DNA from: Zanthoxylum bungeanum
Lineage: Eukaryota; Streptophyta; Magnoliopsida; Sapindales; Rutaceae
Assembly (NCBI GenBank): GCA_019454045.1
Contig: SKCR01001848.1
Span: 1-64,000, forward strand
DNA length: 64,000 bases
Reading direction: 5' to 3'
The notes under the pieces were generated by a model. It searched no databases. It had not been told where the DNA came from and worked only from the letters and a program-made list of their open reading frames with translations. A program made the translations under genes and the position numbers. Below, in pieces: positions 1 to 64,000 of this stretch. Positions within the stretch are counted from its first letter, which is position 1, and each line of letters opens with the position of its first letter.

Positions 1-96
1 TACTAGACCTAGGTGATAAGCGAAAAATATATCAATACATTTTATACTACTTGAACGATATGTGCGCTTGTGTAACGTGTGTGATCACACCGGTCA
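1..96 (+). repeat. Athila-type LTR, 3' terminal fragment
   Basis: The block from about 40 to 96 (TACTACTTGAACGATA, then GTGCGCTTG, ending CCGGTCA) matches the last bases of the Athila LTRs ending at 10761, 17161 and 49423. No primer-binding site follows. C1 LTR sequence resumes directly, so this is the right edge of a solo LTR or 3' LTR inserted in a C1 LTR. The rest lies left of the window. Confidence 0.75.
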
Positions 97-2136
97 CTAG
101 GAATGATTAAGTTATAACGCAATTACAAAAGCGTCGCAATTGACATTGAGAAATGTTGTAACAATATCATTATTAAACAGTTCCTAGTCAAGGTTTACAT
201 TATTGGTCTGAAAGTAAACCCCGGAGACTGGTACATGTCTTATATTGGAATATAAGATTCCAGTGGTTTATCTCAATGAGCCACGAGTCTATGGAGACTC
301 ATATAAACATGTATGTGTTCATAGTGAATTAGCACTGAACGACTCATAAAAAATTCTTAATAGATGGTACGCTTACGTCAATATGAATCTTCTCGAGTTG
401 AGTAGCATAGTGGACCTTTGACTTAAGATACCACGGTGGATATATGATTTATCCTCCACACTTTGATGACAGTCACATCTTTGACCTTTTTAGGTTAGAC
501 CTCTGCTTGTTCGTTGGGTGTGGACTGATGCTCATGATATCCGGTGATGTGTCCAGAGAAGATCCAAATCACTCATGCGTACAGGATTCATGTATCTACT
601 TCTTGAGATTGTGATTTATCAAATCAATGTCCATGATACACTCATAAATGAGTTTTGAGTGTTATTCAGAAATCGCGAATCTATACGTCGACGGGATAAT
701 ACCTTATGAGATTTGACGATTATATCTATAACTCTGGTATATATCCGGATACCTATGACGAAAGGATTATACATATACGAAGATCTTAACTTATATGGTT
801 CAGCGAGAATATCTGTGGTCGTCATAATTTGTGAGTGGGTAAATTATGGACACGAGATTTGATTCCCTGATGGATACACCTGAACTTAGAGAGTCTCACA
901 TAATAAAAAATACTTGTAGAGCACTATGGCGACTTAAAACGAATAATGTTGATTATTAGGAAATCGTTTTACGGTTAAACGAAAGATTACACATGCGTAG
1001 TATTCGGTAATTTCATAAATTAATATGTATGTGTGTTAGATATATAATTTGATTAGATTCGTATTAATCAATTATCGAATATTTTTTGGAACATATGTCA
1101 ACCTTGAATTTATTTTAACATTTATTGTAAATGTAAGAATACATTATACATTTGATTAAATGGATTAATTAATTAAAATGTTAATTAATTAATTTATTAA
1201 ATAAATATATTGGGAATTATTAAGTATATAATTCACATGTATAAGACATGTGTTGGATGCTTTATAATGTTGACATGTGGCTCTGTTGGAAATACTAGTG
1301 GGATATGATATTTATTTGATTTTATCTAATTATTTTATTAAATCAAATAAAATTATTTTCTCTCTCCCACTACTACTAATTTCAGTCAACAAAGAGAATG
1401 GGTATTATTCCCATTTCTTGAACAACAACCTAAAGAAAGAAAAGAAAATTTGGGAGATCAAAATTAAGCGAAAAGGCTTAAAGGTTTTTTGAAATTTAAG
1501 GTAAGTTTATTAATCATTAAGCTTGAAAATTATTTCTTTTGCATTTTTGATAATACATATGATGTATATTATTTTTCCCTCTCTTGAATTTGGGTTTTTA
1601 TTTGTTGGTTGCTTGTTGGGAAGATTAATTGCATGTGTGATGATTCTTGTCATTCTATAAATTCTATACCACTTTATAGAAACCTATAATTATTTTTGGG
1701 TGTTTTCAAATGTGGTGAGTCTTTAAGAATATTGAATTGATTATTGTAATGCTAGATTGAAAGTCAATTTGCTGGAAATTTGGTTAATTTGATTAATTGA
1801 AATGTCTAGGGTTTATGCCTTATCCAAATTTGGGACTTTTCATTCTATGGATTAGATTGAGTACAGTAGATGTATATTAATCATTTTGGTAGTGTTTTGG
1901 AAACACTTAATTGTGTAATTGACACTTTTGGACTAAAATGAACAAAATACAACAAGTTTGCACATTTGGCATTTTTTTGGCTAAAAGGGTAATTTGGGTA
2001 ATTCCAAATTTGATTTGGAATTAAACATTAAAATAAATAGTTTATTTTAATTGTCCAAAGAAAAATTTATGAAATTCGAAAAATCAGATTTTTCACATTC
2101 CGCTGCGCCCCCAACAAAACCGCTAATACGCCAACA
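97..2136 (+). repeat. C1 copia-family LTR, 5' end missing
   Basis: This is a long non-coding repeat matching other C1 copies at 4376-5616 and 60665-61671, and in reverse at 33269-33720 and 43600-43969. Shared landmarks are AATTGACATTGAG, GAGACTCATATA, CTTCTCGAGTTGAGTAGCAT and GGTGTGGACTGATGCTCA. The right end has TCCGCTGCG, a run typical of copia LTR ends, followed by two possible CA termini at 2116 and 2136. No primer-binding site follows, so it is probably a solo or isolated LTR. No coding sequence was seen; the short ORFs are incidental. Confidence 0.7.
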
Positions 2137-3882
2137 ATCATAAAGTTGTCCATATTATTTGGTTTCATCCTGAACCTAGCTTTAAGGTTCATAGACAAGT
2201 GGTGGATGCAAACACCATGAGAAGCTTCAATGAAAATTGTCATAATAGATTCCTTAATGCTGCCTTGTCAATCGGAAATGAAAATTAGATTCGCCACATC
2301 TCCGATGCAATCCTCTCAATCCTTTTTACTACCAATTTCAATAACTAAACATCATTGCGAATATGAAAAAATTAAACTTTTCATACTGATTTTTTACTCT
2401 ATTTTATTTCTCAGTATCCACACATACAATATTTTCACTAACTACTAATAAGTTGTGTCGGCAAAAACAAACTCTAAAAAAATATATTCTCATATGTATT
2501 CATCGCTGCCATTAATTAATTTCCTCAAGACCCATCACTATAGTGTTGGTTTTTCAGAGTTCATGTGTAGCAGAAATATGTTCAGAACATATAAAAAAAT
2601 TTATTTGCATGAACTTTGAAAAATCAGATCCGTATATTCTAATACATTAATAGTATAAAAATAGACATTAAGAAGAAACTATACCTCTCGATATGGATCT
2701 CTTTGAATCACGATTCTTTAACACATGATATTCCTCGTCTTATCTCCACACTTCCAATGGCACGTGTGGGCGTGAAAAAATAACAAAGAATACTTGGCAC
2801 ATGAGACAATCTTTGTTAATATTTTCTTTTTGGTTTTCTAAAAACCAAATCAAGAAAAAAAAAAAATTATTTTCTAGGGAACGTTTTTCTCAAAGATTTA
2901 CTCTATTGGTTGGCTTTTTGATGATTATGATAAAGTCTTCTACTTTGTTTTGAAAACTTCTCTCTATTTATCATAGCCAAAACCAAGCTTATCCATTTGG
3001 ATATTATTATATTGATTTCCAAAAAATCAAAATAAAACCATATAATAGTTATCTTATAATTATTAAAGATAATTCATTAAAAATAATAAATTTCAATTTT
3101 TGAAAATATTATCTCATTAATTAAAATTTAAAATAATAATTAATATTTTTTCATAAATTAAGAAATAGATACATTATCTATTAATAAATATATCAAGAAA
3201 ATTTTTGTCATAATTTCCAAACAAGAGTTATATGAAATAATTAAAGTGTAAAATAAGTCACAATTATTTTAAATAATTCATAATTATTTTTCTTCGCAAT
3301 TATTATCGTTCGAACAATGATAGAAGATGGCGAGGGGGCGGTGGACCTATAATTTTAAGCTCCAATAATTCTGTTGATTAATTATAAACTAAGTAATTAA
3401 CCAAACGAAATTATTAATTTTGAAGTAACTCCATTAAATACCCATAATAGTACTCTCATAATTATAGAATTAATTACCCAAAGTATTCATCCATTGATAT
3501 AGTCATTACCTATGCAATGATCCTCAATAAAAGATTCATAAATGAGCTATGTATAGAATCCATTAACCTCTCCAATTATATCTTTATCTTTGACTTCCAT
3601 TAGTTCTCAAGTGAACAATTAATTTATAAATTTTATGAATTTGCACGCTAATTGTTCAGTTCCTAAACTAACAAACTAGGGAATCTTATTAACGGACTTC
3701 ATTATATCAGGTATGTCTTCCCAACTATTCATTCAACTCATTCCCAAAGTAAAAGGTTTATGAAATGTAATAAATACAAAATCATACAGAGTAAATGAAA
3801 GAATAAATTAAAATGATATATGAATCTGTTAAATAAAAAGAATTAAAAAGAATTAAAATCATCACAAATATGACCATCATTA
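2137..3882. other. AT-rich non-coding stretch, probably degenerate LTR sequence
   Basis: No gene was found. The sequence is very AT-rich with long ATTAATT-like runs. A TGTTGG start near 2544 and the style of 3300-3780 suggest an old, possibly reverse-oriented copia LTR, but no matching second end or target duplication was found. An inverted repeat at 2550-2623 is listed separately. Confidence 0.4.
2550..2623. repeat. Inverted repeat (stem-loop)
   Basis: The arms TTTTTCAGAGTTCATG (2550-2565) and CATGAACTTTGAAAAA (2608-2623) are reverse complements over 16 bases with one mismatch. They enclose about 42 bases of AT-rich loop. It may be the end of a small foldback element or a chance feature of an LTR. 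Confidence 0.6.
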
Positions 3883-4375
3883 TGTATTATCCCGAATATT
3901 TTTCGAAATTGTTCTGGAAAGTTTCCGAATTGAAGTTTAGTGTTGTGAAACTGGATGGTGTACCAAAATAAGAGATTATGTATTGGAAATAGGTCGGAAT
4001 AATTTAAATTAAAGCTTTGTCATATTGGAAAACGCGTGGTTTCAAGGACCGGTTACACGATTTTAGTTTATATCATTATACGCATAAAAGTTTCTTATTT
4101 CGGCTATAAAATAGTAAACGAACTCCGATTGAGATGATTCTTGAACCATTGGACTCATTTTTCTGCGACGAACAACTTTCATTTTGAACACTTTTTGAAT
4201 TTTATATCAGAAAGGCTTCTAAAATATGAATTTCTGTGAAAGCCCCATGGTAAGGACCTGATTATAATTTCGCGGGGGTCAGATTATAATTTTCAGAAAT
4301 TTTCTTATAAATACCCTATAGTTTCTTCTAATTGCAAGAATTACATAACATATAAAAGATCAAACATGATCCCCC
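3883..4375 (+). repeat. B-family (Tekay-like) LTR, 5' fragment
   Basis: It starts TGTATTATCCCG and runs parallel to the first ~480 bases of the B LTRs at 5617 and 17905. Shared blocks are TTGGAAAACGCGTGG, CGGTTACACGATTTT, CTCCGATTGAG and GACGAACAACTTTC. A TATA-like TATAAATA lies at 4306-4313, the position of the TATA box in the other copies. The fragment is cut off where C1 LTR sequence begins. Confidence 0.75.
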
Positions 4376-5244
4376 TATTAGAGTTGGTGCTCGGAGCGCC
4401 AATCTGGATCGTATTTATGTCCGATTCATGAATACGAACAATTTATTTTCCATAATATTACATATTAATTGTTGCACCTCTTTTTTTATTTATGTATTTG
4501 ATCTAATTACAATTAGATTGAAACTAAATTTGATTTAGCGATATGTATATATTAGACAAAAATCTTATGATTTACAACGTCGTTAGTAATTGACATTGGG
4601 AAGTGTCACTATAAGTTGTATATTCTCAAATAAAATTCCCGGTCAACATTTATTGACACGGGTCGGTTAGTAAAATCCATTGAGACCAATAGATGTCATA
4701 TATCGGGACTTGGTTCGGTGATTTATCCCAATGAACTATGAGTCTCGGGAGACTCGTATAGACGTGTAGATGTTATTTGATAAATACTGAATGACTCACC
4801 AAAGATTTCCTAATAGATGGTAAACTAACGTCAATATGAGTCTTCTCGAGTCGAGTAGTATAGTGGTCATTCGACTTGTGATACCACTGTAGATATATGA
4901 GACATCCTTCATACTTCGATGGCAATCACGTCACCAATCTATTTAGATCAGACCCTCACCTGCTCGTTGAGTGTGGACTCATACTCATGATATCTTGAAA
5001 GTATCAGATAGAATCCATCGGTCCTATGTACATGGCAAATGTATCATGTACATATTTGCGATATAGTAAATCAATGGTCGTGGTATACTTCGAAAGTGAG
5101 TTTTGAGTGTTATTTAGAGATCAAAAATTTATAAGTCGACTATATTATACCTAAGAGATTCGACGTTCCAATCTATATCCCGGTATAATATTGATAGTCT
5201 GTAACAAATGGATTATACGTATACAATGATCTCGACTTGAATAG
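4376..5244 (+). repeat. C1 LTR, 5' part
   Basis: It begins near TTGGTGCTCGGAGCGCCAAT, the 5' end of C1, which is seen in reverse at 43600-43969. It continues through the landmarks GAGTCTCGGGAGACTCG and GGTGTGGAC-like text up to GATCTCGACTTGAATAG. There a second C1 copy starts at 5245, so the remainder of this LTR is displaced or lost. Confidence 0.75.
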
Positions 5245-5616
5245 TGTTGGGATTGGTGCTCGAAGCGCCAATTTCTTATGTATTTCATTGTAAATACTTT
5301 TGTAAACATTTTCTTATGAATAAAATAAAAAAATTTCTATATTATAATGTCTGTTATATATGGTAAAGACGTAATTGACCTTAGAATGATTAGTTATGAA
5401 ACAGTTGTAAAAGCGTCACAACTGACATTGAGTTGTATCATAATTGTATCATTTCTTTAACAGTTACTGGTCAAAGTTTACATTACTTGGGCAGTAAGTA
5501 TAACCGCTAAGACCGGTAAATGTCGTATATTGGAATCTTGGATTGCAATGGTTGCTTCTCAATTAATCATGAGTCTCGGAGACTCGTATAGACAAGTAGG
5601 TATTTATATCGGATAA
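5245..5616 (+). repeat. C1 LTR, 5' part, continues at 17521-17533
   Basis: It starts TGTTGGGATTGGTGCTCG, the canonical C1 LTR start. It is interrupted at GATAA (5612-5616) by the B solo LTR. The next thirteen C1 bases, ACATTGAACGACT, resume at 17521-17533 after the duplicated GATAA. The copy then stops where a reverse-oriented C1 LTR begins at 17534. Confidence 0.85.
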
Positions 5617-6034
5617 TGTAATATCCCAAGTTTTTCGGAACAGTATCGGAAGATTTCCGAATTAAAGTTAAGGATTTAGAACGGGATGGTAATCGAAAAT
5701 TAGACTTTATATGTTAGAAAATAGGTGGGAATATTTTTAAGTGAATATTCATCGCGTTGAAAAATGCATGGTTTGAGAACCGGTTACGCGATTTATGTTT
5801 TCATTGTTTTACGAGTAAAAGATTCTTGTGTCGGCTATAAAACTTTCAAAAAAACTCCGATTGAGCTGATTCTTGAACCATTAGACTTATTTTCCGAGAC
5901 AAACAACTTTCACGTTGAATATTTTTCAAAATTTATAGCAGAAGGGCTTCCAAAATATGAATTTTCCAGAAAGTTCCATGATATGGGCCTGATTGTAGTT
6001 TTCAGGGGTCATAATGTAAATTTTCTAAATTGTT

Positions 6035-6043
6035 TATAAATAG
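6035..6043 (+). promoter_or_regulatory. TATA box of B LTR
   Basis: TATAAATAG lies about 420 bases into the LTR. A TATA-like element is found at the same relative position in the B copies starting at 3883 (4306-4313) and 17905 (18312-18320). The start of the LTR transcript would be about 30 bases downstream. Confidence 0.6.
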
Positions 6044-6135
6044 TCCATAGTTTCCAAAACATTGCGAAAATGGAAAAAACTTCTCAAAGTCCCCAAACCG
6101 ACCCCCAACCCCCAAATTCGTCCTTGCCTTTGCTT

Positions 6136-6166
6136 GTCACGCCGGCGCCCTACCGGCCGGCGTGAC
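6136..6166. repeat. GC-rich perfect hairpin in B LTR leader
   Basis: GTCACGCCGGC (6136-6146) and GCCGGCGTGAC (6156-6166) are perfect 11-base complementary arms around a 9-base loop. It sits about 100 bases after the TATA box, in a C-rich segment (about 6090-6250) that contrasts with the AT-rich surroundings. Confidence 0.7.
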
Positions 6167-7050
6167 CAGTCAAGGGGTGCGCCAGCCACCCCTCCATCTT
6201 GTGGTGGCCGGCGGCAGCCCCCAGGTTGCCGGAAAATAGCAGTATTGAGAGAAACGCATGCGCATATAGATATCCCGATCTTGGCTTGTCGCCTCATTTC
6301 ACGACTCTAGCCACCCACCAAATCGAAGCTCTCGGAGAGTACTACAAGATGGTAGTGGCAATTTTTCCGATCTGTGCTCGATTGCACGTGAAACGAGGGA
6401 GGAAGATTGATGAATAGTGACCACTGAAGAACAGTAGCTCCGATCGGAATTCCGTCGATTCCAACGTGTTCGTGGGATCGTTTGGAGTCCGTATATGCCC
6501 TCAAAATCTCGGTAAGACCTCCCGATAAAAATCCATAAATTTTAAGTTTATCGTTAAATGTTCGAATGTTTCCAGTAGCTTCGTAGAATAACATATTGAT
6601 ATTAATTGAATTTTTTGAGTATTAGTATATTGAATATGAGCATTTGATAGAATTCGAGTGAAAACAGAATAAGTTTGATCAATCCGATAGAATATGCAAG
6701 TTTCCCGTAAAAGTGGGTTTTCACGTTGAATGACATGTTTTGATTTTAGCGATAATTATGAGTTATATATGATATTACGAACATGATTGGACAAAATTCG
6801 GGAAGGTTCGGAGGGTTCGGAATCCTTCCATTGCGTTTGCGGAAACGTTTTCGGAAGATTTTCCAAAAACGCATAAACCGAAAGTTTAAGTTAACTAACA
6901 ACTTGGAATAGTTTATAACGATGTTTTAAGGTTATTGAAACTGAAAGTATTGAAAATGGACTTGATTTGGTTATACCAGAAAGATCCGGGATTTTATCGT
7001 AGTTTAGTCGAGAACTCCGTAAGTTATGATTATGACGGCTTTTCATTTTT

Positions 7051-7105
7051 TGTTTTGGCAGACTTGATTAGAACATGGAGTGCTCACGAAGCCAGGTAAG
7101 TAAAT
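7051..7105 (+). other. Conserved acceptor-donor pair (micro-exon-like) in B LTR
   Basis: TGTTTTGGCAG is followed after 34 bases (7062-7095) by CCAG/GTAAGTAA. The second B LTR has TTGTTTTGGCAG, 25 bases, then CCCAG/GTAAGTAA at 19303-19346. A strong acceptor and donor thus sit in the same order at the same place in both copies. Splicing is inferred, not shown. Confidence 0.45.
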
Positions 7106-8797
7106 CATGTGATGAGAGCTTAATGGGTGATTTCGTGTTTTGAGTATACATATATACGGGTATAGATGATTGATATATTAGGTTAAACAGAAGGTAGTTA
7201 AGAAGTAGTTTGAGAAGGGGTTCACAATTATGTGTAGTTCAGTGAAACGACCATCGCATGTATGACTTTTGTTATTATCATGATACGAAGTAAGAGGTTT
7301 AATGATATTAATGTATGTACGTATGTATTAACGTGTTTGATAAGCTTAATGTCTATGTGTATGCATGAATGTACGTAAGGTATGAATGTGTAACGATATG
7401 AAATTGTGTATGTGAATGAATATGAAAATGTGTAGGTATATGAGTATGTATTCGTATATGCATATGATGTTAAGATATGTATATGTCGAATTTGTTTATT
7501 TGGTAAAGATACTGTATTAAAATTTTCTAGATAGAAATTCTAAAAAATGAATATGATCAAACGTTAAACGAAGAGATATGAGGACTGCGTGAGATATGAG
7601 ATTTGATTTCGTAATGAGGTGTATATTCGTAAGTTTGAAGTATATGTATGTATATGAGTATTTGAATGATTGGATTGTTTGTCGTGTATGTGCTTATTTA
7701 TGAGAAATCATGTGATGAGTTTATGTTATATAGTGAGTGAGCCTGTTTGTATTGATTTGATGATGTGATCTTTGATGTATTGATTGTTGTGTGTGCTTCT
7801 TAGTTGGATACGTGATGACTGTAGATATGTCTGAGTGTGTGTATGTGTGTGATGGAACTCATGATATGTATGGATTATGTATGCTTATGTGAGATGAATG
7901 AATAATTTGAAACCGATGTAAATATCAGAGGTTATAGAGCGTGTTTGCTTAGTTGTATTTATATGTACGCATGTGTGTAAGGGTTCTGAAATTGTATTTG
8001 CATGTATATAAAAGAAGTGTGTTATAGTATGTGTGAATGTATATGAAACCCAAGTGTTAAGCTATTGTAAGGTTATCGTGGATAAAAAAAGGTTAGGAAA
8101 AGATTGTGTTGATATTAAAGAAAGAGGTTTTAGTATTATAGATAGTTTGTAACTGAACAAAAGAAAGTTTGTTAGATTTACCGATTTGATGATATTTCAA
8201 AAATATTTAATATGATAAGTATTAATATGTGACTTCATGTTTCAACATTGAAATGGTTTCTATGTTATGTGATCTACTTTGTAATTTTGAATCAATGTTT
8301 CGTATTCTCTAGCCACTACATTGACAATATGTAAATATGAAAATTTGATATAGGTAAAGTATAAAGGATAATAGAATATTGACAATTCTAAGTTGTAATA
8401 ACTTGAAAACTCTGAAAAATTTCTAGTGTGATTAATTTGTACGTTTTGTTTGTAATGCTTGCATGGTTACTTACTGAGTTTTTATAACTCACACCAAACC
8501 AGTTTGCTAGTTTTACAGGTTGACTTCCAGATTGGTCAACCACGATAACTTTGGAAGTCATGCTCGAGACGTGAAGCACCCAAGCGGCAGTCACCCTCGC
8601 AAGTGTCTGATGAGTGATATTTATATCACTATTTCCCACTCATTTAACTTAATATTTTGTATAGTTTCTTGAGTTTTGTGAATGTTTTGATGTGTTTTAT
8701 TGTTATTTTGCAGATAAATAAAGTTTGGATAGCACTGGAGGCAATTTGGGGCAAAACCGGACAAAAATGCGTCAACAGGGTTATTTTCGTCTTCTGC

Positions 8798-8809
8798 GCG
8801 TCGCGACGC
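8798..8809. repeat. GCGTCGCGACGC palindrome
   Basis: A perfect 12-bp palindrome with an NruI core, TCGCGA. The same word occurs at 9364-9375, within the 18-bp palindrome at 9338-9355, near 12416 inside the element, and at the matching 3' LTR positions. Degenerate versions occur in the second Athila LTR near 47648 and 47957. Confidence 0.8.
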
Positions 8810-8917
8810 TGAAGCACAGCGCGCCGCGACGCCCAGCGTGAGCCGGATTTGCTAACATGCGCCTGGTCAACGGTCAACAATTTGATAAGTTTTGACTTTG
8901 CTAAAATGCGCCGTGCC

Positions 8918-9329
8918 ACGTGTCACCATCACAGCCGATCTGCTAACATGCGCCGTGCCACGTGTCATCATCATATGCTGCCGACACTCAGACTTGACAC
9001 GTGTCGCCTCGTCATCAGCCATGTCAGCGGTCAACGAGTCAACCTTGCCACGTGTCATGCCACATCATCGTCCACGTCAGCAGGTCAACCGAGTCAACAT
9101 GCCACGTCAGCCTCAGCCAATCACAACTTGACACGTGTCGCCACGTGTCGCAATCCTATTGTGCCGACAAATGCAACACACGCCTACGCCACGTCATCGC
9201 CACGTCAGCGCCACGTCATCGCCACGTCATCAATGACGTCATCACAATAATTGAGAATTAGCCGCCTTGACACGTGTCGCATGTACAGTCAGCCGCCTTG
9301 CTACGTGTCGCCGTATCATTGTGCCACGT
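8918..9329. promoter_or_regulatory. Array of 16 ACGT cores (G-box/ABRE-like) upstream of the LTR TATA box
   Basis: ACGT cores start at 8918, 8960, 8999, 9050, 9074, 9104, 9133, 9143, 9191, 9202, 9213, 9224, 9236, 9272, 9303 and 9326. Most are CCACGTGTC, GACACGTGTC or CCACGTCA. Plant bZIP factors (ABF/AREB and GBF families) and some bHLH factors bind such sites, so this is probably the U3 enhancer. The TATA box lies about 80 bases after the last core. Stress or ABA response is inferred. The array is repeated in the 3' LTR at about 15340-15751. Confidence 0.7.
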
Positions 9330-9337
9330 CGACAAAT

Positions 9338-9355
9338 TGCGCGTCGCGACGCGCA
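9338..9355. repeat. 18-bp perfect palindrome in LTR
   Basis: TGCGCGTCGCGACGCGCA is fully self-complementary. It lies 50-70 bases upstream of the TATA box, followed by a second palindrome at 9364-9375. It could be a protein-binding dyad or a dense CG methylation target. Confidence 0.8.
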
Positions 9356-9407
9356 GATCCTTGGCGTCGCGACGCGGGAACAGTGCCCGAACAGTGAAAA
9401 ATTTTGC

Positions 9408-9416
9408 TATAAATAG
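9408..9416 (+). promoter_or_regulatory. TATA box, 5' LTR
   Basis: TATAAATAG lies downstream of the ACGT array and upstream of a CT-rich tract. Transcription of the element would start near 9440. The 3' LTR copy is at 15829-15837. Confidence 0.75.
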
Positions 9417-10766
9417 AGGGCGAATTTTCAGTTTTTAAAACACTCATCTCTCTCTTGATTTCTCTCTCTAGAGAGAGTTTCTCTCTCTAGAATTTTTAGT
9501 TTTTTTTATTTTTAGTTTGTAATTTATTTTAATTACGTTTTGTAATAATAGTAATTTAATTTTTACTTTTTACAGTTTTTACTATTCACCATGTTGAAAT
9601 AATTTCCCCAGCTAGGGTGAAAGGTAATTCTTCTACTATTGCTATTTAGATTAATCTCCCTTAAAAATAATATATTAACTATTTAAAATATTGACTTAAT
9701 AAGGAATACCGCTATATTGGTCGGTGGTAATTTAATTTTAATCTGGTTTAAACCTGACTAATCAAGGATACCGCCAGACTGGTCGGTTGGTAATTTATTT
9801 TTGGTTCCGCCTTAATGGCTGGTTGGACTTAATTTGACTTAATCAGGATACCGCCAGAATGGTCGGTTGGTAATATTCTCACAAGTTTATATATTATTTT
9901 ACGGGAGATATCTAAATTAGTAGTAGTAAAAGTAATTCCTTTTACCTTAGAATTTATTTTATTGTAATTTATTTTTCAGCTTTTTTACTTTATGTCTTTT
10001 ACTTTTATGTTTTTACTAGTCCTAGTTATGTGTTAGTTTTCTGAGGTTGTGATGATTTTAATATCACCGGTTTATAAGGGGTTAAATTATAATTTGGGTA
10101 ATATAAAGATTTATTTATTGAGTCTTAATCTTAATGCTTTTTTAATAACTGGCCATTAATAAAATTGATATGGTAAATCTAAAATGAACTAGACATAGGG
10201 ATTTTAGGTTTCAGCCTTAGACTTAATAACCCACGATCTTCCTTGAGGATAGATAACCCTTTAATAGATTTCCTTACAGGATAGGAATATACCTGTCGGG
10301 CGGGGGTAGCCATAATTGGAACTTAAACTTAATGAATCCAGATAATTTGGTTGACATAGACATATGGTTCAATTGGGTTAAACTGGGTATTTGTGTCTGA
10401 CCATCGACAGAGGCTTACACATAATTTAGTGTTCCAGGTTAATAAATCAATATATTACCAACTTTAAGATAACCACTTCATCTTTAAAATAATATTAAAA
10501 GAAATCACAACCTTAAATCTTTGTGTCTTTTGTTATTTTCCTTATATTTTCTTTTGTCTTTTTATTTATTTATTTATTTTGTAAAACCACTTTCAACCAA
10601 TCAAGCAATCAATTCATTCTCCCCTTTAATTAGATATTTGTAAATAAATAGATTCAACAATTAATAACAACAGTAGGAATTAAGTCCTCGTGGGATCGAT
10701 ATTTTTATACTACTTGAACGATACGTGCGCTTGCGTTATACGTGTGTGTTTACGCCGGTCAAGTTT

Positions 10767-10784
10767 TGGCGCCGTTGCCGGGGA
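10767..10784 (+). other. Primer-binding site, tRNA-Asp
   Basis: TGGCGCCGTTGCCGGGGA is complementary to the 3' end of plant tRNA-Asp(GUC). It starts five bases after the LTR end. This primer is the usual one for Athila elements. Confidence 0.9.
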
Positions 10785-10897
10785 CTTATATTTCTTGAGT
10801 TGTTAATTTTGAAGCTATCTAATTTACTTATATCTAATTTTCTTTATTTTTATCTGTAATTTTTTATTTCTTTCTTTTGATTTCAGGTGACTTAAAA

Positions 10898-12067
10898 ATG
10901 GAACATTACTGGGAGATTGAAAGATTACGTGCTTTACAAGAAAATACACCCCACATCTGGGAGCAACAGTCCGGTTTTCTGAGGCCTGTTGTCGAGCCCA
11001 ATGATTATCACTGGATGCCAGAACCAAACAATACTACATTTGCTCAACAGAACTCAATGTGGAGATGTGATATATGTAATGGTGACCACCCAAGCGATTA
11101 TTGCGAATACAACTACCATCCAGGGTGGCAGAACTATCAAGATCCTACATGGTACGAAGAACCAACACATTTCACAGAACCACATTTTCCATCTTATCCA
11201 CCATCTTCCTTCGATCCTTATCAACAACCAGAACCATCAGAGGAAGATCAATTGATTCACATGTTCAAAGAACGAGCAACTCGATTTGATGCACAAGTTC
11301 AGAGTAACACAGAATCCATACAGAGAATGACAGATCAGATCAGACAATTCACAGAAAACCAGAACTACATACCTCAAGAACCAGTTCCAGATGACACTGA
11401 TGAAGCCTTCGAATACCAATCATTTCACAATGACACTTCAACAGAGGAGGAGGCTGAGCAGTATCAACAACCAGATGTATCAGTTCAGGAACTTGAACCG
11501 GCAAAGTCTCGATTTGATTTTTATTTTTCAGATTCTGACGATGATGAAGCTGAAATATTTGTACCAACTGCATCAAAAGTTGAGGATGGAATTCTGTATC
11601 CTCAAATGAAGATCTTGGAGAATATTTTGCACAAATGTTTGGAAGAAGATCAACTTGAGCCAATCAATTCACCCGAATCAGAGGATGAAGACCTAATGTC
11701 TGACTCATCTTTTCATCCTCAGGTGGAACAAGAAGCAGAGCAAATGGAGGAGCAAATGTCTGAACTTAATAAAGATCCAGAGCATTCAGGAAAAACATCG
11801 CTGTTTTGGGGAGTACAAATCAAAGATATCACCCAGAAGCTTGACAGAATGGAATTTCCATTCCAAGTCAAGCACCATACGAGACCTCCTAATTTTCTTT
11901 CTTTCTTTGCAGGAACCACTGGAACAACAATGAGCAAAAAGGTGGTACGAGCACTGAATGAGACAAAATATTTTTTGCCACTTTACCGTTGGAAGAGACC
12001 TTTCAAAAGCAACGCTCACGGGATTGTCTTTAATCGGACATCCAAAACGACATTGAAACCTCCTTGA
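10898..12067 (+). CDS. Truncated Athila gag-like protein (389 aa)
   Basis: This is the only long ORF of the non-autonomous element. The first ATG is at 10898, just after a TTTCAG/GT acceptor-like site, the same arrangement as before gag at 49556. Near residue 50 is CDICNGDHPSDYC, a Cys-x2-Cys-x3-His-x4-Cys knuckle as in Athila gag, followed by NYHPGWQNY. The latter corresponds to TYNPGWRNHPNFAW in the larger Athila gag (about 50560-50610). A helical, probably coiled-coil stretch follows (QSNTESIQRMTDQIRQF), then a long Glu/Asp/Ser-rich acidic region and a basic tail. The capsid domain and all pol domains are absent. The ORF has no stop, unlike the frames of the larger relative, which suggests recent descent or a role. 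Its function is unknown; binding element RNA is a guess from the knuckle. Confidence 0.75.
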   Translation: MEHYWEIERLRALQENTPHIWEQQSGFLRPVVEPNDYHWMPEPNNTTFAQQNSMWRCDICNGDHPSDYCEYNYHPGWQNYQDPTWYEEPTHFTEPHFPSYPPSSFDPYQQPEPSEEDQLIHMFKERATRFDAQVQSNTESIQRMTDQIRQFTENQNYIPQEPVPDDTDEAFEYQSFHNDTSTEEEAEQYQQPDVSVQELEPAKSRFDFYFSDSDDDEAEIFVPTASKVEDGILYPQMKILENILHKCLEEDQLEPINSPESEDEDLMSDSSFHPQVEQEAEQMEEQMSELNKDPEHSGKTSLFWGVQIKDITQKLDRMEFPFQVKHHTRPPNFLSFFAGTTGTTMSKKVVRALNETKYFLPLYRWKRPFKSNAHGIVFNRTSKTTLKPP

Positions 12068-12106
12068 TAAATAGATTTCAGTCACGTCTGGCTGAAGACG
12101 AAAAAT

Positions 12107-12140
12107 TTAGCGCTAGCAGGGAGGCAACCCATGCAATTTG
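12107..12140 (+). other. Conserved Athila post-pol block (left border of cargo slot)
   Basis: TTTAGCGCTAGC, then GAGGCAACCCATGCAATTTG. The larger Athila element has TTAGCGCTAGCTGAGAGG with AACCCATGCAATTTG at 54876-54909, directly after pol. Similar text follows pol in known Athila/Calypso elements. In both copies here, element-specific sequence begins shortly afterwards. Confidence 0.7.
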
Positions 12141-12377
12141 TTGTAATTTATTTTTCATATTTTGTGTGAACTTTTTAATTTTTTTGTGTTAGTTTTGCAG
12201 GAAAAATTAAAAACGGAATTTTTCAGGACAAAAGTGGCCAGTACAAGCGGGATTTTCAAAATAAAAATTTGACAAAATCACGAAGATACAAAGTCAATCC
12301 AGAAGAGACGGCCGAGTAAGGAGTCACCTCTTGAGAGGCATCCCTATGGATTTATCCGTCGCAAGACATGATTTTGC

Positions 12378-12378
<1 letters not shown>

Positions 12379-12411
<33 letters not shown>
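12379..12411 (+). repeat. 33-base A homopolymer
   Basis: An uninterrupted run of 33 A, directly followed by TTC and a GCGTCGCGACGC palindrome. A second run of exactly 33 A lies at 14210-14242. Either could be a captured poly(A) tail or simple slippage. The length may be approximate in the assembly. Confidence 0.9.
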
Positions 12412-12413
<2 letters not shown>

Positions 12414-13690
12414 CAGCGTCGCGACGCTGACTCAAAAACAGAACATAAGCAGAGGCACCACAGATCTCATTTTTACTTCTTCTTCTTCCTCAAACACCTC
12501 CAACAGCCGCAACCTTCACCAGCTTTCACCGAGACTGCAACCATCTCGCCAGAACCACCACCACCTCCAACCGTGAGCAAGCCAAACCGTCCATCACCAT
12601 TCTCTCTTAACTCACAACCACGCACAACCCCCATCGTGAACCCCCATTACTGACCATCACCATCGAGACAAACCGAGATCCACCACCGTGAGACCGCCAA
12701 AATCCACGACCGAAACCGCAACAACTCACCGAGAACAAACAAAACCAAGACCCACCAGTCACCATCAAACCGAGATCCAAACTGACTACAACCGCAACAA
12801 GAACAAACCAAAACCGAGCCGTGTCAAACCACCATCAATGAAAGATCTACCGCCGAGTTCACCCACTGCAGAGCCACCATCGCCGAGATCCACACCGTGA
12901 GCAACCACTGCGAGCCATCAAACACTTCCTTCGCCGAGCCTAAACCGAGCCTCAACAACCAAGACACCACTTCGTCGAGACCGAAACTAACGAAGCAAAC
13001 CAGAGCCGTGACTCAACCGCGAGTCACCAAGCCACCATCATCAACCACACAAGCCATCACCACACCAAGCCGAGCCCACTGCCGTGTCTTGCCGTGACTG
13101 CCAAAGCCGACCTCCGCAAGCCGAGATACTCCAAAACCGACCCATCACCCTCACTACCGAGAGAGTCCACCACCGAGAGTCACCAGAAGCCAACCTACTG
13201 CCGTCCAACAACCAAAGACCAGAAATCCAAGCCCAAACCAACATAGCCGAAAGAACCCACCACTGCCAAAATCAGAATTTGAAAGTAACGGTAATAATTT
13301 GATAAATTTGATTTGGTAATTGGTAAATTAATTTGGTAATTAGGTTTGAATTGTGGTGTGTTTGATTTGGGAATTTTGGATTACGAAGTGTTGGATGGTT
13401 GAATTTGATTCGCAGTAATTGGGGGCGAAGAAATTGAGTTTGATATTTGGAGTTTGTTTGTGGCATTTGATAGATTTAGGTTGTGTTGGATAATCAAGAA
13501 TTCAGGGGAGACTCTGTCGAATTTTTCTGAAAAATACCAAAGTTGGGATTTGATTGGTGATAATTTTTTAGGGTGAATTTTGGGGAAATTTTGAGATTTT
13601 AGAAGTGATTCTGCCAAAATTTTTAATGAAAAATGGTCAAATAGCAATTGTGGTAAGAACCGTAATTTGGGCATAAATCTTAATCGGTAA
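12412..13690. other. Cargo slot of the non-autonomous element: C/A-rich block then G/T-rich block
   Basis: From about 12,480 to 13,290 the plus strand is rich in C and A and poor in G and T, with many CCACC, ACCGAG and CAACC words. From about 13,290 to 13,650 it switches to G/T-rich text with GATTTGG and GAATTTTGG words. Several frames of 60-80 codons are open in the first block, but they are low-complexity Pro/Thr/Ser/Arg-rich, overlap in different frames and match nothing I recognise. The look resembles a plant 5' UTR or first exon followed by an intron, so a captured gene fragment is possible. I do not call a gene. Confidence 0.5.
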
Positions 13691-13750
13691 TTTTTCCTGT
13701 AAAATTTCAGCTGATCAGGTATTACCTTCTAACTCTTCTTTTACTGTTTA

Positions 13751-13790
13751 AGACATTGGGGACAATGTCTCATTTAGGTTTGGGGGAGGG
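13751..13790 (+). other. Conserved hairpin plus internal polypurine-tract-like sequence
   Basis: AGACATTG (13751-13758) and CAATGTCT (13763-13770) pair around GGGA. AGGTTTGGGGGAGGG follows at 13776-13790. The larger Athila element has AGATATT / AATATCT and the same purine tract at 56514-56554. It may be a second plus-strand primer site, as in some retroelements. Confidence 0.6.
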
Positions 13791-14206
13791 AATTAGTTGA
13801 TTAATACCTCCTTGTTTTTAGTTGTATGTTGTTTTTATTTTTAGTCCAAATTTTTCGAAAAATACAAAAAAATTGAAAATTTTTCAAAAATTACAAAAAT
13901 ATTTTGCATTTTTTGTGTTTTTTATTTTGACTAAAAAGGTGGAATTGGTGAGAGGTAGCCGAGTAAGGAATTTCCGCTCCTGAGACGTATCTCAAACCTA
14001 TTTCAAAACAAGTTAATTTTTGTTTATTTCCTTTTGAATTATTTAATTTGTGAATTCTCCTTAAACTGACTAAAATGAATCTTCTTATGTTCAGTTGACA
14101 GGTATTATGAACTTACATGGAAACATACGGACATGAGCTAAATTGAAAAGTTTGTAATATTCCGTGCTATAGTTTAATTGGAGGAAGCATCTCTAAATAG
14201 TGATGG

Positions 14207-14209
<3 letters not shown>

Positions 14210-14242
<33 letters not shown>
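14210..14242 (+). repeat. 33-base A homopolymer
   Basis: An uninterrupted run of 33 A immediately before the tandem duplication at 14244. The larger Athila element has a shorter, broken A-rich stretch at the corresponding place (about 56948-56970). Confidence 0.9.
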
Positions 14243-14243
<1 letters not shown>

Positions 14244-14244
<1 letters not shown>

Positions 14245-14488
14245 GAGATCCGAGTTATTAAGTCTGTAAGGGTTTTTTAATACCTAGTGCCCTAAAACCA
14301 ACTGGTTGGGAGTCATTGGCCCAAAGCTCGTTACATGGATCGAAGATGCTGCAAAAATATATATATCTGAAGTCTGAGTAATTAAGTTCGTAGGGGTGTC
14401 TTAACACCTGGTGCCCTAAAGCCAACTGGTTTGGGAGCCACCGACCCAAAGCTCGCTACATAGACGGAAGGTATTGTATAAAAATAAA
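14244..14488 (+). repeat. Tandem duplication of a ~124-bp unit in the 3' non-coding region
   Basis: Units start at 14244 and 14368. Both contain GTGCCCTAAA, CCAACTGGTT and CCCAAAGCTCG. The larger Athila element has a single copy (about 56973-57090), so the duplication is specific to this element. The copies have diverged moderately, so the event predates the last insertion. Confidence 0.75.
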
Positions 14489-14918
14489 AAATAGAGAAAA
14501 AATCAAAGAAAAAATCAGAAAAATCAGAAAATTATTCCATTACTACAAAAAGGTGTGAAATCTGATAGAACTTTAGGACAAAAATATTACTATCTTATCA
14601 ACTGCACTTATGACTGTTGTGGGCAAAAATGAGTTGATTAATATTTTGTTAGCTGTGTATGTGGAGAATGGCAAAAATAATCGGAGAATTTACTTATTCG
14701 GTAATTTAGAAAGAAACAAAACAACTAATAACTTGGATTAGAATTTTCACCTGATTAGTCACTAACTTTCTTTATTCTCTTTTCGCTTGTCTTTTTGCTT
14801 TTGTGTGCATTAGTTTTAAATACCTTTTTACTTTTGTAAAATGTTTGTGGGTATCATTGCTGTAAACCCTCACGAGACTACACTCGTCCACTAGGGACAC
14901 CTAGGGGTTTAAAGGCTT

Positions 14919-14939
14919 GTTGCATATGCTAAATGCAAC
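14919..14939 (+). other. Conserved hairpin near 3' polypurine tract
   Basis: GTTGCAT (14919-14925) and ATGCAAC (14933-14939) pair around a 7-base loop. The same stem is conserved at 57472-57492 in the other Athila element, with the loop differing by one base. It lies in a conserved segment (CACTAGGGACACCTA..GTGATCCCTACGAAA) about 100 bases before the 3' LTR. Confidence 0.55.
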
Positions 14940-15015
14940 CGTGATCCCTACGAAAATGGCTTAGTTAAATTTTGTTATGTTATTTTTGTATTTTGCTCGA
15001 GGACTAGCAAAATGT

Positions 15016-15029
15016 TAGGTTTGGGGGTG
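15016..15029 (+). other. Polypurine tract of the non-autonomous Athila element
   Basis: AGGTTTGGGGGTG ends directly against the 3' LTR start TGATGAG. The identical tract precedes the LTR at 57600. It primes plus-strand DNA synthesis. Confidence 0.8.
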
Positions 15030-17161
15030 TGATGAGTGATATTTATATCACTATTTCCCACTCATTTAACTTAATATTTTGTATAGTTTCTTGAGTTTTG
15101 TGAATGTTTTGATGTGTTTTATTGTTATTTTGCAGATAAATAAAGTTTGGATAGCACTGGAGGCAATTTGGGGCAAAACCGGACAAAAATGCGTCAACAG
15201 GGTTATTTTCGTCTTCTGCGCGTCGCGACGCTGAAGCACAGCGCGCCGCGACGCCCAGCGTGAGCCGGATTTGCTAACATGCGCCTGGTCAACGGTCAAC
15301 AATTTGATAAGTTTTGACTTTGCTAAAATGCGCCGTGCCACGTGTCACCATCACAGCCGATCTGCTAACATGCGCCGTGCCACGTGTCATCATCATATGC
15401 TGCCGACACTCAGACTTGACACGTGTCGCCTCGTCATCAGCCATGTCAGCGGTCAACGAGTCAACCTTGCCACGTGTCATGCCACATCATCGTCCACGTC
15501 AGCAGGTCAACCGAGTCAACATGCCACGTCAGCCTCAGCCAATCACAACTTGACACGTGTCGCCACGTGTCGCAATCCTATTGTGCCGACAAATGCAACA
15601 CACGCCTACGCCACGTCATCGCCACGTCAGCGCCACGTCATCGCCACGTCATCAATGACGTCATCACAATAATTGAGAATTAGCCGCCTTGACACGTGTC
15701 GCATGTACAGTCAGCCGCCTTGCTACGTGTCGCCGTATCATTGTGCCACGTCGACAAATTGCGCGTCGCGACGCGCAGATCCTTGGCGTCGCGACGCGGG
15801 AACAGTGCCCGAACAGTGAAAAATTTGCTATAAATAGAGGGCGAATTTTCAGTTTTAAAAAACACTCCTCTCTCTCTTGATTTCTCTCTCTAGAGAGAGT
15901 TTCTCTCTCTAGATTTTTAGTTTTTTTTATTTTTAGTTTGTAATTTATTTTAATTACGTTTTGTAATAATAGTAATTTAATTTTTACTTTTTACAGTTTT
16001 TACTATTCACCATGTTGAAATAATTTCCCCAGCTAGGGTGAAAGGTAATTCTTCTACTATTGCTATTTAGATTAATCTCCCTTAAAAATAATATATTAAC
16101 TATTTAAAATATTGACTTAAAGGAATACCGCTATATTGGTCGGTTGGTAATTTAATTTTAATCTGGTTTAAACCTGACTAATCAGGATACCGCCAGACTG
16201 GTCGGTTGGTAAATTTATTTTTGGTTCCGCCTTAATGGCTGGTTGGACTTAATTTGACTTAATCAGGATACCGCCAGAATGGTCGGTTGGTAATATTCTC
16301 ACAAGTTTATATATTATTTTACGGGAGATATCTAAATTAGTAGTAGTAAAAGTAATTCCTTTTGTAATTTATTTTTCAGCTTTTTACTTTATGTCTTTTA
16401 CTTTTATGTTTTTACTAGTCCTAGTTATGTGTTAGTTTTCTGAGGTTGTGATGATTTTTAATATCACCGGTTTATAAGGGGTTAAATTATAATTGGGTAA
16501 TATAAAGATTTATTTATTGAGTCTTAATCTTAATGCTTTTTTAATAACTGGCCATTAATAAAATTGATATGGTAAATCTAAAATGAACTAGACATAGGGA
16601 TTTTAGGTTTCAGCCTTAGACTTAATACCCACGATCTTCCTTGAGGATAGATAACCCTTTAATAGATTTCCTTACAGGATAGGAATATACCTGTCGGGCG
16701 GGGGGGTAGCCATAATTGGAACTTAAACTTAATGAATCCAGATAATTTGGTTGACATAGACATATGGTTCAATTGGGTTAAACTGGGTATTTGTGTCTGA
16801 CCATCGACAGAGGCTTACACATAATTTAGTGTTCCAGGTTAATAAATCAATATATTACCAACTTTAAGATAACCACTTCATCTTTAAAATAATATTAAAA
16901 GAAATCACAACCTTAAATCTTTGTGTCTTTGTTATTTTCCTTAATATTTTCTTTTGTCTTTTATTTATTTATTTATTTTGTAAAACCATTTTCAACCAAT
17001 CAAGCAATCAATTCCATTCTCCCCTTTAATTAGATATTTGTAAATAAATAGATTCAACAATTAATAACAACAGTAGGAATTAAGTCCTCGTGGGATCGAT
17101 ATTTTTATACTACTTGAACGATACGTGCGCTTGTGTTATACGTGTGTGTTTACGCCGGTCA
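15030..17161 (+). repeat. 3' LTR of the non-autonomous Athila element
   Basis: It matches 8608-10761 almost base for base, including the ACGT array, palindromes and TATA box (15829-15837). It is 22 bases shorter, mainly through a ~20-base deletion near 16360. It ends CCGGTCA and is followed by the target duplicate GTGTC. Confidence 0.93.
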
Positions 17162-18311
17162 GTGTCCTGGGAGAAGTTATAGAGGTTTAAGAAGTCTAGA
17201 ATATTTTGGTTATCATTCTATTAGTGGTGTTGAGCACGTGGTTTTTATATATATTAAGTAAATATTTTGATTGATGACAATATTGATGATGATGTGGGCG
17301 GAGCCCTTTGGATATGATTCTGATGAGATTTGTGTGGACCCGAGGTCCTTTTATTTGTTTGGAGTATTCTTGGATTGCTTTTGATGCTGGACTGCGATCC
17401 AGATTATCCAGTTTTAGGATACATCAAGCCGAATTTTTGGTAAATTTACAGGCTTATGGAGATGGGTCAATCTTGTCTCCTGCCGGTAGCATCCTGCTTC
17501 TGGCGGGGTATTACAGATAAACATTGAACGACTTGTTGGGGTTTTATCAAAGGCAGGGCGGAAGCACTGTTCGGGTGAAATCGTAACTTTAAAAACTTTT
17601 AAACTTACCGAATAAATTACTCAATATCCAATATGAATAATTCATTCATATTTCACCTAAACATATTATATTTTTTTATCAAATAACAACATAAATAATT
17701 TAGAAAATATCAAAAAACTTTTACGAAAATGTTTTTCCGTAAAATGGCATAAAACACGTTTTTATCTGAACCGACTAACCAATACACAAGGGGACTGCCC
17801 AGGTCAGCCCCAATAGTACTTGGGCAGTTCATAAGCTGCCCAAACAATGACCAATTCACTGTTTGGACAACGGACACTCGGTAAGCCCTAAACTCACCCG
17901 GTAATGTAACATCCCGGATTTTCAGAACTGTTCCAGAAGATTCCCGGACGGATGTTTTAGTCCCGGAGCATGATGATGATGAAGAATAAGAGTTTAAGTG
18001 ATGTCTTATGTGTTGGAATATTATTTTATGAATTTTCGTCGCGTTGGAAAACGTGTGGGATCAAAAGCCGGTTACGCGATTTTCGTAAAACGCGTAAAGT
18101 TTACTATTTTGACCATAGAAGGAGAAAAAAAACTCCGATCGAGTTGATTTTTAGACCATTGGACTTTCTTTTCCGAGACGAACAACTTTCGTGTTGAACA
18201 CTTTTCGAGAATCGCATCAGAAGGGCTCCGAAATTGCGATATTCCATAAGACTCTAGAACAGGGGCTGTTTTGTTATTTCACAGTGACTTATATGATATT
18301 TTCCCAGCTGG

Positions 18312-18320
18312 TATATAAAG
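18312..18320 (+). promoter_or_regulatory. TATA box of second B LTR
   Basis: TATATAAAG lies about 410 bases into the LTR, as in the other B copies. It is followed by a GC-rich leader (18370-18560) that corresponds to the GC-rich leader at 6090-6250. Confidence 0.55.
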
Positions 18321-19302
18321 CCCTTAGGTTTTCAAAAAAAGCAAAAATGGCAAACCTTTTCTACCTCATTCACCCGCCCCCCTCCTCGCCTAAAGGGAGA
18401 ATAACTCACCGGCGCACCGGTGCCGATCAGACCACCTGAGCACGACGCACACCATGGTGGCCGACGACGGCGCTAAAGACGCCGGCAACAGTGACGTCGA
18501 AAGGAAGAACAGTCGCGCCTATGGGTTCCGTGATCCTGTCTCGTCGGTACGTTTCACGACCCGAGCCACCCGCCAAATCGAAGCTCTCGACGAGTACTAC
18601 GAGTGTGCGGGATTGATTTTGCCGAACAACGGCCGGAATCACGCAAAACGAGAGGAGAAGATTCGGTGAACAGTAAACCCATGACAAACAGTTGCTCCGA
18701 TTGGAATTCCGTCGACACCAGCGCGTTCGTATGGCCGTTGGGAGTCCATATATGGCCTCGGAATTTCGGTACGACTCTCCATTTAGATTTTATTATTTTC
18801 AAGTATATTGATTTGTATTCGGATGTTTCTGGTAGTTTCGTAGCTTAGCGAATTGCCCGTTGATGAATTGGACATGTCTTTATATGCTAAAATGATAAAT
18901 GTGGTAGAATCCGGAAGGATCGGATGAGATATGATCAATCCGGTAAAATTAGCAAGATTCCGGTAAAACGGCGTTTCTCGTGCGATTGAGTGTAGATGAT
19001 CGAAAAAATAGTTATGATGTATATATGGCATTGCGAGGGTAATTGGGTAATTTTGGAATAGTTCGGAGGGTTTGAGACCCTTCCGTAGCGTTTGAGGAAA
19101 CTTTTCCGCAAGTTTTACCGCAAACGCGTAAGGTGAGAATCTAAGGTATCTAGTTATTTCAGAATAACAAGTGAGCATGAATTAGAGTAATAAAGTTTAG
19201 ATTTTAGTATCAGAGTCGATTCGGGTGTTCCGGGGAAAGTCCGTAGTTAATTGTAGATGAGTAGAAAGTTCCGCAAATAGCGGTTCTGACAGTTGATGTG
19301 AT

Positions 19303-19346
19303 TTGTTTTGGCAGATCGAACCCGCATTGGCTTACCCAGGTAAGTA
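19303..19346 (+). other. Acceptor-donor pair in B LTR
   Basis: TTGTTTTGGCAG, then 25 bases (19315-19339), then GTAAGTAA. It is the counterpart of 7051-7105 in the first B LTR. Confidence 0.45.
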
Positions 19347-20664
19347 ACTCATGCTTTGATTACTTAAGAAGTTACCGTTGTACGAAAGTAGTACTATGAT
19401 AAAGTTATATATAATTATATGTACGAAACTAACATATATATATATAAAGATGATCGTAAAAGAAGAGGCTAGTGAATTGGTACACATATATAGATAAGAG
19501 CAAGCAGTTATGAGTAGAAATATATTAAAGTTAAAAAACAATGAAGAATTAAGAAGCCAAAGAGAAACATACGTAGGTATGGACCGGTTTATGCATATAC
19601 AGATGGAGCATGTGAATGATGTCATATTCATGAATATAATTTAATAAAACCTGGGTATGGGGGGTTTGTAGAAAAACTACGCCCTAGGGAATGGGACTAG
19701 AGTTATTAATGAAATAAACATAGACACATTACGGATCAACAAGGTTATGTGTAAAGTCAAGAATGTTGAAAATAGCTAGAAAGTTTATGTAAAAAGTATA
19801 ACCTTAATGAGTGTGTCATTACATAAGAAACTTGGTATATAAGTGATGGATGTAATAGCTTAAAAGCGATAGTATAAAGAGATGAGTAATAAATAAGTAG
19901 TATGTGAGTTGGTGCGTTTGGGCATGTATGACTGTAAGTGTAGAACTTCACACAAGAATGAACAAATATAGGTGCACTTAGGAATATGAGTATTAAAGTA
20001 TGCATATGAGTTAAATAGTGTATATATATTTCTGGAGAATGTAAGTAAGCTCGCGTATGGTAAGTATGAGTTTTGCGTAATAGTATTTTAATAAATGTTT
20101 GAATAAACATAGAGTGAATGGGTTTATGATAATTGTAAATGAGTTTATGAACTGAGAATTTGATGTTTGTATCTATGCGATGTTTGTTGTATTAGAACAA
20201 ATTGGATGATGTGTGTATGCATAATTGTGGGAATGATATATTGGATTTATGTTTGATTGGTAAAAGATATGAGCATGTATATGTACATATATGACTTCAT
20301 AAGAAAGCATAGCTAGTTTAGAAAGAAACACGGAGATGTATATGTATATATATTTATGTGTTATGTGAGATTTTCAACAATGGATCAAGTTGAGAATGTT
20401 TTCAAGAATTCAAAGTATTTTAATAAATGTTTTCAAGAATTCAAAGTATTTTAAATGAATGTTTTCAAAAGCTTTTGAAGAACTGTGTTACAGAAAGATG
20501 CTTCTTCTAGTTTCGAGATTTTATTAAGTATGAGTTTTCTGATTTCCGGGGCATGAGGGAAAAACTCACCCCATTATGTAACTTCAGATACAGCTGGAAT
20601 TGACGGATACAGATAGCATGTGCACATGTTGAGGACTGAGGGGACGCTCTCAGATCCTCCAGAT

Positions 20665-20831
20665 GGGCTAGGGAGACGGCGAGATATCACGCCCCTAGAC
20701 CCCCAGATTATGAGACAGTAGTGGCATGCTTTGGGGGATGGCGATACGTAACGCCCCAAAGTCATGGTTTTGCACTTCTGCCTCCAGATAGGCGTATGGG
20801 GGGACGGCGAGACGTAACGCCTCCATGCGCC
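20665..20831 (+). repeat. Three stem-loops sharing a GGCGA..ACGCC core
   Basis: Stem 1: CTAGGG/CCCTAG (20668-20673, 20693-20698). Stem 2: CTTTGGGG/CCCCAAAG (20729-20736, 20754-20761). Stem 3: GGCGTATGGGGG/CCTCCATGCGCC with two mismatches (20791-20802, 20820-20831). The enclosed cores are alike: GACGGCGAGATATCACGCC, GATGGCGATACGTAACGCC and GACGGCGAGACGTAACGCC. Pairing is kept while stem sequences differ. Confidence 0.7.
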
Positions 20832-23800
20832 AGTTTTTCCACAGATACCCAGACACCAGTTTTCAGAAAGGAGTTTTGAAACATCAAGTTTTCAGAAAAC
20901 AGTTTTCAGAGATATAGTTTCAGTTTAAATACAGATTATAGTTTCAAACACGGATTCAGTTTTCCTTAGAAACAGATTTCGATTTTCGAGTGCAGTTTTC
21001 AACCTTCAGTTGCAGCTTTCAGAAAAAGCTCTTTAGAAAAGAAAGTTTTTCAGAAGCATGGTTTTATAAGAAATTCAGAGTTTTAATACAGAAATCAATT
21101 TCCGAGTACGTTTTCAACTTAGTGTTATGCATAAATGAAATTAGGACTATGTTCTAAAAGGCATGGTAGATTTAAGTACAAAATGATTTACAAATTCTGC
21201 ATATAAATCATACTTTCTAGTGAGTTATTTGAGATGCATATATTTGATGTGATGCATTATAGCATTAGTATTCCTCGCATGTGAGTTCTTCAGAAAACAT
21301 TATAAGTAACAGTTCATAAAGGCATGACATGATTGCATCAAAATATATGTAGGGTTGATATTGATGTGTGGCATGTTTATATAGAAGTATCATTTTTGTA
21401 AAATGCTAATGCGTAATAGCATGATCTCATTTAAGGTATATACATTAATGGTGAATGTGAGTTGTTTGTTGACTTAAAAGAGCATATCGAATTGATGTTA
21501 GTTCATAAGGAAATAGTAAATATACTTGAAGTCATGACTTGTAGTAGTGGATCAGACAGTTAACAAGAAGTAAGATTTTAATAGTCCGATTTGATGATAT
21601 TTCAGACAGTAAAAGAAGAAAGTTGTTATAAATGTGAAATCTAGATTTAGCTAAGACTATACAGAAAAAAAATAAAGAAAAGAAACAGAGTAGCGTAGCG
21701 GAAGTTGAATGGATTTTTTTTTAACCTATTGGAATGCAAGGTAAAACTTGATGTATTTAATATGAGGATTAATACGGACTTTATTAATTGAAGACAATGT
21801 ATTTAGTGTTTTTCATATGAAAAAGATTAATAACAAGTAATGCAGGAATAGACGGATAAGAGATTTATAAAGTTAATTTAGATTTGTTAATGTTGCATAG
21901 TTACTTACTGAGTCATTGCGACTCACACCTTTTCCGTTGTCAGTTTTGCAGGTTAGTAGCAGTTGTTCTGTGAAGACTTTGTAGACGTTGGATCGCCCCA
22001 ATTGCAGTCGAGGAAGTCTTTAAGTCCTGGGTCGAGTTGGGTCGTCACAGCTTCATGTTTTGTAATTGCATATGTATCTCAGTTGTATAAGTAATGTAAT
22101 AGCTTAGTTTTAGTTTTGAGTTGTGGCCGGAGGCCAAGTTTTACATTTTTGTTCTTGAGTTCAGGCTTGAGGCCTTGATGTTGTGTTTCCGGCCTGAGGC
22201 CGAGGTGATTGGGCTCTTGTTGTATTTCGGATGCTGGCTACTGGCCAGGTTATATGATGTTATGAATACATCATGCCGAAATTTCGTTAGAAATAAATGC
22301 TTATGGAGATGGGTCTTCATGTCTCCTGCCGGTAGCATCCTGGCCTAGGCGGGATGTTACAGGTAACTTCATTTTTCGCCGTTTTCGTATATTTTCAATC
22401 CGAAATAATTTTTGAAAATTATTCCAATGCCCAATACACATCCAATACATTTAAATAATATATTTTTCATCACCAAAATTTCAGAATTTCCAAATCTGAT
22501 ATGGGTGCCAAAAATATCATTTTTCATGCTCTAAATCCAATTTTCTCAATATTAATCATATTAATATTTACACCAATCAAAGCCATCACCTATGAAGAAC
22601 TCAATAAACAATTCTAGGAGTTACAAGAGTGGTTATAACACTCAAGAATGGCAATAAGTCATCAAATGACAAAATTGAACTAATATTACACTAATATTAC
22701 TCAATCTTACTTCACACATGCATCTAGCCTCCAAATCAAAAAGGCCCAAAATCTAAGAAAGGAAGAAACCCTAGAACCATTCTATATTCTCAAGAACAAG
22801 AAACATGCTTTCTAAGTTTAAGAATATTGAAGATTACCTCGAAATCTCCTAATTTCTTTAAGCTTTCTTATTGATTTCTTCGCTTTCTCTCAAGTTTCTT
22901 CAAGAAATATTTTGGGAGCTTTCATGGAGGTGTATTTCGACCAAGGGAGCTAATGAATGAGAAAATAAAATTTTCTCACTTTATAAACAAGGCTTGGACG
23001 AAATTAGGGGCAATATGGTCATTTTAATTTCTGTAGTCATATTTAAACAATTCAAATTCAATTTGAATTCTTCAAGCTTTAAAACAAAATCATACCAATT
23101 ATTACCAATAATAAGAAAACATATGCAATAATAATTATTACAAATGAATTATTATTTAATCTAATTAAACATTAAGTTTAAAGTAGACAAAATCAAATTG
23201 AATACTTCAGCCTTAAAGTTTAATATTATTACTAACCAAATATAATGAAACATATTACATAATAATTATGTAATATATATTATTTTTATTTACACTAGAT
23301 AACAAAATAAATATATTAATGACATGTGTCAAAAACTCATTTGACAATTAATTAATATGTATCAAATCAAATTTTATATCAAATATAAATACATATTAAT
23401 TATTAATTGATCAAAATTCTCTAATGCATGTATTTTCGTTTAACTGTTTAAACGATTCGAATTAACTCATTTAATTCGGTGAAGTATTATGAATAATCTA
23501 TATTATTCATAATGCGTTGCCCAAGTGCTCAACGAGTACACTTCATACTGTGGGACTCTCTAAGTTTAGGATCATCCATCACGGAATCAAATTTTGTATC
23601 CATAATTCACCCACTCGTAAATTATGACGACCAAAGATAATCTCGCTAAACTATGCAAGTCGAGGTCATTGCTTGCGTATAATCCCTGTTGGATAATTAT
23701 GACTCATAGCATCACTATTTGTAAAAGACATGGTGTTTTTGTACAAATTAACTATGTGACAAAGGAAATTGTTATTTTATCATTTTGTAATTGGATTACT

Positions 23801-24729
23801 TGGATATATAAATGATAAAAGTCCATATGGTTAAACCAGATTAATAAGATATGAGACAATATTAATCCACGAATGGTTTAATCATTAAATATCCCTAGTC
23901 GTAGTATTATCGAGACTAGACATCGATAATACGGAATAGACTAGTATTACACTTGTGCGCATTATGGAAGCTTAACGACATAGTTCTCATATATTTAAGT
24001 ATTAAATACTTATGCAAGGGTGATAAAAGGTTCTGTTAGCCGTTGGACCGGGAACAGCTTCGCTCTTGATAGACCCCTCAGAGTCTCATTGGTATTATGA
24101 CTATGTGTCTATGGGAATCCGAATCAGGGTAGGTGTATGTGATCTTTAACCTGAGACTTGCATCGCTAATACTTGCGACAATTAGTCTACTTTGGTTTTG
24201 GTCGTCCGGAGCTTTAACATGTTCTGTGTATGCCACTGCTGGGTTTATTGAGAATCGTAGTGTATTGGGTGTGATGTCAAGATGAGAGTATCACTTCAGT
24301 CATATGGAGATGATGATCACGCAGGATACGATACTAGTACTCTTAAATGTTGCAGCTATCGGGATAATATGACAAAGTCATGATTATCCGATTACAGAGA
24401 CTAGTTGCGCGAGATCCGATATAGGCTTTGTACGGGGCAGACACAATTCCAGCCTTAGGCCTAGCATGTGACATCTGATATTGGATCGCATTACGCAATA
24501 ATTAATATATTACGCCTAATACAGATTATATATTCTTCGTTGAATATTTCTGGAGAATTGGGTTGGCACGGTGCTTTGCTAGAAGCAAACCATGTCTTGT
24601 AAATCGGTGAGAACGTGGTACGGGGTACACACGTGTCGGATAGTCCGACAACCATATTTACTACCAACATATACAGGGCTCTCTTGGGTCGTTTCCCAAA
24701 GATTCACCAATGACATTTAACTTGAACAG

Positions 24730-25095
24730 AATTAATCTAGGATTAATTATGAGAGAGAAAATTAATCTGTGATTAATTGCGGCAAGAATTAATCTGGGAT
24801 TAATTGCGGCAAGAATTAATCTGGGATTAATTGCGGCAAGAATTAATCTGGGATTAATTCGCCTAGAAGAGAGAACGCGATTAATTAGAATTAATCGATT
24901 AAATAATATATTGGATATATTAATTGAATTTGGATTTCAACACGAAATTAAAATTGGATTTTAATTCAGGCGAACGAATTAATTTGGAATTAATTCGTAA
25001 GCGACTTTCGTAATAATTTTTGCTAGGCATTATTATTTAAATAAATTGGATTTAATTATGTCACGACGGAAAATTTGTTTAATCGGATTAAACGA
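24730..25095. repeat. Ladder of short TGG-loop hairpins in Copia-1 LTR
   Basis: Successive perfect inverted repeats: AATTAATC/GATTAATT (several); CGATTAATT/AATTAATCG (24878-24897); AATATAT/ATATATT (24905-24921); AATTAAAAT/ATTTTAATT (24946-24966); ACGAATTAATT/AATTAATTCGT (24974-24998); GTTTAAT/ATTAAAC (25077-25093). The loop is TGG in most, CGG in the last and AG in the second. Copia-2 LTRs have an equivalent ladder. Confidence 0.75.
24779..24859 (+). repeat. 27-bp tandem repeat x3
   Basis: The unit is GCGGCAAG followed by AATTAATCTGGGATTAATT, itself a small hairpin (AATTAATC / GATTAATT around TGG). The 3' LTR has one unit (about 32514-32540). LTRs are made identical at insertion, so the copy number changed afterwards. 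Confidence 0.85.
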
Positions 25096-25585
25096 ACTCG
25101 GGCCCAAAGCGTGTTGTGTAAGCCAACTATATTTGGAATTTAAAGTGGTGGGACCCACTTTACTTATATCAATTGTTTGACATTTGATGGAGGTAGTTGG
25201 GCTTTAATTAAATGAAACCATTTACTTTTCACCAACCTTGTTTTTGGAAAACAATTACAACAACTTGGTTTTGGAAACCAAAAACACCAGACAACACAAA
25301 ATGCTCTCTTTCTTTTCTCCTTGTAAAAGCTTAACATGCTTCTCTTTGGAAGGGAAATTTTTTCTTTCAAAATTTGATCAAAGCTAGAACTTTGGAAGTC
25401 TTTGAAGGTGATAGGGAAACTCACCCAAGAGTTTGGAACTCTTCTAAAGCTTGGAGCTTCTACATCCATTGGAGATTTTTGAAATTTCTCACCTGTTCAT
25501 TGTAAGTATTTCCGCAACTTACCTTGTTTAATTCACACTTTAATCATGTTTAGAGATCATTGGCATGTCTAGGACACACTAACAA

Positions 25586-25599
25586 TGGTATCATGAGCC
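25586..25599 (+). other. Primer-binding site, tRNA-iMet (with 1-base insertion)
   Basis: TGGTATCATGAGCC sits one base after the LTR end. The canonical complement of the initiator tRNA-Met 3' end is TGGTATCAGAGCC, so there is an extra T here. Copia-2 has the canonical TGGTATCAGAGC. Confidence 0.8.
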
Positions 25600-27806
25600 A
25601 TCTAAACTTGATTTGAATCTAGGGTTTATACACTTGAATTTGGGGATTTTGCTTGGAGCTTGTCTAAATTCGAAATTGATTGTTTGGTTGTGTTTAGATG
25701 ATGATAAATAAGATTTGTGCATCATTAGATTTGAGAAAATTGATTAGATCAAATTTCCCCAAATCCCTTATCATGGCCGAAACTTGACCCTAGTATGCTC
25801 ATGGTGAGTTTTTGAAAATTAGACGATTGGATGTGTTTATGGCATGAAATGAATATTGATTGTTGATTTAATTGGATTGAAATCAAAATTTGATATAATT
25901 TCCTTGCCTTTACCGTGAGTTGAAGCAAGTTGAATGAATTGGTTTTGCTTCAATTTGTGTTGGACATGAATTGAAATGTTAAACATGATTAATTATATTA
26001 ATTGATATTTTGGAAATATTAGATTAATTAATTCATTGTGTTAATTACACTTTAAATTGGATTAGTGTGAAATTTGGAATAATATATTAATCCAATTTGT
26101 TGTATTTGGACTAATGGGCTTGGTTGGGCCAAGTATGATTTTGGACAATTGGGTTGGATCCAATTGGGCCTAAAACCATTTCCATAAAGTCCAATATGAC
26201 TTTTGGGCCTTTAATATATTAATTGGGCCTAATGGGCCTAAATTGATTTTTAGCATATGGTGATTCCTAATTAGGTCTTGGCATTTTGGGTTTAATCCAT
26301 AATGGCCAAAGCCCATGCCTAAAGAATTAATTGAAAGCCCATTGGACTTCAATTAAATTGGCATTGGATGTTATTTGGGCCTTTGAGACCCAATTGGATT
26401 GGATTTGGAATCCAAGTCTAAAAGGCACTATTATAAGTGTAATTGTTTAATTTGGAATTAAACATGAATTAGTATTCGATATGATTTAATTGGATTTAAA
26501 ATTGTAATTCGATATAAGTCAAGAATATTTACTTTGAGTATTTATTCTTAAAGGAGTTGGACTCGAGCAAATCAAATCGTTGTATGAACATTGGATGGCC
26601 ATTAATTGAAGATTAATTAATTGGATTAGATTGATTGACAACATGTTTTGTGTGAATACTTGGATGTATTTGTATGAATAATGTATATCGGATGGATATT
26701 AGTTGGGTGGGGGAAAGTTTGAAAATTGTTGTAAATATGGTATTTATTTAAATTGGACCTGTGTGTCCAGCCTTTCACCTCTATATCTCTTTGTATTTCT
26801 CTTCTCACAAATTCCCCTCAATGTAAATGAGGTTTCTTTATGTATTATGTAATTGGGTAGAAGAATGTACAGTGCTAGCGGGAGAGAGGAAAAATAGAGA
26901 TTTGTTCTAGGAACAAATTGTATTATATATTTATCCGCATATCATTATTAATTTTATCGCGCCTTATTATGTTTTTAGAATGCATGTTTAAGGGTGTATG
27001 ATGAGACCTAATCAAAGATAATAAATTGGTTGCCAATTTACGGAAAAACCCTCAATTTTATATTAAATGTTTTCCTTCCATTGAGTGGTTCTCTCTCAAG
27101 ATCTAAGATTGACTTTGATTTATTGGCCAAAGTCAAGATCATTGTCCATCGCGGATGTGTTTGAACCATGAAAGCTTTGTTATATATCGCCTGTCTTGGG
27201 CAGTTGTGACTTGTTGGCCAAAGTCAATGTCACTTCTGTACATCGACATGGATTACGAAGCTTTCCCACTGTCAATGGTTCGCGCTTAACTGGAATCATT
27301 AATCTTGTTGAGCCAAAGCCAAGACTTAGTTGATTCATAGGAAAAGGTTAGGATGATATATTGGATATATGTTTTGGACTTGGAGGTCCACCTACCGGAT
27401 CTAAGAATTGGATGGGATCCAATTGATCTTAGAGATCTACCTAGTTAAGTTTCATACAACTTGTTGGCCAAAGTCAAGGTTGTGTGTTATTTAACGGGAT
27501 CCTATCCCACTAGGAAACTGGGTTTCCCGAGTACTCAACAGAGGGTTAGAGACTCGCCGAAAAATAGTGGGAGGCCAGTATTAAATTTGCAATTTCGTTT
27601 AATACTCGCTAATAAGCGCTCTTTTATTATTTATCACGTTATATATATATTTGTTGGACTAATATCTTTTATTGCTTTCTTTGAACAGTTAGATTGTACA
27701 AGACACTACTCCACTTGTAGTTGGTTATATAGTTGGACTATAGTAACCATTACATTTTGAGTGTACCCGATATCGTTGATTGGATAGTTGGACTATTGCA
27801 ATCGAG
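25600..27806 (+). other. Copia-1 long untranslated leader
   Basis: About 2.2 kb lies between the primer site and gag with no credible ORF. It contains the word TTGTTGGCCAAAGTCAA or close variants at 27123, 27211, 27305 and 27461. Copia-2 has a matching leader (35789 to about 38100) with the same word at 37341, 37431 and 37700 and a degenerate copy near 37525. GGGCC/GGCCC-rich text lies at about 26110-26400. The leader probably holds packaging or translation signals. Confidence 0.6.
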
Positions 27807-28500
27807 ATGGCTGGAAAGATTAGCGTTAGGGACATCATCATGGGTGACAATGTCTTTAACGGCTCCAATTTTCCAGATTGGGAGATGAATCTCAAGATTG
27901 TCCTGGGAGCTGAGAAGTTACTCTATGTTATAAAGAGACCTCTCGGGCATGAACCCAGACTTGAGCGACCAGTTGATCATGAGCTGTGGAAGACTCATCG
28001 AGATGATAACTTTACCGCTTAGTCCATCATGCTTGCTGCAATGACTCCTCATTTCGTCGTCAAAACAAAGGATTGGATCCTTATAACATGATGTTGAAAT
28101 TGAAGGACCTTCACAAATCTAACCTTAGATCTCAGAAGTATGAATTGCAAAAGAAGTTCTTTCGCTCACGTATGTCAGAGGGTACATTTGTCGAGTATTA
28201 TGTGTTATAGATGATTGCTGACATCAAATAGCTTGGTCAGCTGGGCATTACCTTCGAGGCCGAGACTTATATAGATTTGATCTTACAGTCTCTGCCCGAT
28301 TTTTGGGGCAGGTTCATAATGAACTACAATATGATGAACCAAAAGAAGACTCTTCGAGAGTTGATGGTGATACTGAAAGAGGCAGAGCCAGAGCTTTTGA
28401 AGGGAAAGAAGCGCGAGGCGCATCTTACTTCGATATCCTAGAAGGCCAAGGCTTGGCCGAAGACTTATGGAGGTGTGAAGAAAAAAAAAGATCTGCAGAT
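27807..28500 (+). pseudogene. Copia-1 gag remnant
   Basis: An ATG at 27807 opens MAGKISVRDIIMGDNVF, then SNFPDWEMNLKIVL, the typical N terminus of plant copia gag (UBN2/retrotran_gag type). The first stop is after 72 codons (28020-28022). Later pieces in other frames (KLKDLHKS.., MSEGTFVEYY-like text around 28110-28200, and TLRELMVILKEAEPE-like text near 28350) show that the rest decayed by stops and indels. Gag would form the virus-like particle. The zinc knuckle is not recognisable. Confidence 0.75.
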
Positions 28501-29560
28501 TAGCTGGAGACTAGCTTCAAGTGAGATCGACCTACGAGTCGGAAATGGGACGAGAGTCGTTGTTTTAGCTGTAGGAACCTATGTTTTGAATTTGCCATCG
28601 GGGCATGTAATTACATTATGTGACTTTTATTTTGTACCTAGTTTGACTAGGAACATCATCTCTGCATCTTGTTGAACCCGATGCGAGTATACCTTTGTAT
28701 TTCGGAACACTGGGTGTTTTGTATATAAAGATGATATTTTGATATGTACAGCAGATGTTAATAATGGTCTTTATATTTTGAATATAAATGAATCTCGAAC
28801 ATATCACATGACAAACAAAAGGCTCAAATTGAGTAAAACATATGAGACTTATCTATGGCATTGTCGTCTAGGACACATTAACAAGACTCGTATATTCACT
28901 CTTTTGAAGAATGGATACTTGGACGGATTTGATCCTAATTCATATGATGTCTGCGAATCTTATTTATTAGGCAAAATGCCTAAAACACCTTTGATTGGTA
29001 AGGGTGTATGTGCCACCGAGCTGTTAGCCCTCGTTCATAGTGACGTATGTGGGCCCATGTCTAGCCAGGCTAGAGGTGGATATGAATACTTCGTACCCTG
29101 GGAAACTTTTGAGAATTTCAAAGAGTTTCAACACGAAGTAGAAAAACAGACGGGCAAAAGTATTAAAACATTGTGGTCCGACCGTGGTGGAGAATACTTA
29201 AGTAATGAGTTTCAAGATTACTTGAAAGAGTATGGTATTCTTTCACAGTGGACTCCTCCCGGAACACCTCAATTGAACGGTGTGTCCGAACGGATAAACC
29301 AAAGTTGGACATGGTAATGTCAATGATGAGTCGCACAGAGCTACCGATTTCCTTCTGGGGATACGTATTAAATAGTGCAATACTTATTTTGAATAAGGTT
29401 CCGTCAAAGTCTGTTGGACAGACTCCATATGAAATATAGACAAGAAAGAAACCGGGTTTCTCATTCCTGAAGATTTGGGGATGCTGGGCATACGTTAAAC
29501 GTTTGGATGGTACCAAACTAGAACCCAAATCGGACAAGTGCCTATTTGTAGGTTATCCTA
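28500..29560 (+). pseudogene. Copia-1 protease / GAG-pre-integrase / integrase remnant
   Basis: The GAG-pre-integrase motif is visible as LWHCRLGHINKTRI (28853 onward; HHCC zinc-finger start), followed by SDVCGPM with the first catalytic Asp, SDRGGEY with the second Asp and LNGVSERINQ with the third-position Glu. The frame from 28739 to 29317 (192 aa) carries all of these. After YEYFV the text jumps to WETFENFKEF. Copia-2 retains the missing segment (TFTDVASRCGYVFLLKHKS-like, about 39429-39490), so about 75 bases were deleted in frame. A frameshift near 29300 separates the C-terminal part (PISFWGYVLNSAILILNKVPSK). Confidence 0.8.
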
Positions 29561-29859
29561 TGGAAACCAAAGGATATTAATTCTACAACCCACAAGAGAC
29601 CAAATTTTTTGTTGCTCTTCATGTAATTTTCCTCGAAAAGGAATTCATAGATGTAGTGATAAGTGGGAGGAAAGTTGAAATCAATGAAAATCAGAGTGAT
29701 ACTGTTCCTGGCACCGACCCCCTCTCGGAACATGAACAGTCCATCAGGGATGAGACTATTCCACAATCTTCTAATACACAAGAACTGCGTAGCTCGGAGA
29801 GAGTCAGAAAACAACCTTAGAGGTATGGGTTTCTGATCTCACCTCATGTAGATATTAAT

Positions 29860-31408
29860 CTTATTGAGGATAATGAGCCGGCTACGTATGAGGAAGCAAT
29901 ACAAGGTATTGACTCCGCTTTATGGTAAGAAGCCATGAAGTCCGAAATGGATTCCATATATACCAACCAAGTTTGGACACTAGTTGATGCATCAGAAGGC
30001 GTTAAGCCTATTGGTTGTAAATGGGTCTTCAAGAGGAAGACAGACATGGGTGGCAACATATAAACATACAAATCTATGATTGTAGCGAAAGGGTATCGTC
30101 AACGACATGGTGTCGATTACGATGAAACTTTTTCACCTATTGCCTTGATTAAATCCATTAGGGTAATGCTTGCTATTGCTGCATATTTCGATTATGAAAT
30201 ATGACAGATGGACGTCAAAATCACTTTCCTTAACGGAAACCTTTTGGAGGATATTTATATGCAACAGCCAAAACATGCAAACAAGGTTTGAAAGTTAAAC
30301 CGATCCATTTATGGATTGAAGCAAGCATCGCATTCTTGGAACCAATGTTTTGATGAGATCATAAAAGAATATGGTTTCATTCAAAATGAAGATGATTCTT
30401 GTGTATATAAGAAGGTTAGTGGAGCGCACTGACATTCATTGTCTTATATGTTTATGATGTATTGCTTTTAGGCAATGATATTCACATGCTACAATCAATG
30501 AAATCTTGGCTTTCATTAAAATTCTCCATAAAAGACCTGAGAGAAGCAGCCTTTATTCTGGGAATAAGGATCTATCGGGATAGATCTAGAAAGCTGCTTG
30601 GACTCTCCCAAAGCTCGTACATTAACAAAGTGTTGAAGAGATTCAACATGGATCAGTCCAAGAGGGGGCTTCTTCCGGTGTCACATGGCGTCTCTCTATC
30701 TAAGGACATGTGTCCTAAAACTCAAGATGAGAGAGATACAATGAGTCAGATCTTGTATGCTTCCGCACTCGGATCGATCATGTACGCCATGATATGTACA
30801 CGACCTGATGTCTCATATGCTTTGAGCATGTGCAGTCGGTATCAGGCCGATCCAGGTGATGGTCACTGGATTGTTGTAAAGAACATCATTAAGTATCTTA
30901 GACGAACTAATGATGCTTTCTTAGTCTACAGGGAATGAGAACTTGAGGTGACTGGGTTCACTAATGCAAGTTTCTAAACCGATAGAGACGACTGTAAGTC
31001 GCAATCAGGGTACATATTTTTTATGAATAACGGATCAGTGAGCTGGAAATCTTCCAAGCAAGATATTGTTACTGATTCAACAATAAAATCAGAATACATT
31101 GATGCGACTGAGGCATTGAAAGAAGCATTTTGGATCTATAAATTCCTAATTAGATTAGAAGTAGTTTTGTTAGCAGCTGAGCTGGGCTACAACACAGGCT
31201 AAGGAACCATGGTCTCATCAATGATCCAAGAATGTACTTCGACGGTTTCATCTGATTCGTGAGATCATGTATCGTAGCGATGTCAAGATCGAAAAGATTA
31301 CATCATATAATAACCTTACAGATCCGCTGACAAAAGATATATCTCAGCAAAATTTTGAGCGATCTGTATATAGTTCAGGTGTTAGACACTTGAGTGATTG
31401 GCTATAGG
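29860..31408 (+). pseudogene. Copia-1 reverse transcriptase / RNase H remnant
   Basis: RT landmarks: EAMKSEMDSIYTNQVWTLVD (about 29930), KPIGCKWVFKRKTDMGG, FSPIALIKSIRVMLAIAA, then SIYGLKQASHSWNQCFDE. The active-site box reads LYVYDVLLLGND (about 30444-30479), so YVDD has become YVYD and an essential Asp is lost. The longest open piece (30462-30938, 158 aa) carries YRDRSRKLLGLSQSSYI, SALGSIMYAMICTRPDVSYAL and IKYLRRTNDAFLVY, typical of copia. RNase H follows (SWKSSKQDIVTDSTIKSEYI, near 31040-31100). The frame ends VRHLSDWL-stop just before the polypurine tract. Several TAG/TAA/TGA codons interrupt it. Confidence 0.85.
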
Positions 31409-31421
31409 CCAATTGGGAGAT
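31408..31421 (+). other. Copia-1 polypurine tract
   Basis: The run CCAATTGGGAGATT ends at the start of the 3' LTR (TGTTGGACAATT). Copia-2 has AAGTGGGAGAT at the equivalent place. Confidence 0.7.
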
Positions 31422-33263
31422 TGTTGGACAATTATGACCCATAGCATCACTATTTGTAAAAGACATGGTGTTTTTGTACAAATTAACTATGTGACAAAGG
31501 AAATTGCTATTTTATTATTTTGTAATTGGATTAATTGGATATATAAATGATAAAAGTCCATATGGTTAAACCGGATTAACAAGATATGAGACAATATTAA
31601 TCCACGAATGATTTAATCACTAAATATCCCTAGTTGTAGTATTATTGAGACTGGACATTGATAATGCGGAATAGACTAGTATTATACTTGTGCACGTTAT
31701 GGAAGCTTAATGGCATAGTTCTCATATATTTAAATATTGGATATTTATGCAAGTATGATAAGAGGTTCTGTTAGCCGTTGGACCGGGAACAGCTTCGCTC
31801 TGGATAGACCCCTCGGAGTCCCATTGGTATTATGACTATGTGTCTATGGGAATCCGAATCAGGGTAGGTGTATGTGATCTTTAACCTGAGACTTGCATCG
31901 CTAATACTTGCGACAATCAGTCTACTTTGGTTTTGGTCGTCCGGAGCTTTAACAGGTTCTGTATACGCCTCTGTTGGGTTTATTGAAAATCGTAATGTAT
32001 TGGGTGTGATGTCAAGATGGGAGTATCACTTCAGTCATATGGAGATGATGATCACGCAGGATACGGTACTAGTACTCTTAAATGCTGCAGCTATCAGAAT
32101 AATATGACTAGGTCATGATTATCCGATTACAAAGACTAGTTGTGCGGGATCCGATATATGCTTTGTACGGGGCATACACAATTCCAGCCTTAGGCCTAAC
32201 ATGTGACATTTGATACTGGATCGTATTACGCAATACTTAGTATACTATGCCTGATACAGATTATATATTCTTCGTTGAATATTTCTGGAGAATTGGGTAG
32301 GCACGGTGCTTTGCTAGAAGCCAACCATGTCTTGTAAATCGGTGAGAATGTGGTACGGGGTACGCACATGTCGGATAGTCCGACAACCGTATTTACTTCC
32401 AACATATCCAGGGATCTCTTGGGTCGCTTCCCAAAGATTCACCAATGACATTTGACTCGAACAGAATTAATCTGGGATTAATTATGAGAGAGAAAATTAA
32501 TCCGGGATTAATTGCGGCAAGAATTAATCTGGGATTAATTCGTCTAGAAGAGAGAACGCGATTAATTTAGAATTAATCGATTAAATAATATATTTGATAT
32601 ATTAATTGAAATTGGATTTCAGTACGGAATTAAAATTGGATTTTAATTGGGGCGAACGAATTAATTTGGAATTAATTCGTAAGTGACTTTCATAATAATT
32701 TTGTTAGGCATTATTATTTAAATAAATTGGATTTATTATGTCGCGACGAAAAAATCGTTTAATCGGATTAAACGAACCCGGGCCCAAAGCGTGTTGTGTA
32801 AGCCAACTATATTTGGAATTTAAAGTGGTGGGACCCACTTTACTTATATCAATTGTTTGACATTTGATGGAAGTATTTGGGCTTTAATTAAATGAAACCA
32901 TTTACTTTTCACCAACCTTGTTTTTGGAAAATAATTACAACAACTTGGTTTTGGAAACCAAAAACACAAGACAACATAAAATTCTCTCTTTCTCTTCTCC
33001 TTGTAAAAGCCGAACATGATTATCTTTGGAAGGGAAATTTTTTCTTTCAAAATTGATCAAAGCTAGCACTTAGGGAGTCTTTGAAGGTGATAGGGAAACT
33101 CACCCAAGATTTTGGAACTCTTCTAAAGCTTGGAGCTTCTACATCCATTAGAGATTTTTGAAATTTCTCATCCGTTCATTGTAAGTATTTCCGCAACTTA
33201 CCTTGTTTAATTCACACTTTAATCATGTTTAGAGAACCTTGGCATGTGTAGGACACACTAACA
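31422..33263 (+). repeat. Copia-1 3' LTR
   Basis: It is parallel to 23687-25584 with scattered substitutions, one copy of the 27-bp unit and the hairpin ladder at about 32463-32790. It ends ACACACTAACA followed by the target copy ATCCC. Confidence 0.9.
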
Positions 33264-33720
33264 ATCCCTCCATCAAAGGCTATTAATATTATATCGGGGA
33301 TATAGATAGGAACGTCAAATACCTAAGGTATACTTACTTGACTTTCAAATTTACGATCTCTAAATAACACTCGGAACTTGCTTCCGAAGTATACCATGAC
33401 CATGGCCATGGATTTACTAGATCGCAAACACGTACAAGATACATATACCTTGTACACAGGATTGGCGGATTCTATCCGATACTCACATTATATCATGAGC
33501 ATCAGTCCACACCCAACGAGCAGATGAAGGTCTAATCCAAATAGATCAGTGAAGTGACTGCCATAAAAGTGTAGAGAATGTCCCATATATCCACAGTGGT
33601 ATCTCAAGTTGAAGAACCACTATGCTACTCGACTCGAGAAGATTCCTATTGATGTGAGTGTACCATCTATTAGGAAATATTCGGTGAGTCGTTAAGTGTT
33701 TATGAAATAAACACATACAC

Positions 33721-35775
33721 TATTGGACAATTATGACCCATAACGTCACTATTTGTAGAGATCATGGTGTTGTTGTACAAATTAACTATGTGACAAAGGA
33801 GATTGCACTCTTATCATTTGTGATTAGATCACCAAGATATATAAATGATGAGAGGTCCCTATGATTTGTTCCTGGATTGAGAATGATATGAGACAGTATC
33901 AATCCATGAAGGATAAATCATTAAATATCCCTAGTCAGAGTATTATCGAGATTGGACATCAATAATACATAAAAGACTAGTATTGCACTTGTGCGCATTG
34001 TGAGGGCACAACGACATAGTTCTCATATATTTGGGTATAGGATACTCATGCAAGTGTAATAGGACGTTGTGTTTTACCGATGGTACGGGAAACAGCTTCG
34101 CTCTGGATATACCCCCTCGAAATTCCGTTGGTAGTATGACTATGTGTCTATGGAAGTCCGATATCAGGGTAGGTGTATTTGGTCTTAACCTGAGACTTGC
34201 ACCGCTAATACTTGAGACAATCAATATACTTTGGTTGCGGTCATCCAGGACTTTAATAGGTTCTGTGTACGCCAATGTTGGGTATATTGAGAATCGTAGT
34301 GTGTTGCGTGTGATGTCAAGACAGAAGTATCACTCCAGTCATAGTGGAGATGATGGTCACGTATGATACGAGACTGGTTCTCTTAAATGATGCAGCTATC
34401 GGGATATTATGACAAGGTCATGTATATCCGATTATAGAGACTAGTCACCAGACATCCGACATGTGCTTCGTACGGGGCAGACACAATTCCAACCCCAGGC
34501 CTAGCACATGATCATCCGATTCTGGATCGACATACGCAATACTACATATACTATGTCTGATATAGATCCTTTATTCCTGTAAGGATATTTCCGGAGAATT
34601 GGGTAGGCATGGCGCTTTGCTAGAAGCCAACCTTGTCTTGTAAATCGTTAAAACGTAGTACCTAGTACTTACGTGTTCGGATAGTCCGACAACCGAATTT
34701 ACTGTCAACATATTCGGGGATCGTATGGGTCGCTTCCCAAAGATTCACCGATGACGTATGACTCGCACTCTAAATTAATCTGGGATTAATTAGAAGAGAG
34801 AGAAAATTAATCTGGGATTATTTGCGGAGATATTTTATCTGGGATAAAATATCATTTAAAGAGAGATAACAATTAATTTAGAATTAATTGATAAATTAAT
34901 ATATTTGATATATTAAACGAAATTGGATTTCGACGCGAAATTAAAATTAGATTTTAATTCGAACGAACGAGTTAATTTAGAATTAATTCGTTAGCGACGT
35001 GAATAGTGATTTCACTAGGCGTAATCATTTAATTACGACGCAACGGAAAATTCGTTAATTTGGAATTTGCGAACCCGAGCACGATATTATTTGTGAGCGC
35101 AATCGCATTTCAAATTCGAGTGCGGCACGTAAGTCAAATCAAGCGTCAAATCACTAGTCACTTCTAGCGTCACATCATTCGTCAATCAAGTGATGGATGC
35201 CTTTCACTTTGAGTGATTGACGCCAGTCACTATTCATGATTGATGTGAGTTGATGTTGGTGGTTGGAGCCATTATGGCTTGACTTTTTGAAAGCCAAATT
35301 CATGGCAAATGAATTTGAAATTCACATTTGAGTATTTGATACACAAATTTGAAACCAAAACCACACAACTCTTTTTTTCTCTCATCTCTCTCTCTCGCCC
35401 AACATGGGAAAATTTCTTCACTGGTTTGGCAGTGAACTACCGTGAGCCTAGAGGAAATGAGAAGCAAGTGTGGTGATTTTTGTGGCAAAAATCACAAGAG
35501 TTAGCACTCCGAGAGACATACGAATGTGATAGGGAAGTCCACCCATGAGCCGGGAATCGTTTGACGAAGCTTGGAGCTTGACGAAGGAGCTCAAAAAGCC
35601 GAATCATGGAGGACAGTGGACTGCACTGCCGTGATGTCCAGAAGGCAGAAAATAAATTTTTGCTGCCTCTCGCGTCGCTCAACTGATCGATGTAAGTATT
35701 CCGTAACTTCGTCGTTGTTATTCACACATGTTTTCTTGATTTTGATTCGATCCTTGGGACCGTAGAACTCCAACA
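33721..35775 (+). repeat. Copia-2 5' LTR
   Basis: It contains a hairpin ladder at about 34775-35000, including GATATTTTATC (34829-34839) and GATAAAATATC (34843-34853) around TGG. It ends AACTCCAACA followed by A and the primer site. Confidence 0.9.
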
Positions 35776-35776
35776 A

Positions 35777-35788
35777 TGGTATCAGAGC
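35777..35788 (+). other. Primer-binding site, tRNA-iMet
   Basis: TGGTATCAGAGC is an exact complement of the initiator tRNA-Met 3' end, one base after the LTR. Confidence 0.9.
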
Positions 35789-38100
35789 GTTGTTAAAAGC
35801 ATGAAATGAACTTAGGACTTAAAATTTGGGTAAAATGATTTTGAGCATGATTTGAATAAATTGGATGTTTGAGTATGCTTAATACATGTTTAATTGATGA
35901 TTGATTGGATCAATTTGATTACATGTGGTTTGGGACAATTTTCCTCTAATTTCATGGCTTGGCCGAGAATGTGTAATGCCCTAATTGTCTTGGAATTTTG
36001 ATTTTTCTTCATTGGATGAATTGGAAATCATTTGGGGATATTTATTTAATATTGAATTGAATTTAATTGGATTGAATTTGATTTGGACAAAATAATTCCC
36101 CATTGCCGAGACATAAAGTAGCATGTATGGGTTTGATTTTTTATCAAAATATGTTGGACATGTTTTGTGGTCATTAAGCACAAATTGGTTATGTTAATTG
36201 ATGTTTTAGAAATGTTAATTTGGGTGATTAATCATGATATACACTTTAGGTTAATTAATGTGAAATTGGATTTTTTGTGTTTAATTATGTTGGGCCTTAA
36301 AATTGGATTTGGGCTTTAATGTTGTAAATGGGCTTATTGGGCTTTGTTGTACAAAGTTGGGTTTAGGCAAAATTGGCTGGATCCAATTAGGCCCAAAACC
36401 GCCTCTATAAAGCCAAAATGCAACTTAATGAACCTTTAAAGTTTAATTTGGCCTAATGGGCCTAAATTGATTTCTATGCTTATGGGGTAACTCCCGAATT
36501 GGACTTTGGTTATCGGTTTGACCTGAGTTGACCAAAAGTCTATGCCTCAAGAAATTAATTAAAAGCCCATTGGACTTTAATTAAATTAACATTGGACGTT
36601 AATCGGGCTTTGAGACCCGTAACGATTAAATTTGGAATTTAAGTCGTAAAGGTTCGTTAATTAAAGTGTAATATTTAATTTGGAATTAAATAGCGATATT
36701 AATATTAAATACAAATGAAATTGGATTTAATTATGTAATTTAATTTAATTCTAGAATTCGTACTTTGAGTACTTATTCACGAAACGAGTTTGACTCGAAC
36801 AAAATCAAATCGTTGTTTGAACATTGGATGATCACTAATTATCAGATTAATTAATTTGATTAGATTGATTGATAACATGCTTGTGTGAATACATGGTTGT
36901 GATGCATGAATAATGTATATCGGATGGATATTAGATGGGTGGGACAATTTTAGAAATTGTTGTATAAATTTGATTTATTAATTGGACATGCGTGTCCAGT
37001 CTTATTACCTCTCAATTCTTTGTATTCTCTTCTCACCTATTCCCCTCAATGTAAATGAGGTTTCTTTAGAAGTGTAGTGTAACGGGTAGAAGTAATATTT
37101 GTGCTAGTGGGAGAGAGAAACGGAGAGATTTGATCTAGGATCACTGTGTAAAGTATCCATCCGCATATCATTATTATTTTATTTATATGTTTAGAATGCA
37201 TGCTTAAGGGTGTATGATGATGAGACCTTAACAAAGATAATAAATTGGTTGCCAATTTACACGCGAAAAACCCTCACAAATATTAAGCGTCTTTCCTTCC
37301 ATTGAGTGATTCTCACTCAAGTTCCGAGACTGGCATTGGCTTGTTGGCCAAAGTCAAGGCCTTTGTCCGTCGAGGATGGTTTGAATCACGAAGGCTTTGT
37401 TCCATATCAGTGTCTTGTCCAAGTTGTTGTTTGTTGGCCAAAGTCAAGACCACTTCTTGTCCATCGACATTGATTACGAAGCTTTCCATGGTCAATGGGT
37501 CGCGATTAACTGGGATCACTAAGTTTGTTGTGCCAAAGCCAATGCTTAGTTGATTCAGAGGAAAAATGTTAGGTAATACATTGGATGTATTGGCATATAT
37601 AAGATATATGTTTCGGACTTGGATGTCCCCCTACCGGATCTAGGAATTGGATTGGATCCAATCGATCTTAGAGATCTACCTAGTTAATTATCATACAATT
37701 TGTTGGCCAAAGTCAATATTGTGTGATATTTAACGGGATCTTAGCCCACTAGGAAATACGGTTTCCCGAGTACTCGACAGAGGGTTAGAGGCTCACCGAA
37801 AAATAGTGGAAGGCAAGAATTGAATTTGCAATATTCGTTTAATTACTTGCCATACGCGCTCAAACAAATATCATTCGTCAAATCAATTAAATGTTAGTTG
37901 GACTAATACTTAAATTGTTGTTTTAATTAATAGTTGGACTATATTCAAACAATTCATTTATAGTTGATTATATAATTGGATTATAATAATCAATATATTT
38001 GATTTAATTAATTATAGTTGATTAAATAGTTGGACTATAATAATCATTATATTTAATAGTACCTAAATCGTTGATTAAATAGTTGGACTATTAAAATCAA
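35789..38100 (+). other. Copia-2 long untranslated leader
   Basis: About 2.3 kb without a credible ORF, co-linear with the Copia-1 leader (25600-27806). It includes a G/C-word-rich part (36280-36620), a CCCCTCAATGTAAATGAGG palindrome-like motif at about 37042-37060 (same word at 26814 in Copia-1), and TTGTTGGCCAAAGTCAA repeats at 37341, 37431 and 37700. Confidence 0.6.
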
Positions 38101-41100
38101 GATACAATTGAAAGATTGACATTTAAAACATAATCCTAGGGAAAATGTATTTAAATGGTTTAATTTTCAAATTAGGAATAATTTCAGGATGGTCCTAGAA
38201 ACTAATAAGTTACTTTATTTGATAAAATAACATATTAGGCCTAAGCCTGGAGTTAAGCAAATAGTAAAGCATAATCTTTGGAAGATTTATGTAATGATAA
38301 CTTTAGTACTTAATCCATTAAGCTTGTCGCAGTAGACTCCTTAATTTCTGAATCAGAACTAAGGATTTGATCCTTAAAGTATGATACTGAATTGAATGAT
38401 CTTCATAAATCTATACTTAGATTTTAGAAGTACTAAATTGCAATAAATAACTCTTGGAGAGTTAATGACTATTCTCAAGGAGACAAAGTCAAAGTTTGCA
38501 ATTAGGCAAGTAGCGCAAGGCGCACCTTACTTCGATATTCTAGAAACCCGAGGCTTGGCCAAAGGCTTCTGGAATTTGAAAAGGGCAAAGGCAAAATCAT
38601 TATAATCTTCTAGGAAGATAAATGACATATCCCAAAATGTCTGCCTAATTGTGGCAAACGGGATCGCGGAAGCGTGACTGCCGTTTGGACAAGGCAGACA
38701 TAAAGGAATTGAAGACGAGCAAGTCTCTGACTTCAAATATGTTTGTCAAATTTTGTTCACTACTAGTATTGAAATTGGATTTTAAATACTTAGTGTGGTA
38801 CATAAAATATATATGTATTGATGTTCAGAATCTGTGTTGAACAGGATACTGACTTCAATAGAGATTTATCTGCGAACTGGAAACGGGACGAAAGTCGTTG
38901 TTTTAACCGTAGATACCATGTTTAGGAACTACCCTCGGGTGTGTACCTAAATTTGGAAACTGTTATAATGTAACTAGTTTGACTAGATACATTATCTCTA
39001 TATCAGTGTTTAACCCACTGCGGGTGAACCTTTATATTCTATAACACTAAAGTGTTTTATTATATAAAGATGATATTGAGATAAACACATTAGATGTGAA
39101 TAACAGTATTTATATTTTGAATATAAATAAATCTCAAACATATAACATGACAAACAAATAGCTCATACTGATTTGATCAGGAGAAACATATTGTGGCATT
39201 GTTGTCTGGGACACAATTGAACAAGACTCGTATATCCACACTTTCGAAGAGTGGGTACTAGGACTGATTTGATTCCATTCAAATAAAGTCTACGAATCTA
39301 GTTTATTGGGCAAAGTGCCTATAACACATTTACTTGGTAAAAGTGTAAATTCCACAGATCTGTAAGCCCTAGTTCATAGTGAAGCAATTGGGCCCATGTC
39401 TAGCTAGGCTAGAGGTGGATATGAATATTTCGTGACCTTTACGGATGTGGCATCGCGTTGTGGTTATGTGTTTCTTTTGAAACACAAATCGAAAACTTTT
39501 AAAGTTTTCGACATGAAATAGACAAACAGATCGGCTATAGTATTATACCGTCACGGTAAGACCGTAATGGAAAATACTTAAGCAATAAGTTTATTATATA
39601 CTTGAAAGAGTAAAGTATTCTTTCAATAAGGACTCCTCTCGGAACACGTCATTTTGACGATGTGTCTGAACAGAGTAACCAAATTTTGTTGGACATGATA
39701 AGGTTAATCATGAGTCGCTCTGAGCTACCATTTCCTTCAATGGATAAGCATAAAAAATGCAGAACTTATTTAGAATAAGGTTCTATAAAAATTAGTTTGA
39801 CAGATATCATATTAGATATGAACATGAAAGAAACCAGGTTTCTCATTCCTGAATATTTGGGTATGCTTGGCATATGTTTGGATGATACCAAACTAAAATC
39901 CAAATTGGATAAGTGCCAATTGTAGGATATCCTAGGGATACCATAAGTATAGTACTCATACAACTCATGAGATAACAATTAGATTGTTGCTCACCATGCG
40001 GTTTTCCTAAGTGGAATACCGATATGCAGTGGTAAGTGGGAGAATAGTAAAACTCGATGAAAATCGGAGTAATACTATTCCAGGCATTGATTCCTAATAG
40101 AACACAAATAGTTCATCAAGGATGAAACTAAACCATTAATCTTCGTATACACAAGAACTGTGTAGTGGGAGAGAGTCAGAAAACAACCTAGGGTATGGGT
40201 TTCTGATCTCACCTCATAAAGATGTCTATCTTATTGAGGTATACCAACTGACTACGTATGAGGAAGTGATACAAGGTATCGACTCCATATTATGGAAAAG
40301 TGCCATATAATCCAAAATGGATCCTTGTATATCAACTATGTTTGGACACTAGTTGATGTACCGCCAGACATTGTGCCTATTGGTACTTATAAGTCTTCAA
40401 GCAAGACATACATGGAAGGCAACATACCAACGTATAAAGCTAGGCTTTTAGCGGAAAGGTATCGTTATCAACATTGTGTCGATTACGATTCAACCTTTTA
40501 CCTGTTGCCACGGTATAACCATTTGGATAATGCTTGCTAAAACTGCATGTTTCATTTATGAAATATGTCAGCTTAACGGGAGAATCGCTTTCCTGAAAAG
40601 GAAACCTTTTGGAGGATGTTTATAACATCATGTTGGTTTTATCGTACTAAAACTAGCAAACAAGGTTTGCAGGTTATTCGATCCATGTTTGGATTGAAGC
40701 AAGCATAGGTTCTTGGAATTATCGTTTTGATGTAATCATAATAGTTTATGATTTAATTCAAAACGAAAATGATTCTTGTGTATATAAGGAGGTTAGTGGG
40801 AGTGCACTGACAATTATGTCCTATAAATAATGACATGTCATTTCTTGGAAATGATATTCTCATATAAAAATCGGTGAAAGCTTGGCTTTCGAGAAAACTC
40901 TCCTAGAACTCGTACATTGAAAAATGTACGCGACCTGGTGTCTCATACTCTTTGAGCATATGGATTCACAAATAGGCCAATCCAAGTGATATTCACAGGA
41001 TTGATGTTAAGAACATACTTAGTATCATAGAGAACTAAGGATGCTGTCTTATACTATGGAGATGGAGAACTTGAAGTGACTGGGATCACTGTAGCAAGTT

Positions 41101-41526
41101 TCCTAACCGATAAAACGATTATAAGTCGTAAATGGTACTATACAGTTTGAATGACGGAACAGTGAGCTGGAAATCTTCCAAGCAAGATACTGTTACCGAA
41201 TAAATAACAAATACGGGTTATTGCTGCAGCTGAAGCAGCAATAGAAGCCTTCTAGGGTCGATAATATCTAATTAGATTAGATATAGTTCTTTTAGCAGCT
41301 GAGCTAGGCTTCAGCACATGCTAAAGAATTAATGGTCTCATCAATGATCCAGATACAAACTTCGATATTCATCTGATTCGTTCAAGTCATACATCGTGGC
41401 GATGTGATGATCGAATAAATCGCATCAGATGATAATCATGAAAATCCGCTGACGAAAACCTTTTCTCAGCAGTTTGAGCCAACCGTACATAGTTCGGGTG
41501 TTAGACACTCGAGTGACTAGCTATAG
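38101..41526 (+). pseudogene. Copia-2 gag-pol remnant
   Basis: Decayed text follows Copia-1 gag-pol in order. A gag start (GAAAGATTGAC.., TTTAATTTTCAAATTAGG) lies at about 38110. The pre-integrase region (TGGCATTGTTGTCTGGGACAC) is near 39193, integrase text (GGGCCCATGTCTAGC) near 39393, RT text (GGATTGAAGCAAGCATAGG) near 40692, and RNase H text (AGCTGGAAATCTTCCAAGC) near 41164. Stops and indels occur every few dozen codons. It retains the integrase segment that Copia-1 lost. Nothing here could encode a working protein. Confidence 0.75.
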
Positions 41527-41540
41527 GCCAAGTGGGAGAT

Positions 41541-43594
41541 TGTTGGACAATTATGACCCATAGCGTCACTATTTGTACAGATCATGGTGTTGTTGTACAA
41601 ATTAACTATGTGACAAAGGAGATTGCACTCTTATCATTTGTGATTAGATCACCAAGATATATAAATGATTAGAGGTCCCTATGATTTGTTCCTGGATTGA
41701 GAACGATATGAGACAGTATCAATCCATGAAGGATAAATCATTAAATATCCCTAGTCAGAGTATTATCAAGATTGGACATCAATAAATACATAAAAGACTA
41801 GTATTGCACTTGTGCGCGTTGTGGGGGCACAACGACATAGTTCTCATATATTTGGGTATATGATACTCATGCAAGTGTAATAGGAGGTTGTGTTTTACCG
41901 ATGGTACGGGAAACAGCTTCACTCTGGATAGACCCCCTCGAAATTCCATTGGTAGTATGACTATGTGACTATGGAAGTCCGAAATCAGGGTAGGTGTATT
42001 TGGTCTTAACCTGACACTTGCACCGCTAATACTTGAGACAATCAATATACTTTGGTTGCGGTCATCCAGGACTTTAACAGGTTCTGTGTACGCCAATGCT
42101 GGGTATATTGAGAATCGTAGTGTGTTGGGTGTGATGTCAAGAGGACGTATCACTCCAGTCATAGTGGAGATGATGGTCATGCAGGATACGGGATTGGTTC
42201 TCTTAAATGCTGCAGCTATCGGTATATTATTTCAAGGTCATGTATATCCGATTATAGAGACTAGTCACCAGACATCTGACATGTGCTTCGTACGGGGCAG
42301 ACACAATTCCAGCCCCAGGCCTAGCACGTGATCATCTGATACTGGATCGACATACGCAATACTACGTATACTACGCCTGATATAGATCATTTATTCCTGT
42401 AAGGATATTTCCGGAGAATTGGGTAGGCATGGCGCTTTGCTAGAAGCCAACCTTGTCTTGTAAATCGGTAATGTTGTAGTACTTGGTACTTACGTGTTCG
42501 GATAGTCCGACAACCGAATTTACTGCCAACATATCCGGGGATCTTATGGGTCGCTTCCCAAAGATTCACCGATGACGTATGACTCGCACTCTAAATTAAT
42601 CTGGGATTAATTAGAAGAGAGAGAAAATAATCTGGGATTAATTGCGGAGATATTTTATCTCGGATAAAATATCATTTAAAGAGAGATAACGATTAATTGG
42701 AATTAATCGATAAATTAATATATTTGATATATTAAACGAAATTGGATTTCGACGCGGAATTAAAATTAGATTTTAATTCAGGCGAACGAGTTAATTTAGA
42801 ATTAATTCGTTAGCGACATGAATAGTGATTTCGCTAGGCGTAATCATTTATTACGATGCAACGGAAAATTAGTTAATTTGGAATTAGCGAACCCGAGCCC
42901 GAGATTAATTGCGAGCGTATTCGCATTTTGAATTCGAATGCGGCACGCACGTCAAATCAAACATTAAATCGCTAGTCGCTTCTAGCGTCACATCTTTCGT
43001 CAATCAAGTGATGGATGTTTTTCACCTTGAGTGATTGACGCCAGTCACTATTCATGAGATATATGAGTTGATGTTGGTAATTGGAGCCATTATGGCTTGA
43101 CTTTTTGAAAGCCAAATTCATGGCAAATGAATTTGAAATTCACATTTTAGTATTTGATACACAAATTTGAAACCAAAACCACACAACTCTCTTTTTCTCT
43201 CATCTCTCTCTCTCGCCCAACATGGGAAAATTTCTTCACTGGTTTGGCAGTGAACTACCGTGAGCCTAGAGGAAATGGGAAGCAAGTGTGGTGATTTTTG
43301 TGGCAAAAATCACAAGAGCTAGCACTCCGAGAGACATGCGAATGTGATAGGGAAGTCCACCCATGAGCTGGGAATCGTTTGACGAAGCTTGGAGCTTGAC
43401 GAAGGAGCTCAAAAAGCCGAATCATGGAGGACAGTGGACTGCACTGCCGTGAGGTCCAGAAGGCAGAAAAATAAATTTTTGTTACCTCTCGCGTCGCTCA
43501 ACCGATCGATGTAAGTATTCCGCAACTTCGACATTGTTATTCGCATATGTTTTCTTGATTTTGATTCGATCCTTGGGACCGTAGAACTCCAACA
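41541..43594 (+). repeat. Copia-2 3' LTR
   Basis: It starts TGTTGGACAATTATGACC and ends AACTCCAACA, then the target copy TACAC. The stem-loop GATATTTTATC/GATAAAATATC is kept at 42649-42673 with loop TCG instead of TGG. Confidence 0.9.
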
Positions 43595-43969
43595 TACACG
43601 TCTATATACGATATGTCTCGATATACGACATATACTTACCTTAGTGGATTTTACTAACCGACCCGTGTTAGTAAATCTTGACCAGGAACTTTATTTGAGA
43701 ATATACAATTTATAATGACGTTTCCCAATGTCAATTACAAACTACATTATAACTATGCACTACGTTGTAAATTCTGGGATCTTTGTCTAATATATACATA
43801 TCACTAAATCAAATTTAGTTTCAATCTAATCGTAATTAGATTGAATACGTATATAAAAATAAGAGGTGTTACCATTAAGTAAGTAATATTATGGAAAAAT
43901 TAATCTATCGTATTCATGAATCCGACATAAATACGATCCGGATTGGCACTCCGAGCACCAACCCTAACA

Positions 43970-45191
43970 ATTTCTCCGACTTGCTCTAGTGCCAATCAAC
44001 GGTATCATATACACATCTCAATATGAATCTTATATGCATGGTCCTCAAGAGCTCACCTAGCACTCAAGAGGTAGGCAATAACGAGAAGGTATGCTATAAC
44101 ATATTGAGTTTGTCAAACAAACACAATTGTTTTTTTTAGCCAGCATCATTCATATTTTGTAGAACCTAAGTTATGCATCAATATGACTCAGATGTGACAT
44201 CAATACTGTGCTACAGCTACTGATTTGTCTGTGTATTTATGGATCAATTCCAAAATACTATGAAGACAACTGCAAACACAATACTAATATCAAAACTTCT
44301 AATCTATAAGATCATTATGCAACTTCATAAGTCAATACTTCATAAGTTACAACTAATTCCACTATCACAGTAGAATCATCCATGACACTCCCACTATGTT
44401 TTTTCTGACTTTTTATGACGTAGACTGTCTAACGTCATAATTAGACTCAAAACTAATCTAACTCTAATGGTTGCTGACTTTATTCTCCATGAATGAGAAA
44501 CTCGTTCTTAATATCTCAAAGATAACAAAGAATATGTTCCAAGACCCATCCTATGGTCACGAGGTATCAAAATAGCTCGTAACAATTAAGATTAAATTGA
44601 TATCTTTAATCACACATAATATAGTATTCATTATGTCATCATCCTATGATGCATAATATGGACTAGACATTCTAATCAATTTCTCATTCGACAAAGGAAT
44701 CATCATTTACGAAATATTAATACTATATTGAAAAGACATATTAACTGTCAAACAGTTTTACTAACTGTCACACAAATAGTCTTGTTTTGTCTTTTATTAG
44801 ATCATATCTAATGCACGACTAATGGGAGTATCTCACAAGTCTCTTGTTTTTTTATCATATATAAAATTTTATATCGAATATAATAAATAATACTCCCACT
44901 ACTTTGATGGAGAAAATAAGACTTAGGTAAATCTTTTACCTCACAAACATCTTATTATTATCTTAATAATGATAATGTCGTTAGAATATATAACACTAGA
45001 AAGAAATTCGTACTCTCCCACTAACCCTATTATCACATATGTATTCTTTATGCTTTGATAAAATCAGACAATCTAACTGATATCAAAATTTGAGAACATA
45101 GATTTCCAGAAGGCTCAGCTAAGTCTACAATTGGCTCTATAAGCTAGTATACCAAATGCGATTTTAGCAGAATACAAACTCCATGGCCATT
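43970..45191 (-). other. Remnant of C1 element interior (minus strand)
   Basis: Directly outside the reverse C1 LTR, the minus strand reads GGCACTAGAGCAAGTCGG then AGAAAT against the LTR, a copia-type polypurine tract. Further in, the minus strand shows AGTGGGAGTGTCATGG, reminiscent of text just before the copia RT active site. No usable frame remains. I see no independent gene here. Confidence 0.45.
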
Positions 45192-46013
45192 TGTAACATC
45201 CCCAATCCATAGCCTTGTGTAATTATTGAATTAATCCAGTTAATAAAAATATACCATAATAAATAATCAATGTTATCCAATAACACTTGATTATCTTAGA
45301 TGATCATTATAATATCGAATATTATCTTTTATCAAAATTAATCGGCTACCCAAGTGCTCAACAAGTACAACTTCATATTGGGACTCTATAAGTTCAGACA
45401 TGTTCTTCATGTAAGCCTAGCTAATATATACGTAATTCGGCCACCTCCGAATTCGCAAAGAACACGAACGACCTTTCTGAACTAAACAAGTCGACGATAT
45501 CACATATGTTTAACAATCCTTCCATCGTAGGCTATACGAGTTGTGCTTAGGAAATATAGAATACACCGTCAAGTTTCCAAGGCGCACATATCATGTTGAC
45601 ATGTCCATGATTCTTTACAAGTGATGCGATCCATCCTAGGTGATCGACTTTGGCCAAAGTATTTAAGAATCGTGACTTACTCACATGGATACCTAAACCC
45701 CTTATGGTACACATACGGGCCGAAAAATCCTATCTTGCTTCGTACTTGATTACTGAGTGCATCAGTCTACACCAAACAAACATCTAAAGGCTAGACCACG
45801 AAAGGTTTTTGACAAACATGGCATCAAAGTGTGGAGGATCTCACACAAAATCAATGCAATCATATAGTTAAAGGATCACATATGCTACTCGACTCGAGGA
45901 GATTTCTATTGACGGTGGTGTATACTTCCAACTATAAGGAATCACATATGAGTCATTCAATATTCGGTTGAACCAATAATCACATGTCTATACGAGCTTC
46001 GAAAGCTCATGGT
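45192..46013 (-). repeat. C1-like LTR fragment, reverse orientation
   Basis: Read on the minus strand it shows the C1 landmarks in order (CGTATAGACATGTG, CTCCTCGAGTCGAGTAGC, GTTTGGTGTAGACTGATGC, GAGCACTTGGG). Both LTR ends are missing. It could be the remains of the 5' LTR of the same reverse C1 element. A TGTAACATCCCCAATCC word at 45192 resembles the end of a B LTR and may be a scar. Confidence 0.6.
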
Positions 46014-46029
46014 ACATCGTGTTAAACCA

Positions 46030-47466
46030 TCAGTTATAAATGGGTTTACAAAAGGAAGTGCGGGTCTGACGAAAAGGTTGCAACCTTTAAGGCCCGACTG
46101 GTAGCTAAAGGTTACACGTAGCGACCTGGTGTCGACTACGATGAAATATTTTCTCCAATTGAGATGTTAAAGTCTATAAGGATTTTATTATTGATTGCCG
46201 CTTACCATGATTATGAGATTTGGCAAATGGATGTCAAAACGGCTTTTCTAAATAGATTTCTTGATGAAGAAATCTATATGGAATAGCTAGAAGGTTTTGC
46301 ATCCAGCCAGAACTCGGGTATAGTATGTAAGTTTAAGAAGTCCATTTATGGATTTAAACAAGCTTCACGAAGTTGGAATCATCAATTCGATGAGATAATC
46401 AAATTGTCTGGTTTTCTCAATAATTCGGAAGAATCCCGTGTGTATAAGAAGGCCAGTGGGAGTATGATGGTATTTTAAATTCTCTATGTTGACGACATCC
46501 TAATCATTGGGAATGATATTGGGATGATGCAAGGAGTCAAAGCTCACCTCTGTAAGAATTTCTCCATGAAGAACCTAGAAAATGTTTCCTATGTCTTAGG
46601 CATAAAACTCTATAGAGATAGAGAAAGGAAGTTGATTGGGTTATCCCAATCAACGTACATAGATAAGATCTTGGAACGGTACAATTTTGGTAACTGTAAG
46701 ACAACAAATATACAAGTCAGACATGGAATTCATCTTTCGAAGAAGATGTGTCTGCAAACAGAATATGAGAAGATTAGAGTGTCTAACCAGCCTTATGTTT
46801 CGTGTTTGGGTAGCATAATGTATGTCATATTATGTACCAGGCCTGATATCAGTTTCGCGGTTACCGTAACCAGTAGATATCAGTCAAATCCAGGCAATGA
46901 CCATTGGATGGCCATTAAAAATATCTTAAATGTACTAAGGATAAGTCTATAATATATGGATGATATGAACTGCAAGTTAATGGGTATACGGATTCTGATT
47001 TCTAATCAGATCCCGATGATAGAAAGTCTACATCAGGATTCGTCTTTACCCTTAACAGAGGTGCATTTTATTGGAAGAGTCCCAAATAGGGGTCAACAAC
47101 TGATTCCACCACAGAGGTGAAATATATTGTAGTTTCTGAAGCTGCAAATGGAGCTGTATGGGTTAGGAATTTTATCACAGAATCGAGAGTAGTCTCAAGT
47201 ATCGAGAATCTGATTCCTTTATACTGGGATAATACATGAGATATTGCGCAAACAAAGGAACCGATAGCGCATCAGAAGTTGAAGCATGTGGAATGAAAGT
47301 ACCACATCATTCGAGAGATTGTGTCGCGATAGGACATTATCGTGTGTAAGGTTCGAAGTGATGATAATGTAGTAGACCCACTTACCAAGGTCATTCCTCC
47401 GAAGTTATTTGATAAACATGTGGAGTCGAAGGGTATTTGATATAATCGATATAGTCGAAGGGTATT
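46030..47466 (+). pseudogene. Copia reverse transcriptase / RNase H pseudogene (third copia lineage)
   Basis: Visible in order: ATFKARLVAKGYT, GVDYDEIFSPIEMLKSIRIL, DYEIWQMDVKTAFLN, FKKSIYGFKQASRSWNHQF, and an intact active site LYVDDILIIGND (about 46483-46518). Then comes a 142-aa open piece (46524-46952) with YRDRERKLIGLSQSTYIDKI and CLGSIMYVILCTRPDISFAV. RNase H text continues, broken, to about 47450. At least three in-frame stops and some frameshifts are present. It differs in sequence from Copia-1 and Copia-2 and has no LTR of its own here. The large Athila element is inserted in its 3' end. Confidence 0.8.
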
Positions 47467-49423
47467 TGATAAATAGATCACTATTTCCCACTCATTTTAC
47501 TTAATATTTTGTATAGTTTCTTGCTTTTTGTGAATATTTTGATGTGTTTTGTGTTATTTTGTAGATAAATAAAGTTTCAGGACTCTCTGGAATCAAATCA
47601 GGGCCAAAACAGTGAAAAATGGACAAAAAGGGCAAAATTGTAACTTACACGTCGCGACGCGCAGCTCTGCATCACAACCGCTAACGTGCGTCGGATCATG
47701 CTAACGTGCACCAGACATGTGTCACCATCACATACTGCAGACAATCATCATCATCGCTAACGTGCGCCTGCCACATGTCAACATCACACAGCAAATCATG
47801 CGAACATGCGTCATGCCACGTGTCACCATCACATACTGCCGACAATCGACATCGCCATATCATTGCCACATCAGCACATAATTCAGTTAATCATTCAGCC
47901 CTGCCACGTGTCATAATCTCCGCAAAATTCATTCCACGTGGCACAAATCAAAGGCGCATCGCGACGCGCAAAGTTATGCGCGTCACGACGCGAAAGGACC
48001 ATGGACGCTTATAAATTCAACTCGATTTCAGAATTCAATTCATACTTTCTTCTATGTAATTCCTAAGAATACTAAGAAGATTGTATCTTGTTTGTTTATT
48101 TACAGCTTTCAGTAATTAATTTTTGCATTTGCACTTTCTTTTCTTTACTTTTCAGTCTTTACTTTCTGCAATTTACTGTTACACAATAGTACTTTCCTTT
48201 CCTTACTTTTCAGTCTTTATTTTTCAGTAATGAGGAGGTAACTCCCCCTTGCTGGGGTAAAAGGTAAATCTTTTATTACTAATATTTAGATTAATCTCCT
48301 TTAATTATAATATAAAACTATTTAAAACATGACTTAATGAGGATACCGCCTTATGGTCGGTTGGACTTAATGAAATTGGTTTTAAAACCTGACTAAACTG
48401 GATATCGCCTTATGGTCGGTTGGAATTAATTATAAATTTGACTTAATCAGGTTACCGCTTATATGCTGGTTGGTAATATCACGCAAAGTTATATATTATA
48501 ATAAGGGAGATATCTAAAAAAAGTAGTAATAAAAGTGGATCCTCTAACCCCAATATTTTCTTTTATTGTACTTTTACATTTTTAATTTTCAGCATTTACT
48601 TTTCAGATTTACTTTTTCAGCATTTACTTTTTAGCATTTACTTTCCAGCATTTACTTTATGTCTTTTATTTTATTTAAGTTTTTCTTACCTTAGATATGT
48701 GTCGTAACTAAGTCCATTATCTGGGGTTGTGATGAATTCTAATATCACCGGTTTATAAGGGGTTATTTTACAGTTTGGGTAATATAAAGTTTTATTTATT
48801 GAGTCTTAAGCTTAATGCTTCTTGTTAACTGGCCATTATAAGATTGATTTGGTAAACTTAAAATGAACTTGGAAAAGGATTTTAGGTTTAAACCCTAGAC
48901 TCAATAGCCCACGATCTTCCTTGAGGATAGACAACCCTTTAATAGATTTCCTTATAGGATATGAATAAACCTGTCGGGTGGGGGTAGCCATAATTGGAAC
49001 TTAATCTTAATTAATTCAGGTAACTTGGTTGGCATAGGAATATGATTAATTAAGTTACACTGAGTATTTGTATTTGACCGTCGGAATAGACTTTTGCATA
49101 ATTTCGTGTTCCAGGTTAATAAACCGATATATTACACAAACGTAAAATAACAACTTCATCTTTAAAAAGATATTGGAAGGATTCACAACCCTGGATAGTT
49201 TCTTAATATTGAATTTCACTTAATTTACTTTCGAGCCATTTGTTTTACTTGTTTTAATTTAAAGTCACCATTCCAATCAAAAAATCAATCCATTAGATAC
49301 TTGTAAAAATTTGGCTTCATAAATTAATAGCTTAGGTATTAAGTCATCATGGGATCGATACTTTTTATACTACTTGAATGATACGTGCGCTTGCGTTATA
49401 CGCGTGTGATTACGCACCGGTCA
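47467..49423 (+). repeat. 5' LTR of large Athila element
   Basis: It shares ACTATTTCCCACTCATTT, AATATTTTGTATAGTTTC, the ATACCGCC..GGTCGGTTGG repeats and the end TACTACTTGAATGATA..CCGGTCA with the LTR at 8608. TATAAAT lies at 48010-48016. It has fewer ACGT cores and mostly mutated CGTCGCGACG palindromes upstream. Confidence 0.85.
48010..48016 (+). promoter_or_regulatory. TATA box, large Athila 5' LTR
   Basis: TATAAAT lies just after a GGACCATGGACGC context. The copy in the other LTR is at 58093-58099. Confidence 0.6.
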
Positions 49424-49429
49424 AGTTTT

Positions 49430-49447
49430 TGGCGCCGTTGCCGGGGA
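49430..49447 (+). other. Primer-binding site, tRNA-Asp
   Basis: TGGCGCCGTTGCCGGGGA, identical to the site at 10767-10784. It starts seven bases after the LTR end. Confidence 0.9.
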
Positions 49448-49555
49448 CTTATTTATCTTTTACTATTAGTTTTGGGGTTAGATAACTTTACTTGTATCTA
49501 TTTTCTTTTTACTTATTATTTCTTTTTTCTTGTGTTTCAGGTTCTCAAACACTAC

Positions 49556-51000
49556 ATGAGACAAACCAGAAGCTTTGAAATCCGTCCGCGAGACCCATAA
49601 ATTGAAAGAACCATCAGACAGTTGAGAAGGGAAATGCGAGAAGGCCAAGAAGCAATCATCAACATGGAACCTGAACCTTTGGAAGTTGTACCACCAATTC
49701 CCATTTGACACAGAATTATTCTGATGGTTGACGGCTTTATTTCCTGTATTGTATTTCCTCCTCTTACCAGCAAATACGTGTGACATCAAAAAGCATCCAG
49801 ATGATACAGCAGTCAGTTCAGTTTGGGGGGAATGCAACTGAAGATCCTAATGCCCACATCAGCAACTTCCTGAAAGTTTGCGGCACTTTCAATTACAACC
49901 GAGCAGTTGAAGAAGCAATGAGACTATGTGTTTTCCCATACACCTTGAAAGACAGAGCTAAAGCTTGGCTACATTCACTACCAGCAGATTCCATCACAAC
50001 TTGGAACACTCTAGTCACAAAATTCCTTGCAAAGTACTTTCCATTAGCCAGAACTGCAAAGATGAGGAATGACATTACATCTTTTGTACAACATGACTAA
50101 GAATCCCTCTGCGAAGCTTGGGAAAGGTATAAATATTTACTCAGAAAATGTCCTCACCATGAGATTGCAAAGTGGCTACAAGTCCAAACATTCTATAATG
50201 GACTTTCTGGAATAATGAGAACCACAATTGATGCTGCCGCTGAAGGAGCTTTAATGGCAAAATGAGAAGATCAAGATTGGGACCTAATTGAAGAAATGGC
50301 CAACAACAATTCTTTGTGGCCAATAGAAAGGAGCATGATCCAAAGAATTGCAGGAATTTTTGAAGTTGGAGCCAACACAGCAGTGTATGCTAAGCTAGAT
50401 CAGATTTTAAAAAATCTGGAAACTCTTAACATGAAGGTTAATGCTGGATCCACAAGTTCACCATATGGAGGAGCACCAGAATCAGAGGTAAACCAACATG
50501 AAGAAACATTGAATTATGTCAACAATTTCAACAGACATAGGAACAATCCATACTCCAACACCTACAACCCAGGGTGGAGAAATCATCCCAATTTCGCATG
50601 GAACAACAATTCAGGCAAAGGAAAAATCCACCACCAGGATTTCAACAACAAAACAAAGGCCATGAATGTGAAAAAAAACCAGGTTTAACATAAGTGTTGG
50701 CCCAATTGAAAAAACAAGAAGCAAAATATGATGTTTTAGCAGCTATGGTTCAAAATCAAGTAGCATTGAATCAAATCCATTCAGCTTCTATTAAAGCACT
50801 GGAGAATCAAATAGGACAACTGGCCAATGTTCAAAGTTACAAACCGCCAGGTAACCTTCCTAGCAACACAGAACCAAATCCAAGGAACCGTGGGAAGGAG
50901 CAATGTCAAGCCATTACCTTGAAAATCAGTACTGAAATCAACAAAGATGTTGGAATCAAGACATCGATTGAAGAAGCTCCAAAAGATGCAGTTCCATAGA
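49556..51000 (+). pseudogene. Athila gag pseudogene
   Basis: It opens MRQTRSFEIRP just after a TTTTCTTGTGTTTCAG/GT acceptor-like site. Capsid (Retrotrans_gag) text is clear: DPNAHISNFLKVCGTF, RLCVFPYTLKDRAKAWLHSL, ITTWNTLVTKFLAKYFP (49840-50050), then CEAWERYKYLLRKCPHHEI and IEEMANNNSLWP. The C-terminal part has NTYNPGWRNHPNFAWNN and a coiled-coil-like KALENQIGQLANVQ. At least five in-frame stops break it (for example near 49598, 49707, 50098 and 50263). Gag would form the particle. Families match by motif, not by search. Confidence 0.88.
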
Positions 51001-51214
51001 TGGAGGAAAAAAAAGCAAAGGAAACAGATCAAGAAAGAATCACTTTACCTCTACCTTTTCCACAGCGTCTCCAGAAAAACAAACTGGACAAGCAGTTTGC
51101 TCGATTCTTGAAGGTGTTCAAAAAGCTGTATATCAACATCTCATTTGCAGAAGCGTCAGAAGAAATGCCCAGCTAAATCAAATTCATGAAATACATTCTT
51201 CACGAAAATGGAGA

Positions 51215-51640
51215 TTGGGAGACTACGAGACAGTAGCATTGACAGAAGAATGCAGCGCCATCATTCAGAGGATACTTCCCCCAAAGTTGAAAGATCATGG
51301 CAGTTTCACTGTTCCTTGCACCATTGGAGAACATTGCATCGGTAAAGCTTTATGTGATTTAGGTGCAAGTGTTAATTTGATGCCTTTTTCGATTTACAGG
51401 AAACTGAAAATTGGAGAAACAATGCCCACCTCAATCTCTCTGTAACTTGCTGATAAAACACTCGCATTTCCGAAAGGTGTAGTTGAAGATGTACTGGTCA
51501 AAGTTGACAAACTCATTCTCCCAGCAGATTTCATTATCCTTGACATGGAAGAAGACAAAGATGTACCTATCATCCTCGGGAGACCATTTTTTGCTACAGG
51601 TCAAACTGTTATTGATGTATAAAAATGTGAATTAACCATG
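51215..51640 (+). pseudogene. Athila protease remnant
   Basis: Aspartic protease: the active-site Asp is in CDLGASVNLMP (about 51355-51385), where DLGAS replaces the usual D-S/T-G-A. The C-terminal hydrophobic motif is PIILGRPFFATG (about 51566-51600). A stop at 51443 splits the domain and another follows at 51620. The protease would cleave the Gag-Pol polyprotein. Confidence 0.75.
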
Positions 51641-52129
51641 AAAGTGCAGGACCAAGAAGTTACCTTCAATGTTTTCAAAGCTATGAAATTCTCGAGTGAT
51701 GAAAAGGAGGAGGAATGTTTCAAAATTGATGTTGTAGATAGTATCATCCAGGATACTGATGTAATTTCCACGGATAAACTTGAAGCTTGCATCACCAACA
51801 TGACTGACAGCGAGTTAGATGAAGAAATTCTGGAATGTTTCAACTACCTTGACAAACTATGTCGTTTTAAATCGACACCACAGGTGGAAAGTTGGAACTA
51901 CCAAAGAATGAGGGAATCAAGCCTTAGATTGAAGAACCATCGCAGCTGGAGCTAAAGCTACTTCCGAGCCATCTCAGGTATGCATTCTTAGGAAACTCTT
52001 CTGAATTACCTGTGATCATTTCTTCGTCACTAACATTGGAGCAGGAAGAAAAAATGCTGAGAACACAAGAAAGCCATTGGTTGGACTATAGCAGACATTC
52101 GAGGCATTATTCCATCATTTTTCATGCAC

Positions 52130-53605
52130 AAAGTTCTGATGAACGATGAGTACAAACCCACAGTGGAGAATCAACGAATACTAAATCCAATCATGAAGGA
52201 GGTCGTGAAGAAAGAAATCATCAAATCGTTGGATGCTGGTATCATTTACCCCATCTCTGACAGCACTTGGTGAGTCCTATGCAGTGTGTGCCAAAGAAAG
52301 GAGGAATAACTGTAGTCACAAATGAAAAGAACGAGCTGATTCCAACAAGAACAATGACTGGATGAAGAGTATGCATGGACTACAAGAAGCTGAATAAAGC
52401 AACAAGGAAATATCATTTTCCGCTGCCATTCATTGACCAGATGCTAGACAGATTGGCGGGACATGAATTCTATTGCTTTCTGGATGGATACTCGAGGTAC
52501 AATCAGATTTCCATTGCCCCCAAAAGATCAGGAGAGAACCACTTTTACATGTCCATATGGTACTTTTGCTTTCTGTAGGATGCCATTTAGACTATGTAAT
52601 GCTCCTGCCACATTTCAACGCTGCATGATGGCCATCTTCTCAGACATGCTGAAATAAAGTATGGAGGTTTTCATGGATGATTTTTCTGTGTTTGGAGATT
52701 TTTTCGACCACTGCTTACAAAATCTGGAACATGTGCTACAAATATGTGAAGATACCAACCTCGTAATCAACTGGGAGAAATGCCACTTCATGGTGCAGGA
52801 AGGCATCGTCCTGGGACATCAGATCACACAAAAGGGAATCGAGGTAGACAAAGCAAAGATCGAAATAATTGAAAAACTACCTCCACCAACATCTGTCAAA
52901 GGAATTCAAAGTTTTCTCAGACATGCTGGATTTTACAAGAGATTTATCAAAGACATCTCAAAGATTGCTAAACCTCTATACAATCTTCTGGAGAAAGATG
53001 TGCCTTTCAACTTCACCAAAGAATGCCATGAAGCTTTTGAGATCTTGAAACAGAAGTTGATATCTACTCCCATCATAGTAGCATCGGATTGGACTCTTCC
53101 ATTTGAAGTGATATACGATGCTAGTGATTTTGCTGCAGGTGCAGTTTTGAGACAACGCAAAGAAAAAAATTTTCCATACCATTTACTACTCCAGCAGAAC
53201 TCTGAATGAAGCTCAACTCAACTATACAACCACTGAAAAGAAGTTGCTTGCAGTTGTGTTCACTTTTGATAAATTCCGCTTCTACCTGCTGGGTCCCAAA
53301 GTGGTGGTTTACACAGATCATTCAGCAATCAAATATCTGATCCCGAAGAAATATGCCAAACCCAGATTGATCTGTTGGATACTTCTACTGCAAGAATTCG
53401 ATGTGGAGATCAGAGACAGGAAATGGACAGAAAATCAAGTGGTAGATCATTTATCGAGGCTCGAGAATGGAGAAACAGCTGGCAAAGAACTAACAATCAA
53501 AGAAACTTTTCCAGATGAACAGTTATTTTCCATGAAACAACATGATGCCCCTTGGTATGTTGACTATGTCAACTACATAGTATCGGGAAAATGGCAGTTA
53601 GAATG
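52130..53605 (+). pseudogene. Athila reverse transcriptase / RNase H pseudogene
   Basis: RT text: RVCMDYKKLNKATRKYHFPL (52369 on), IDQMLDRLAGHEFYCFLDGY, a frameshift near 52530, then FAFCRMPFRLCNAPATFQRC, a stop at 52658, and VFMDDFSVFG with both catalytic Asp kept. The thumb follows (LGHQITQKGIEVDKAKIE, LRHAGFYKRFIKDISKIAKP). RNase H shows LPFEVIYDASDFAAGAVL and, after a frameshift near 53185, [30 protein letters not shown] and a [10 protein letters not shown] end. Domain order and motifs are Ty3/gypsy, Athila type. Confidence 0.88.
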
Positions 53606-53639
53606 AACAACTCAGCAATGGAAGAAGTTCTTCAAAGAA

Positions 53640-54828
53640 ATCAAGCATTATGCATGGGATGAGCCATACCTGTTCAAACGTTATGTTGATCAATTACTGA
53701 GACGGTGTGTTCCATAGGAGGAGGTCAATAGTGTCCGGCATCATTGTCATTCATCACCATATGGCGGACACTTCAGCGGGAATAAAACTACAGCGAAAGT
53801 CCTACAGTCAGGTTTATTCTAGCCCACTCTTTTTAAAGATGCTTACTTATTTGCTCTTCAATGTGACAGGTGCCAGAGAACGGGAAATATATCGAGGAGA
53901 AATGAAGGACCTCTGTAAAATATTCTGGAAGTGGAGATATTTGATGTATGAGGTATTGATTTTATGGGACCCTTTGTTCCATCGTTCGAAAACCAGTACA
54001 TACTGGTTGCAGTAGACTATGTCTCCAAATGGGTTGAAGCAATTGCACTACCATCAAATGATTCAAAAGTGGTGATTAAATTCCGTAAAAATAATATTTT
54101 TACTCGCTTCGGAACACCTTGGGCGATTATTAGTGATGGAGGCACACATTTCTGCAACAAATACTTTGACGCACTCTTATCCAAATATGGAGTTACTCAT
54201 AAAGTTTCCATTGCCTACCATCCACAGTCAAACAGACAGGTTAAATTTTCAAATAGGAAGATAAAAAGAATCTTGGAGAGAACCGTTAGATCAACAACGA
54301 ATGACTGGTCTGAAAAACTGGATGACACATTATGGGCCTACCGGACAGCTTACAAGACACCCATTGGTATGTCCCCATATCGAATGGTGTTTGGGAAAGC
54401 ATGCCATCTACCAGTCGAGCTTGAACACAAGGTGTACTGGGCACTGAAGAAGTTAAATCTTGATCTACAAGTTGCAGGAGAGAAACGACTCCACCAACTC
54501 AACGAATTGGAGGAATTTTGCGTACAGGCTTATGAGAATGCCAAACTATACAAAGAAAATACCAAGAAATGGCATGATAAAAAATAGTGCGCGCAGACAA
54601 CTAGAGCCGGAGCAGCAAATGTTATTATACGATTCACGGTTGAAACTCTTCCCTGGAAAGCTGAAGTCAAAGTGGTCATGTCCATTTGTGATTAGTAAGG
54701 TGTTACCATACGGAGTTGTTGAGATATACAACCCTAATTCGAACAATACATTCAAAGTTAACAGCCAGCATGTCAAGCATTACTGGGGAGAATCAATTGA
54801 GCGACAAAAAAAAGTGTCGCACTTTTAG
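53640..54828 (+). pseudogene. Athila integrase pseudogene
   Basis: The N-terminal HHCC zinc finger is scrambled by stops and frameshifts (53700-53920). The core is readable in one 207-aa frame (53964-54587): [10 protein letters not shown] (first Asp), [14 protein letters not shown] (second Asp), then [14 protein letters not shown] where relatives have a Glu after QV, so the third catalytic residue appears to be Lys. [17 protein letters not shown] and [13 protein letters not shown] are Athila hallmarks. A frameshift near 54580 leads to the C-terminal part (FPGKLKSKWSCPFVI.. HVKHYWGE), ending at 54828. No chromodomain, as expected for Athila. Confidence 0.87.
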
Positions 54829-54875
54829 ATCCAGCCTAACGTTCGGGCAGTCATGTCTAGCTGACGACTTTAAAC

Positions 54876-54909
54876 TTAGCGCTAGCTGAGAGGTAACCCA
54901 TGCAATTTG
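54876..54909 (+). other. Conserved Athila post-pol block (left border of cargo slot)
   Basis: TTAGCGCTAGCTGAGAGG then TAACCCATGCAATTTG, the counterpart of 12107-12140. A T/G-rich tract ending TTTGTGTAG/G follows at about 54940-54961, a possible splice acceptor before the next ORF. Confidence 0.65.
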
Positions 54910-54961
54910 TGTATATATTGAGATTTGGTGAGTTTTATTTTTGTGTGTTTAATTTGTGTAG

Positions 54962-55444
54962 GTAAAGTCACATTTCAGTATAGAAGAAGCTCTCGCAAAT
55001 CTTCACAAGAAATTTCCTTATCTCCCTCAAAACTCTCTGATGAAAGTCTACAAAGCTCAATTGGAACGGATGAGAGTACTGATGATCAAATGTATTCCTA
55101 ATGACATTCGTTGGATTATTGAAGCATGGTTCTGATTGGCAGATGAGTCTTCTAACTCTTTTGTTACATATCTGCCTGGTTTAGGAAGAAGCACCTATGC
55201 TAAAAAGAGAAGAGCTAAAAGAATGAGTGTTTGCTATAAATGTGCACGCATGACATGTAATACTCGTGGTCGTTCTTTAGTAATGGTGTCTGATAACCAT
55301 GAAGATAAAATTAAATTCATTAGGGATGACTTGAGTAAGGAGTCTTTAGATGACATATCTAAGACTCTTGAGATGCATTCCAGTGGATATGTGCATCATG
55401 CAATTCACATGTTATATACACAATTCCAAAAAGAAAAACAATAG
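54962..55444 (+). pseudogene. Unidentified post-pol ORF of the large Athila element (about 160 codons, one stop)
   Basis: In one frame from the acceptor-like TTTGTGTAG/G the text reads SHFSIEEALANLHKKFPYLP, QNSLMKVYKAQLERM and IKCIPNDIRWIIEAWF. A TGA (55133-55135) follows, then ADESSNSFVTYLPGLG and a lysine/arginine-rich stretch. Next is CYKCARMTC (Cys-x2-Cys-x4-Cys), then DLSKESLDDISKTLEMHSSG up to a TAG at 55442-55444. Readable text (DTACQFIRKLDGKLVPDA) continues past that TAG. I do not recognise the family. It has no transmembrane segment, so it is not a typical Athila env-like protein. It precedes the LOG domain in another frame, with a possible intron between (acceptor at 55628). Confidence 0.5.
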
Positions 55445-55628
55445 TTAAGTCTCATAAATCTGACTCTAAAAGACACTGCTTGCCAATTTATAAGAAAATT
55501 GGATGGGAAGCTTGTCCCTGACGCATAGACGTCATTTAAGCTGTTACTTATTGTAAATATTATTATCTCTTTGTCTTTTCCTAATAATTGTTATTTATTT
55601 TGTCATTTTCTTTTATTTTCTCTGACAG

Positions 55629-56363
55629 GATCCAGACTTTTTGACTTTTCACGATCTATTTTTCTTTTTAGCTAATAATTATCATCTGGCAGATACTAGT
55701 GCTATTATTACTCACCTTTTTTCAGGTGTTATAAATTCAACTCATCATTGCACTCTTGAAGGCAGCCAGATTTTGAGAAAGAAACATAAAAAATTGAAAG
55801 CTACTTCAAGAAGACGAGTTGTAAACATCTGTGTATTTTACGGTACTAGTGTTGGTTCTAAGCCATAATACGTAAAGGCAGAACGTGAATTGGGTCGAGT
55901 CATAGATGAAAGGAATATGCATCTAGTATATGGTGGTGGCAATCTTGGACTAATGGGGATCGTTTCAAGGGTTGTACAGGAAGGAGGCAGTCAAGTCTTA
56001 GGAATCATCCCAAAACCTTTGGCGGGGGCGAATCTTAAAGGACCATCAAATGGAGAGGAACTGATCGTGCCAGGTATGTCTGAACGACTGGTAGAAATGA
56101 ATAATCGTGTTGAAGATTTTATTACTTTTCCAGGTGGCTTGGGCACGATGGAGGAAATTTTTACAGTGCTATCTTGGGCGAACTTGAACATACACCAGAA
56201 ACCGCTTGGACTGTTTAATGCTGATGGATTTTATGATTTTCTTTATGTATTTCTTGATGATGCCCGAAGAAATGGGTTCGTGTCAAAACCTGTAAAAGAA
56301 CTCGTCTTTACTGCCAGAACTGCATCAGATTTAATTGACCAAATCTTAGCCTTTGAACCATAA
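55629..56363 (+). pseudogene. LOG: LOG-family cytokinin riboside 5'-monophosphate phosphoribohydrolase domain, captured, one in-frame stop
   Basis: One frame runs from an acceptor-like TCTCTGACAG/G to the TAA at 56361. An N-terminal stretch of about 60 residues without known similarity (DPDFLTFHDLFFFLANNYHL...) is followed by a LOG Rossmann domain: NICVFYGTSVGSKP (55824 on), ELGRVIDERNMHLVYGGG, NLGLMGIVSRVVQEGG, VLGIIPKPLA, MSERLVEM with the conserved Arg, the signature PGGLGTMEE (56130-56156), and WANLNIHQKPLGLFNADGFY. LOG enzymes release ribose 5-phosphate from cytokinin nucleotides to give active free cytokinins. The only break is TAA at 55866-55868, six codons after the GTS motif. The domain is complete (about 178 aa) and has no introns, whereas plant LOG genes have several, pointing to capture from an mRNA. 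Activity cannot be judged; a shorter product could start inside after the stop. Confidence 0.85.
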
Positions 56364-56513
56364 ATTGATCATATCCATTCCAAGATAATCTGGTCCGATA
56401 ATGATCGTGGTAAAAAGCGTCGGATAAATCTGGATCTTAACTTTTAATTCTTCATTTAGATGTAGAATTTCAGTTAACCAGGTACTGTTTCTAAACTATT
56501 CTTCTACTTTTTA

Positions 56514-56554
56514 AGATATTAGGGACAATATCTCATTTAGGTTTGGGGGAGGGG
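56514..56554 (+). other. Conserved hairpin plus internal polypurine-tract-like sequence
   Basis: AGATATT (56514-56520) pairs with AATATCT (56527-56533). AGGTTTGGGGGAGGGG follows at 56539-56554. In the other Athila element the stem is AGACATTG/CAATGTCT, so a C:G pair there is a T:A pair here and pairing is kept. Confidence 0.6.
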
Positions 56555-57585
56555 AATAGTTGACTAGTATCTTATTTTTATTGCATTATTTTTAGTCAAA
56601 AATTTTCAAAAAATTTACAAAAATTTTAAAAAAAAAAAAGTTTTGTTTTTTGTGGTTTTAACTTGATTAATCAGGTGATATTGGTATGAGATAACTGTGT
56701 AAGGAATTTCCACTCCTGAGATGTATCTCAACCTATTTCGGAACAAGTTAATTTTTGTTTATTTCATTTTGAATAACTTAATTTGTGAATTCTCCATAAA
56801 ACTGACTAAAATGGCTCTTCATATGCTCAGTTGACATGTATTATCAACATACATGGTAACATACGGACATTAGTTATAATTGACGAGTTTGTAATATTCA
56901 GTGCTCTAGTTTAATTGGAGGAAGCATCTAAAAAAGCGATGGGATAGAAAAAATAAAAATAATAAAAACATTTGAGATCTGAGTTATTAAGTACGTAGGG
57001 GTGTCTTAACACCTCGTGCCCTAAAGCCAACTGGTTTGGGAGTCACTCACCCAAAGCTCACTACATGGATGGATGATATTGTATATAAATAAAAAAAATC
57101 AGAAAAAAAATTCCATTGTTAAAAAAGGTTTGAATTTTGATATAACTTCAGGAAAAAAATATTGCTCTCTTTTCAACTACACTTGTGAATATTGTGGGCA
57201 CAATGAGCTGATAACTTATTTGGTGTGTATATGAAGAATGGTAAAAATAATCGGAGAATTTACTTATTCGGTAATTTAGAAAGAAAGAAAACAACTATTA
57301 ACTTGGATAAGAAGTTTCACCTGTTTAGTCACTAACTTGTTTATTCTCTTTTCTCTTGTCTTTTTGATTTTGTGTGCATTAGTTTTAAATTGACGTTTGT
57401 AGGTATCGTTGATGTAAGCCCTCACGAGACTACAACTCGTCCACTAGGGACACCTAAGGGTTTAAAGGCTTGTTGCATACGCTAAATGCAACCGTGATCC
57501 CTACGAAAGTGGCTTAGTTTAATTTTATTTTAAAGATGTTTATGTTATTTTATTTTGTTGCTTCGCTCGAGGACTAGCAAAATGT
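56555..57585 (+). other. Conserved 3' non-coding region of large Athila element
   Basis: It is co-linear with 13791-15015: GGAATTTCCACTCCTGAGA, GGAACAAGTTAATTTTTG, GTGCCCTAAAGCCAACTGG, TCGGAGAATTTACTTATTCG, CTAGGGACACCTAAGGG and hairpin GTTGCAT/ATGCAAC at 57472-57492. No ORF. Its preservation in a non-autonomous relative suggests a cis role in packaging, plus-strand priming or RNA processing. Confidence 0.6.
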
Positions 57586-57599
57586 TAGGTTTGGGGGTG
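57586..57599 (+). other. Polypurine tract of large Athila element
   Basis: TAGGTTTGGGGGTG ends against the LTR start TGATGGGTGG. It is identical in its core to 15016-15029. Confidence 0.8.
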
Positions 57600-59440
57600 T
57601 GATGGGTGGTAAATAGATCACTATTTCTCACTCCTTTTACTTAATATTTTGTATAGTTTCTTGAGTTTTGTGAATATTTTGATGTGTTTTGTGTATTTTT
57701 TAGATAAATAAAGTTTCAGTCTCTGGAATCAAATCAGGGCCAAAATAGTGAAAAATGAAAAATTGTCATTTGCACGTCATGACCGCTAACGTGTGCCGGA
57801 CATGTGTCACTATCACATGCTGCCGACAATCATCGTCATCGCTAATGTGCGCCTACCACGTGTCATTATCACAGCAAATCATGCTAACATACGTCGTGCC
57901 ATGTGCACCATCGCATGCTGCCGACAATCGACATCGTCACGTCATTGCCACATCAGCACAATAATTCAGTTAATCATTCAGCCCTGCCACGTGTAACAAT
58001 CTCCGCAAAAGCCATGCCACATGGCACAAATCAAAGGCGCGTCGTGACGCGTAAAGTGATGCGCGTCACAACGCGAAAGGACCATGGACGCCTATAAATT
58101 CAGCTCGATTTCAGAATTCAATTCATACTTTCTTCTATGTATTCCTTAATAATACTAAGAAAAATGTATCTTGTTTGTTTATTTACAGCTTTCAGTAATT
58201 AATTTTCGCATTTGCACTTTCTTTTCTTTACTTTTCAGTCTTTACTTTCTGCAATTTACTTTTATGCAATAGTACTTTCATTTCCTTACTTTTCAGTCTT
58301 TATTTTTCAGTAATGAGGAGGTAACTCCCCCTTGCTGGGGTAAAAGATAAATATTTTATTACTAATATTTCGATTAATCTCCCTTAATTATAATATATAA
58401 ACTATTTAAAACCTAACTTAATGAGGATACCACCTTATGGTCGGTTGGACTTAATGAAATTGGTTTTAACCTGACTAAACTGGATATTGCCTTATAGTCG
58501 GTTGGAATTAATTATAAATTTGACTTAATCAGGTTACCGCCTATATGGCTGGTTGGTAATATCACGCAAAGTTAATATATTATAATAAGGGAGATATCTA
58601 AAAAAAGTAGTAATAAAAGTGGAACCTCTAACCCCCATCATTTTCTTTTATTGTACTTTTACATTTTTAATTTCCAGCATTACTTTTCAGCATTTACTTT
58701 TTCAGCATTTACTTTTCAGCTTTACTTTTCCGCATTTACTTTCCAGCATTTACTTTATGTCTTTTATTTTATTTAAGCTTTTCTTAACCTTAGATATGTG
58801 TCGTAACTAAGTCCATTATCTGTGGTTGTGATGAATTCTAATATCACCGGTTTATAAGGGGTTATTTTACAGTTTGGGTAATATAAAGATTTATTTGTTG
58901 AGTCTTAAGCTTAATGCTTCTTGTTAACTGGCCATTAATAAGATTGATTTGGTAAACTTAAAATGAACTTGGAAAATGGATTAAACCCTAGACTCAAAAT
59001 CCCACGATCTTCCTTGAGGATAGATAACTCTTTAATAGATTTCCTTACAGAATAAGAATATACCTGTCGGGGGCGGGGGTAGTCATAATTGGAACTTAAT
59101 CTTAATGAATTCAGGTAACTTGGTTGACATAGGAATATGATTAATTAAGTTACACTGAGTATTTATATCTGACTATCGGAAGAGGCTTTTGCATAATTTC
59201 GTGTTCCAGGTTAATAAACCGATATATTACACAAACGTAAAATAACCATTTCATCTTTAAAAAGAAATTGGAAGGATTCATAACCCTGGATAGTTTCTTA
59301 ATATTAAATTTCACTTAATTTAATTTCGAGCCATTTGTTTTACTTGTTTTAATTTAAAGTCACCATTCCAATCAAAAAATCAATTCATTAGATACTTGTA
59401 AAGATTTAGCTTCATAAATTAATAGTTTGGGTATTAAGTC
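57600..59440 (+). repeat. Second LTR of large Athila element, 3' end deleted
   Basis: It is co-linear with 47467-49345, including TATAAAT at 58093-58099. It stops at GTATTAAGTC and joins directly to TTGTGTTTCAGGTTCTCAG, which lies in the leader/gag start of the first unit. The missing interval corresponds to 49346-49529 (184 bases) and removes the LTR end and primer site. The junction shows a 2-base overlap (TC). Confidence 0.85.
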
Positions 59441-59660
59441 TTGTGTTTCAGGTTCTCAGACACTACATTAGACGAACCATAAGCTTTGAAATTCGTCCGC
59501 TAGACCCAGAAATTGAAGGAACCATCAGACAGATGAGAATGGAAAGGCGAGAAGGCCAAGAAGCAATCATCAACATGGAACCTGAACCTTTGGAAGTTGC
59601 ACCACCAATTCCCATTCGAGACAGAATTATTCCGGTGGTTGACGGCTTCATCGGATTCTC
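59441..59660 (+). pseudogene. Second Athila gag 5' fragment
   Basis: It reads HYIRRTISFEIRPLDPEIEG, RQMRMERREGQEAIINMEPE, then PLEVAPPIPIRDRIIPVVDG. It matches gag at 49556-49745 but without the two stops seen there. It ends in unrelated sequence at about 59655-59660. It follows an LTR, so the locus reads LTR-gag-pol-LTR-gag: a tandem arrangement or a second copy. Confidence 0.8.
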
Positions 59661-60664
59661 GAAGAATTTTCCGATAATCATCTCATGACGGTATATGTTT
59701 CCAGTCATAATTTATATTATGTGACACTCGTCCCACAATGTGTCATTAGTCAGAATTCTCGGTCATTACAGAGAGAAAAATAGAAGAAATAAGAAGAAAA
59801 ACTAAAGAAAGCTTAAATTTTTATAAGTATTTCCATCTTTCTATTAGAAGGAAATTTGTTCCTTATGTTCTTTGCTACAACACAAATCATTCTAAGTTTT
59901 TCTACTCTTTATTGTTTTTGTTTTTAATGGTTGGAAGCATGGATGATGGATGTATGCATGTATGATAATAAAGAAATCTTCTAAGGAGTTAGTAAGAATT
60001 CTTTTGGTCATTTGATGATCTTGTTGCCATTCTAGAGTTGTTAGGCCACTCATTGATGACATAGAAATATTCTAAAGTTATTTCAAAGTGGTGAGACTTG
60101 TTTGGTGTGGTATAGACTTGATTAAAGTAAGGGATTTGTTTAATTTTGTGTAATTTATTCAATTTGATGAATTTGTAAGATTACAGTTTATACCCTTTCC
60201 AATTTGAGGCTTTTCATATATGTGTTGTGTAATGATGTATATATGATGTATGTTAAATTTGGTGTTGATTGGATTTCATCTAAACCTGTTTTGAACAACT
60301 TTGGACCAAAATGCACAAATTGGGAACTTCTTAGCCTTCTGTGTAATTTTGGATTTTAGTGGGAATTTTGTTGCAATTTGTGTTATGATGTGTAAGATAT
60401 TTTAAATCATTTTGGTAATGATTTAGAATCACTTAAAATTGTATTTGACAATTTTAGGACTAAAATGATCAAAATGAAAAGTATTACGGGCTTCTCGGTA
60501 ATTACAGGAAAATATGATTTTTGGGTAAAAATTCAGATTTTAAGTATTGATTAATTAAAATAAATAATTTTATTTTAATTGTCCAAGAAAAAATTTTGAA
60601 ATTGTCCAATAAATAATTTTAATTGTCCGCTGCGTTACCTGGTAATACCCCTTAAAACCCTACA
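59661..60664 (+). repeat. C1-type LTR, 3' part
   Basis: It is parallel to 1330-2136: AATCATTTTGGTAATGATTT, GACTAAAATGATCAAAATG, TTTTAATTGTCCGCTGCG, then ATACCCCTTAAAACCCTACA. No gene was seen. Confidence 0.6.
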
Positions 60665-61671
60665 CCATGAGTCTTGGAGACTCGTATAGACATGTAGGTG
60701 TTTATAGCGGATAAACACTGAACGACTCACCGAAGATTCTTAATAGATGTTACACCAACGTCGATAAGAATCTTCTCGGGTTGAGTAGCATAGTGATTCT
60801 TTGACTTGAGATACCACTGTGGATATATGAGATATCCTCTACACTTTGATGGCAGTCACATCACCGACCTATTTAGGTCAGACCTCCGCCTGTCTGTTAG
60901 GTGTGGACTAATCCTCAGGATATCATGCGTGTATCAAGAAATGATATGTCAGCTCTGTGTAGATAGCATAGGTATTTAATATGGAATTAGTAATGTGTTA
61001 AGTGTTATTAAGAGATTGCTAATGGAAACGTCGACGTGGTTATTAAGAGATTGCTAATGGAAACGTCGACGTGATTATATCTATAGATATTTGACATTTG
61101 TATCTATATATGTGGAATAATCTGGATACCTGTGACGGATGGATTATACGTATGCAATGACCTCGACCAGTATGGTTCAGTGAGTTTATCTGTGTTCGTC
61201 ATAGTTTACGCGTGGGTGGATTATGGACACAAAATTAGATTTCGTGACGGATATGCCTGAACCTAGAAAGTCTCACTAATGAAATATATTCATAGAGCAC
61301 TAGGGCAATTTTTATAAATCGTTTAATGGTTAAAGGAAAGATACTTGGAAATGAACCTTTTGGTCATTTCCTAAATAATGTGTATTTGTATTTAATGTAT
61401 GATTTTATTAAATACACATTAATTAAATGTCAAATTGTGATATTTAACATATATCATTAATATATGTATTTGAGATATTTAAAGTAAATATAATACATAT
61501 ATTTGAGATATTTGTATTTAATTAATTTTTTAATTTTTTAATTATTAAATTATTAAAGTAATTAAAATATAAATTTGCTCATTATGTTCTTGGCTACAAC
61601 ACGGTTTGTTCTTAAGTTTTTCTACCCTTTCTTTTTTGTGTTTTTGATGGTTGGAAGCATGGATGATGGGT
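60665..61671 (+). repeat. C1-type LTR, middle part
   Basis: It begins inside the LTR at GAGTCTTGGAGACTCGTATA and continues through the usual landmarks to TTGGTTGGAAGCATGGATGATGGG-like text, where a B LTR interrupts it. It contains an immediate 37-bp-scale tandem repeat (TTATTAAGAGATTGCTAATG then GAAACGTCGACGTG, twice, at 61010-61078). Confidence 0.65.
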
Positions 61672-64000
61672 TGTAACACCCCCAATCTGGAGATGTTACC
61701 GGCAGGGAATAGGCCGTCCTATCCCCTAAAGCCTCTGACTATTTGACAATTGATCATCTCATTTCATATATAAACTCATGAACAAGACCAATGCCCAACT
61801 CGCCATCATACATAACACTCCTCATACTAAGTACTCAATTTACTACACATTATAACTTTGAACACTTATGATGCATTACATATATATTATTCACTATATA
61901 ACAAATATGATACACGATATTTCCTGACTCTCACTGAAATGGATTTTGTTTCTGACTTGACCTGGTGGATCTAATACCCTAGTGACTGCCATCAGTATCC
62001 ATCCCCTCGAACTCGCCCTCCGGGTAAGCCTGCAAAACAAAGAATCTGGAAGTGGGGGGTTAGATCGTTTGAACGACCTGGTGAGTGGATACTAAAAATA
62101 ACAAAACCATAGGCAAAAAAATCTAAAACATATCCGTAAATGATTTTTCATGCATGCATCATCAAAAACATATCAAGCGCTCAACGCCCAAGTTGAGCGC
62201 ATAGAGTGAGCGAGGAACGAACGATCCCATGTCGAAAAGGTAGCGGGTCATACCGTTTCAGATGGATGAGACCCTAACGATCGCCCCGGCGAAAACATAT
62301 GATGAGTCGTAAAAATATAAAAACATGCAATGAGCGTCGGGGTGGAAACATAACAATGATCGATCATCTCAGCGGAAACATATAGATAGCTCGAAAATCA
62401 TAAAAGCAATAAACAAATCCTGAGAATGAAGCATAAGAACATCATGCATATTCTTCATCAATTTAAAACCTTAAAACTTGAAAATAAATTTAAAACATAA
62501 ATCAAGAAAACATAAAACAAAACATCCACTCACTGATTTTCGGATCTGGCTGGTATTCCTTTGCTTCATCGAAGAATGTGATGTCTCTGCGATGATCTAT
62601 AGTTGATAACTTAATTAGAATACGAATCATGGAATGTACTTCACAAAAATTCACTGTAATTAATTGGGACGGAATCTAGGGCTTAAATTTTAATAGAAAG
62701 AACCTTAATATGTCTAGTTTATGTTGATTTTATACGGATCTCAATTTTAATTTTGGAAACATAAGCTCTAGGCTGAATTTCAGGGGTGATCATAAAAAAA
62801 CTGGGTATATTCGCAGCAAGTCACCCAACTTCAAAAATTCGGTTTGGCTTCATGATAAGTCCAAAAATTCTAATTTTTGGATATATTTCCCTTATGTATC
62901 TAATTTATCCAGAATTTTACGGATCTTGATTCCGACTTCAGAAACGCAAGTTATAAGCTAAAGTTCAGGGGCTGACTAACTAGAAACTAGCACAGGGGCA
63001 GCAAGTTACCCAACTTCATAAATTCGGTCAGGTCTCATCTTAAGTCCAAAAATTCTACATTTTGGATATGTTATTCTATATATCTCTATTTGACTCATAA
63101 ATTTACGGTCCATCATTTGGACATCAAAATCTCAAGTTACAGCCTGTTATTTATGACTTGTCTAGAATATAACTTTGTTAAATATTACTGCCCAACATAC
63201 TAATTTCACTACTCTCTTAATTTAATTTAATTTAATTAGGCCACTACCACCAGATTTCAGCATATAAAATACATGAAAAATCCTCTTATCTTCAATTTCT
63301 ATATTCAAGAATCAACCTCAATCCCCAACCTCTTATATACTATTAGATCAAAGCATGCATACTAGAGTCTTAAAAGTTTCAGCACTAAATCAAATTCTTC
63401 TCATAATACATATCCTTCCTACCACACTTCATCATTAATTTCCATCAAAGTAATAACAACTCATTCTCCAAGAAAATAATGACACATCCGGCCCTTTTTT
63501 TTACATGCAATGCACAATTCCTTTATTATATTATCATGAAATGCACAATCATGCATGCTAGCAACTTAATCAAAGCTAATTAAGCAATTCCAAATCCTAG
63601 GGTTCATAAGATGCGAATTTGGGGCTTCTAAAATTCAAGTTCAAAATTGAAACTAGAATATGGGAAGATGATAGAGAGTTTACTTGCATGAAGGGAGCTT
63701 GAACTCATCAACATTTCCTTCACCACTTGGCATGAGGAAGAAGAAATTTTTGAGGTTATTTTTTTTGGAGTCAAAATCATGACTTGAGGGAGAAGAGAAG
63801 ATATGAATAGTCCTTGGTATTTATAGTGTTTAGGAGAGATTTTTTTTTTTAAATGAATGGTCTAGAACTTGCCACATCACTCATTTCTAGTAAATTCCCG
63901 AATTTACTGTAGCTGCTGCTGAAAACTCGATTTGTGACCTTCTTCGGTTTCTAATTTAGAAAAATATTCAACATGAAAGTTGTAGGTCTCATTCTTATCT
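61672..64000 (-). repeat. B-family (Tekay-like) LTR, reverse orientation, runs off the window
   Basis: Starting TGTAACACCCCC, it is the reverse complement of a B LTR 3' end: the minus strand reads CCTGCCGGTAACATC, then GGGGGTGTTACA. Further in, the minus strand has GTTTTGCAGGC and a TATCCACTCACC region, matching GTTTTGCAGG and the ACTCACACC stretch of the LTR at 17905. It contains a perfect stem GCGCTCAAC/GTTGAGCGC (62177-62200). No ORF of note. It is a different subfamily from the two B LTRs upstream. The left end of the LTR (its 5' end) is outside the window. Confidence 0.75.
62177..62200. repeat. Perfect hairpin in reverse B LTR
   Basis: GCGCTCAAC and GTTGAGCGC, nine paired bases around GCCCAA. 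It lies in a C/G-richer segment (62170-62400), similar in composition to the stem-loop region at 20650-20830 of the forward B LTR. Confidence 0.6.

What the first reader, a model, noticed from the sequence alone, without database searches (positions are those of the whole stretch)
55629..56363. An Athila retrotransposon carries a nearly intact LOG (cytokinin-activating) domain
Seen: a continuous LOG domain with VYGGGNLGLMG, the conserved Arg in MSERLVEM and PGGLGTMEE lies between integrase and the 3' non-coding region of an Athila element, in sense orientation and without introns. There is one stop in about 245 codons, while gag-pol next to it has many. Known: LOG converts cytokinin nucleotides to active cytokinins, and plant LOG genes have several introns. 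Inference: the element captured LOG from an mRNA and may have spread it. A mobile element that makes a growth hormone activator could favour dividing cells, where new insertions are inherited. I know of no described case, but could not search.
Basis: partly seen in the sequence, partly recalled or inferred. Interest (0 to 1): 0.92.

Follow-up and report, generated by a model that had tools for sequence, protein, structure and literature searches.

The report
Jumping gene carrying altered cytokinin-enzyme gene
A dead plant retrotransposon carries a gene descended from a plant hormone-activating enzyme next to a gene resembling a plant-virus zinc-finger protein; retrotransposons with the enzyme gene were already known, but its protein relatives have mostly lost the proposed hormone-binding pocket and many have a new tail.

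Summary
The LOG domain is real and lies inside a Ty3/gypsy (Athila-like) LTR element (5' LTR from 47467, 3' LTR from 57600). Its proper extent is 55794-56447 (217 codons): start codon lost, two premature stops (55866, 56361), no frameshift. That damage fits neutral decay; this copy is dead.

The carrier is not new: PMC9289625 reports the LOG ("YgdH") domain in Citrus and Populus LTR elements.

Not found in print by my searches: (1) just upstream (54980-55528) lies a gene matching carlavirus-type nucleic-acid-binding proteins (PF05515/PF01623). (2) In a tree, 66 of the 120 listed LOG relatives plus the window form one clade apart from the host-type LOGs sampled. His97/Lys100/Glu125 of the proposed cytokinin prenyl pocket, kept in 120 of 120 host-type LOGs, survive in 20 of 118, 11 of 118 and 10 of 120; some lineages, including Citrus, also lost a catalytic residue. 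(3) 62 of 89 relatives with a reached tail end in LxLxL (EAR-like), against 0 of 120 host-type LOGs.

So the element protein has probably left cytokinin activation. A LOG-less relative (8605-17161) appears to keep a LOG tail remnant.

The host genome could not be searched; no structure was made.

The parts
47467..49423 (+). 5' LTR of the LOG-bearing element (right edge by comparison with the element at 8605-17161; the left edge is uncertain by a few bases)
   Evidence: pairs with 57607-59440, K2P 0.067 over 1810 sites
49430..49447 (+). primer binding site-like stretch shortly after the LTR (assignment to tRNA-Asp type is recalled)
   Evidence: sequence printed
49732..54825 (+). decayed gag-pol: gag, RT, RNase H, integrase, broken by stops and many frame changes
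   Evidence: Retrotrans_gag, RVT_1, RT_RNaseH_2, RT_RNaseH, rve
54980..55528 (+). accessory gene 1: zinc-finger/basic protein like carlavirus-type nucleic-acid-binding proteins (NABP); start codon lost, premature stops at 55133 and 55442, fourth finger cysteine lost in this copy
55714..55725 (+). polypyrimidine-CAG stretch upstream of the LOG gene, a possible 3' splice site (inference, not tested)
   Evidence: sequence; the coding stretch DTSAIITH just upstream also occurs in relative P0012
55794..56447 (+). accessory gene 2: LOG-derived gene, 217 codons; start codon lost, premature stops at 55866 and 56361, ends KKRRINLDLNF
56448..57584 (+). 3' non-coding region; 56461-57716 is shared at about 80% with the LOG-less element (13698-15148)
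57585..57599 (+). polypurine-tract-like stretch abutting the 3' LTR
   Evidence: sequence; identical in the LOG-less element
57600..59438 (+). 3' LTR; it runs directly into internal leader sequence of another copy (59439-59651), so its end is missing
8605..17161 (+). related element (LTRs 8605-10761 and 15027-17161, 98.0% identical) in which no pol and no LOG gene was seen
13631..13690 (+). probable remnant of a LOG tail (19 codons plus stop) in the LOG-less element, at the syntenic place
   Evidence: E 0.0087 with a tail profile; not significant with the whole-gene profile (E 2.4)

Best explanation
The window holds a dead copy of an Athila-like Ty3/gypsy element. Its lineage carries two accessory genes between integrase and the 3' LTR: a carlavirus-NABP-like zinc-finger gene and a gene descended from a plant LOG enzyme.

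The LOG gene was taken up once, most simply from a spliced host mRNA, and then inherited with the element. Shown on protein sequences: the relatives placed in the tree form one clade apart from the sampled host-type LOGs; within it Glu125 and Lys100, and later in several branches His97, of the proposed prenyl pocket were replaced. Some lineages also lost catalytic Arg99 or Glu122. Fold motifs were kept in most rows, and a C-terminal basic + LxLxL tail in many.

Inferred: the protein is kept for something other than cytokinin activation. My first guess is a nuclear, EAR-type contact with TOPLESS-class co-repressors that eases silencing or alters the host cell. Under this view the NABP-like protein next to it serves the same end: of its viral counterparts two are described as RNA-silencing suppressors, and one of these also as a transcription factor.
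For: LOG inside an element. Probable LOG tail remnant in a second element at the syntenic place. Leader next to LOG shared with relative P0012. A 6562-base contig is listed both for a LOG fragment (P0109) and an NABP relative (P0249); that it is one contig is inferred from the length.

One clade: SH-aLRT 95 with 66 of the 120 listed relatives plus the window, and 100/100 with 59 relatives plus the window and the motif, pocket and tail columns left out. Pocket counts: host-type 120 of 120 at each site; relatives His97 20 of 118, Lys100 11 of 118, Glu125 10 of 120; Arg99 107 of 118, Glu122 103 of 120. Ten relatives keep all three pocket residues. Fewest changes on the tree: Glu125 1, Lys100 2, Arg99 3, His97 5, Glu122 5, tail 7. 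Tail LxLxL: 68 of 120 listed, or 62 of 89 whose tail is reached; host-type 0 of 120; all 62 have at least 3 Lys/Arg in the 8 residues before it. Site roles: PMC4979012 passages.

NABP: PF05515 in 17 of 18 and PF01623 in 15 of 18 members of alignment A1 (17 of the 25 relatives and the window piece). Controls: 0 of 3 full shuffles matched either family; of 3 shuffles that kept the finger motif, 1 matched both, below the cut-offs. Viral NABP roles: PMC12172455 passages. EAR consensus: PMC9956375, start of abstract in a search listing.
Against: No relative's DNA or genome context could be read, so the element location of most of the 120 rows rests on the window, one shared leader, copy numbers and PMC9289625. 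Both catalytic residues are kept in 91 of 118 rows, so activity on some nucleotide is possible. PMC11593424 (passages) reports plant LOGs that share the conserved critical residues yet differ in activity, so residues alone do not fix activity; the prenyl site itself is only proposed in PMC4979012, from superposition. Host-type LOGs sampled are the best 120 of 7996 hits to a LOG3 fragment plus a LOG8 fragment; PMC11593424 divides angiosperm LOGs into four groups, so the pocket or tail changes could in part belong to an unsampled host group. The early branches (P0036 and the Xanthoceras rows) keep the whole pocket and lack LxLxL. The tail needs 7 changes on the tree, so it is not uniformly kept; in the window it is LDLNF, not LxLxL. 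LxLxL is short. No dN/dS, expression or structure was obtained.
Confidence: 0.6

Rival explanations
1. The element protein is still a cytokinin-activating LOG that favours dividing cells; the changed pocket residues tolerate or retune the substrate.
For: Both catalytic residues kept in 91 of 118 rows. Phosphate-binding PGGxGT and YGGG motifs kept in most rows. Ten rows, among them the earliest-branching ones, keep all three pocket residues. Activity does not follow conserved residues alone in plant LOGs (PMC11593424 passages). The neighbouring gene resembles viral proteins of which one (CVB p12) causes hyperplasia.
Against: His97, Lys100 and Glu125 are changed in 98 of 118, 107 of 118 and 110 of 120 rows, while 120 of 120 host-type LOGs keep them. 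Citrus rows lost Glu122 and the P0012 group Arg99.
Confidence: 0.15
2. The protein is an enzyme or sensor for another nucleotide: AMP-type binding is kept, base recognition changed. It may act on a nucleotide signal of plant immunity or silencing.
For: AMP-phosphate motif and catalytic pair mostly kept while the base/prenyl side changed. All 28 members of alignment A2 also match the SLOG cluster4 family.
Against: Groups that lost Arg99 or Glu122 persist. Sampled host-type LOGs match the same SLOG family in the precomputed column, so that match is not specific. No substrate is known.
Confidence: 0.2
3. The LOG is passenger cargo under no selection, copied along with the element.
For: The window copy is decayed to the degree expected of neutral sequence. 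A pol-less relative has at most a tail remnant of the gene.
Against: Of the 27 relatives aligned to P0004, 24 are 45-67% identical to it, and most of them still span the gene with conserved motifs (rows chosen by me), which neutral cargo would hardly keep. This is a protein-level argument, without dN/dS, and the protein search favours open frames.
Confidence: 0.15
4. The clade is an unsampled host LOG subfamily or processed genes, and the window shows an isolated insertion of such a gene into an element.
For: Host sampling was narrow. Automatic names call some Populus rows LOGL10.
Against: LTR-element consensuses of Citrus and Populus carry the domain (PMC9289625). Probable tail remnant in a second element of the window. 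Shared element leader in P0012. Hundreds of member sequences in one Citrus cluster.
Confidence: 0.1

Closest known systems
Athila-like elements with LOGL4-like extra ORFs (Steinbauerova et al. 2011, Genetica 139:1543; paper not held, abstract recalled) and YgdH-bearing LTR consensuses of Citrus and Populus (PMC9289625, domain-screen section read)
   Same: LOG domain carried by a plant Ty3/gypsy element as an extra ORF
   Different: the section read mentions neither an NABP-like neighbour, nor pocket loss, nor the LxLxL tail; the host of the window is unknown
Plant LOG enzymes (Arabidopsis LOG3, PDB 2a33; LOG8, 1ydh)
   Same: fold family, YGGG and PGGxGTxxE motifs, length
Carlavirus-type nucleic-acid-binding proteins (Pfam PF05515, PF01623)
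   Same: basic stretch followed by a cysteine finger; for 6 of 7 relatives scanned the PF05515 match spans about 80-90 residues above Pfam's cut-off
   Different: encoded by an LTR element; finger spacing C-x2-C-x4-C-x3-C (the longer viral spacing is recalled)
Phalaenopsis Ty3/gypsy elements with an AlkB-type m6A demethylase (PMC9289625)
   Same: host-type enzyme domain as an extra gene in a plant gypsy element
   Different: other domain; there enzyme activity was shown in vitro (abstract)

Membership tests
Ty3/gypsy LTR retrotransposon | two LTRs around gag, RT, RNase H and integrase in this order | tested here: met
Athila lineage | phylogenetic place of the RT, or lineage-specific domains | tested here: inconclusive
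   no reference RT set was at hand; no ATHILA family was among the Pfam matches of the ten pieces scanned (eight of them from this element's gag-pol); PBS/PPT look (recalled) and a 3' extra ORF fit Athila
Cytokinin-activating LOG enzymes | PF03641 domain with PGGxGTxxE and catalytic Arg99/Glu122 (CgLOG numbering) | tested here: met
   window copy has both, but the copy is not translatable as a whole
Cytokinin-activating LOG enzymes | proposed prenyl-group site Met96, His97, Lys100, Glu125, Trp129 | tested here: not met
   window: Met, Ser, Leu, Thr, Trp
Cytokinin-activating LOG enzymes | release of free cytokinin from its nucleotide | not testable with these tools
   needs protein
EAR-motif proteins | LxLxL or DLNx(x)P motif | tested here: inconclusive
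   62 of 89 relatives with a reached tail end in LxLxL; the window tail is LDLNF
EAR-motif proteins | binding of TOPLESS-type co-repressors | not testable with these tools
   needs a binding assay
Carlavirus-type NABP | match to PF05515/PF01623 above cut-off | tested here: met
   window piece: PF01623 28.2 vs 20.9 met, PF05515 22 vs 23 just missed; of 7 relatives scanned, 7 passed for PF01623 and 6 for PF05515
Carlavirus-type NABP | descent shared with the viral proteins shown by tree or fold | not tested
   no structure could be made (10 busy replies and 1 not accepted); no viral sequences were fetched

The most novel reading that the evidence does not exclude
A plant retrotransposon lineage took up a hormone-activating enzyme, dismantled its hormone pocket, and fitted it with a nuclear, TOPLESS-binding (EAR) tail. 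It carries this next to a virus-type silencing-suppressor/transcription-factor gene, the pair forming an accessory kit against host silencing.
Probability: 0.2. Interest if true: 0.85.

Novelty: new variant of a known kind. Interest (0 to 1): 0.6.

Why it matters
If right, it is a traceable case of an enzyme taken by a selfish element and rebuilt for another task, with intermediates (pocket kept, pocket lost, catalytic residue lost) still present in sequence data. It would also tie a plant RNA-virus protein family to a retrotransposon gene. Why plant gypsy elements keep extra genes is an open question, and here it becomes directly testable with small proteins.

Tried and rejected
Viral and prokaryote collections gave no related locus: LOG, NABP and integrase in viral contigs; P0004 in genome contigs. 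The solved-structure search with the NABP alignment gave only a chance-level match (Cullin-5, E 0.099). A weak match of the NABP to 12237-12356 (30%, E 0.26) was not confirmed by the profile. Target-site duplication could not be tested, because the 3' LTR runs into another copy's leader. Dropped before the trees: rows shorter than 170 (relatives) or 190 (host-type) residues and near-identical rows, leaving 66 relatives of 103 and 29 host-type rows of 116, and 59 and 26, where the long-branched P0121 was also left out. In the conservation comparison the 107 'derived' rows were chosen by Lys100 being changed or gapped out of the kept state, so its Lys100 figure is by construction. In the drawing the WINDOW row bears a 'host' text label by a script slip; its group was set correctly. 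The profile of alignment A1 contains the window's own NABP piece, so that piece's score is not independent; the upstream piece was not in it. I also placed the loss of Glu125 before that of Lys100; only P0092 keeps Lys100 without Glu125, so that order is not settled.

Full report
WHAT IS THERE. The stretch 55794-56447 is a LOG-family gene (Pfam PF03641 E 2.8e-32; nearest solved structure Arabidopsis LOG3, E 1e-41). It lies in sense orientation between an integrase domain (53964-54584) and an LTR at 57600. That LTR pairs with 47467-49345 at 89.6% identity; K2P over 1810 sites is 0.067. gag, RT and RNase H domains lie in between. Sequence just after integrase (54848-54966) and after LOG (56461-57716) recurs in a second element at 8605-17161, so the LOG gene is inside an element and not merely beside one.

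STATE OF THE COPY. Relatives P0002-P0004 are 217 residues long. Its true last residues are KKRRINLDLNF. There is no frameshift. Simulated neutral decay at half the LTR divergence gives 0.62 stops on average and two or more in about 13% of 20000 runs. Elsewhere in the element, stretches of 211 and 183 codons are open, though gag-pol as a whole changes frame many times. So nothing shows that this copy was preserved.

A SECOND ACCESSORY GENE. Between integrase and LOG, 54980-55528 encodes a basic cysteine-finger protein. This copy has lost the start codon and the fourth finger cysteine and has two premature stops. The window piece passes Pfam's cut-off for Carla_C4 (28.2 vs 20.9) and just misses that for Viral_NABP (22 vs 23). 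The protein search found 25 relatives. Of the 18 members of alignment A1 (17 of these relatives and the window piece), 17 match Viral_NABP and 15 match Carla_C4 at E up to 0.01, best 1.1e-8. Controls: 0 of 3 full shuffles matched either family; of 3 shuffles that kept the finger motif, 2 matched nothing and 1 matched both below the cut-offs. The similarity therefore goes beyond composition and mostly beyond the motif. The upstream piece of this gene, which was not in the alignment, scores E 2.7e-21 against its profile. Passages of PMC12172455 describe two carlavirus-type cysteine-rich proteins (SPCFV NaBP, CVB p12) as RNA-silencing suppressors, and CVB p12 also as a transcription factor that induces hyperplasia. 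Whether virus gave the gene to the element, the reverse, or both took it from elsewhere is open.

RELATIVES OF THE LOG. The search with the window LOG returned 346 proteins, of which the best 120 are listed. They include many short environmental contigs and named rows from Citrus x changshan-huyou, Populus, Xanthoceras and Reevesia; one Citrus cluster stands for 705 member sequences. P0012 starts with element leader that the window also has (DTSAIITH). A LOG fragment (P0109) and an NABP relative (P0249) both list a 6562-base contig; I infer, but could not check, that it is the same contig.

ONE CLADE, ERODED POCKET, NEW TAIL. With 66 relatives (of the 103 that were long enough) and 29 host-type LOGs plus LOG3 and LOG8, the relatives and the window form one clade (SH-aLRT 95). 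With motif, pocket and tail columns left out (59 relatives, 26 host-type rows, LOG3, LOG8) the split has support 100/100 (the bootstrap had not fully settled). PMC4979012 proposes Arg99 and Glu122 as catalytic, and Met96, His97, Lys100, Glu125 and Trp129 as the prenyl-group site, in a bacterial LOG; it says that the site is identical in plant LOGs, and that alanine at the AMP-binding and catalytic residues abolished nearly all activity, S19A excepted (passages). All 120 host-type rows have His97, Arg99, Lys100, Glu122 and Glu125. Among the 120 listed relatives His97 is kept in 20 of 118, Lys100 in 11 of 118, Glu125 in 10 of 120, Arg99 in 107 of 118 and Glu122 in 103 of 120 (the denominators leave out gaps). 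Ten rows keep all three pocket residues, and 91 of 118 keep both catalytic ones. The earliest branches of the tree (P0036 and the Xanthoceras rows P0059, P0065, P0082) keep all five; P0058 has the full pocket and an LxLxL tail; beyond it Glu125 (one change on the tree) and Lys100 (2) are lost, and His97 (5) later in several branches: 10 rows keep His97 without Lys100. The listed Citrus rows have lost Glu122, and the P0012 group Arg99. C-terminally, 68 of 120 relatives (62 of 89 whose tail is reached) end in LxLxL, against 0 of 120 host-type rows; all 62 have at least 3 Lys/Arg in the 8 residues before it. The tail needs 7 changes on the tree, and the window's own tail is LDLNF. LxLxL is one form of the EAR repression motif (PMC9956375, start of abstract in the listing). 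Against a simple reading from residues: PMC11593424 (passages) reports plant LOGs with the same critical residues but different activities.

THE LOG-LESS RELATIVE. In the element at 8605-17161 I saw no pol and no LOG gene. At the syntenic place (13631-13690) it has 19 codons and a stop resembling a LOG tail. With a profile of 81 tails this is the third-best of 2815 six-frame pieces of the window, E 0.0087, after the two pieces of the LOG itself. With the whole-gene profile it is not significant (E 2.4). Position and stop agree, so I read it as a remnant: the common ancestor probably carried LOG. No remnant of the NABP gene was found there.

HOW IT MOST LIKELY WORKS. Shown: carrier, position, decay, clade, pocket loss, tail. 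Inferred: uptake from an mRNA (no introns); expression from spliced RNAs (a polypyrimidine-CAG stretch upstream of LOG and a TTTCAG directly before the NABP frame); selection on the protein in active lineages (of 27 relatives that I chose to align with P0004, 24 are 45-67% identical to it and most still span the gene). Guess: a non-cytokinin role, first a nuclear EAR-type contact with TOPLESS, second another nucleotide.

PRIOR ART. PMC9289625 (its section on the domain screen read) reports YgdH, the LOG domain, in LTR-element consensuses of two Citrus species and, without its filter, Populus trichocarpa, in line with Steinbauerova et al. 2011. That paper is not held; I recall its abstract as naming two Athila-like elements with similarity to LOGL4. 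PMC7264820 and PMC6317226, searched by term, have no LOG or cytokinin passage. My searches for further reports listed no other paper on LOG in a retrotransposon, and those on carlavirus-type proteins in retrotransposons (none found; 15 of 134 listed) listed none on that subject. I judged these listings by title and start of abstract.

LIMITS. The window's genome could not be searched (15 requests unanswered) and no structure was made. Relatives are known as proteins only. The host species and the exact retrotransposon lineage are not established here.

Noticed in passing
8605-17161: Related element with LTRs 98% identical and one 409-codon open frame (10838-12067) without a Pfam match but with a CX2CX4HX4C knuckle-like motif (by eye); it shares LTR and 3' region with the LOG element, and its middle is filled with proline/threonine-rich, seemingly unrelated sequence.
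   Followed up: partly
57600-59651: The 3' LTR lacks its end and runs directly into the internal leader of another copy (59439-59651), suggesting recombination between copies.
   Followed up: partly
55133, 55442: The NABP-like gene is broken in much the same way as the LOG gene (lost start, two stops), as expected if both accessory genes decayed after insertion.
   Followed up: yes
P0100, P0107, P0108, P0110, P0117 (Citrus rows): The PGGxGTxxE motif is replaced by PGDLAT-type sequence in Citrus rows, so they should be catalytically dead LOGs; one cluster (P0117) stands for 705 member sequences.
   Followed up: partly
23687-43594: Further long repeat pairs of other families (for example 33723-35775 vs 41543-43594, 94.7%, and 23687-25586 vs 31422-33265, 91.1%); open frames at 28676-30938 read like copia-type integrase/RT by eye.
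   Followed up: no
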